Shown here: in pieces, positions 1 through 36,607 of the stretch | Layout: each line of letters starts with the position of its first letter | Numbering within the stretch: position 1 is the stretch's first letter | From: a virus | Virus record (IMG/VR): IMGVR_UViG_3300047552_000621 | Location: 1 to 36,607 of that record | DNA length: 36,607 bases | Reading direction: 5' to 3' (one strand) | Notes under the pieces: model-generated | Told to the model about the DNA's origin: nothing | The model's database searches: none | The model's input: only the letters and a program-made list of their open reading frames with translations | Program-made: the position numbers and the translations under genes

Positions 1-360
1 CGCCGCCAGCAACTCATCGCGCTGGGCCGTCATCTTCTCCAGGTCATCCATAAAAGCCAGCGTGTTTTGCTGTTGCCCTGCGTGGCTTTGTTTCCATCGG
101 TCTGCCTCGTCCAATAGGTCGCGAATCTCGTCCAGGTACACCTTGTTGGCCTTGTCGGTGGCCTCTACGTGTTCTCGTAGGGCTGTGCGGGCGTCCGCTG
201 TTTTTCTCTCACTTGCTTCGACCTGGGCCTCAAGCTCGTCGATGGCGTCGAAGGCTTGCCTGATGGTCGTGGCGCACGCGAGTTCGGTGTGAGGTCCACC
301 CATGTGCCACACTACCTCTGTCAATGCCTTCTCGCGCTCTTCTTTCGTCGGGATGGTCAT
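1..360 (-). CDS. Hypothetical coiled-coil protein, C-terminus cut by window edge
   Basis: The reading frame starts at the ATG at 360-358 and runs open off the left edge, so only the first 120 residues are visible. It begins MTIPTKEEREKALTEV and continues into a long charged stretch rich in Glu, Lys, Ala, Asp and Arg with no prolines, which looks like an extended helix or coiled coil from about residue 38 to the edge. The start overlaps the stop of the upstream gene as ATGA, as at the other junctions in this leftward operon. I recognise no family. Position suggests an accessory early gene. The coding call is supported by the overlap and by G/C-ending codons; the function is unknown. Confidence 0.7.
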   Translation of the reverse strand, partial: MTIPTKEEREKALTEVVWHMGGPHTELACATTIRQAFDAIDELEAQVEASERKTADARTALREHVEATDKANKVYLDEIRDLLDEADRWKQSHAGQQQNTLAFMDDLEKMTAQRDELLAA

Positions 361-563
361 TTCCCTCCTCCTCTCGCCTTCAGCAGTGCGGAGACTGCGT
401 TAGCCAGTTGTCGCTCATATCCTGCTGGAGCCCCGAAGCTCTTTCTCCACACAATCGCCGCGTCGATGACGGCGCGTTCGGCGTTATCAATGGGTTCTTT
501 GTTAGAAACGTAAACGCAATACCTACACCCACAAGTATCATCCGTGTCTTCATAGATGCTCAT
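357..563 (-). CDS. Small hypothetical early protein (68 aa)
   Basis: This 68-residue protein begins MSIYEDTDDTCGCRYCVYV. Cysteines 11, 13 and 16 form a C-x-C-x2-C cluster that could bind metal, but no second pair of ligands is obvious. The rest looks like a helical segment (IDNAERAVIDAAIVWRKSF) and a basic Gly-rich tail. The start overlaps the stop of the upstream gene (560-769) by four bases and its own stop overlaps the next start, so it is translationally coupled in the leftward operon. No family is recognised. Confidence 0.7.
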   Translation of the reverse strand: MSIYEDTDDTCGCRYCVYVSNKEPIDNAERAVIDAAIVWRKSFGAPAGYERQLANAVSALLKARGGGK

Positions 564-769
564 TTGCTCCCCTCCATTCTCCGCTTCCGCTCTTCCATCA
601 TGGCGTCGGCGTAGTCGTAGGCTGCGCGGGCCATGGTTTTAGGGTCATTATTAAATGCCGCCGGGTTAGTCAGCGCCTGCCCCGCGAAGTAGTCGCGAAG
701 CATTTGTTCGCCCGCCACCTGGCTCAGGTCCAGGCGCATATTGATTGGTATTGGTCCAATGTTGCTCAT
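560..769 (-). CDS. Small hypothetical early protein (69 aa)
   Basis: A 69-residue protein beginning MSNIGPIPINMRLDLS. It ends in a charged helix containing AAYDYADAMMEERKRRME. That alanine, tyrosine, aspartate then 'MMEERKRR' ending is a style I recall from short uncharacterised proteins of many podoviruses and siphoviruses, but I know no function for them. It overlaps both neighbours by four bases (ATGA type), which supports the coding call and coupling in the operon. It has no transmembrane segment and no cysteines. Confidence 0.7.
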   Translation of the reverse strand: MSNIGPIPINMRLDLSQVAGEQMLRDYFAGQALTNPAAFNNDPKTMARAAYDYADAMMEERKRRMEGSK

Positions 770-1041
770 TTGCTCGCCTCCTTCTCGTAACTCAATTTGA
801 CCCCGCGAGAGTGGAGCCAGGCCTTGGCGCGGTCAAAAGCGATTGCACGCTCTACGGCATGGTCGGACGGTGACCCATCAACAACGCCCACCCGGCGTCT
901 CGACTCGCACAGCTCACGAATAATCTCTTGGGCTTCTTCAATGGCTTGCGCCCACGGCGTTGGGTTGTCGCACTTGCGCTCTTCGCATTCCCCGTATACG
1001 TGCCTGTCCATTGGATGCCCGCACACACAAATGTCACTCAT
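766..1041 (-). CDS. Hypothetical protein with N-terminal Cys/His cluster (91 aa)
   Basis: A 91-residue protein. The N-terminus carries C5-x-C7-G-H9, H14, C19 and C24, spaced like a small zinc-binding knuckle. A helical, charged remainder follows (AIEEAQEIIRELCESRRR, then AVERAIAFDRAKAWLHSRG). The start has an upstream GAGAGGA as Shine-Dalgarno and lies in an ATGA overlap with the 56-residue gene upstream. I recognise no named family. A metal-binding protein that modulates nucleic acid or host-protein interactions is an inference only. Confidence 0.7.
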   Translation of the reverse strand: MSDICVCGHPMDRHVYGECEERKCDNPTPWAQAIEEAQEIIRELCESRRRVGVVDGSPSDHAVERAIAFDRAKAWLHSRGVKLSYEKEASK

Positions 1042-1208
1042 CGTCGTATCCTCTCGTCTGCGATAAGCAGGTTTCTCAATCTGGCCTCAATGTCCTCTTT
1101 GTTCGTGCCCAGCATCTTGGCAAGGTTCTTTACGCAAACTCCTCCCTTGAAGAGCTTGCGCACGTTTTCTTGTGTGAGTTGCCATGGCCCGTCACTTGTG
1201 CGCTTCAT
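1038..1208 (-). CDS. Tiny HTH-like protein (56 aa)
   Basis: The frame starts at the ATG at 1208-1206 and stops with TGA at 1040-1038. It encodes 56 residues: a basic N-terminus (MKRTSDGPWQLTQENVRKLF), then GGVCVKNLAKMLGTNKEDIEARLRNLL. The second part has the helix, turn, helix rhythm of a minimal DNA-binding domain: hydrophobic residues at helix positions, Gly at the turn and polar residues on the second helix. It overlaps its upstream neighbour as ATGA and the next gene's ATG overlaps its stop. The coding call rests on the overlaps, codon bias and lack of another gene here. A small transcription regulator is plausible but unproven. Confidence 0.6.
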   Translation of the reverse strand: MKRTSDGPWQLTQENVRKLFKGGVCVKNLAKMLGTNKEDIEARLRNLLIADERIRR

Positions 1209-1309
1209 TGCTTTTGCCCCTTAATCCAGCCAATTAGAAATCCTATGCCGAGCCCTGCGATTGCGCCCATCGAAAAGATGCCCATAAGACCAGAGTCGGA
1301 ATAGATCAT
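1205..1309 (-). CDS. Single-pass membrane micro-protein (34 aa)
   Basis: The frame from the ATG at 1309-1307 to TGA at 1207-1205 encodes 34 residues. Residues 8-28 (LMGIFSMGAIAGLGIGFLIGW) form one glycine-rich hydrophobic helix followed by a short basic tail, IKGQKQ. That is the pattern of a single transmembrane segment with the positive end inside. It sits between the zinc-finger gene (1306-1848) and the 56-residue HTH-like gene with four-base overlaps on both sides, which is the main reason for calling so short a gene. It could be a membrane-acting host-takeover peptide; a holin is unlikely this early in an operon. Confidence 0.5.
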   Translation of the reverse strand: MIYSDSGLMGIFSMGAIAGLGIGFLIGWIKGQKQ

Positions 1310-1848
1310 GGCTTAGCGTCCTTCTTTGCTTTGGCCGCGCAGCTGATAGCTCGTGACTCGTGATGTTCGAGCTTGCGGCGTGCCTCTTTTGCCTCTCGCT
1401 TGTGGTACCCGACATGCCAGGCGAAAGACTTGGTGGCATTCTCTTTGCCGCAAAACTCTCTACCGCCAATTTCTCGGTTTCTTTGGGCTGCTTTTTCTTG
1501 GCACAACTCTAGACATTCTGACTCTGTAGCAAAAACGTCGTCATGGTCGGCGCACCTGCCGCAATCAAACAGGTATGATGCCGAAACCGCATTTCCGTTG
1601 CTGCATGTGGTGACAGTGGCAACGCGCAACTGCTGCGCGCGAGGCTCGGCCGTGTAGTGTGTGACGACGCCACGGGGGCCTTCGTACCCACTCCCACAAT
1701 AAGAGCACGGCGTGACTACGTGCTCCCCGGACCCAAGGATGACGACAACCTCCTTTTTTCCGGAGCACACTGGGCACGGGATTTCCTCGGACCTTTGTCC
1801 GTACTGCGCGACCCAAACTAGTTGACCTACTGCAAAAATTGGTTTCAT
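1306..1848 (-). CDS. Zinc-ribbon protein, DnaJ-zinc-finger-like
   Basis: I start this gene at the ATG at 1848-1846, because GAGGTGAG stands five to six bases upstream; a GTG at 1875 lacks such a site. The 180-residue product has CPVC at residues 25-28 and CSYC at 48-51, in an arrangement resembling one zinc-binding module of a DnaJ cysteine-rich domain. Further cysteines lie around 'TTCSNG', 'DCGRC' and 'ECLELC'. The C-terminal third is strongly basic (KREAKEARRKLEHH, then AAKAKKDAKP). The fold is probably metal-stabilised and may bind nucleic acid or protein; no enzyme motif is visible. It overlaps the downstream membrane peptide gene by four bases. Confidence 0.7.
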   Translation of the reverse strand: MKPIFAVGQLVWVAQYGQRSEEIPCPVCSGKKEVVVILGSGEHVVTPCSYCGSGYEGPRGVVTHYTAEPRAQQLRVATVTTCSNGNAVSASYLFDCGRCADHDDVFATESECLELCQEKAAQRNREIGGREFCGKENATKSFAWHVGYHKREAKEARRKLEHHESRAISCAAKAKKDAKP

Positions 1849-1875
1849 TTTCTCACCTCGTAACACTCCCGCCAC

Positions 1876-2097
1876 CTACCGGCAGCGAGTAATTGTGGAC
1901 GTGTCGAGAGGCAGGGGCGGCATTGGCAGCCTCCTGCGTGGCCAGCCAGCAAAGATGGCAATGCAGGAGAGACAGACGCTGTGCAGGCCTGGGTCGTCTC
2001 CGCTTTTTTTTGTGATCTTGCTTGGCGTGTAGCAGTTCGGCTCTTGCGCTTCGTCGAGGAAGTGCCAGACGCCCGTCTCGTCGTGCCCATAGTTCAC
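1876..2097 (-). CDS. Small hypothetical early protein (73 aa)
   Basis: I choose the GTG at 2097-2095 as start because it overlaps the upstream stop as GTGA and follows AGGGGAG; an in-frame ATG at 2115 would lie inside the upstream gene. The product starts MNYGHDETGVWHFLDEAQEPNCY and contains a C, H, C-x2-C set (CYTP, LHSVCLSC) that might be a weak metal site. A proline- and arginine-rich tail follows. A competing frame (1845-2090) overlaps the next start and looks less natural in composition, so I prefer this one. Function is unknown. Confidence 0.5.
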   Translation of the reverse strand: MNYGHDETGVWHFLDEAQEPNCYTPSKITKKSGDDPGLHSVCLSCIAIFAGWPRRRLPMPPLPLDTSTITRCR

Positions 2098-2507
2098 AGC
2101 TCCCCTCTGAACCATCTACGCATTAGCGGCTTGGGCCAGCACCACCCGTACAGCCCCCACAGCGTCTCAGCCGCTGCCTCAACGGTCAGTCGACCGGCCT
2201 TGATGTCACCGAGATACGCCCATCGTTCGATGAACCACCTACCAGACAGCAGCACCGGCAGAGGGAACAGTGAGGCCGCGAGTGGAATCAGCCAAGGCCC
2301 CCACCATGATTCAAATTGAGTTACGTGGTACATCTCGTGCTCGACAATATCCGGCCTACTCATGGGAGCGATGAGGTCAGGGTGCGTAACTCGAACGTAC
2401 GATTGAAACGGCAACCTGTACGTCATCCACATCTTGCCTGGGTCAGCAAACGGAGCCAGCAGGATACGCACCCAGGACTGCGAGCATGGAACGAATGCGA
2501 ATGTCAT
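2094..2507 (-). CDS. Membrane-associated HExxH putative zinc metalloprotease
   Basis: This 137-residue protein contains VEHEMYHVTQFE at about residues 55-66, so H57-E58-x-x-H61 matches the HExxH zinc-binding and catalytic motif of zincins. A hydrophobic stretch at about 70-92 (PWLIPLAASLFPLPVLL) could be membrane-embedded. E94, in FIERWAYLGD, sits where a third zinc ligand would be expected in a gluzincin-like arrangement. I recall short phage and bacterial proteins with 'HE.vH..Q......P.E.eA' layouts that fit this pattern. Substrate is unknown. It overlaps both operon neighbours by four bases. The motif is seen directly; protease activity is inferred. Confidence 0.6.
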   Translation of the reverse strand: MTFAFVPCSQSWVRILLAPFADPGKMWMTYRLPFQSYVRVTHPDLIAPMSRPDIVEHEMYHVTQFESWWGPWLIPLAASLFPLPVLLSGRWFIERWAYLGDIKAGRLTVEAAAETLWGLYGWCWPKPLMRRWFRGEL

Positions 2508-2797
2508 TGGTACACCTTTTTCCCTGTCGACCGCACGGGTCGTGGTTGGTATTCCTTGAACGTCTTACGCAGCTCCTGCCACGAAAGCTTTGGCGTAGGA
2601 GGAACAACCACCGGCTCCTTCGCGCACGCAGCAGCTATGCGCTCGTTCTCGTCGAGCCACTCCTGACCGTACTCTTTTTTGATCTCCGCGAGAAACTCCT
2701 TCACCACGTTGTCGTACTTTTGTGGCGTGCTCGCTGACTGCACGGCTCGCTTCGAGACAAGGTCTCCACCCCACCTGTTCTGCTTTCTTGTCGGCAT
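2504..2797 (-). CDS. Hypothetical basic protein (97 aa)
   Basis: A 97-residue hydrophilic protein beginning MPTRKQNRWGGDLVSK, with a strong Shine-Dalgarno (GGGGGAG) just upstream. It is the first gene after the leftward terminator at 2807-2846, so its expression may depend on readthrough or antitermination. The middle has a charged helix (NVVKEFLAEIKKEYGQEWLDENERIAAA), followed by a Pro-rich linker and a basic C-terminus. No cysteines, membrane segment or recognised motif is present. Confidence 0.7.
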   Translation of the reverse strand: MPTRKQNRWGGDLVSKRAVQSASTPQKYDNVVKEFLAEIKKEYGQEWLDENERIAAACAKEPVVVPPTPKLSWQELRKTFKEYQPRPVRSTGKKVYQ

Positions 2798-2806
2798 ATC
2801 TCCCCC

Positions 2807-2846
2807 AAAAAACCGGCCCAGATGGACTGCTCCCCACGAGGGCCGG
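2807..2846 (-). terminator. Leftward intrinsic terminator
   Basis: Read leftward, the sequence is CCGGCCC, a 20-base loop, GGGCCGG, then six T (the A run at 2807-2812 on the plus strand). The seven-base, all-G/C stem followed by a T tract is a standard rho-independent terminator. It separates the recombination cluster (3052-4834) and its small follower gene from the downstream small genes. The loop is long for a terminator but could fold further. Confidence 0.75.
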
Positions 2847-2861
2847 GTGTGTGTTGGACAA

Positions 2862-3050
2862 CTAGAACGGAGCCTGGTCCTTCTCTTTGGGCTCGCGGAG
2901 ATTCAACTTCCCGTTGACCGGCAGGGCATCAAGGGTCACGTTGATTGACCCGTCCTTGCACGGCCAGGCGCTACCGCACTTCACCCAGAAGCCCTTGTCC
3001 TGCCCTTCTCGTTGCACAATCGTGAACACGTCCAATCGCTTTCCTTCCAT
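2862..3050 (-). CDS. Conserved small protein of the 'GSAW..KDGS' type (62 aa)
   Basis: I start at the ATG at 3050-3048, which follows GGGAGAG with good spacing; a longer frame to 3197 lies antisense to itself in composition and overlaps the recombination gene. The 62-residue product contains GFWVKCGSAWPCKDGSINVTLDALPVNG with the ending KLNLREP, split here by residue order. I recall near-identical short proteins in many proteobacterial and myxobacterial genomes, plasmids and phages, all of unknown function and probably all-beta. It directly follows the RecT-like gene (one-base gap) and precedes the terminator. Confidence 0.75.
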   Translation of the reverse strand: MEGKRLDVFTIVQREGQDKGFWVKCGSAWPCKDGSINVTLDALPVNGKLNLREPKEKDQAPF

Positions 3051-3051
3051 G

Positions 3052-3894
3052 CTACTCTCCCTTGTTGTAGGCTGGGCTCTCAGGCGTAAGCGCAGGGGGC
3101 CCAAAGTTGTACTGCTCCTGCTTTGACATCTCTTCGACTCGTGCTGCGTACGCCGTGCGGCACTCGGCCCGCTCGCTGGTTGGAAGGCGCTTCGCAAGCT
3201 CCCTCACCTTGAACAGCTCTTCCTTGGTTGAAGCATTGGCAATAGCGGCTAACACAACCTGCTGCGTCAGCTCAACAGGTGGCTTCGCAGCGGTGACCAC
3301 TTCTGGCTCAGGAAGCTCGGCAGTAGACGAAACCTTGGTGGCCGCTGCGATTACACGGGCCTCAGACGAGTTTTGCTGGGCAGGTTGAGGGGCAGACACC
3401 TGGTCAAGCTCGTCAGGGTCGTAGCAGCCAGCCAGAGCGTCAGGGTACGTGTCTCGAGCCAGGTCTGCCTTGCAGCGGGCTCGAAGCATGGCGCGGGTGT
3501 ACTTGCGCCACACGTCCTTCGATAGGAGCCCTGCCGCCTTGGCGTCCTCGATTGTGAACGTGCGCCGCACCGGCTCAGACCCATGGCGCTTAGTCTCGTA
3601 GCATGCGTGCTTATCGTCCTCGCTGACGCAGCGGAAGTACTCGCAGTGACCACTACCAAGGGCGAGGCCCACCATAAAATCTGCGGACAAAGTTGGCTTT
3701 CCCTCGATGATGTGGATGGCACGAAAGCTCTGCATTGCGCTGAGACCAAAGTCTCGACCAGCCATCAAGATCGCCAGTGCCTGCTCAGGGTTCTTGATGC
3801 TGCGCGGCAGGAACCCTGTCTGCACCAGGTGCTGACACAGGGTTACGGCCTCTCCGATTGACTGCGGTTCAAGTGTGGTGAGTGCTTTTGACAT
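3052..3894 (-). CDS. RecT-like single-strand annealing protein (putative)
   Basis: The product is 280 residues from the ATG at 3894-3892; the longer upstream extension lies inside the nuclease gene. The N-terminal half has SIGEAVTLCQHL, then NPEQALAILMAGRDFGLSAMQS, and EGKPTLSADFMV. This pattern is shared by a large group of phage proteins annotated as recombination or RecT-like proteins, in which the protein anneals single-stranded DNA. Downstream there is RKYTRAMLRARCKADLAR, then YDPDELD, and a Pro/Gln/Ala-rich linker. The next gene upstream, four bases away, encodes a YqaJ-type exonuclease, the usual partner that generates the single strands. Together they would make a lambda Red-like recombination pair. 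The family call is from remembered motif pattern, not a search. Confidence 0.7.
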   Translation of the reverse strand: MSKALTTLEPQSIGEAVTLCQHLVQTGFLPRSIKNPEQALAILMAGRDFGLSAMQSFRAIHIIEGKPTLSADFMVGLALGSGHCEYFRCVSEDDKHACYETKRHGSEPVRRTFTIEDAKAAGLLSKDVWRKYTRAMLRARCKADLARDTYPDALAGCYDPDELDQVSAPQPAQQNSSEARVIAAATKVSSTAELPEPEVVTAAKPPVELTQQVVLAAIANASTKEELFKVRELAKRLPTSERAECRTAYAARVEEMSKQEQYNFGPPALTPESPAYNKGE

Positions 3895-3898
3895 GGTG

Positions 3899-4834
3899 CT
3901 AGCCTTTCTTTGTTGTGAGAAGGAATCGGCGACCCGCCGTGCCTTGTTTGCAAAATTGTTCGGCATCCTTCTCGGTTCCACCGAGAGACGCTGCGTATGC
4001 CCGCCAGTCGACCGTCTTGCGTGCTGACACGTTCTTCCAGCTGGCGCTCCATCCATTGCCAATCATGGTCGAGGCGTCACACATGAGAGCCTTGAGCTTG
4101 TTTTTGGCCATCTCTTCGACCTGCTCCGCGTCCTCGATCCCCTTGCGAGCGTTGATGAGCACGCCAGCCCAATGCTCTGCCTCGTTGTCTGCAAGCAGCT
4201 GGCGCTCAGTGGAGATAGGGAACACCTCCGCAAGATGGTTGGCGTACGATGCCGTGCCATCAACAGGAGGCGGCACGCGAGCGACGACATGGTTGGTCCA
4301 GAAAGCCTCGCACGCCTTCAGGATATGCATCTCAAGGTCTAGGTTTCTGGCCACCGGATACACGCGCAGCTCTCCGTACACGAGCGCTGCGAGGTCGCAC
4401 CTGTTGAGGTCGTAGCATGACATCTCAAGGGCAACCTGGGGGAGGTAGTACTCAGGGAAGTCCTGCGAACCGCTGTCGCCCCAGTCATCACCTCGGCGAG
4501 GCGATTTTATCTCCAGCACGCGGTCCCATGCGTTCGCGGTGGGCCCTGCGAGACCGTCTGCTGCAGCTGCAATCATGGTGTGCTTTGGATGCACGCGTGG
4601 CGTGCTCTTGTGCACCACGAGCCCGGTGATGTCTGCGTACCACGAGCGCAGGCCTGACTCAAGATGGTTTCCACGATCAACGTCTGGTCCTGATGTCTCC
4701 GTCTTCTTGTTCTCCACGAGTTCACGGTACACGTCGATTGGTCCAGCGAACTTCGACATTCCCAGGATGGCCGCTGCCCTGGAACCGGTTATGCGGTTGG
4801 CACGGATTTTCTGGTGTTGCGGTGTCAGTGTCAT
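3899..4834 (-). CDS. YqaJ-family (lambda exonuclease-like) recombination nuclease
   Basis: A 311-residue protein with the YqaJ / PD-(D/E)XK layout. RITGSRAAAILGMSKFAGP at residues 14-32 is the N-terminal signature. H57-L58-E59 provides the helix-one glutamate. AAADGL near residue 93 gives the catalytic Asp, LEIK at 107-110 supplies the Glu and Lys of the ExK pair, and PQVALEM at 132-138 is the following Gln helix. Such proteins are processive 5'-3' exonucleases acting on double-stranded ends with a single-strand annealing partner, here the gene just downstream. The start at 4834 overlaps the preceding small gene as ATGA. All catalytic positions look intact. Confidence 0.88.
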   Translation of the reverse strand: MTLTPQHQKIRANRITGSRAAAILGMSKFAGPIDVYRELVENKKTETSGPDVDRGNHLESGLRSWYADITGLVVHKSTPRVHPKHTMIAAAADGLAGPTANAWDRVLEIKSPRRGDDWGDSGSQDFPEYYLPQVALEMSCYDLNRCDLAALVYGELRVYPVARNLDLEMHILKACEAFWTNHVVARVPPPVDGTASYANHLAEVFPISTERQLLADNEAEHWAGVLINARKGIEDAEQVEEMAKNKLKALMCDASTMIGNGWSASWKNVSARKTVDWRAYAASLGGTEKDAEQFCKQGTAGRRFLLTTKKG

Positions 4835-5022
4835 TTTCTTCTCCTGTTGGTTTTGCTGCGTGTGGCCATACTACAATCAGGGCCTGACAAATCTTCGTGC
4901 TCCTCCGACATCCAGCACTCCCAGACCATGTCCTTGTTCAGCCTGTGGAACATCTTCTGCCCGCACTCATCGCACCAGCGAAGGATGTGGGGCTCGTCTC
5001 GAAGCTGTCTTGGGGTTGGCAT
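4831..5022 (-). CDS. Small zinc-ribbon-like protein (63 aa)
   Basis: I start at the ATG at 5022-5020 because GGAG lies seven bases upstream; a GTG at 5025 is also possible. The product starts MPTPRQLRDEPHILRWCDECGQKMF and contains CDEC, then a later WECW and a 'GPDCS', so four cysteines could form a single zinc site. It ends with a basic tail (RSKTNRRRK). It overlaps the nuclease gene as ATGA and overlaps the upstream stop as TGATG. Function is unknown; possibly a small nucleic-acid-binding accessory of the recombination cluster. Confidence 0.65.
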   Translation of the reverse strand: MPTPRQLRDEPHILRWCDECGQKMFHRLNKDMVWECWMSEEHEDLSGPDCSMATRSKTNRRRK

Positions 5023-5216
5023 CACAGCTCTCCAATGACGAAGGCCGCGTATGCGGTGACAGCGGCCAGGAAGATCATCGCCAGGCCTATTGCTGCATGA
5101 CGAATCTCGGCACGAGCAGACTCGGCTGCACGGAAGCGGTCGAGCGCCATCTTGCGATTGAAGTCTTCCTCCTGCTCCCTGATGGCAGCACCGAAGTCGT
5201 ACCTGTCGCTACTCAT
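5022..5216 (-). CDS. C-terminal tail-anchored small membrane protein (64 aa)
   Basis: The ATG at 5216-5214 follows a strong AAGGAGAG, so I use it rather than the upstream in-frame start at 5324. The first 40 residues are charged and helical (GAAIREQEEDFNRKMALDRF, then RAAESARAEI). Residues about 42-62 (IGLAMIFLAAVTAYAAFVIG) form one hydrophobic helix at the extreme C-terminus, as in a tail-anchored membrane protein. It is the second gene of the leftward operon. Function unknown. Confidence 0.7.
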   Translation of the reverse strand: MSSDRYDFGAAIREQEEDFNRKMALDRFRAAESARAEIRHAAIGLAMIFLAAVTAYAAFVIGEL

Positions 5217-5352
5217 TGACGCTCTCCTTTTCTTCGTGCTCGGCTGTGGTGTGCTCTTGGTCTCCGCATGTACGGCAGCAGTCGTGACACTCGAAAGCGA
5301 ATCCTCTGTTTTCCTGGTCGTCAAAGTCGTAAGTCTCGTCGTCGTTGTTCAT
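5209..5352 (-). CDS. Acidic cysteine-rich micro-protein (47 aa), first gene of leftward operon
   Basis: The ATG at 5352-5350 with an upstream AGGGGA is the preferred start; the in-frame extension to 5400 would run into the operator region. The 47-residue product is very acidic (MNNDDETYDFDDQEN at the start, EHEEKESVNE at the end). Its core is C-x2-CC-x2-C (FECHDCCRTCG), which looks like a metal-binding knuckle. As the promoter-proximal gene it should be the earliest leftward product. No family is recognised; an anti-host or antirepressor role would be a guess. Confidence 0.6.
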   Translation of the reverse strand: MNNDDETYDFDDQENRGFAFECHDCCRTCGDQEHTTAEHEEKESVNE

Positions 5353-5375
5353 TTGAATCCCCTGTGTGTTTCGGA

Positions 5376-5404
5376 GTTGTACACTCGTGTGCAAATGCAA
5401 GCAA
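5376..5404 (-). promoter_or_regulatory. Candidate leftward early promoter
   Basis: Read leftward, TTGCTT (5404-5399), a 17-base spacer and TACAAC (5381-5376) form a weak sigma-70-like pair, 24 bases upstream of the first leftward ATG. The -10 matches four of six consensus positions and the -35 three of six. One TGTGCAAA box (5388-5395) lies in the spacer, which would suit repression. Position is the stronger argument; the boxes alone are weak. Confidence 0.35.
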
Positions 5405-5448
5405 GACTTTTGTGCAAAGAAAAGTACAAAAAAGTACTTTTGTGCAAA
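5388..5448. promoter_or_regulatory. Operator-like repeat cluster (three TGTGCAAA boxes and an inverted repeat)
   Basis: TGTGCAAA occurs at 5388-5395, 5411-5418 and 5441-5448. The last two lie in a 13-base direct repeat, ACTTTTGTGCAAA, at 5406-5418 and 5436-5448, exactly 30 bases apart. Its core TTTGTGCAAA is a near-palindrome (TTTG, two bases, CAAA). Between them AAAAGTAC (5420-5427) and GTACTTTT (5434-5441) form a perfect eight-base inverted repeat around six A. Multiple spaced boxes between divergent operons beside an XRE-family gene are what a lambda-type operator looks like. Confidence 0.6.
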
Positions 5449-5465
5449 TTGCCTATTGAGATTAT

Positions 5466-5510
5466 GTCACAGCTGTGTCAAATGGGTGTGTTGCGACCAC
5501 CACGGTCGCA
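5466..5510. promoter_or_regulatory. Two further inverted repeats upstream of the XRE gene
   Basis: CACAGCTGTG (5468-5477) is a perfect ten-base palindrome within GTCACAGCTGTGTCA. A second inverted repeat, TGCGACC (5492-5498) and GGTCGCA (5504-5510) with a five-base loop, sits directly before the Shine-Dalgarno GAGAGGA of the gene at 5526. The first could be an operator or part of a rightward promoter. The second could form a leader hairpin or be a protein site. The first site recurs in inverted form at 8555-8566. Confidence 0.5.
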
Positions 5511-5525
5511 TAAAGAGAGGACACA

Positions 5526-5966
5526 ATGAAGATCAGTGAAGTGCTTCGTAATGCTCGTCGAGAGGTTGGCCTTTCTCGTCGAGAGGTTGGTGTGAGTGCG
5601 GGCCTACACCCAAGCGCCATCGAGAAGCTCGAACGCGGGGCTCGCAGTCCTACGTTCATCACATTGACCAAGCTGTGCGGTTCGCTGGGCCTGCTTACCA
5701 GTGAGGCAGTGCGTAGGACCGAGGTCGATGATGCTGCCGCTCCCCAGTGGGACGCGAATAGCACTGGTCGTGAGCCAATCTTCAAGCCTGGCCCCGTGCG
5801 CTACGAGCAGCTCGTTGGTGACATACAGATGCACTGCGGGTGGCGCTACGGCTCCGTCGAGACAATGGCGGCGCTGCGCACAAAATGTCCGGTCGATGGA
5901 GACCTGGTTAACCGGCTCCTGTCTGGTCGTGCGTACTCGTTTGAAACCCTGGTGGAGGCGCTATGA
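5526..5966 (+). CDS. XRE-family helix-turn-helix regulator
   Basis: A 146-residue protein whose N-terminus (ISEVLRNARREVGLSRREVG, then VSAGLHPSAIEKLERGARSP) is a standard XRE / lambda-repressor-type helix-turn-helix at about residues 3-55. The C-terminal half (about 75-146) is not a recognisable LexA/CI peptidase: no Ser/Lys protease motif is seen. It may be a dimerisation region. It is the first rightward gene, next to a cluster of operator-like repeats, so it is probably the Cro- or repressor-like switch protein. Its stop overlaps the next ATG. G/C-ending codons match its neighbours. Confidence 0.82.
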   Translation: MKISEVLRNARREVGLSRREVGVSAGLHPSAIEKLERGARSPTFITLTKLCGSLGLLTSEAVRRTEVDDAAAPQWDANSTGREPIFKPGPVRYEQLVGDIQMHCGWRYGSVETMAALRTKCPVDGDLVNRLLSGRAYSFETLVEAL

Positions 5967-6256
5967 CGCAGCTGGAATTACCAAAGGCCCAGGAGCACAG
6001 CGAGACCAGCAAGGACGCGGCACGAAACATCGAAAGCAAGGCCGCCACACTGCGCAAGCTCGTGCACTTGTTTCTGCTTGGTAAAGGAGAGGTTGGCGCT
6101 ACCGACGAAGAGATGCAGCATGCACTCGACATGCAGGGGTCGACACAGCGCCCACGAAGAATAGAGCTGTGCGAACGTGGCCTGGTGATAGACTCCGGTC
6201 GCACCCAAGAGACCAGGAGCGGGCGCAGGGCGACCATCTGGGTGGTGCTGCCATGA
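5963..6256 (+). CDS. Winged-helix DNA-binding protein
   Basis: A 97-residue protein. Residues about 28-97 (TLRKLVHLFLLGKGEVGATDEEM, then STQRPRRIELCERGLVIDSG and TRSGRRATIWVVL) follow the pattern of a winged helix: a recognition helix with 'STQRPRRIEL', then a beta wing 'T.SGR.A.iWV'. I recall many phage proteins ending like this, annotated only as winged-helix or hypothetical. It begins in an ATGA overlap with the XRE gene and is likely co-expressed with it. It may regulate or assist replication; its target is unknown. Confidence 0.7.
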   Translation: MTQLELPKAQEHSETSKDAARNIESKAATLRKLVHLFLLGKGEVGATDEEMQHALDMQGSTQRPRRIELCERGLVIDSGRTQETRSGRRATIWVVLP

Positions 6257-6471
6257 CCGAGCTTGGGTTGTGCCCTGTGTGGATTGCGGTGCACGTCGAG
6301 GACATGTCTCTTGGAGATGACTCGTGGTTCGTGAACCAGATGTCAGACATCCGAGAGGCAGCAGCGGTCAAGAGCGTGCTCGCTGGCATTAGTGACGAAG
6401 AGGCGTGGCTGAGAGCCTACACGGGGTGGTGCCAAAAAAACGGCCTGGCCCCGGTGAGGAGGCCCGCATGA
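6253..6471 (+). CDS. Small hypothetical protein (72 aa)
   Basis: The ATG at 6253 overlaps the previous stop as ATGA, so it is preferred over the in-frame start at 6169. The product begins MTELGLCPVWIAVHVEDMSLG and ends GWCQKNGLAPVRRPA. It is mildly acidic in the middle with one predicted helix (DIREAAAVKSVLAGISDEEAW). No motif or family is recognised. Its end carries the Shine-Dalgarno GAGGAGG for the RusA gene that overlaps it. Confidence 0.65.
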   Translation: MTELGLCPVWIAVHVEDMSLGDDSWFVNQMSDIREAAAVKSVLAGISDEEAWLRAYTGWCQKNGLAPVRRPA

Positions 6472-6824
6472 TGCGCTTCATTCTTCCATTCCCACCATCG
6501 GTCAATCACTACTGGGGCACGAGCGGCCGCCGGAGATTCATATCTGCTGCCGGTGTAGCCTTCCGCACACACGTCTGTAAGATGGTTTTGTCAACAGGGT
6601 TCAAGGTGCCCATCAGCTGTGGACCAGTCAAGATCAAAGTTGAGCTGCGCAGGCCAGACCATCGAAGACGCGATATCGACAACCACTGCGGGAAGGCACT
6701 GCTGGACGCCTTGACTCACGCTGGCGTGTGGGTGGACGACAGCCAGGTGGTTGACATACATGCCTGGTGGGGCCCAAACGAGAAACCAGGGTTCGCAATC
6801 GTAGAAATCGAGGAGGCAGCGTGA
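6468..6824 (+). CDS. rusA: RusA-family Holliday junction resolvase
   Basis: A 118-residue protein of typical RusA length. It opens MMRFILPFPPSVNHYW, the family's N-terminal signature 'P.PPSvN.yw'. RRPDHRRRDIDNHCGKALLDAL at about residues 60-81 carries the conserved 'D..rrDiDN..K...Dal' motif with two catalytic aspartates. GVWVDDSQVVDI at about 86-97 supplies the third acidic position. RusA dimers cut four-way junctions symmetrically, resolving replication and recombination intermediates, which fits the RecT/YqaJ pair here. The ATG at 6468 overlaps the upstream stop and has GAGGAGG five bases before it. All key residues are present. Confidence 0.93.
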   Translation: MMRFILPFPPSVNHYWGTSGRRRFISAAGVAFRTHVCKMVLSTGFKVPISCGPVKIKVELRRPDHRRRDIDNHCGKALLDALTHAGVWVDDSQVVDIHAWWGPNEKPGFAIVEIEEAA

Positions 6825-7771
6825 GGCGCATCAGAACCATAAAACCGGAGTTACTCGAAGACGAGAAGGCCGCATCTCTGTCGCACGAGGCCTGGAGGCT
6901 TTTCGTGTCGTGCCTGCTTCTTGCTGACGACTACGGGAACCTTCGCGGCAACACCAAATGGATTGAAGGACAGGTCTTCTGGGCGCGTGACGCGAAGGTG
7001 GAAAAAGCCATCGACGAGCTTGTTGAGGCAGGAATGCTCGCCAGGTACTCAGTCAGGGGTCAGCCGTATATCACCGTGTGTAACTGGTCGAAGCACCAGC
7101 GAGTAGACAAACCATCAAAGCCAATAATTCCAGCACCTTCCGAGGACGACGGGACACCCTCGCGAGACTCTCGCGAGACTGTCGCGAGCCCTCGCGAGAC
7201 TCTCGACTCTGACCGGGACCTGGACCGGGACCTGGACCACGACCACGACCTGGAGCAAAAAGCTCTTGTCGAGTTGAAACTCGACGACGACCGGTTCGAG
7301 AAAGTTTTCTCGCACTACCGCAAGTACCACCCACGATCCCTTCCGAAGGTCAAGTCGACGAGCAAAGAGTACAGGGCAGTCAGGGCACGTTTCGCAGAAG
7401 GCTACAGCGCAGCAGACTTGTGCGAGGCAATCGACGGCATCCATGTCACTCCGCACAACATGGGCCAGAACGAGCAGGGCACACAGTTCCTAGCTCTGGA
7501 GCTGTGTCTTCGCAACGCAGGCCAGGTGGACAGGTTTAGAGAGAATGCTCGCAACCCACCGAAGCAGTCACCAACAAGCAAGGGAGCGCAACAAACCATC
7601 GAGGCCCTGAGGGCCGTTGAGGCGTACAATGCACGAGTTCGACAAGCCGGTTCCGGAATGGTTCGCGATGAACGTGATCAATCTCTACGCGCTTTATGCG
7701 CGCCGACCAGACCCGCAGACGATCCCGGCGTGGTGGAGGGTGATGTCGACGCTTTCTCGCAGGGCCATTGA
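6821..7771 (+). CDS. Phage replication initiator / replisome organizer-like protein
   Basis: I start at the GTG at 6821, which overlaps the rusA stop and follows GAGGAGG; this gives 316 residues. The N-terminus, MRRIRTIKPELLEDEKAASL, is the 'R.IKPe...de..a.Ls' opening of a common phage replication-protein N-domain, continuing as a winged-helix-like region to about residue 100. Residues about 107-150 are a low-complexity hinge with 'DRDLDRDLDHDHDLE', whose DNA carries iteron-like repeats. A C-terminal region from about 155 is a second domain resembling those that recruit helicase or loader. The last 47 codons overlap the next gene and use poor codons. Role by analogy with lambda O: bind the origin and recruit the replicative helicase. 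Confidence 0.7.
   Translation: MRRIRTIKPELLEDEKAASLSHEAWRLFVSCLLLADDYGNLRGNTKWIEGQVFWARDAKVEKAIDELVEAGMLARYSVRGQPYITVCNWSKHQRVDKPSKPIIPAPSEDDGTPSRDSRETVASPRETLDSDRDLDRDLDHDHDLEQKALVELKLDDDRFEKVFSHYRKYHPRSLPKVKSTSKEYRAVRARFAEGYSAADLCEAIDGIHVTPHNMGQNEQGTQFLALELCLRNAGQVDRFRENARNPPKQSPTSKGAQQTIEALRAVEAYNARVRQAGSGMVRDERDQSLRALCAPTRPADDPGVVEGDVDAFSQGH
7159..7285. other. Candidate replication origin inside the initiator gene
   Basis: TCGCGAG occurs at 7160, 7171, 7182 and 7192, with a degenerate fifth unit (TCTCGAC) near 7201-7207. Spacing is 11, 11 and 10 bases, about one helical turn, so the units face the same side of DNA. Tandem GACCGGGACCTG units follow at 7211-7234. Then comes a perfect inverted repeat, GTCGAGTT GA AACTCGAC, at 7268-7285. 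In lambda and relatives the origin iterons lie in the hinge-coding part of gene O; the placement here is the same. No clearly A/T-rich unwinding tract follows, which is a weakness. Confidence 0.45.
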
Positions 7772-8033
7772 GCTTGGATTCGAGCGCGCCCCAGCTCACG
7801 CCCACGACGGCCACATGCCCAGCGGGCAGCAGGTACGCGAGCTGGCGCAAGCTGCTGAGAAATCGTTTCCTGGCGATCTCGGCAGAAAAGCATTGCCGCA
7901 AACAACCGAGCCTGATAGACCGCAGCTGTCGGATGACAATCCATTCGCCAAGCTGGCGCGTGAGTGGGAAGCAAATCCTCCGAGGACAGCCAGCGAGAGG
8001 GCTGAGGCAATGAAGAAAGTGGGGATGGGCTGA
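7629..8033 (+). CDS. Possible helicase-loader-like replication protein (134 aa)
   Basis: The ATG at 7629 is preceded by GAGG at seven bases. The product contains WFAMNVINLYALYARRPDPQ and TIPAWWRVMSTLSRRAIELGF near the N-terminus, then HMPSGQQVRELAQ. That layout (short helical bundle, 'T..aWw..l......i..gf..A......PSg.qvreL') is like small phage helicase-loader domains, such as the G39P type, but this is inference from pattern. The C-terminal half is a hydrophilic linker. It follows and overlaps the initiator gene by 143 bases, in the place where lambda P or a DnaC analogue would be. Codons in this frame are G/C-ending through the overlap. Confidence 0.6.
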   Translation: MHEFDKPVPEWFAMNVINLYALYARRPDPQTIPAWWRVMSTLSRRAIELGFERAPAHAHDGHMPSGQQVRELAQAAEKSFPGDLGRKALPQTTEPDRPQLSDDNPFAKLAREWEANPPRTASERAEAMKKVGMG

Positions 8034-8332
8034 TGGGCCACTGGCAAAGCAGGCTGTGCAAGAAGCTTAATGCCACGCGGTACCAACAGCACGAGGACGC
8101 ACGCCTTGGGTTGTTTATCCAAGAGGCGAAGGAGGAAGCTCTCGTCGAGCAAATTGAGTGCGCAAGACGAAAGCTCGTGGTGACCCGCGAGGAGATCAAA
8201 AAACAGCGTCTTGAGCTTATGCGGCAGTTGGCGAAGGAAAGAATAGGCCCAGTTCGCACACAGATGGCCAAGGTTAAGCGCAAAGCGGGTGGCCTAGGTG
8301 CTGATATGGACGACGAGCAAAGCGAGGCTTAA
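8033..8332 (+). CDS. Coiled-coil hypothetical protein (99 aa)
   Basis: The ATG at 8033 overlaps the previous TGA as TGATG. The 99-residue product is strongly helical and charged, for example EAKEEALVEQIECARRKLVV and TREEIKKQRLELMRQLAKE, which looks like a coiled coil from about residue 30 to 72. A basic, glycine-containing linker and acidic tail (DMDDEQSEA) follow. No family recognised. The gene lies between the replication genes and the terminase and probably shares their transcript. Confidence 0.7.
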   Translation: MGHWQSRLCKKLNATRYQQHEDARLGLFIQEAKEEALVEQIECARRKLVVTREEIKKQRLELMRQLAKERIGPVRTQMAKVKRKAGGLGADMDDEQSEA

Positions 8333-8551
8333 ATGGCAGCCAAATGCGAAAAGGCACATTGTGAATATTGCGGCGAGCTGGACAGCTACTGCAGCTGCGA
8401 CATGGTGGAATTCCTGTGCTCTCGATGCGGAGGACAGGTTAACGGGCAGATTATGACAGTCGATGACGTGGTGGTGCCTAAGATTATTGTCAGCCCATGT
8501 CCTACCTGCGTCATGCTTGAGAAACCCAAGGCACTGCTATTGCTGAATTGA
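8333..8551 (+). CDS. Cysteine-rich zinc-binding small protein (72 aa)
   Basis: The ATG directly abuts the TAA of the preceding gene. The 72-residue product has nine cysteines: C5, C10-x2-C13 (CEYC), C20-x-C22, C29-x2-C32 (CSRC) and a C-terminal CPTC. This suggests two treble-clef or ribbon-like zinc sites. Between them is a beta-rich stretch (GQIMTVDDVVVPKIIVS). No named family is recognised. It ends the replication block; a 40-base control region separates it from the terminase gene. Confidence 0.7.
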   Translation: MAAKCEKAHCEYCGELDSYCSCDMVEFLCSRCGGQVNGQIMTVDDVVVPKIIVSPCPTCVMLEKPKALLLLN

Positions 8552-8552
8552 T

Positions 8553-8588
8553 TTGACAGCTGTGACTGATTGGGTTACAGAGTAACCC
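8553..8588 (+). promoter_or_regulatory. Control region before terminase: candidate promoter, operator and hairpin
   Basis: TTGACA at 8553-8558 is a perfect -35 sequence, with a weak TACAGA 17 bases later (8576-8581). GACAGCTGTGAC (8555-8566) is the reverse complement of GTCACAGCTGTC and matches the operator-like site at 5466-5480. GGGTTAC AGA GTAACCC (8572-8588) is a perfect seven-base inverted repeat with a three-base loop, ending four bases before the terminase ATG. This could be a regulated late promoter with a leader hairpin. The -10 is poor. Confidence 0.4.
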
Positions 8589-8591
8589 TGG

Positions 8592-8999
8592 ATGTCACAC
8601 AAATCAGGAAAAACCGGGAAATTGAACGCGAAGCAATCTGCGTTCGCCCGCGAGTACCTGAAAGATCGCAACGCTACGCAGGCTGCAATTCGAGCTGGTT
8701 ATAGCAAGCGCAGCGCACGAGCTATTGGCTGCGAGCTATTGACACAACCTGACATACGCGCACTTGTGGCTGAAAAAGAGCAATCTGCTGCTGAGAAGGT
8801 TGGCATCACGGTTGAGGGAGTTCTTCGAGACTTCGAGGAAATCAAGAGCAGGGCATTGTCCAAAGACGATTTGGGCGTAGCTCACAAGTGCTCTGAGAGC
8901 ATCGCGAAGCACTTGGGGATGTACATCGAGCGCAAGAGCATCGAGGTGAAGCACTCACTCGCTGACCTGATTGCCGAGGCTGACGGTGACGATGAGTAA
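8592..8999 (+). CDS. terS: Terminase small subunit (Terminase_2 family)
   Basis: A 135-residue protein with the family's N-terminal DNA-binding helix-turn-helix, LNAKQSAFAREYLKDRNATQ then AAIRAGYSKRSARAIGCELL at about residues 11-50. A helical oligomerisation segment (RALVAEKEQSAAEKVGITVE) and a C-terminal 'KHSLADLIAEAD' tail follow. TerS rings recognise the packaging site and regulate the large subunit. The ATG at 8592 lacks a clear Shine-Dalgarno and stands four bases after a perfect hairpin, which is unusual for this genome; a TTG near residue 10 is a less likely alternative. The gene overlaps terL by eight bases. Confidence 0.9.
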   Translation: MSHKSGKTGKLNAKQSAFAREYLKDRNATQAAIRAGYSKRSARAIGCELLTQPDIRALVAEKEQSAAEKVGITVEGVLRDFEEIKSRALSKDDLGVAHKCSESIAKHLGMYIERKSIEVKHSLADLIAEADGDDE

Positions 9000-10461
9000 A
9001 GTCGCCGTCGAGAAGATTCGAACCTGGAAGGCAAACCCTGTCCAGTTCGTTCGCGACGTGTTTCATGCCGAGCCTGATGCGTGGCAGGTAGAGGCCCTCG
9101 AAGCAGTTCGCGACAACAAGCGCATCGCAATGAGTGCGTGCAAAGGCCCAGGCAAATCGTGCTTGCTGGCCTGGGTTATTTGGTGGTTCGTGTCCACCCG
9201 TATCGACGCGCAGGTCATCGCAATCAGCATCACATCGAGCAACCTGCGAGACAATCTTTGGAAAGAGCTTGCAGTGTGGCGGCAGAAGAGCAAGTGGCTC
9301 GATGCTGCGTTCGATGTGAGTGGTGAGCGCATCACAAGCAAAGAGCGCCCGTTGACTTGGTGGGTGAGCGCTCGTGCGTTCCCGCAGCAGGCTGATGCTA
9401 CGCAGCAAGCCAACACACTGGCTGGTCTTCACGGCGAGAGCGTGCTTGTGGTGCTCGACGAGGTTGGTGATTACCCAGAGGGCGTTGTGAGCGCAGCCGA
9501 GGGCATCTTTGCCAACGATGTCGACGCCCGCCTGGTGGTGGCTGGTAACCCTACGACCACGAGCGGCCCGCTGTATCGCATCGTCACCAAGGATGCCAAG
9601 CGATGGGCGACCATCCGCATCACAGGTGACCCTGAAGACCCCAGGCGTTCACCGCGCATCTCGAAGGAATGGGCCCAGCAGCAGATTGACGACTGGGGCA
9701 GATCGAATCCCTGGGTGATGGTCAACGTGCTGGGGTTGTTCCCACCCAGCTCATCGAACACCCTCATCGACGCCAACCTGGTTCAGCTCGCGATGGCCCG
9801 CGACGTGTCACCGCTGTCATACCGAGCAGACTCAATCCTGTGGGGACTGGACCCTGCTCGCTTTGGGGACGACGAGAGTGTGCTTGGTAAACGCCAGGGC
9901 GTCCTCTGTCGCACGATGAACACCTGGCGAGGGCTAGATGGCGTGGAGCTGGCTGGGCGCGTCTCTAAGCTCATCCTAGACGCAGAGGAAGAGAACGCCG
10001 CTCCGGATGCTCTGTTCATCGACTGCGGTGGGGTGGGGGCGTCGGTGGTGGACCAGCTGAGACTGTTGGGCTGGGGTGATTTGATTCGACCGGTCGATTT
10101 TGGTTCAGGTGCAGATGACGTGAGGTTCTTCAATAAGCGAGCCGAGATGTGGTGGAGACTCTCCGATTGGCTCAAGAGAACAGACGCAATGCTTCCCTCT
10201 GACCCAGAGTTGGCCGGTCAATTAACCGCACCGTCGTTCTCGTACCGCGTGGTAGGCAAGAAGACCGCGTTCGTGCTCGAAAGCAAGGACGACATGAAGA
10301 AGCGTGGGGTTGGCTCACCTGACCGCGCCGATGCCTTGGCTCTCACGTTTGCTGCTGCGGTAGCCCCGAAGGGCAAAGAGAGAGCAGCAGACCACCGTCG
10401 AAGCGCACGAGCAGTTACTGACTATGACCCGTTCTCGGAGGCACAACATGGGCTCGCCTGA
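8992..10461 (+). CDS. terL: Terminase large subunit (ATPase and nuclease)
   Basis: The ATG at 8992 gives 489 residues. The ATPase domain has a Walker A-like SACKGPGKS at about 48-56 and Walker B VLVVLDEVGD at 141-150, with D146 and catalytic E147. ITSSNLRDNLW and the 'GNPTTTSGPLY' coupling region follow. The RNase H-like nuclease domain shows GLDPARFGDDES, FIDCGGVGASVVDQL, and near the C-terminus SPDRADALALTFA, giving the three acidic metal ligands. The enzyme cuts concatemeric DNA and pumps it through the portal. Neighbours are TerS upstream and the portal two genes downstream. All motifs appear intact. Confidence 0.95.
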   Translation: MSKVAVEKIRTWKANPVQFVRDVFHAEPDAWQVEALEAVRDNKRIAMSACKGPGKSCLLAWVIWWFVSTRIDAQVIAISITSSNLRDNLWKELAVWRQKSKWLDAAFDVSGERITSKERPLTWWVSARAFPQQADATQQANTLAGLHGESVLVVLDEVGDYPEGVVSAAEGIFANDVDARLVVAGNPTTTSGPLYRIVTKDAKRWATIRITGDPEDPRRSPRISKEWAQQQIDDWGRSNPWVMVNVLGLFPPSSSNTLIDANLVQLAMARDVSPLSYRADSILWGLDPARFGDDESVLGKRQGVLCRTMNTWRGLDGVELAGRVSKLILDAEEENAAPDALFIDCGGVGASVVDQLRLLGWGDLIRPVDFGSGADDVRFFNKRAEMWWRLSDWLKRTDAMLPSDPELAGQLTAPSFSYRVVGKKTAFVLESKDDMKKRGVGSPDRADALALTFAAAVAPKGKERAADHRRSARAVTDYDPFSEAQHGLA

Positions 10462-10975
10462 TGTTCCTGCTCCTATCAAGCCACCGGCTGCTCCTGACGC
10501 GCTCGACCCTCAGCTGCAGATGCTGATGTTCGGAAGCACCGACAGCCTGCTCAAGAAGACCAGTGGTCGAGCTGGGTCGTTCTCTGGTGCCATCAGCCCG
10601 TTTATGAAGGTCCAAGATACGACTGGGTATGGATACACTTCTCTCGCCGATAAGCCAATGAAGGCTGACACTGGTCTCCCTGATGACATGGGGATGGCGG
10701 CTGGCCTGCTTGGAGAAGCTCCTACGACCACCACCGCTCCCGATACTCGCGCATCGAATACTCCTCCAGGCGGGGCTCAGTTGGTCGCTGGCGTCGACAA
10801 GACGCAGGCTGGCGTGGCACCCGAAGCTCAGTCTCCGCAGGAAATCATGGCGGCCGAAGGGCTCTTGTCTGTTCTTGGTGGAGAGCCTGCGCCCAGACCT
10901 AAGTCTGCAGTCATGCCCATTGGCATCAGGGCCAAGCCCATGCTCGCTAAGCCGCGCACGATTGGGAGGTTCTGA
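10448..10975 (+). CDS. Hypothetical Pro/Ala/Thr-rich protein between terminase and portal
   Basis: The ATG at 10448 follows GGAGG at six bases and lies 14 bases inside the end of terL. The 175-residue product is largely disordered in appearance, with Pro, Ala, Thr and Gly-rich stretches (APIKPPAAPDALDP; EAPTTTTAPDTRASN) and short helices around 'PQEIMAAEGLLSVLGG'. The C-terminus is basic (KSAVMPIGIRAKPMLAKPRT). No family is recognised. The position between terL and portal suggests a head-assembly or minor head protein. Confidence 0.7.
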   Translation: MGSPDVPAPIKPPAAPDALDPQLQMLMFGSTDSLLKKTSGRAGSFSGAISPFMKVQDTTGYGYTSLADKPMKADTGLPDDMGMAAGLLGEAPTTTTAPDTRASNTPPGGAQLVAGVDKTQAGVAPEAQSPQEIMAAEGLLSVLGGEPAPRPKSAVMPIGIRAKPMLAKPRTIGRF

Positions 10976-12675
10976 TGCAAAACCAGAGCAAGCGTGAGCG
11001 CCTCGACAAGTGGCTGGGTATCCTTCGCGGTCAGCGTGCCACCTGGGAGCCTGAGTGGAAGGACATTCTGAACCAGATGCTTCCATATCGCCAGAAGTGG
11101 AAGAGCGATACGAGCAACGATGGCAAGCGCAAGAACGACCACCTGTACAACAACACGCCCATCAGGGCCCTCGACATCCTTTCTGCTGGGATGATGAGTG
11201 GCATCACGTCCCCTTCGAGGGAGTGGTTCAAGCTCACCGTTAGCAATAACGCACTGTACGACAACAAGAACGTCAAGTCATACCTGGACCAGTGCGAGGT
11301 TATCATCCGCGAGAAGCTCGCACACTCGTCTTGGTACGTGGCTCTTGCCAACGGGGTATACCCAGAGCTTGGGTCGATCGGAACCAGCTGCTTGATGATG
11401 GAGCCTGACCCGGTCAGATACCTGCGCTTCGAGAGCGTTCCTGCTGGTGAGTACTTCCTCGACGTGAATGAGTTCGGTGAGGTCGACACGTTCTTCCGAG
11501 AGCGCGTGTGGTCTGCTCGTCAGGTGGCGATGAAGTTCGGCCTCGATGTGCTATCTCCAACCTTACGCATGGCTGTCGATAACGGGGACATGAATCAGCC
11601 CGTGACTATCATCCAGGCCATCTATCCTAACGATGAGTATGACCCAAAGCGCATGGATGCTGCCGGTAAGAAGTGGGCGTCGTGCTGGTGGGATACCAAC
11701 GACGAGAGCGGTAAGTTCCTGCGCGAGAGCGGATATGAGGACTTCCCTGTGTTGGCTCCTCGATGGACTGTTCGTCCTGGTGATGCTTATGGTCGTGGTC
11801 CTGGCTGGGAGATTCGTGGTGATTGTCGAGGACTGCAAAAACTCGAGAAACTGCTCATCTCTCTCGTGGATAAGACATCGAACCCACCCATGGTTGGGCA
11901 CGAGGGGTTGAAGACTTCGAGGGCAAGTCTCATCCCTGGCGACATCACTTATGTTCCGTCTGGTGCTACTGATGGTTTCCATCCTGCAATCCAGATACCT
12001 CCGGCAGCTATCGTGGCCACCGAGCAAAATATCATGCGCCATGAGGGACGCATAAAGAGCGCCATGTATGTAGACCTGTGGCAGGACATGATTCAGGATG
12101 ACCGTGCGCAGAGAGCTACTGCCACCGAGATTGCTGCTCGCAAGCAGGAGATCATGCTCCAGCTTGGGCCAATCTTGGAGAACCTGAATGTCTCCCTGTT
12201 GGAGCCCGTCATCAACAACGCGTACGCGGCAGGCACTCGCTATGGGTGGTTGCCTCCTCCTCCACTTGAGCTGCAGGGAGCGGACTTCGATGTGGAGTTC
12301 GTAAGCATTGCGCACCAGATGCAGAAGATGACCGCACTGTCTGGCACTCGCACGCTTGTGCAAGAGACTGGGCTATTGGCCCAGCTTGACCCTGGTGTGA
12401 TGCAGAAGCTCAACGGTGATGTGATTGTCGACGAGATTGCCTCGATGGTTGGCGCGAAGCCCTCGATGGTGCGCACTGCCGAAGAGGTCAAAGAGATTCG
12501 TGACGCCCAGGCCCAAAAGCAACAGATGGCAGAGCAAGGTCAGGCAATGCTTGCCGCAACTCAGGGAGTAAAGAACCTGGGCTCAGCAAATCCGCAGAGC
12601 CTGCAGGACATCGCCAGTATGATCTCCCCCGTCGCCGCAGCGCAGGGTGGCGTTAATCAGATTGGAGTATCGTGA
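10975..12675 (+). CDS. Portal protein, T7-type head-tail connector
   Basis: A 566-residue protein of the podoviral head-to-tail connecting family, similar in size to T7 gp8 (536). Visible family features are the N-terminal WEPEWKDILNQMLPYRQKW, YNNTPIRALDILSAGMMSGI with TSPSREWFKL (about 59-87), and APRWTVRPGDAYGRGPGWEI at about 259-278. The C-terminal part has RATATEIAARKQEIMLQLGP and a Gln/Ala-rich tail. Twelve copies form the ring at one capsid vertex through which DNA is packaged and ejected. Start at 10975 is in a TGATG overlap with the upstream gene. No anomalies seen. Confidence 0.93.
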   Translation: MQNQSKRERLDKWLGILRGQRATWEPEWKDILNQMLPYRQKWKSDTSNDGKRKNDHLYNNTPIRALDILSAGMMSGITSPSREWFKLTVSNNALYDNKNVKSYLDQCEVIIREKLAHSSWYVALANGVYPELGSIGTSCLMMEPDPVRYLRFESVPAGEYFLDVNEFGEVDTFFRERVWSARQVAMKFGLDVLSPTLRMAVDNGDMNQPVTIIQAIYPNDEYDPKRMDAAGKKWASCWWDTNDESGKFLRESGYEDFPVLAPRWTVRPGDAYGRGPGWEIRGDCRGLQKLEKLLISLVDKTSNPPMVGHEGLKTSRASLIPGDITYVPSGATDGFHPAIQIPPAAIVATEQNIMRHEGRIKSAMYVDLWQDMIQDDRAQRATATEIAARKQEIMLQLGPILENLNVSLLEPVINNAYAAGTRYGWLPPPPLELQGADFDVEFVSIAHQMQKMTALSGTRTLVQETGLLAQLDPGVMQKLNGDVIVDEIASMVGAKPSMVRTAEEVKEIRDAQAQKQQMAEQGQAMLAATQGVKNLGSANPQSLQDIASMISPVAAAQGGVNQIGVS

Positions 12676-13040
12676 TGACCGAAGTAGGACCACTCGCCAA
12701 TCAGGAAACCCAGGACGCCATGAAGGCTACTCGCAGGCGCAGGTCTCGCGAGCACCGGCAGGACATTGAGTACATCATGTCCACCCAGCCTGGTCGCAGG
12801 TTCATGTATTGGCTGCTATTTGAGAAGTGCGCTGTCCATGGCTCTTCGTTCTGCGGGGCCATCAAGGATGGCTCGTCTGCAGCTCAGCATGCAGCGTTCT
12901 TAGAGGGCCACCGCGACGTAGGTTTGTCGTTGGCTGGTGACCTGCAGGAAATCTGCGTTGGGAGATACATCGAGATGATGCAGGAAGAGTTCTCGTCTCG
13001 CGCTAGGGACTTTGTTCACACACAAGGAGATGAATCGTGA
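12675..13040 (+). CDS. Bbp19-like structural/assembly protein
   Basis: The ATG at 12675 follows GGAG at seven bases and overlaps the portal stop; a GTG at 12672 is the alternative. The 121-residue product contains TQPGRRFMYWLLFEKCAVHG then SSFCGAIKDG, and FLEGHRDVGLSLAGDLQEIC. This matches the pattern 'GRRF.wwLL...gv..SsF....t.f.eGrR.vGl.L...l' of the Bbp19 family, found beside the portal in BPP-1-like podoviruses. The molecular role is not settled; it is head-associated by position. The family call is from memory of the pattern. Confidence 0.75.
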   Translation: MTEVGPLANQETQDAMKATRRRRSREHRQDIEYIMSTQPGRRFMYWLLFEKCAVHGSSFCGAIKDGSSAAQHAAFLEGHRDVGLSLAGDLQEICVGRYIEMMQEEFSSRARDFVHTQGDES

Positions 13041-13714
13041 CCGATCAAGCCATCGCCCCCACGGGCACGGCGGCAGCAGCGACGACCACAGCCACGGCTG
13101 CGGCACCGTCAACCACACAGGCCCCAGCAGTGGCTGCTCCCGCAGCTGACGCTGGTATCCTGGCTACACCGGTAGAGAACGTTGCTGCTCCGAGCGGTGA
13201 GGGCAAGCCCTCGTCACCCGCAGAGAGTGACATCGACATCAAGCTGCCGGATGGAATTAAAGCGGACGAGGCGACTCTCGCCGAGTTCAAAGCCATTGCG
13301 AAGAAGGCTGGGCTGGATTCTGCCAAAGCATCTGAGTTGGCTGGGTTCTACTCCAACCTTCAGGCCAAGCAAGCCCAGGTGGCTGTAGAGCAATGGAAGC
13401 AGCGCAATACGGAGTGGGTTGACGCCCTCAAGAGTGACCCCGAGTTTGGTCGGGATAAGTACTCTGAGACTGCCAACCTGGCCCGCATTGGCGTGCAGAA
13501 GTTGGGCGGCAAGGAGTTGGTGGACGCGATTGTCTCGATGGGCCTTGGGAATCATCCCGTGCTCGTCAAGGCCTTTGCGCGAGCAGCTCGTGCCATGGGA
13601 GAGGATTCAAGCGCAGCGACGGCGATGGGGCAATCAGGCTTCACCGACGAGGCTGCGGCACTTAGACAACGATACCCGTCGATGTTCAATGAGGACGGAA
13701 GTCCCAAGGCTTGA
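13037..13714 (+). CDS. Capsid scaffolding protein (putative)
   Basis: A 225-residue protein. The first 65 residues are extremely Ala/Thr/Pro-rich (for example GTAAAATTTATAAAPST). Then comes a short 'DIDIKLPDGIKADEATLAEF' segment, a helical region around FYSNLQAKQAQVAVEQWKQR, and 'GNHPVLVKAFARAARAMGED'. That helical, acidic organisation and the place directly before the major capsid gene are typical of podoviral scaffolds, which guide procapsid assembly and then leave. The start overlaps the Bbp19-like gene by four bases. Confidence 0.78.
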   Translation: MTDQAIAPTGTAAAATTTATAAAPSTTQAPAVAAPAADAGILATPVENVAAPSGEGKPSSPAESDIDIKLPDGIKADEATLAEFKAIAKKAGLDSAKASELAGFYSNLQAKQAQVAVEQWKQRNTEWVDALKSDPEFGRDKYSETANLARIGVQKLGGKELVDAIVSMGLGNHPVLVKAFARAARAMGEDSSAATAMGQSGFTDEAAALRQRYPSMFNEDGSPKA

Positions 13715-13731
13715 TGGGTTAGGAGATTCAA

Positions 13732-14736
13732 ATGGCAGTGACAACTACGGCTGACAGCGGTTTTCCGAGTCTTGTAAACTGGGCGAAGCGGCTCTCTCCG
13801 AGCCAGGGCGTTGCTGATGTCATCAACGTCTTGTCGAAGAAGATGCCCCTGCTGGACGACATCCCCTGGATGGAATCCAACATGCCCACCGGCCATCGCA
13901 TTACGCAGGCTGTAAACGCTTTGCCGAGCCCCTCGTGGCGCAAGCTGAACTCCGGACTGTCCGCTGTTAAGGGTCAGACCGATCAGTTCGACGAAGCCAT
14001 GGGTATCCTCCAAGCCGAATCGCGGGTCGACGTTGACCTGGCGAAGCTCGGTGGCAATGCTGCTGCGTACCGCGCTAGCGAGGACAAGCTCTTCATTGAG
14101 AGCCTTGGTCAGTCGGCGAGCACGGCGCTCATCTATGAGAGCGTGCAGTCGAACCCCGAGCGCATCCACGGGCTCACCCCGCGCTTCCCGGCGACCACTG
14201 GGTACACGGCGAGCAGCTATGTGCTCAAGGCCGGTACGTGCTCCGGTGTCGACGGCCACAGCATCTGGCTCATCAACTGGGAGCCCCGCAAGCTCTACGG
14301 GATCTTCCCGAAGGGCTCGATGGCTGGGCTGAGTGTTGAGGACAAAGGCGAGATTCTCGTCAATGACCCCAACGACAGCACGAAGCAGCTGTGGGTGTAT
14401 GCTACCAAATTCCAGTGGAAGCTGGGCTTGGCGGTTGAAGACTACCGCTACGCCGTCCGTATCCAGTGGGACACCAGCGAAGCTGAGTACACGGCTTCTG
14501 CCGGTAAGCTCAAGATCGCAATGTCGAACGCCTTGGAAACTATCTACTCGCGAGATGGCAACCTGCGCTTCTACATGGATCGCACCACCAAGCGGCAGCT
14601 CAATGCAGAGCTTGATGCTTCGCAAAACGGCAACTTCCTGACGTATCTCGACCAAGGTGGTAAGTTGGTTGAGTCGTTCATGGGCGTTCCGATTCGCGTC
14701 AGCGACTCGCTCACTGCCGAAACCTGCATCTCGTAA
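13732..14736 (+). CDS. Major capsid protein (BPP-1 / epsilon15 type)
   Basis: A 334-residue protein with a strong Shine-Dalgarno (GGAGA) after the scaffold gene. Its size and features fit the HK97-fold capsid proteins of epsilon15 (gp7, about 335 residues) and BPP-1. Examples are PLLDDIPWMESNMPTGHRIT at about 43-62, SRVDVDLAKLGGNAAAYRAS with EDKLFIESLG at about 99-128, and a C-terminal PIRVSDSL. The 'r.eD..fiegl..' E-loop/spine-helix type pattern and the Ile-Pro-Trp N-arm are family-like. No protease cleavage delta domain is evident; a separate scaffold does that job. Context (scaffold before, cement after) makes the call firm. Confidence 0.9.
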   Translation: MAVTTTADSGFPSLVNWAKRLSPSQGVADVINVLSKKMPLLDDIPWMESNMPTGHRITQAVNALPSPSWRKLNSGLSAVKGQTDQFDEAMGILQAESRVDVDLAKLGGNAAAYRASEDKLFIESLGQSASTALIYESVQSNPERIHGLTPRFPATTGYTASSYVLKAGTCSGVDGHSIWLINWEPRKLYGIFPKGSMAGLSVEDKGEILVNDPNDSTKQLWVYATKFQWKLGLAVEDYRYAVRIQWDTSEAEYTASAGKLKIAMSNALETIYSRDGNLRFYMDRTTKRQLNAELDASQNGNFLTYLDQGGKLVESFMGVPIRVSDSLTAETCIS

Positions 14737-14761
14737 CAACGAAAAGGAAAAGGAGAAAACA

Positions 14762-15274
14762 ATGTCTTTGGTAGATAACAACCTGTTCTTGGGTTACGCC
14801 CCAACCATCACCAACAGCAACACCGGAAAGGTGTTCACGGTGGCGTCTGGTTCTGGAAACGACGCAGCCTATGACGCGGGGAGCAGCATCAAGCTCTTCG
14901 AGTCTCGGAATCCGTCGATTCGCATCGACATTCCTGCGCTGGCTATCGGAACCGCTGGCGCGGCTGACTGCACGGTTCTCGTGCAGCTGATGGGCGCTAC
15001 TGACACGTCGTATACCAGCGAGGCCCCGATTGCCACCTGGTACTCGGCGGTTCGTGATGACGGTACCACGGCCATCGGAACGGGTGGTATCAGCATCACT
15101 CCTCCTCCGATGTTCCCCACGGGGCAGCTTGTGGCGCGTCGGTACTACTACCTGAAGGTTACTCTGGGCGGCACCACGCCTGACCTTACGGCGGGGACCA
15201 TCCCTGTCTACGGCCAGTCGATGAACGGTCAGCAGACCAACCTTCCCAACACCCGCGCTGCTGCCCCGGCGTAG
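14762..15274 (+). CDS. Bbp16-like capsid cement (decoration) protein
   Basis: The ATG at 14762 follows AAGGAG, so I reject the in-frame start at 14657 inside the capsid gene. The 170-residue product is Gly/Thr/Ala-rich and beta-rich, with no charged helices, as expected for a jelly-roll protein. Segments such as SIRIDIPALAIGTAGAADCT and GQLVARRYYYLKVTLGGTTP alternate hydrophobic residues. In BPP-1 and epsilon15 the gene after the capsid encodes a cement protein that clamps capsid two-folds. Size (about 150-170), place and composition agree. No individual motif proves it. Confidence 0.75.
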   Translation: MSLVDNNLFLGYAPTITNSNTGKVFTVASGSGNDAAYDAGSSIKLFESRNPSIRIDIPALAIGTAGAADCTVLVQLMGATDTSYTSEAPIATWYSAVRDDGTTAIGTGGISITPPPMFPTGQLVARRYYYLKVTLGGTTPDLTAGTIPVYGQSMNGQQTNLPNTRAAAPA

Positions 15275-15301
15275 GAATAGAAACACAAGAGGACTCAAGC
15301 C

Positions 15302-15583
15302 ATGCCCAAGTATTGGATTAGCACGCCTCGTTTCATCAAGCAGATTGGCGACAGTGAGCCGCAATTCATCGCGGCTTCTCCCAACAACCCCGTTCTCGTC
15401 GAGATCGAGGAGGTCAAGGAGAAATCGCTCGGAGCCACTCTGTGGAAATTTGACGAGCCGTCCCCTGCTCCGTTGCTCCCAGCCCACGCTGGACCAGCGG
15501 CTCACCCAATGTCGACTGGTGCCCAAAAGCACTCGACGCCTATTGGTCGTAAGCCGAAGGCTGGGCGTGCTGCTGACTCCTAG
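15302..15583 (+). CDS. Hypothetical protein after the cement gene (93 aa)
   Basis: Starts at an ATG preceded by AGAGGA. The first 55 residues look folded (MPKYWISTPRFIKQIG and PNNPVLVEIEEVKEKSLG). A Pro/Ala/His-rich tail with basic 'RKPKAGRAADS' follows. I know of short proteins at this place in BPP-1-like phages but no function. It is the last gene before the intrinsic terminator at 15599, so it belongs to the head transcript. Confidence 0.65.
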   Translation: MPKYWISTPRFIKQIGDSEPQFIAASPNNPVLVEIEEVKEKSLGATLWKFDEPSPAPLLPAHAGPAAHPMSTGAQKHSTPIGRKPKAGRAADS

Positions 15584-15598
15584 CAACAAGATGTGATT

Positions 15599-15631
15599 GC
15601 GGGGCCCTGGGTAACTGGGGCCCTGCTTTTC
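15599..15631 (+). terminator. Intrinsic terminator ending the head-gene block
   Basis: GCGGGGCCC (15599-15607) pairs with GGGCCCTGC (15618-15626) over nine bases with one G-U, around a ten-base loop, and is followed by TTTT at 15627-15630. This is a strong rho-independent terminator. It lies between the head genes and the tail genes; in many podoviruses such a terminator after the capsid gene sets the head-to-tail expression ratio. Confidence 0.85.
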
Positions 15632-15644
15632 TTCGAGGTTCAAG

Positions 15645-16658
15645 ATGACTGAATCGAGCGCAAAGTATCACCTGTGGAACCGTGCCCTTTCCCGCATTGG
15701 CGAAGCTGCCGACATCACCTCGAATACCGACACGCAGCTCTCTGCGACGACATGCGCCATCCATCACGACGATCTTGTGCGTCTGATGCTTGAGTCATTC
15801 ACCTACCCGTGGGCGAGACGCCAAGCGACGCTTACCTGCATCGACACGGTCACCGAGACTACGACCGGGGCCACGAGCCCTGGCACCACTCAGTTCGACA
15901 TCGGCTCAGACTTCCGAGATGGGTCGACGCTCACGGTCACGAAGATCCTCCTGACTGACGACAGCGGGGTCACGTACACGACGTGGTCTTCTGGCACCAC
16001 CTACGCATCCGGTGCCACCGTAGTGAAAGGCTCGCGCTACTACGAGAGCCTACAGAACGCCAACACCAACCACGACCCATCCACTAGCCACACCTGGTGG
16101 ACCCTGGTTAAGGGCGAGATGGTTGAGGACGAGGACTATACGGTCACCTCACCGACTCTCGACGGTGTGCTTGGGCATATCACCACCGACACGGCTGTTC
16201 TCGACACGCACCAGATTGAAATTGTCGTAGCCATCAGTCGCGTAGGGTGGGAGCACGCATATGCTCTTCCGAGCGACTTCGTGGCACCAGTGGCTCTGCT
16301 CTTCGAGAACCAGCGCGTGGACCTTACCACAGCTGATGGTCGATACCCGTACGACATCTACAGTGCAATGGATGGTCAAGACAAAGAGTTCTTCACTGAC
16401 CTTGCTACTGACGACGACTTTGTTCTTGAGTACACCGGGGAAGTGCGCTCGGTATCCATGATGCCCGCAGCCTTTCGAGAGGCTCTTGTTTATAGGCTTG
16501 CTGCTGAGCTTGCAGTTGCTCTTCGCAAGGACGCTGCGATTGCCCAGGGCATGCTGAAGATGGCCAGGGACACAGAAGCCATCGCTCAGTCAAACGCCCT
16601 TCGCCACAGGCAGGAGAACCCTGAGCTTGACTCCCCAACGCTAAACGCCAGAGGCTAG
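15645..16658 (+). CDS. Tail tubular protein A-like (T7 gp11-like) with carbohydrate-binding-like insertion
   Basis: A 337-residue protein, longer than T7 gp11 (196). The N-terminus (KYHLWNRALSRIGEAADITS) and SFTYPWARRQATL at about 51-63 match the family start. 'WEHAYALPSDFVAPVALLFE' and the C-terminal helix around EALVYRLAAELAVALRKDAA match its end. Between residues about 64 and 190 there is an inserted beta region. It contains W114-SSGTTYASGATVVKGSRYY then a WW at 151-152, the pattern of a small CBM5/12 chitin-binding-like module. The protein should form the ring joining connector to nozzle. GAGG precedes the ATG. Confidence 0.78.
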   Translation: MTESSAKYHLWNRALSRIGEAADITSNTDTQLSATTCAIHHDDLVRLMLESFTYPWARRQATLTCIDTVTETTTGATSPGTTQFDIGSDFRDGSTLTVTKILLTDDSGVTYTTWSSGTTYASGATVVKGSRYYESLQNANTNHDPSTSHTWWTLVKGEMVEDEDYTVTSPTLDGVLGHITTDTAVLDTHQIEIVVAISRVGWEHAYALPSDFVAPVALLFENQRVDLTTADGRYPYDIYSAMDGQDKEFFTDLATDDDFVLEYTGEVRSVSMMPAAFREALVYRLAAELAVALRKDAAIAQGMLKMARDTEAIAQSNALRHRQENPELDSPTLNARG

Positions 16659-16660
16659 CC

Positions 16661-19600
16661 GTGGCCCCACAACGCGAGACCCAGACGAACTTCACTGGTG
16701 GTGAGTTCTCTCCTACTCTTTGGGGTAGGACTGACTTCGAGAAATACTCCACTGGGTGCAGGACTCTGCATAACTTCGTCGTGACCCCGTCAGGGTCTCT
16801 CGCCAACAGGCCAGGTGCGATGGGGGTGTACGATTCAGGGGCTGACGCCATGAACGGCAGCTCTGTGTGTAGGTGTTACCGGTTCACCGATTCTACCACT
16901 GGCACGACCAGGTGGATTCTATTGGCGTTCACGTACGACGTTGGGGCCACACATTCTCACATATATCCGTTCTATTCGGCTGGAAGCGACATGCCTGAGG
17001 GCTCTGCCGCAATCCGTATCCCAGACCCACTCTCGCCTGGCAATTACATCTCTCTTGAGACTAGCCACTCTGCTGCCGGATGCCAAGACGGTAACTGCGT
17101 CGGGTACGCAGAGGACGAGCTGTCTCAGCTGAACTTCGCCCAGCAGGGCAACGTCATAACCATCTGCCACCCCAATCACGTACCAGCAGAGCTGAAGATG
17201 ACCACCGCATGGGATACGTGGGCTTATGGTGGCATCACGTTCGACGTGCCGCTGTTCCCAACCACCACCGAAACCACCACCGGCAGCGGCGGTACGGCGT
17301 TCCCGGTAGCCACGAGATTCTACGGTGCAGAGCAGCTCACGGTGACGCAAATCACCATTGCCACCGGAGCGCGCACTGAGCTGGAGCTGACCAAGGACTA
17401 TACTGTCACGGTGTGCACGGGCGACACGGCGAACGGGTCTGTCACCACGGTCAGCAACATCTCTTCGTCGTACAAGATCGAGGTGGTCATCGAGGCATCG
17501 TGGGGCGGCAAGCCTCGCATGTACGACCACAACGACCTAACCAATGGCGTGAGCGGCGTGTCGTCGATCGTCCAGTATGGAGACGAGAGCCACCCTCTTC
17601 GTGACTGGCAGTGGCAGGTCACGCGCATCATTGAGTACGCTGATGGCTCCACTATCGAGACCATGCCGTACACTGTCAGCAAGTGGGTAGCTCCAACGGT
17701 GTCTTTGTGGACCGGGGTTGGTTCGTATGTGACCGGCAACACAGTGCATCTCGGAGGAACCTATGCTGATGGCGCGACGTATGTCCCCGCCACGGTAACA
17801 GACGGTCGATGGTACGTGGCGCTACAGAACAGCACCAACAAGAACCCCGCGACAGAGACTGCGTACTGGCGCGCAGTGTACCCTCACGACACAATATCAG
17901 AGAAGGCGTACACCGAGACCGACCTCAAGAAGAGCTTGCCCGTCTACCCCGAGATTCCGTTCCAGCTGCACTGGGGAGAGTGGGTGGCCACCACCAGGAC
18001 ATACCGCATCATCGCCACGCGCATCTACCGTGGGCGGCTTGGGAGATATGGCTTCATCGGGGAAACCAAGGACAACTGGTTCATTGACGACGGTCAGACT
18101 CCTGACTTCTCGCGCCCTCCTCCTCAAGGGGTTAACCCGTTTAAGGTGTATGCCGCCGACGGCACCACGCTCACGCGCACTGAAAACCCAAGTGTCGTCA
18201 CATACTTCGAGGGGCGCAGGTTCTTTGCTGCCACCAGGGAGCGACCTGCTCGTGTTTGGGGGAGCGCCGTCGAGGAGTACAACAACTTCGACGAGATAAT
18301 CCCGCCGAAGGACAGCGACTCACTGAGCTTCGAGCTGGCATCGACGAGCCTTGAGGCCGTCAAGGCGCTCGTGCCACGTCGAGAGCTGATCGTCCTCACC
18401 GACTCCTCGGAGTGGGTTGTGGGAGGTTCGGAGCAGGGTGGCCTTCTGACCCCCAATAGCATCGCAGCCCGCAAGGAAGGCGAGCGAGGAAGTGGCTCGC
18501 TACAGCCCATCATGGCTGGTGACTCTGTCATCTTCGCCCAGCGCAAGGGTTCTATTCCTCGTGCCCTGGTTTTCTCGCGTGACGGTGGAGGATACCAGGC
18601 CAAGGACTTGTCTCTGTTCGCTCGCCATCTCTTCGCGGGGCACACCATTGTGGACTGGGCTTACGCTCAAGACCCATGGCAAATCATCTGGGCTGTGCGA
18701 GATGATGGCTTGCTGCTCTCGTGTACTTATATCGCAGAGCGCGACATGTTCGCGTGGTCGACGCACGAGATCAAGAACCAGTACGAGGGCAAGGTGCGCA
18801 GTATCTGCATTGTCCCAGAGGACACCGAGGACTCTGTCTATCTGGTGTACGAGCTGACGGAGGGCTCAACCAATAGAATACTGATGAGGCTGTGGGGTTT
18901 CGACCAGGCAGACCTGCGCCTGGCAAACAGGGTTGACAGCTCCTACACCTGGGATGGACGAAACCCATATTTGTCTGGGGCAACAGAGATTAGTATCGAA
19001 TACTCAACGTCAGGAGCCTGGTGGCCTACCACCGTCGAGGGTGTTGCCCCTGTTGGAGGGACTGGTATCGGGGAGTTCGTTACAATCACCGTCACCGGAA
19101 CAGCCACGACCCAGCGCCAGCCGTTTCAAGACCTCATCGAGGGAAGCTCCAACACGGCACCATCGTTCACTACCGGTGCTCTTGCGTCTCCTGGTACAAA
19201 GTTCGCACTTCAGCTAAACAGCTCAAACGAAGACGGTACTTTCATCAAGGTTCGTCTGATGTGCGTGCACGACACCGGAGGAGGGGCATTGGTCTATCTT
19301 GGAAAAGTTCTCTCCAACAACCTGTCCGCATCTTCAAGAACATATTCGATTACAGATTTTGTGTTGTGCTTCAATAGTCTTAGGGACGACAACGCCAACT
19401 GGGCAAGAATATACGGAGACGCATACACTGGAGAGTACACTGCCAAGTACGTGGCAGACGGTGTGTTTTACGACTCTGCCGCAAATGTCTCATACCCCAT
19501 GACTCTCGACTCCGGTGTATACGCAGGAATCTGCCATGTAGGAATCCCGGTTGTGTCTCAGATGGAGTCACTGGACATGGTCCCTGAGATTGGCCGCAAG

Positions 19601-19870
19601 AAGCTCGCGTCTGCTGTCAACGTGCACTTCGTTGGCATGAACGGAGCTGATGTGGCTCAGTCGATAGAGGACTACGACGCAGGTAAGGGTCAGGCTGTAA
19701 AGAGCGCAGCAGCTGATGTCTCACACCACCCAATCGATGCGGAGTGGTTCCAGTCTCACACGCCCATCCAGGGCGAGTGGTCAGAGAACGCCAGGGTGGC
19801 AGTGGTGCAGGAAGACCCGCTCCCTGTGAGCATTGTCGGCATCACTCGCGAGATTGAATATGGCGGCTGA
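16661..19870 (+). CDS. Tail tubular protein B-like nozzle (T7 gp12-like), enlarged
   Basis: Starts with GTG at 16661, two bases after the upstream stop. 1,069 residues against 794 in T7 gp12. The N-terminus shows TNFTGGEFSPTLWGRTDFEK and LHNFVVTPSGSLANRPG (about 8-50), the nozzle signature. ATRERPARVWGSAVEEYNNF, LIVLTDSSEWVVGG and SIPRALVFSRDGGGYQAKDL are the propeller-like core. Two extra parts are visible. One is a beta domain ending in LTKDYTVTVCTG (about 243-256). The other is an aromatic module at about 343-410 (VSLWTGVGSYVTGN...RWYVALQNSTNKNP...YWRAV) like that in the preceding gene. Six copies form the tail tube tip that bears the fibres. Confidence 0.85.
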   Translation: MAPQRETQTNFTGGEFSPTLWGRTDFEKYSTGCRTLHNFVVTPSGSLANRPGAMGVYDSGADAMNGSSVCRCYRFTDSTTGTTRWILLAFTYDVGATHSHIYPFYSAGSDMPEGSAAIRIPDPLSPGNYISLETSHSAAGCQDGNCVGYAEDELSQLNFAQQGNVITICHPNHVPAELKMTTAWDTWAYGGITFDVPLFPTTTETTTGSGGTAFPVATRFYGAEQLTVTQITIATGARTELELTKDYTVTVCTGDTANGSVTTVSNISSSYKIEVVIEASWGGKPRMYDHNDLTNGVSGVSSIVQYGDESHPLRDWQWQVTRIIEYADGSTIETMPYTVSKWVAPTVSLWTGVGSYVTGNTVHLGGTYADGATYVPATVTDGRWYVALQNSTNKNPATETAYWRAVYPHDTISEKAYTETDLKKSLPVYPEIPFQLHWGEWVATTRTYRIIATRIYRGRLGRYGFIGETKDNWFIDDGQTPDFSRPPPQGVNPFKVYAADGTTLTRTENPSVVTYFEGRRFFAATRERPARVWGSAVEEYNNFDEIIPPKDSDSLSFELASTSLEAVKALVPRRELIVLTDSSEWVVGGSEQGGLLTPNSIAARKEGERGSGSLQPIMAGDSVIFAQRKGSIPRALVFSRDGGGYQAKDLSLFARHLFAGHTIVDWAYAQDPWQIIWAVRDDGLLLSCTYIAERDMFAWSTHEIKNQYEGKVRSICIVPEDTEDSVYLVYELTEGSTNRILMRLWGFDQADLRLANRVDSSYTWDGRNPYLSGATEISIEYSTSGAWWPTTVEGVAPVGGTGIGEFVTITVTGTATTQRQPFQDLIEGSSNTAPSFTTGALASPGTKFALQLNSSNEDGTFIKVRLMCVHDTGGGALVYLGKVLSNNLSASSRTYSITDFVLCFNSLRDDNANWARIYGDAYTGEYTAKYVADGVFYDSAANVSYPMTLDSGVYAGICHVGIPVVSQMESLDMVPEIGRKKLASAVNVHFVGMNGADVAQSIEDYDAGKGQAVKSAAADVSHHPIDAEWFQSHTPIQGEWSENARVAVVQEDPLPVSIVGITREIEYGG

Positions 19871-20342
19871 TGTCATCATCAGATCAGCGACCGTGGCAGA
19901 CGCAGTCGAGATGGCTCCGGTTATGCGCCAGAGCGAGGTCGATGAGATCTTGGCGTCTGGTGGCAAAGAGCCACTGCCAACCCTTCTTGAGGCGCTTAAC
20001 TCCTCGACAGAGTCGTGGGTGGCGTTTTTTGATGGGCGTATTGCGTGTATGTGGGGCGTGGCGCCTCGCAGCGGGGTGATGAGTGGCGAGGGTATTGCCT
20101 GGCTTCTCACCACGCCTGTAATCGAATCCTACAAGCAAGAGTTCTGGGCGTACTGCACAGCCTCATTGTTGGACCTGCTGTCGCGATGGGACACCCTTGT
20201 CAATGCCATCGACTGTCGCCACGGCAAAGCAATTCGCTGGGCAAAGAAGTTGGGTTTCGTGCTAGAAGAGCCTGCTCCGTTCGGTGTTGCCGGACTTCCG
20301 TTCCAGGCGTTCAAGGTTAGGAAGGAGGACGTGCATGTGTGA
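19860..20342 (+). CDS. T7 gp13-like, GNAT-fold internal virion/assembly protein
   Basis: The ATG at 19860 overlaps the end of the nozzle gene. The 160-residue product opens DVIIRSATVADAVEMAPVMR, a GNAT-like start, then has VAFFDGRIACMWGVAP. Its second half (GIAWLLTTPVIESYKQEFWA and NAIDCRHGKAIRWAKKLGFV) aligns by eye with the end of T7 gp13: 'cwfvTsd...', 'yDtLwN.v...n..airflk.lGf'. The acetyl-CoA loop is not obvious, so it may be a degenerate acetyltransferase used structurally. Its place between nozzle and gp14 homologue is the same as in T7-like phages. Confidence 0.78.
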   Translation: MAADVIIRSATVADAVEMAPVMRQSEVDEILASGGKEPLPTLLEALNSSTESWVAFFDGRIACMWGVAPRSGVMSGEGIAWLLTTPVIESYKQEFWAYCTASLLDLLSRWDTLVNAIDCRHGKAIRWAKKLGFVLEEPAPFGVAGLPFQAFKVRKEDVHV

Positions 20343-20835
20343 ACCAGTGTCGATGGGGATTGCAGCCGGGGCCATGCTTGTTGGTGGTGGTATCTCTGCT
20401 GCGGGTCAGATTCGCTCTGCCAATGCTGGTGCCAAGGTTGCCAGGAACAACGCGTTGATGCAGCAGTGGCAGGCTGATTCTGTGATGCGCCAGGGGGTCG
20501 AGCAGGCCGCAGCCATCCGAGCCGAAGGTGAGCGCACAGCTGGTGCTGCTCGTGCGGCAACCGTGGCCAACAATATCTCGACGAGCGTTGGCTCAATGGA
20601 GCACATCGGAGACATCTCTCGGATGAACGCCGAGCGCGATGCGGAGATCATCAAAGCGAACGCAGCCCTGCAGGCATGGGGCCACAAGGTCGAGGGTCAG
20701 AACGCCCTTGAGCAGGCGCGCATCAACAAGGAGGGAGCCATGTGGGGAGCGGCTGGCAGTATCCTTGGGGGTGCTGGCCAGGCTGGTCTCTCGTATGGCT
20801 CGTGGTACGGCTCGTACAAGGGCAGGGGGGTTTAG
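20335..20835 (+). CDS. T7 gp14-like internal virion (ejection) protein
   Basis: The ATG at 20335 follows AAGGAGG. The 166-residue product starts MCEPVSMGIAAGAMLVGGG, a hydrophobic N-terminus typical of gp14-type proteins in podoviruses. A long Ala/Gln/Glu-rich helix (about 30-135) includes GSMEHIGDISRMNAERDAE, which aligns with the 'GSsmdri.r...gq...ea' part of T7 gp14. The C-terminus is Gly-rich and hydrophobic (GAAGSILGGAGQAGLSYGS). In T7, gp14 is ejected first and forms the outer-membrane pore of the DNA-translocation channel. The gene order supports the same role. Confidence 0.82.
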   Translation: MCEPVSMGIAAGAMLVGGGISAAGQIRSANAGAKVARNNALMQQWQADSVMRQGVEQAAAIRAEGERTAGAARAATVANNISTSVGSMEHIGDISRMNAERDAEIIKANAALQAWGHKVEGQNALEQARINKEGAMWGAAGSILGGAGQAGLSYGSWYGSYKGRGV

Positions 20836-20837
20836 TA

Positions 20838-22601
20838 ATGAAGGTCCCCATCCTAGACCAACGAGCCGAGCTTGCCGCTATTCCTGGCGTGCAGCAGAGT
20901 ATCAGCTACGCCCCCATCGAGCAGGGCATCAGTCAGTTCGGGGCTGGGCTCACGAAGGCAGTGTCTGGGGTGGCGCAACTAGCAGCCACCGTGTCACACG
21001 AGAACGATGTCGCTGCGAGCACGGCTGCGTATTCCGACTGGCTCAAGAAGCGCAACGCAGCCATCGAAGGCACGGGCGGGTACCTGAACAAACAAGGCAG
21101 AGACGCCATCGACGGAGCGTCAAAGACCCTGGAGTTCGTGCGTACGCAAGCCGCAGGCATCGAGGGTAACCTGTACAACGACGCCCAGCGCGCCATGTTC
21201 CGCGAGCGCATCCAGGGTCACCTGATGGAGACGGAGAGTCTCGTCAATCGTCACGTCGTGTCTCAGTCAGGGGTTATCAAGAGAGCCTCCGAAGAAGCGG
21301 CCAAGGGCGAGCTTGCATCGTCAGCCACAGCTGCGGCGGTGCGCGGTGATGTTGAGGCGTCAATATCGTCAGTGCAAAAGGGGATCGAAGTGGTCGAACA
21401 AGAGACAAGCCACCTTGATTCTGAGTCCCGGCAACGAGCCCGCGTGATGTACAACACAAGCACCGTGCTCCCCGCCATCGAGGCGGCGCTCGACCAGGGA
21501 ACGCCCACTGGCCTGGCAACAGCAAAGCAGCTGCTTGCAGCCTATCGAAACAACGTCGACAGCAACGCTCTCGTGCGCTCCGGCATTGAAGCGCGCATGG
21601 AGAAGGTGGCCAGGTCTGGCGAGGTTCTCGTGCAGGCCAACAAGATCTTCAATGACAACGTCGACACCAAGCAGAAGGGCGTGTGGGATGCGGCGAAGAT
21701 GATGGAACAGGTGGCCAACGAGCCTGACCCAGTTAAGCAGGATATGATTCGCGACGCCATCACCAAGCGCATCTCGCAGGAAGAGCGCGCCTGGGACTCT
21801 TCCGACCAGATGCGCGTCGATGAGCTGTCGAGCCAGATACTCTCGAAAGAGTTCGGCACTCTACAGTCCATGCGTGGCGACAAGTCCTACGACGCAATGT
21901 CTGCTCGCGGTAGACGCCGAGCCGACGAGAAGTGGACATCGTGGTATCGAGCAGAGCACGGCACCTCCAGGGAGCGGCAGCAGCAGAAGGATGAGGATAG
22001 GATTGCCCTCAACAACTTCCGCAGCCTGGAGGCCGAAGAGCAGGTCAGCGTCGACATCGGCTCTGATAGAAGGTTCGACAACGTGTCCCCGGTTGGCAAG
22101 TCGTACCTTGGGCTCTACCAGGCGAACGCCAAGAAGCTGAGCCGAGGTACACTGGCTGAAATCAGGAGAAACGCCGAGGTCTGGGCTGACGAGGCAATGG
22201 TCGACCCAAACAAGAAGACATCGGAGAGCGAAGCTCGCAGGACGTGGATAGGAAACGCGATGGAGTATGCGGTAGCGTACACGAGCAGGCTCGGTGTCTC
22301 GTCACTTCCTCCTGATGAGGTGGCCAAGCTAAAGGCTGAGCTATCTGCACAGCGAGCGAAGGAAACGTTCGCCAACAAGGTGCGCAGGGCGACCGGAATG
22401 GACGAGAAGACCGCCCCAGCTGGCACCATGCGCGGTGGGGTGAAGTACACACCAGACACCAGTCCAGCGCAGGGTGTTGGCTTCGTCAAGATGCGAGGAC
22501 CTGACCCGAAAGACAAGGGAAAGACACTCACAAGGAACATCCAGAACACCGAAGAAAAAATTAATGCGGCAAGGGCGGCAGGGTGGGAGATTGTCAAATG
22601 A
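20838..22601 (+). CDS. T7 gp15-like internal virion (ejection) protein
   Basis: The ATG at 20838 follows a G-run Shine-Dalgarno. 587 residues, against about 747 in T7 gp15. The N-terminus (VPILDQRAELAAIPGVQQSI) and FGAGLTKAVSGVAQLAATVS are followed by helix-rich sequence with Gln, Ala, Glu and Arg throughout. DWLKKRNAAIEGTGGYLNKQ with GRDAIDG resembles the phage ejectosome C-type repeats. No enzymatic motif is seen. By position it should build the periplasmic tunnel together with the giant protein that follows, which overlaps it by four bases. Confidence 0.75.
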   Translation: MKVPILDQRAELAAIPGVQQSISYAPIEQGISQFGAGLTKAVSGVAQLAATVSHENDVAASTAAYSDWLKKRNAAIEGTGGYLNKQGRDAIDGASKTLEFVRTQAAGIEGNLYNDAQRAMFRERIQGHLMETESLVNRHVVSQSGVIKRASEEAAKGELASSATAAAVRGDVEASISSVQKGIEVVEQETSHLDSESRQRARVMYNTSTVLPAIEAALDQGTPTGLATAKQLLAAYRNNVDSNALVRSGIEARMEKVARSGEVLVQANKIFNDNVDTKQKGVWDAAKMMEQVANEPDPVKQDMIRDAITKRISQEERAWDSSDQMRVDELSSQILSKEFGTLQSMRGDKSYDAMSARGRRRADEKWTSWYRAEHGTSRERQQQKDEDRIALNNFRSLEAEEQVSVDIGSDRRFDNVSPVGKSYLGLYQANAKKLSRGTLAEIRRNAEVWADEAMVDPNKKTSESEARRTWIGNAMEYAVAYTSRLGVSSLPPDEVAKLKAELSAQRAKETFANKVRRATGMDEKTAPAGTMRGGVKYTPDTSPAQGVGFVKMRGPDPKDKGKTLTRNIQNTEEKINAARAAGWEIVK

Positions 22602-25600
22602 GCGACGGAGCAAGCTTCCTTGATGGGTCCACGGATGCAGAGCCTCAACAGCAAGCAGACACATCGTTCTTGGATGGCTCTGAGGAGGTCGAGCAAGAAT
22701 CATCGAACCCTGTTGGTGAATTCCTTGTCGAAGGGGTGAAGCAGGTTGGCTCGGATGTTCTCGACTACGTCCAGCAGGAGCAGGCCGGGAAGATCGCTCT
22801 TGTCAACAACATTCTCACGTACGCTCGCTCTGCTCGTGGTGGTGATGAGCGCAAGGCTGTTACTGAAATCTCGAGAGAGACAGGCACTCCGACTGCGGAG
22901 GTGATGAGCAAAATACCCGCTCTCGCCGAAATGGCTGACGAGAACGCCGACGCTCTGTCGTTGTGGCTCAAGCACCCTGAAGTATTCGACGCGATGGTCA
23001 ACAACCCAGACATGATTGGGGTGACCGTACAGAACGAGAACCTTGGCAAGCTCCAGAAGATGGTGCGAGCCGCTAAGGCGTACTCTGACTTGGACTCCCG
23101 CATGTATGTCGGAGAGGAGTCAGAGGAAGAGTACCAGGCTCGCATGCAGACCATGTACTCGACGGCAAAAGAAAAGGCCCACACTCCGCAGCCGGTGGCC
23201 ACAAAAGACGTTAGCGACAAGGAAGGTCTGTTCGGAGGCATCGCGAACACTGCGCGAGCCATGGCCGACAGGTTCTCGACGGCGTTTTCTGGGGGCAGCG
23301 AGAAGCTTGCCCTGGAGAAGATCAAGCTGGAGGTCGAGCTGCAGATCGCCAAAGATTCAGACGAGCCAGATGCCCCATCTAAAGCAGCCGAGACAGAGCG
23401 CAAGCTGTGGGAGGTCGAGAGAAAGATAATCGACAACGAGCGCGAGATGTTTGTGCAGAAGGACTACCAGCTCGGAGTGGCTGGGCGTGAGCTTGAGACC
23501 CTCGCCGAGTTTGCTGGCGGTATTGGTCCGTTTCTCACGATCAAGAACGCACCCAAGCTGGTAGGCGCGGCGGCTGGGTTCATTGGTGGAGTAGGTGTCT
23601 CGGTGGCAGGCAAGGAGCCACAACCAGGCCTGCCAATGAAGCTCGCTAAAGAAGGATGGAGGGTTGGCACGCCAATCGGGTACGCGCTTGAAGCTGCGTA
23701 CATGTACACCACTGAACTCACCAAGACCTATGATGCTCTTGGAGAGAAGACAGACGAAAACGGTGCACTCCTTGACCCGTACAGCAAGATCGCCATGGCT
23801 GCAGCCACTGCGGCAATCAAGACCCCGCTCATAATGGGTGCCATATCGAGCGCCGAGAAAAGCGCAGCGTCTGCTGTTCAGCTGGCGAGCGCAAGGCGTG
23901 CCGAGCTGTGGCTGAATAGAATCTCTGTCAATAAAGAATACCTGTCCCGCATGAGAGAAATCGGCAAAGCCATCGTCAAGAACTCTGTCGACGGAGCCAA
24001 GAACATGAGCTTCGCCGACATGGCTGGCGAGGCGATGGAGCAGATTGCTCCAGCCATCGCGTCAGGAAAAATCCCTGAACTCAACGCGGTTGATATTCTC
24101 ATCGACGGGGCTGAGTCATTCGAGAGCATGGCACACGGTGGGGCCCTGTTTGGTCTCGTTACCACCGGCATCCCCGGTACGTACCGAGCAACCAGGTCGG
24201 CTCGCGCTGCCATCAGAGCAGAGCGGCAGCTGCGCCTAACGACCAACCTAGCTCGTGCTGCGTCTGGTCTGGCTGAGTCGCCTGGGGCTCCGGTTATATC
24301 GCCAATGATTGCTGACGCCATCGCCAATGCGGAGAAGACGGAAGGCAGGAAGATCGAGAATCTGTACGTCGACCCGGTCGAGCTTGAGCGCACGGCTGCG
24401 GCTACTGGGCTCGATGTGAAGCAGCTCGTCGAGACGCTGATGGGACCAGACGGACAGGCCAGGATGGAGAAGGCAAAGAGCCTTCGAGTTGACGAGCCCG
24501 GCCAGAGGGCCACGCTCGAAGTCCCGGTCGCAGAGTACTTCGAGAAGTGGGGTGGCAGGGCCATCTCCGAGCGCCTTGCTGACCACACCAGCATGCGCCC
24601 AGGAGAGATGACGGCCTACGAGATGGCGACCATCTCCCCAAGGGAGTCACAGGCGATCACCGAGGAAGCAAACCGCCTCATCGCCGAAGAGAAGGACTTC
24701 ACGCCCAAAGAACCTGAAGAGATTCGAGCGGCAGACAAGATTCAGGAAGTGCTCGAAAGGGAAGGCGAGTACTCAGGAGAGAACGCCGCTCACGCGATGG
24801 CGCTCACGCGGGCGTTCGTAACGGTGCTCTCGAAGAAGACCGGCAGGCCAGCTGCCGAGCTGATGCGTGAGTCAGCTGTTCACGCGGCCATCGTTATGGC
24901 TGACGAGTCCGCGTCGAAGAGCCTGGGGGGCATGGTGCTGTCGCCAGCGTCCATCGAGATGGTCTATGCAGAGCACTCGAAGCTCAGCCTGCAGGAGAAG
25001 GCAGAGAGGCTGTACCGCGATCGCGTCACCGGAGCCCTCACTGAAGGCGGGTGGGAGATGCGGACCAGAGACCCAGAGAGGGGCCAGGTCGCGCTGGTGT
25101 CCTTCGAGGGCTCCAAGATCACCAATGACGCATATGGGCACAAGAGCGTCGACGGTGCGCTAAGGGCGGTCGTGCGCGAGCTGCGGGCTGCTGGCATTAC
25201 GAACGTGATGAAGCGCGGTGGGGACATCGCCTTCGACGTACGCGACGCCAAGGAAGCCGCAGTGCTCCGCGAGAAGATTGCCGTGGCGCTCGACCCGGAG
25301 GGACGCATCGGCGTCACGATCACCACCGGCAAGACGATCGCAGAGACCGGCAAGGCCCATCAGGAAGCCAAGGACCGTGGGGTCGAGAAGGGCGAGCTTG
25401 GAGACCGCAGGTATGGTCCCAAGAGCATGATTGGAGACATGCCCAAGCTGGCCTTCGAGAAAGGCCAGGAAGGCATCTCCAGTGAGAGCCCAGAGGGCAA
25501 GGCTATCCTCGCCAAGGTTGCCGAGCGCATGGCCCCCATCGCTTCTCGGTGGGAGTCCCAAGACGGTGCTGCTCCGTCGGAGATAACCAAGGCCCACGTC

Positions 25601-28600
25601 GAGTCTCTTGCGGGCAAGACGGCTGCAGAAATTGCCAGGATGACGTACGTCGACGAGACCGGGCTTGGCAACGCCAATCTCTTCGAGGATGCACGAGCGT
25701 TCGCTCCGAAGGCCTACGTCGCCAGCATCGACCTGCGCGCCTTCAAGAAGCACAACGACCTGTTTGGCCACGACGGTGGCAATGTGCTGATGTGGTACGC
25801 CAAGCGCGCAATGGCTCTTGCCGGTGGCGGTCGCGTCGACCTGAGTGCCTTGCATGGCGACGAGCTTGCAGCCCAGCACAACAGCCGCGAGGAGATCGAG
25901 CTGATAATGGACGCAGCGCGTCGAGAACTAGACAGCACCTGGTTCGTGAAAACACTTGACGACGGTAGCATATTGGTACAAAAGGGTGTACAGTTCTCTT
26001 ACGGAATTGGAGAGACCTATGACAAAGCAGACAGAATCGAACTCCCAGACGCAAAACGAAGACAGCTGGTTAGAAGAGGAGTTAAAGTCAGCGCCGAGCG
26101 CGCCGCAATCGTCCTCGGAAGAATTAAGGAAGTGGCTGGACGAGAACGCGGTTCCATTGTCGAAGTTGGCAGAGCACTGGGCCAAAGGAATGATTCGGCG
26201 TCAAGGTCGGATTCTCTAGGGTCAGGAAGGCCTCCGGAGATCAGGGAATCAGAGTCCTCCGCTCGCGAGAAGATTGCTGCAGCTGGAGTTGAGAGCTGGT
26301 CCCGCATCGACAACCAAGACGGCACGGTCGTATTTGTAGGGAAGACCGCAGACGGCAGGTCTTTCGAGCAATTCGCAATATCAGATACGAGAAAAGGTCC
26401 GGTCAGCGAGACCGCAGTGCGACATCCTGACCTGGACCATCGCCTGTCAGCGCAGGACGTGTACGATCACCGCAACGCTACCGCCCCTGCTCGCGAGCAT
26501 CTCGACGAGATTCGCAGCGACACCGGAGCCCCGGTCCGCAGCGATGGCACCATCAATGCTGGAGAGGTCGCCCTCAAGATGTTTCAGAGCGGCAACCCAG
26601 AGGAGTGGCTGAATAAGTTCGAAAGCAACAAACGGGTCAAGCAGATCTACTCGGCAGAGGACATCAAGTCCCTGAGAGACTCGATGATGGTCACCAGGGC
26701 CGTCATGCAGAAGGCATACGATCGCGGCATCATGCCAGAAGAGGGCCTGGAAAGCGCACTACGCAGCAATGCAGACTTCATCCAGTCTCTTGACCTGACG
26801 ACGATCTGCCCGCGCCAGGACGCGTTCGTGGCCACCGTGCACGCCATCGAGCGCAAGCACAAGCGCATCTTTGGACCGCTGGAGAGGTTCCGTATCGGAG
26901 AGATGATGGTGGAAGCAGGGGCCCAGCCTTCGTGCTGGTACTGCTATGGGCAAGCCTCGCGAGACCGCTATGACATGGTTGTCGGCCAGGCTAATGAGGC
27001 AGCGAAGAAGATCATCGCCATCCTAAAGAAGAACCCAAGATCGTCAACCGAGTCTTTCGTTGACGCTCTGGTGACAGAGAACCACAAGTGGGGCCTGCAC
27101 TCCACGTTCGCCAAGTGGATGAAGGAAAACTGGGACAAGCTGGAGGCCGCAGGAATCCCCAACGAAGTCGACCTGCGCAACTGGGCAATCAAAGAAGCGA
27201 CCCCTGCTGGTGCTGTCCTGCAGGACTATGCAGCCATTATCAACAAGCACGCTCACTCCATCGTGCACGAGAACGCCCCCAAGCAGTGGGGGTCGGTGCG
27301 TCAGCAGATTCTCAGGATGCGCCAAAGCATCGTCGATATCCATAACGCCAGGGCTGGTTTGCGGCTCAACAGCCAGACTGACTTTCGACCGTGGCACGTC
27401 ATCGAGATGCAGCAGGCTGTGGCGTCTATGAGGGCTCGTGGTCTCAAGGCTCACGTATACACCAAAGAAGATGCGTTCCTTCGAGTGATGGCGCACACCG
27501 GAATCAAGTTCAACCTGTCGGCTCTGTACGCAACTGATGCCAGCGGGAAGATCATCAGGGACGCACAGGGAAGACCCACGTTCAACGATGTCATCGGGAT
27601 GTCCGGTGAGAGCATCGAGCGGTGGATTAATGAGATCCCCAACGATGCCGGTGGAATGCTCGTGGCCCACACCGACGAGTCCTTTCTTGCTGGATTCAAG
27701 GATGACCGCATCCACATGATCATCCCCTACCACCAGGGCAGCGTGAAGACTGAGGTCACCGAGGCAGCGAACGCCAGGTCGTACCAGTCATTCCAACACG
27801 AGAAGTGGGACGAGGGTGGGTCAATAACGTACAAGGGGACGAAGTACGAGAAGGACGCGACCATCGAGATCACTGTGGACGGCAAGACGCACAAGATCGA
27901 CGTTGGCCACGATATCAACTCCTCGATCCACAAGAGCGACTTCAGCACGTACATCGCGATTATCAACGAGCTTGGGCTCACCCCCAAGTTCGCCACCCTT
28001 GAGCTTACTGACCCAGCCACTGGAGAGGTGGTGAAGATTGGCCAGCCCACCAAGGACGGCAAGTGGGAGATTCTCGTACCACCAGATCAGTACATGAAGC
28101 TCATCCGCGATGTGGCCAGGGAGCCCAACAAGCAGTCTGTTCCAGATCCGTCGAAGATCAACCACATGGAGGCAGACAAGATCCTCGCTGACTGGATCGA
28201 GAAGGGCGGGGAGGAGGCTGACTCCACCGCTGACCCCAAACTCGTGAAATACCTGCTCGGCAGAATCGACCGCAACGAGTGGCCAATGTCGACCCCCAAG
28301 ACCGACTCGGCGAAAGAGTCTGCACGACAGAAGATCGCTGCGGCGCAGGCCACCGGAAAGACAGCCAAGAGGCTCAAGGTGCTCCAGCAGCACGGGCTCG
28401 AAGACCAAAGCACTCCTCCTCCGGCACGACTTGCCCAGGTGGCGTTGTCGGTGGTCGAGGACAATATCCGCTCGTTCGAAAAAGAGGCGTGCGCCATCGT
28501 CGACAAATCTGGCGAGGTGATGACCACCAAGAAGGGCGGCAAGTCAAAGATCGTCATCGACGAGTTGATGATGTCGCAAATGCGCTCGACCGGGCAGATG

Positions 28601-31600
28601 ACGTTCACCCATAACCACCCTGGAGGAAGCATATTCAGCGTGGATGACATTATGGTGGCCATCAAGGGGAACGTGCGTGAGATGCGCGCCACGACCCCTG
28701 ACGGCAGCACCTGGGTGCTTCGTCGCCCAAAGGAAGGGTGGATGTCTCGCGGGGCGGCTATCGACACCGTACGCATGCGCAAGGATCTTCTTGGTGCCAT
28801 GCGCCATGCAATGACGCTGGCCAGAATAAAGATGGACAACTTCATCAGGGCTGCCGGCGGCGAGCCTGGAACAGCCAACGCAAAGGGATACAGCGATGAA
28901 AAGTGGCAAGAAATCTACAACGAAGAAGCAACCAATGGATTCAAGCGAGTCTCCGACGAGTACGGAGTCGACTGGGCCTTCGGAAAAGAGTCGCGAGAAG
29001 AGCGAGACGCAAGACTCAGAGCAGGAGACACTGGACCAGGACTGGCCTCCGACGTACCCGCCGCAGGAGACATGGGAGGAGAAGGAAGAAGCAGCGCCCT
29101 AAGACAGGAGACTGCTGGCTCCCCCAATCCTCGCGGGTGGATCGAGATTGTTGGCTCTGCTGCCAACAAGACCATGAAGGTGCTGCTCAACAAGGGCAAG
29201 GCCGACATGTCGACCATTATGCACGAGATGGCTCATAACTACCTGGAGATCCTGCGCGACCTGTATGTCGAAGATGCGGCCACTCCGCAGCAGCGTCTGG
29301 ACTTCGAGCGCATCCTGGTCGAGATCGGTGCTGATGGCCCTGACGGAATCCGCATCGAAAACCACGAGAAGTTCGCTCGCCTGGTCGAGTCGTACATCGG
29401 AGAAGGAAAGGCACCCAGTCTGGACCTGGTGGACTCCTTCCAGGCCTACAAGATGTGGATTGGCGACGTATACGGGGCAGCGAAAAATCTTGGCGTTGAA
29501 CTCAAAGACGAATCTCGCCAGGTGTTCGACCGGATGTTCGCTACCGCCGAGCAGATCGACAAGATGCGCAACATCACCATGACGACTCCGGTATTCAACT
29601 CAGCCATCGAGGCAGGGATGAGTGGAAACGAGTGGCGCGAGTACGTCGACACCGTCGCCCGCCAGCGCAACGACTTCAACCTGCGCATGCAGCGAGTCAT
29701 TGCAGCCAAGCAGCGTGACGTGACCACGAAGGCGTACAAAGCAGACCTGCGCAGGCACTCCGAAGCGGCGGGGAAAGAGTACGACCTGCTCCCAGAGATT
29801 CGCGCCCTGACCTACCTGCGCACTGGAGACGTTATCGCGGCTAGCGGCAGCAGGGTCGAGTCCATGGAGGGCGAGAAGGGACTCGCCAAGATGGACCTGG
29901 CGTCTGTCAGGGAAATCATGGGAGACGCCTCCGCAGCTGCCGAGCGTTCTCTCAAGGGGGCGCTCGTGCGCGGTGGAGAGAGCCCTGACATCGTTGCCTC
30001 ACGATTCGGCTTCGAGAGCGGGCGAGACCTGCTCGAAGCCCTCATCAACAGGCCAGAGCGCAAGGCCTACATCGAGGAGCGCGCCCAGCAGAAGATGCAG
30101 GACAAGAGCGCCGGGACGGTCGAGGAGTTCAACAGACTCAAGGCAGAAGCGGACTCAGCAGCTCATTCTGGGTACTCGGAGACCCAGGCCCTCTCCGAGC
30201 TTGCCTTGATGATGCGTGCTGGATCAGACGCAGCCAAAAGCGCCAGGATGCCCCAGGACGCACCCAAAGAGCGCAACGCCAGCACTGCCCTGGATACCGA
30301 GCGCAAAGCGGCTTCTAGGGCCACCCTGGAGGCAGGGAGGGGTAATCTCGAAGACGCTAAGATGGCGCAGCACCAAAGGGCTCTTGCAGAAGCAGACAGG
30401 GCGAAGCTCCTCGAAGAAGCCAAGAAAGCCACCCGCCACGCAGCACCGCTGGTGCTTGGAGCAAAGAAGGCGGCAAGGATAATGGTCGACGGTATGAAGG
30501 TTGGTGCAGCCAACACCAACGCCATGCTCATCAAGGAGCGTTCTGCAGCCACCAGTGCATCGAGGAAGATGGAGACCGGCGATGTCGACGGGGCCATCGA
30601 GGCTGGACAGAAGCGCCTGCTGTATCTGTACGCCTTCAGAGAGATGACGAAGGCCGTGGAGGACAAGGCCAAGTTCGACCGCCTGGCTAAGGGGCTGGTC
30701 AAGGAAACAGCCAGGATGCGCCTTGGGAGGGCGTCCAGTGTGTTCCTCGACGCCAGCGATCAAATCCTTGAGGCCATTGGGTACAAGAGCCCAGAGGTCA
30801 ATAAGACAATACTGGCCAGCAGGCTTGATGTATCCGGGCTGTTCTCTGCTCTTGAGGCAGAAGGGATGACTGTGTCGTTCGACTCAGCCTTGGTGGCAGA
30901 GTTGATTGCCAAGCCAAGGAAGCTCAAGGACATGACCGTCTCGCAGATGCGAGACGTTGGCAATGCCCTGGCGCAGATCAAAGCAGCTGCAGTCGAGGCG
31001 AACCTGTACCGAGTGCACGGAGAGATGATGGAGCGCGGCACCCTGGCGGCATCGATCAGGGCAGACCAGGAGCACTTGGCTCACAAGGGCAAGCTCAACC
31101 CGGCCAACTCCGATGTTCGTGGTCGAGGACTCCAGAATCCAGACGGCATCCTGCAGGCATGGGAGGCGGCAAAGGTTGGTCCAGAGGAGTTCTTCAACCG
31201 CATGGGGCTTACAGCTCGCGAGGCCTTCTGGGACCGCTACCTTGAGTCGCGCACCAAAGAGGACGACTTGGCCAGGAGTGTTGGCGAATACTTTGCTCGT
31301 GGTCTTGAAGTAATCCCAGAGAAGGTTCGCGAGACCATGTTTGACGAGCTTGGCAACCTAGATGGCGTCGAGATGCCCAAGGAGCTGATGCAGGACGGCT
31401 CTCTGCGCAACAGGGTTTGGATGATGATGGTTGCCCTCAACTTTGGCAACGCGTCAAACAGAGAGCGCCTGCTCGGTGGGTACAAGTGGAAAGAGGAGAA
31501 TGTCCGCAAGTTCCTTGAGAACAACATGCGTCCAGAGGAGATGGACTTCGTCGAGTCAATCTGGGCGATGATGGACAAGGAGTTGTACCCGCACGTCGAG

Positions 31601-33232
31601 GGAGTCTACCAGCGAGTTAACGGAGTCGTTCCGCACAAAATCGAACCAACTCCATTCATGCTGGGAAACCGCACGATGCGAGGTGGTTACTTCCCTGCTC
31701 GGTATGACAAAAACTCAAGCGACGTTGGTGCTGGTCAGGCCGTCGAGAGCCTCAAGCAGCTGTACGCACCAGGCAAGGCCTCGGTGGTGAAGACGTTCAC
31801 CAAGGAGCGCGCCGGCACGTTCTCTGATGTGATAAACCTTGAGTGGTCGGTGGTTCCTGCTCACGTCGGAAACGTCATCAAGTACGTGGCCTACGAAGAG
31901 TTTGTGCGCGATGCTTCTCGTCTGTCGAAGATGTCTGACGTGAGGCAGTCCATCAAAGAGAAGCAGGGGCTGCAGTTCGACCCGTACATCGATGACTGGA
32001 TTCGTGCGGTAGGTAGCGCCAACCCTGATGTTGCGCCAACCACGGTGGCCAATGTCGCCAAGGCTCTTACGTGGGGCAAGAGCGCATTCGTCACAAGCAC
32101 CTTGGGCCTATCAATCCCGGTGGCGCTCGGAGATATGACCAACGTATTCACCCCCATTGTGCAGGGCCAGGTGAGCCCAGCAAACATGGCGCATGTGCTC
32201 GCGCAGGTCAGGAATCCTGCGCAGTTCTACGCCATGGTGCAGGAGGCGCGCAAAGCGAGCCCAGAGCTGCGCCATCGCTCTGAGGGGGTGTTCTCGCGAG
32301 TGATGAAAGAGATCGGCGTGTTCTCGCAGAAGCCGCCGAAGAGCCAGGTTGGCAAGATCAACCAAGCAGCCAAAGAGAGTGCCTGGCTGCTCATGGAGCT
32401 GACTGACGCGTTCGGCTCGACGGTAATCTGGGAAGCCAAGCGACGCCAGGAGCTTGCAAACGGGGTCGACCCGGCAGAAGCAATCCGCATGGCAGATGAG
32501 ACCGTGCGTGCCAATCTGCCAACACATGACGCAGCTGAGCAGCCAGCGTTCCTGCGCGACAAGCGAGGTTTCGGCATGCTCGTCGCCTTCATGGGGTACT
32601 TTATGAAGGTCGGTGAGATGCAGCGCAACATCACCCGCGAAGCTGGTGAGCGATGGGATACGGCTGACACCATCGGCAAGAAGCTCACTGTGCTCAATCC
32701 TGCAGCAAAGGCCTTCGTCAAATTGCTTGGCCTGTACGCTGTCACGGGTGTCATGGGAGAGTTCCTCTCTGGGCGAGGACCGGAGCAGGATGAGCCAACC
32801 CCAGAGTGGGTGCTGCGTAAGATGATGACGGCCCCATTGTTGCAGGTTCCGATCCTCGGGGCAGTGGCTGAGAGCGCGGTCAACGCCGGGGTCGCTGCGG
32901 CATTCGACAGAAAGATTCCCCTTCCGTCGGTACGAGGCGCTCCAGTGGTGGCGGTCATCGACAGAGCCGTGCGGGCTGTCGGAAAGCTTGCGTCAGACAA
33001 CAGGGACAACGACCAGGCCTTCTGGGATGCGTGGCAACTCGTGGGCCTGCTTCCTGGCATAGCCGGGAATCCAATCTTCTCCAACCAGGCTGCGCGCATC
33101 GGAAGATACGCCACCAGCGACGAAGGGCTAGCGGAAGACCTGGACACCGGCAACCTTCCGGGCATTGGATCTGGTGTGGTGTACGGCAAGCGCAAAGGGC
33201 AGCCAGAAAACATGTTTGGGGTTGGAGAGTAA
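22598..33232 (+). CDS. Giant polyvalent virion protein (3,544 aa) with GGDEF-like, CxxCY, JAB-like and HExxH domains
   Basis: Fills the place of T7 gp16, so it is probably ejected with DNA. In order: SFLDGS twice in the first 28 residues. Hydrophobic helices at about 303-345 and 405-425. GGDEF-like domain 1 at about 804-905 with K840..ND843-844..GH847-848 and RGGDIAF at 873-879. GGDEF-like domain 2 at about 1015-1115 with D1045, FK1049-1050, ND1053-1054, GH1057-1058 and HGDEL at 1086-1090. An uncharacterised domain at about 1400-1715 with C1404, C1446-x2-C1449-Y and IIPYH to H1712. A JAB/MPN-like H2005-x-H2007..S2014..D2017. HEMAH at 2209-2213. Then long charged helices, and hydrophobic segments near 3160-3185, 3370-3395 and 3415-3440. 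Enzyme activity and packaging are inferred; no lytic transglycosylase was found. Start is ATGA-overlapped with the gp15-like gene. Confidence 0.9.
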   Translation: MSDGASFLDGSTDAEPQQQADTSFLDGSEEVEQESSNPVGEFLVEGVKQVGSDVLDYVQQEQAGKIALVNNILTYARSARGGDERKAVTEISRETGTPTAEVMSKIPALAEMADENADALSLWLKHPEVFDAMVNNPDMIGVTVQNENLGKLQKMVRAAKAYSDLDSRMYVGEESEEEYQARMQTMYSTAKEKAHTPQPVATKDVSDKEGLFGGIANTARAMADRFSTAFSGGSEKLALEKIKLEVELQIAKDSDEPDAPSKAAETERKLWEVERKIIDNEREMFVQKDYQLGVAGRELETLAEFAGGIGPFLTIKNAPKLVGAAAGFIGGVGVSVAGKEPQPGLPMKLAKEGWRVGTPIGYALEAAYMYTTELTKTYDALGEKTDENGALLDPYSKIAMAAATAAIKTPLIMGAISSAEKSAASAVQLASARRAELWLNRISVNKEYLSRMREIGKAIVKNSVDGAKNMSFADMAGEAMEQIAPAIASGKIPELNAVDILIDGAESFESMAHGGALFGLVTTGIPGTYRATRSARAAIRAERQLRLTTNLARAASGLAESPGAPVISPMIADAIANAEKTEGRKIENLYVDPVELERTAAATGLDVKQLVETLMGPDGQARMEKAKSLRVDEPGQRATLEVPVAEYFEKWGGRAISERLADHTSMRPGEMTAYEMATISPRESQAITEEANRLIAEEKDFTPKEPEEIRAADKIQEVLEREGEYSGENAAHAMALTRAFVTVLSKKTGRPAAELMRESAVHAAIVMADESASKSLGGMVLSPASIEMVYAEHSKLSLQEKAERLYRDRVTGALTEGGWEMRTRDPERGQVALVSFEGSKITNDAYGHKSVDGALRAVVRELRAAGITNVMKRGGDIAFDVRDAKEAAVLREKIAVALDPEGRIGVTITTGKTIAETGKAHQEAKDRGVEKGELGDRRYGPKSMIGDMPKLAFEKGQEGISSESPEGKAILAKVAERMAPIASRWESQDGAAPSEITKAHVESLAGKTAAEIARMTYVDETGLGNANLFEDARAFAPKAYVASIDLRAFKKHNDLFGHDGGNVLMWYAKRAMALAGGGRVDLSALHGDELAAQHNSREEIELIMDAARRELDSTWFVKTLDDGSILVQKGVQFSYGIGETYDKADRIELPDAKRRQLVRRGVKVSAERAAIVLGRIKEVAGRERGSIVEVGRALGQRNDSASRSDSLGSGRPPEIRESESSAREKIAAAGVESWSRIDNQDGTVVFVGKTADGRSFEQFAISDTRKGPVSETAVRHPDLDHRLSAQDVYDHRNATAPAREHLDEIRSDTGAPVRSDGTINAGEVALKMFQSGNPEEWLNKFESNKRVKQIYSAEDIKSLRDSMMVTRAVMQKAYDRGIMPEEGLESALRSNADFIQSLDLTTICPRQDAFVATVHAIERKHKRIFGPLERFRIGEMMVEAGAQPSCWYCYGQASRDRYDMVVGQANEAAKKIIAILKKNPRSSTESFVDALVTENHKWGLHSTFAKWMKENWDKLEAAGIPNEVDLRNWAIKEATPAGAVLQDYAAIINKHAHSIVHENAPKQWGSVRQQILRMRQSIVDIHNARAGLRLNSQTDFRPWHVIEMQQAVASMRARGLKAHVYTKEDAFLRVMAHTGIKFNLSALYATDASGKIIRDAQGRPTFNDVIGMSGESIERWINEIPNDAGGMLVAHTDESFLAGFKDDRIHMIIPYHQGSVKTEVTEAANARSYQSFQHEKWDEGGSITYKGTKYEKDATIEITVDGKTHKIDVGHDINSSIHKSDFSTYIAIINELGLTPKFATLELTDPATGEVVKIGQPTKDGKWEILVPPDQYMKLIRDVAREPNKQSVPDPSKINHMEADKILADWIEKGGEEADSTADPKLVKYLLGRIDRNEWPMSTPKTDSAKESARQKIAAAQATGKTAKRLKVLQQHGLEDQSTPPPARLAQVALSVVEDNIRSFEKEACAIVDKSGEVMTTKKGGKSKIVIDELMMSQMRSTGQMTFTHNHPGGSIFSVDDIMVAIKGNVREMRATTPDGSTWVLRRPKEGWMSRGAAIDTVRMRKDLLGAMRHAMTLARIKMDNFIRAAGGEPGTANAKGYSDEKWQEIYNEEATNGFKRVSDEYGVDWAFGKESREERDARLRAGDTGPGLASDVPAAGDMGGEGRSSALRQETAGSPNPRGWIEIVGSAANKTMKVLLNKGKADMSTIMHEMAHNYLEILRDLYVEDAATPQQRLDFERILVEIGADGPDGIRIENHEKFARLVESYIGEGKAPSLDLVDSFQAYKMWIGDVYGAAKNLGVELKDESRQVFDRMFATAEQIDKMRNITMTTPVFNSAIEAGMSGNEWREYVDTVARQRNDFNLRMQRVIAAKQRDVTTKAYKADLRRHSEAAGKEYDLLPEIRALTYLRTGDVIAASGSRVESMEGEKGLAKMDLASVREIMGDASAAAERSLKGALVRGGESPDIVASRFGFESGRDLLEALINRPERKAYIEERAQQKMQDKSAGTVEEFNRLKAEADSAAHSGYSETQALSELALMMRAGSDAAKSARMPQDAPKERNASTALDTERKAASRATLEAGRGNLEDAKMAQHQRALAEADRAKLLEEAKKATRHAAPLVLGAKKAARIMVDGMKVGAANTNAMLIKERSAATSASRKMETGDVDGAIEAGQKRLLYLYAFREMTKAVEDKAKFDRLAKGLVKETARMRLGRASSVFLDASDQILEAIGYKSPEVNKTILASRLDVSGLFSALEAEGMTVSFDSALVAELIAKPRKLKDMTVSQMRDVGNALAQIKAAAVEANLYRVHGEMMERGTLAASIRADQEHLAHKGKLNPANSDVRGRGLQNPDGILQAWEAAKVGPEEFFNRMGLTAREAFWDRYLESRTKEDDLARSVGEYFARGLEVIPEKVRETMFDELGNLDGVEMPKELMQDGSLRNRVWMMMVALNFGNASNRERLLGGYKWKEENVRKFLENNMRPEEMDFVESIWAMMDKELYPHVEGVYQRVNGVVPHKIEPTPFMLGNRTMRGGYFPARYDKNSSDVGAGQAVESLKQLYAPGKASVVKTFTKERAGTFSDVINLEWSVVPAHVGNVIKYVAYEEFVRDASRLSKMSDVRQSIKEKQGLQFDPYIDDWIRAVGSANPDVAPTTVANVAKALTWGKSAFVTSTLGLSIPVALGDMTNVFTPIVQGQVSPANMAHVLAQVRNPAQFYAMVQEARKASPELRHRSEGVFSRVMKEIGVFSQKPPKSQVGKINQAAKESAWLLMELTDAFGSTVIWEAKRRQELANGVDPAEAIRMADETVRANLPTHDAAEQPAFLRDKRGFGMLVAFMGYFMKVGEMQRNITREAGERWDTADTIGKKLTVLNPAAKAFVKLLGLYAVTGVMGEFLSGRGPEQDEPTPEWVLRKMMTAPLLQVPILGAVAESAVNAGVAAAFDRKIPLPSVRGAPVVAVIDRAVRAVGKLASDNRDNDQAFWDAWQLVGLLPGIAGNPIFSNQAARIGRYATSDEGLAEDLDTGNLPGIGSGVVYGKRKGQPENMFGVGE
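26019..26219 (+). CDS. Nested +1-frame small gene within the giant gene (66 aa), putative
   Basis: The ATG at 26019 has GGAG (26009-26012) six bases upstream. The frame encodes 66 hydrophilic residues: MTKQTESNSQTQNEDSWLEE, then a Ser/Pro/Gln linker, SSEELRKWLDENAVPLSKL and AEHWAKGMIRRQGRIL. The C-terminal half looks like a real amphipathic helix pair. In this segment the giant gene's own frame uses AGA, CGA and GGA codons heavily, while the nested frame keeps natural composition, as if selection acts on the nested product. It falls between the second GGDEF-like domain and the CxxCY domain. Alternatives are chance, or a remnant of an inserted gene. Confidence 0.45.
   Translation: MTKQTESNSQTQNEDSWLEEELKSAPSAPQSSSEELRKWLDENAVPLSKLAEHWAKGMIRRQGRIL
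28896..29102 (+). CDS. Second nested +1-frame small gene within the giant gene (68 aa), putative
   Basis: The ATG at 28896 has AAGGGA (28883-28888) seven bases upstream. The frame encodes 68 residues that start basic (MKSGKKSTTKKQ) and become acidic and proline-rich (ETLDQDWPPTYPPQETWEEK). Codons are the G/C-ending kind usual here (ACG, AAG, GAG, TCG, CCG). The giant frame over the same bases is unusually rich in GGA, AGA and CGA. It lies between the JAB-like and HExxH domains, in the same +1 frame as the nested frame at 26019. Function unknown; it could be coincidence of a low-complexity linker. Confidence 0.4.
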   Translation: MKSGKKSTTKKQPMDSSESPTSTESTGPSEKSREKSETQDSEQETLDQDWPPTYPPQETWEEKEEAAP

Positions 33233-33304
33233 AAACGTGGAAACCATCAAAAACGTCAAAAAGCAGTGGACCACCACAGCAGTGCTCTGGTAAGGTGCAA
33301 GATC

Positions 33305-34984
33305 GTGGGCGGGACTTCCAAAAAAAGCTACGACCTACGGGGCTCCCATGAAGAGTCGCGTGTGTCTGTCGACGACATCTATCGTCGGCAGGGACGCATG
33401 TCGGCAGACAGAGTAGACCAGATACCCACCCACAGCGGACTCGAAGACTCGTCGTTGTTCTCGGTATCGTACGCGTCGCGCATCTTCACCGTGGTTGTGT
33501 CTGGCGACACTTGGGTCTGGGTGGCTGGGTCAAAGTTCAAGGTGCGAGCAGGAACGTATGCCACCACCGCGCACGCCAACACGACCGGTCAGTACTTCTG
33601 TTACTACGACGACGCTGGTGACCTGACGGTATCATCCACCGCATGGACACTAAGCGGGACAGCCCCGGTGGCGATGGCGTACTTCAACGCCACGACTGGC
33701 GGCAGCGTCCTCTTTGACGAGCGTCATCCAGGCCCCACGGGGATGTCGGATGCCACCCACATCAACAATCACTTCACTCGCGGCACCCAGTTGCAGAGTG
33801 GCGGGGTGGTGTCTGGGTACACGCTGCCAAGCTCAAGCACTGCCGAGATCTCCTACGCGGTAAGCTCTGCAGTCCTTGCAGACGAGGATCTGATCACCAC
33901 TGTCGACGCGGTGGCTGATGCTGGCCCATACCGCATCGCATACCGTAGCGGGTCAGATGCAAGCGGCGAGTGGACGTTCGACGACACGAGCACCACGGGA
34001 ATCCTCGGAGACGGAACAGACCCGTACTACAACCAGCTCTCTGGTGGTAACTGGTCCCGCACGGCCATCACGAGCAACAACCGCTGGTGGTGCCACTGGC
34101 TAGTGGCCTGGCCAACGTATGACGGCACCAACGGAATCATCTCTGTTATGGGCTCGACCCTGCACACTTCCCTTGCTGCGGCGCAAGCAGAGGACGCTAC
34201 CGCGATCCAGTGGGGTGCGTTCTCGCCGCAGGAGTTCGTGGTCTTTGCGAAGCTCATCTACCAGCGATTGACGGCCACCACTCCAAGCAATGCAAAGCTG
34301 GTGCAGGTTGATTATGTGCGCAGCACGCGCACGAGCACTGTGCTTCCGGCTTCTGCCGCGACCGGAATCGCTACCGACGCGACCAACTTCAACGCGATAC
34401 TGTCCAGCTCTGACAACACGGTACAGAAGGCCCTCGACACAATCGATGACTCGCAAGGGTATGTCACTTATGGATTCGACAACATACTTCACTCTCGCCT
34501 GCCCTCGTATCAGACTGCGGCGGTAGCCAATGTCGCTGACCGTGCGTATTTTCTGTACGTTGGCCGCACCGCTCGCGCCATAACTCCTCTGTACGTCGAG
34601 TTCTTTGTTGGCACTGGCGGTACAGGCGCACAGACGGCAGAGGTTGGTCTGTTCTCATCTCCGGCAGCCCCCAACAAGGCGGCCCAGACGCTCACCAAGA
34701 TTGAAGCAACAGGAACCGTCGATGACTTGACGACCACAGGAGTCAAGCGGAATACCAACCCGTTCTCCACCGTAGTGCCTGTCGGAACCTACCTGTGGGC
34801 AGGCGTACGTTTCAATATGGCCACTACGCAACCAGCCATCTGGAACGTTGGTAACGATATGGGCCAAGGTGCCATACTTGGCTACCCGGCTGCGGGTGCG
34901 CTTACCGCGTCTGCCTCGTTTGCTGCCGTGAAGATAGCGGCATCCATGAACACAGGGCCTGACCTTAGAGTAACCATAGTTTGA
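33305..34984 (+). CDS. Tail fibre / tail appendage protein
   Basis: The start is uncertain. I favour the GTG at 33305 (AAGGTG seven bases upstream), giving 559 residues; a GTG at 33266 and an ATG at 33398 are in frame. The N-terminal 30-110 residues (DDIYRRQGRMSADRVDQIPT, then beta-rich Thr/Ser/Gly sequence) would attach to the tail. THINNHFTRGTQLQSGG near the middle and NTVQKALDTIDDSQGY are repeat-type fibre elements. The C-terminal 170 residues are a Thr/Ala-rich beta domain (VEFFVGTGGTGAQTAEVGLF), probably the receptor-binding part. It follows the giant gene as fibres follow gp16 in T7-like phages. No endosialidase or chaperone domain is seen. Confidence 0.72.
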   Translation: MGGTSKKSYDLRGSHEESRVSVDDIYRRQGRMSADRVDQIPTHSGLEDSSLFSVSYASRIFTVVVSGDTWVWVAGSKFKVRAGTYATTAHANTTGQYFCYYDDAGDLTVSSTAWTLSGTAPVAMAYFNATTGGSVLFDERHPGPTGMSDATHINNHFTRGTQLQSGGVVSGYTLPSSSTAEISYAVSSAVLADEDLITTVDAVADAGPYRIAYRSGSDASGEWTFDDTSTTGILGDGTDPYYNQLSGGNWSRTAITSNNRWWCHWLVAWPTYDGTNGIISVMGSTLHTSLAAAQAEDATAIQWGAFSPQEFVVFAKLIYQRLTATTPSNAKLVQVDYVRSTRTSTVLPASAATGIATDATNFNAILSSSDNTVQKALDTIDDSQGYVTYGFDNILHSRLPSYQTAAVANVADRAYFLYVGRTARAITPLYVEFFVGTGGTGAQTAEVGLFSSPAAPNKAAQTLTKIEATGTVDDLTTTGVKRNTNPFSTVVPVGTYLWAGVRFNMATTQPAIWNVGNDMGQGAILGYPAAGALTASASFAAVKIAASMNTGPDLRVTIV

Positions 34985-34992
34985 GGAAACCA

Positions 34993-35493
34993 ATGAAAAA
35001 CATTGTTCTCGTTGTGATGCTTTCTTTGTCTGCTGCAGCTTGCGCTTCATCCGAGACCAGTGTCTCGACCTATAACCTTGGTACACTGCTGAATGCTGTG
35101 GCACTTAACGGAGCTGCCGCCACGCGCACGTTCACCATTGCGCCGCAGCTGTCGAACTATCACAGCCTTCTTGAGTACAGCACGCTGGTGACGCGCATGA
35201 CTTACGACTATGACTCCAATGCTGGTGCTCTGTCTATGACGTGCACCGAGGGAGACACCACCACCACGGCAACAGGGTCACTCACGGTGTGCTCCACCAT
35301 CAGCTCTGGTACGTGCACCGTTGACTTCTCTGGTGTGATGACGACCGCGTCGCTGTCTGCCGACAAGAAGTGGACCTGGTCACTTGGAATCGCTGGCAGC
35401 CAGGCCCTGTCATGTGTCGTGGCCCAGAGCGGCTCACCAGGAGCTTCTGAGAAGATTACGGTCACCGGCTTCCTTCTCGGCAGCGGAGTATAG
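34993..35493 (+). CDS. Secreted or lipoprotein-like protein (166 aa)
   Basis: The ATG at 34993 follows GAGGA. The first 20 residues, MKNIVLVVMLSLSAAACASS, form a signal peptide. S-A-A-A-C could be a loose lipobox with C18 as acceptor, or signal peptidase I could cut after A-C-A. The rest is Thr/Ser-rich and beta-like with six further cysteines or so (MTCTEGDTTTTATGSLTVCS; GTCTVDF; SCVVAQSG), suggesting disulphides and therefore export. No family is recognised. Being placed after the fibre gene, it may be a host-surface-modifying lysogenic conversion or superinfection-exclusion protein, or a structural protein. Confidence 0.65.
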   Translation: MKNIVLVVMLSLSAAACASSETSVSTYNLGTLLNAVALNGAAATRTFTIAPQLSNYHSLLEYSTLVTRMTYDYDSNAGALSMTCTEGDTTTTATGSLTVCSTISSGTCTVDFSGVMTTASLSADKKWTWSLGIAGSQALSCVVAQSGSPGASEKITVTGFLLGSGV

Positions 35494-35495
35494 CC

Positions 35496-36607
35496 ATGCT
35501 GCGCCGCCTGCTCTTGTGGGCTGCTCTCGCGGCTGTGCCTGCGACTGCCCTGGCGCAGTATCGTGTCGAGCAACGCAGGTTCCCTAACTCAGTCTCGTGC
35601 CCTGTGTCCGGGTGCAAGGGGCTGAAGCCAAATCGAATCTGCGACAGCCGGTTCCCGCAGCAGGATTGCAGCGGCGAAGTCTTCTCCGCCCCTCTCTCGC
35701 AAAACGGTTTCGCCTCCATCTCAGAAATTACCGCATTGGCGGGAGGGGTGGCGCCCGATATATGTTGGCTGGGCTCGGACCCTACGGTGAATTCGTGCGG
35801 GGCGGGGAGCTTTGCGTTGACGGGTACGACGGAGGCGGTTGACACGCCGTTTTGTGCAGACGGAGTGTACACGCCGGACTCTGGTAACTGCATGGTGGCG
35901 CGTCATTTCGACGGCACAGACAAGTATTCTGGCGGTGCGCTTGCCGACATAAACAGCGGCAGCCTGTCCGTTTGCGCCATACTGCGGACTGCGGGCGGCA
36001 CAAACAAGACCGTTGTGGGCCGATACAACACAGCCGACGCCAATCGTGGGTGGCAGTTATGGACGCAAAACACTGGTGTTGGTCACTTTCGCGTAACGGG
36101 AAACGCCATTGCTGATGTGTCTGTTTCTATCCCCGGGCTCAATAATTGGGTGGTGATGTGCGGGTCCGGCAACAGCGCAGGTAACATTGAATTTTGGAAC
36201 AACAACACAGCCTCAACAACTACCGCATACCCGGCAGGGTCCACGTCTGCCGGCGCAAAAGAGCTATGGATTGGGGCCGACGACGGTACGGCTGGCTGGC
36301 AGGGTGACCTGGCTGCCGTGTGGATATGGTCCACCACGAGACGCACGAGTGCAGAGGTTTTGTCTATCCAGAAGAAACTCATGGGCATCTCCAATACTCG
36401 CGGTGAATCTTACAGCGCGGCAACCTATACGAGCGGCGGCGCTCAATGCTGTTGGATTGGCGGGAAACTGGAATGTTTCTCGCAAAACCACCCTATGCTC
36501 GGCTGCCAAATCCCCCCAGGATTCACTGGCGCAGGCTTAGGCGGGTCAGGATATTTTGCTCACCCGAGTATCTCGAACAGTTTGCTGCAATCGGATACGC
36601 TCACAAC
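35496..36607 (+). CDS. Signal-peptide LamG-like protein, C-terminus cut by window edge
   Basis: Two bases after the preceding stop, an ATG opens a frame that stays open for 370 codons to the window end. MLRRLLLWAALAAVPATALAQ is a clear Sec signal peptide with an A-L-A cleavage site. Residues about 30-120 are cysteine-rich (SCPVSGCKG; DICWLGS). About 135-297 is a concanavalin/LamG-like jelly roll: ARHFDGTDKYSG, LSVCAILRTAGG, NNWVVMCGSG, ELWIGADDGTAGWQGDLAAV. A second Cys-rich, Gly-rich part follows (CCWIGGKLECFSQ). Such domains bind glycans or proteins. Codons such as ATA, GGG and GCG are more frequent than upstream, hinting at separate origin. Confidence 0.75.
   Translation, partial: MLRRLLLWAALAAVPATALAQYRVEQRRFPNSVSCPVSGCKGLKPNRICDSRFPQQDCSGEVFSAPLSQNGFASISEITALAGGVAPDICWLGSDPTVNSCGAGSFALTGTTEAVDTPFCADGVYTPDSGNCMVARHFDGTDKYSGGALADINSGSLSVCAILRTAGGTNKTVVGRYNTADANRGWQLWTQNTGVGHFRVTGNAIADVSVSIPGLNNWVVMCGSGNSAGNIEFWNNNTASTTTAYPAGSTSAGAKELWIGADDGTAGWQGDLAAVWIWSTTRRTSAEVLSIQKKLMGISNTRGESYSAATYTSGGAQCCWIGGKLECFSQNHPMLGCQIPPGFTGAGLGGSGYFAHPSISNSLLQSDTLT

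Follow-up and report, generated by a model that had tools for sequence, protein, structure and literature searches.

Polyvalent proteins are very large multidomain proteins encoded by late genes and predicted to be injected with the DNA (Iyer et al. 2017, PMC5512222). Their repertoire comprises zincin peptidase, ART, PBECR, GNAT, ParB, RadC/JAB, GGDEF and LPD domains, among which GGDEF is noted as not especially common, and the peptidases of such polyproteins have been proposed to process the polyprotein (PMC5512222). The definition of the class dates from 2017, and a direct test of delivery was not found in the literature searched. The closest described system is Bbp10 of Bordetella phage BPP-1 with its homologues (PHROG 9880). 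The other point of reference is T7 gp16 (1,318 aa), which carries an endolysin domain at its N-terminus and whose gene is the last of the internal virion genes, ahead of the fibre.

Here, we analysed a virus record of the IMG/VR type (36,607 bases, the window in the following) which encodes a very large protein, referred to as the giant. It resembles the polyvalent proteins of Iyer et al. (2017, PMC5512222) in being a large multidomain late-gene protein with zincin, JAB, GGDEF and LPD22-like parts. Several unrelated enzyme-type domains (two GGDEF domains, JAMM, the zincin motif and a domain named CxxCY) are combined in one chain, class domains are shared via LPD22, reached through intermediate sequences, as well as via a core fold matching LPD-labelled proteins, and the gene lies in a late-gene context among virion genes. 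The class is known and widespread; the giant is a new member of it and brings a new set of cargo domains. We consider it probable that it is a BPP-1/Bbp10-type polyvalent protein, packaged in the virion and entering the host with the genome, in which a frame carries a slot and a zincin releases the cargo.

Gene order and the place of T7 gp16

The giant gene was described as a 3,544-residue ORF at 22598-33232 and is intact: one open frame with no internal stops, 3,544 aa and 388 kDa. A chance origin of so long a frame is ruled out and the ORF is real. Its start is the ATG at 22598, which overlaps the upstream stop as ATGA. Upstream lie the genes for the terminase, portal (head-tail adaptor), protease, major head protein, gp11/gp12-like tail proteins, and gp13-like and gp14-like proteins, followed by a gene of 587-619 aa, the giant and a probable fibre gene:

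19833..20342, plus strand: T7 gp13-like internal virion protein (phrog_308, E=8e-32; hhalign to T7 gp13, Prob 95)
20284..20835, plus strand: T7 gp14-like internal virion protein (phrog_418, E=1e-26; Pfam T7_gp14, E=8e-4, below its cut-off)
20742..22601, plus strand: gene preceding the giant (likely start 20838, 587 aa), BPP-1-type "structural lysozyme" family without the transglycosylase insert
22598..33232, plus strand: giant polyvalent protein gene (ORF reading, ATGA overlap with the upstream gene)
33266..34984, plus strand: probable tail fibre or spike (by position, as in relatives)

The gp11-like (337 aa, 15645-16658) and gp12-like (1,069 aa, 16661-19870) tail proteins appear enlarged, the PHROG tail match of the former being restricted to its C-terminal part and about 420 N-terminal residues of the latter lying outside its best-scoring PHROG tail match. 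The window also encodes a repressor-like transcriptional regulator and a YqaJ-type recombinase (5526-5966 and 3899-4834, minus strand), with which the phage is possibly temperate.

A preliminary description of this DNA had placed homologues of T7 gp13, gp14 and gp15 before the giant and a fibre after it. The first two assignments stand, while no similarity to T7 gp15 was detected for the gene at 20742/20838-22601 (hhalign Prob 0.1), and the fibre is assigned by position, with no PHROG or Pfam match to its gene. The gene preceding the giant is homologous to the "structural lysozyme" family of BPP-1-type phages, minus the lytic domain. In many relatives, the lytic transglycosylase, which aligns with the N-terminus of T7 gp16 (Prob 67), sits in the gene preceding the giant, and the insert is skipped in the corresponding gene of the window, DC33, PS25B, L018 and L019. 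Since the relatives have the gp16-like transglycosylase in the preceding gene, lysis is not a task of the giant in this lineage. Within the window, no transglycosylase or endolysin domain was found in the giant, no lysozyme was found in the gene at the gp15 place or elsewhere in searches with Pfam, the relatives' lysozyme genes and the T7 gp16 N-terminus, and no other peptidoglycan hydrolase or virion muralytic enzyme was found in this record, which may be incomplete. The giant had also been said to replace gp16, carrying its domains instead of a gp16-like transglycosylase. The second statement is correct for the window; in the lineage, the lytic domain belongs to the neighbouring gene. The first holds for position (after the gp13/14-like genes and before the by-position fibre), as the giant is, like gp16, the last internal virion gene, and is not supported for homology: unlike gp16, the giant has no endolysin domain that we could find, and a core homologous to T7 gp16 was rejected (hhalign Prob 1.1; no Foldseek PDB match below E 0.9).

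Relatives and the constant frame

In tblastn, the C-terminal 1,644 aa of the giant matched 42 phage records, none of which spans 80% of the query in one place, from phages of Pseudomonas, Xanthomonas, Vibrio, Bordetella, Caulobacter, Nostoc, Microcystis and others; no phage record was matched by the N-terminal 1,900 aa. Records sharing the core include BPP-1 (Bbp10), Carin1, AF and CP2, and the core has full-length homology to phrog_9880, the Bbp10 family (E=3e-140). Single-sequence IMG/VR scans with the whole protein, CxxCY alone or JAB alone gave 0 matches, so that alignments were required as queries; a search with an alignment of cores yielded at least 520 related IMG/VR stretches. In the records whose flanks were read, the gene order is kept, with a lysozyme-type gene, the giant and then mostly a tail, spike or fibre gene. 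Thus, a giant at the gp16 place is no oddity of one phage, since giants occupy the same place in relatives. One of these, Limnohabitans phage DC33 (PQ492659.1, our L008), is filed under Inoviridae, yet its genome carries podovirus-type virion genes. Bbp10 shares with the giant the core, the LPD22-like start and the gene neighbourhood, and differs in its length (2,052 aa), in a slot of 254 aa in its PBECR1 region and in an upstream gene that retains the transglycosylase domain.

The anatomy was surveyed by iterated profile searches in 97 giants, 84 of them with a complete 5' end. Outside the slot, the giant of the window comprises:

22775..23092, plus strand: LPD22-like N-terminal domain (residues 60-165; iterated search, 69 of 97 giants)
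23549..23845, plus strand: two hydrophobic Gly/Ala-rich stretches (residues 318-339 and 398-416; hydropathy)
24311..24658, plus strand: conserved N-terminal module (residues 572-687), left border of the slot (found in 77 of 97 giants, with a profile region around residues 540-720)
29090..33229, plus strand: conserved C-terminal core (residues 2165-3544, ~1,380 residues), mostly helical (homologue alignment, predicted structure)
29126..29566, plus strand: zincin-like metallopeptidase motif region (residues 2177-2323) at the slot/core border, with HExxH at 29222-29236 (residues 2209-2213) and Glu2257
32711..32902, plus strand: C-terminal hydrophobic stretches (within residues 3372-3435; hydropathy)

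The zincin region is present in all 97 giants and the core segments in 91-97 of them. A direct Pfam match of the N-terminal domain to LPD22 is absent; the domain is linked to the Pfam-defined LPD22 of BPP-1 and others via an intermediate sequence (L017). The C-terminal hydrophobic helices noted before are recovered by hydropathy as stretches at 3372-3390 and 3417-3435. An AlphaFold model of the core (pLDDT 78, 40 sequences in the alignment) matched no solved fold in the PDB with Foldseek (none below E 0.9), and against viral models it gave 60 matches at E <= 0.001, including proteins named large polyvalent protein associated, ART-PolyVal and crystallin-motif. Sequence and predicted fold thus agree with the earlier placement of a polyvalent protein at the ejection-protein locus.

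The zinc-site residues are invariant, with H2209, E2210 and H2213 present in 95 of the 95 sequences that have letters there and E2257 in 97 of 97. In the core model, helix 40-60, situated behind two paired strands, bears HExxH, and helix 89-105 bears E2257 (model numbering). As there is no solved fold and the zincin profile had 0 hits in the PDB, the assignment rests on the invariant residues and the predicted strand/helix layout. The motif had been counted among the effector domains; its presence was borne out, whereas its membership in that assortment was not, given that it opens the constant core, and from the alignments we read it as the zincin of this core and not of the varying effectors. 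Its position at the frame/slot border would fit the proposed processing by such peptidases (PMC5512222); no cleavage site was identified in the giant.

The variable cargo slot

Between the borders of the frame lies a region that varies among relatives, in the window with the following content:

24659..29125, plus strand: variable cargo slot (residues 688-2176, 1,489 aa; frame/slot comparison of relatives)
24968..25438, plus strand: GGDEF-like domain 1 (residues 791-947), degenerate, with the metal Asp replaced by Ser835 and the motif GGDIAF
25709..26149, plus strand: GGDEF-like domain 2 (residues 1038-1184), with D1045, N1053 and G1087-D1088-E1089 kept and the first Gly replaced by His1086
26747..28009, plus strand: CxxCY domain (residues 1384-1804), with C1404, C1446 and C1449; predicted alpha/beta
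28445..28777, plus strand: JAMM/JAB-like domain (residues about 1950-2060), with E1954, H2005, H2007, S2014 and D2017

Slot length ranges from 99 to 2,407 aa with a median of 700 (76 giants with both borders placed). When 54 representatives sharing less than 60% core identity were compared in all 1,431 pairs, slot homology was found in 27% and a core match in 100%. Pfam assigned to these 54 slots ART-PolyVal (14), PBECR5 (5), GGDEF, GNAT and DUF7178 (3 each) and, more rarely, LPD3 and LPD23 (2 each), ddrB-ParB, RadC, PBECR1 and PBECR3 (1 each). These contents are those of the published polyvalent repertoire (PMC5512222). Weak Pfam matches to TniQ, Ribosomal_L22, TetR_C_11 and pAdhesive_8 were below cut-off and disregarded. 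The cargo domains of the window are rare among the 97 giants (GGDEF1 in 5, GGDEF2 in 6, CxxCY in 4 and JAB in the window itself), and the combination of two GGDEF copies with CxxCY and JAB was absent from all relatives examined. The set seems new, as had been proposed, and it distinguishes the giant from the published polyvalent proteins (PMC5512222), as does CxxCY, which is without a Pfam entry.

The slot also bears on an unlikely explanation, in which the giant is a functional gp16 equivalent, mainly an inner-membrane ejectosome conduit, and the slot a tolerated insertion of secondary importance. The place of the gene is that of gp16, hydrophobic stretches lie near both ends of the protein, and the slot can shrink to 99 aa, so that the frame alone is viable; however, no sequence or fold similarity to gp16 was detected, the lytic domain of gp16 is in the neighbouring gene of relatives and recognised enzyme domains recur in the slots. 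As regards the frame, this explanation is compatible with the injected polyvalent protein that we favour.

Cargo domains of the window

The two GGDEF-like domains noted before were confirmed by Pfam (PF00990, E=6.7e-9 on a slice) and by a four-sequence profile that matched solved diguanylate cyclases (best E=1.2e-8), both copies being matched separately. Compared with diguanylate cyclases, domain 2 keeps D1045, N1053 and GDE and reads HGDEL instead of GGDEF, whereas domain 1 is degenerate. The pair also occurs in the relatives L017, L018 and L019, and a canonical motif (RGGDEF) is found in the giants L036 (3-392) and L040 (2-600); in L036, GGDEF lies almost directly N-terminal of the zincin.

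For the JAB-like motif, the full JAMM ligand set (E1954...H2005-x-H2007...S2014..D2017) is present and invariant in 5 homologues, which upholds the earlier reading. The domain shares this E..HxH..S..D set with RadC/JAMM domains and differs from them in having no Pfam RadC or JAB match; its nearest relatives were found among other phage proteins, including one from a Dorea phage whose gene comes two genes after the terminase. Matches of the JAB profile in the PDB were rejected as repeat or chance similarities (WD40 beta-propellers, dehydrogenases).

The CxxCY domain proved to be a reproducible family, with C1404, C1446 and C1449 invariant in 9 sequences, and is present in further giants (L071, L106 and L108) as well as in other large proteins (L101-L104, L107). 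No relative of the domain was identified in Pfam or the PDB, and a scan across bacterial and archaeal genomes gave no confirmed relative, with confirmation reaching only relatives close to the window copy; judged by these searches, it is an undescribed domain family. Its partners in other large phage proteins are GNAT (L103), a methyltransferase-like domain (L102) and ART with LPD22 and LPD23 (L107), and CxxCY would appear to be an undescribed polyvalent-associated domain. In its model, of moderate confidence (pLDDT 68), strands and helices alternate, and the best Foldseek hits, non-significant with none below E 0.016, are mostly TIM barrels and include one radical SAM enzyme; the domain is possibly TIM-barrel-like. 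The radical SAM motif CxxxCxxC is absent, the Cys spacing being C-x41-CxxC.

That all domains of the giant are degenerate and structural, with none enzymatically active, would agree with the lack of the metal Asp and of the motif in GGDEF1 and with HGDEL in GGDEF2. We regard it as improbable, as the zincin residues are invariant in 95-97 sequences, the JAMM ligands are intact and relatives have a canonical GGDEF motif.

Proposed delivery and implications

For the polyvalent protein that we prefer, we infer packaging and ejection from the context, and we likewise infer self-cleavage and all catalytic activities. The giant would be made late, packaged in the virion and enter the host with the genome, the constant frame packaging and translocating the variable slot. 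This frame would consist of the N-terminal LPD22 and conserved module, and of the C-terminal zincin with ~1,200 mostly helical residues and terminal hydrophobic stretches. Adjoining the slot, the zincin probably cleaves the chain, either within the capsid or once inside the host, whereby the cargo would be released to act at an early stage on signalling or macromolecules of the host. GGDEF2 may make or bind a cyclic (di)nucleotide with GGDEF1 as its degenerate partner, JAB may be a metal-dependent hydrolase, and CxxCY a metal- or cluster-binding enzyme. Virion proteomics for the giant or a homologue was not found in the literature; in a proteomic study of BPP-1, only the two most abundant bands were analysed, which were the main capsid bands.

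That the giant is a lysis-related protein (lysin) is hardly credible: several records and one paper on relatives say so (OANV1 gp16, 2,986 residues, is called lysis-related, and others are annotated "lysin", "lysis protein" or lysins with a beta/gamma-crystallin motif), but no peptidoglycan hydrolase domain was found in it with Pfam, PHROGs or NCBIfam, and relatives have separate endolysins. The "lysin/crystallin" naming of the giants is corrected by the comparison.

Beyond the injected polyvalent protein, a wider reading is possible, if on balance doubtful: that the ejection-locus giant of BPP-1-type podoviruses is an exchangeable effector cassette, whose frame and built-in protease deliver and release any slot content, in parallel to polymorphic toxins, and that the present slot contains a novel family of TIM-barrel enzymes, possibly radical-SAM-like, whose C-x41-CxxC site is non-canonical.

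The survey shows what related phages carry in the equivalent slot and flags CxxCY as an undescribed domain family. Moreover, the comparison yields sharp, testable borders, with a frame, a slot and a protease at the border, which could be probed in phages already in culture, among them Pseudomonas phage AF, P. fluorescens phage PfDIW6 and Caulobacter phage Jess A.
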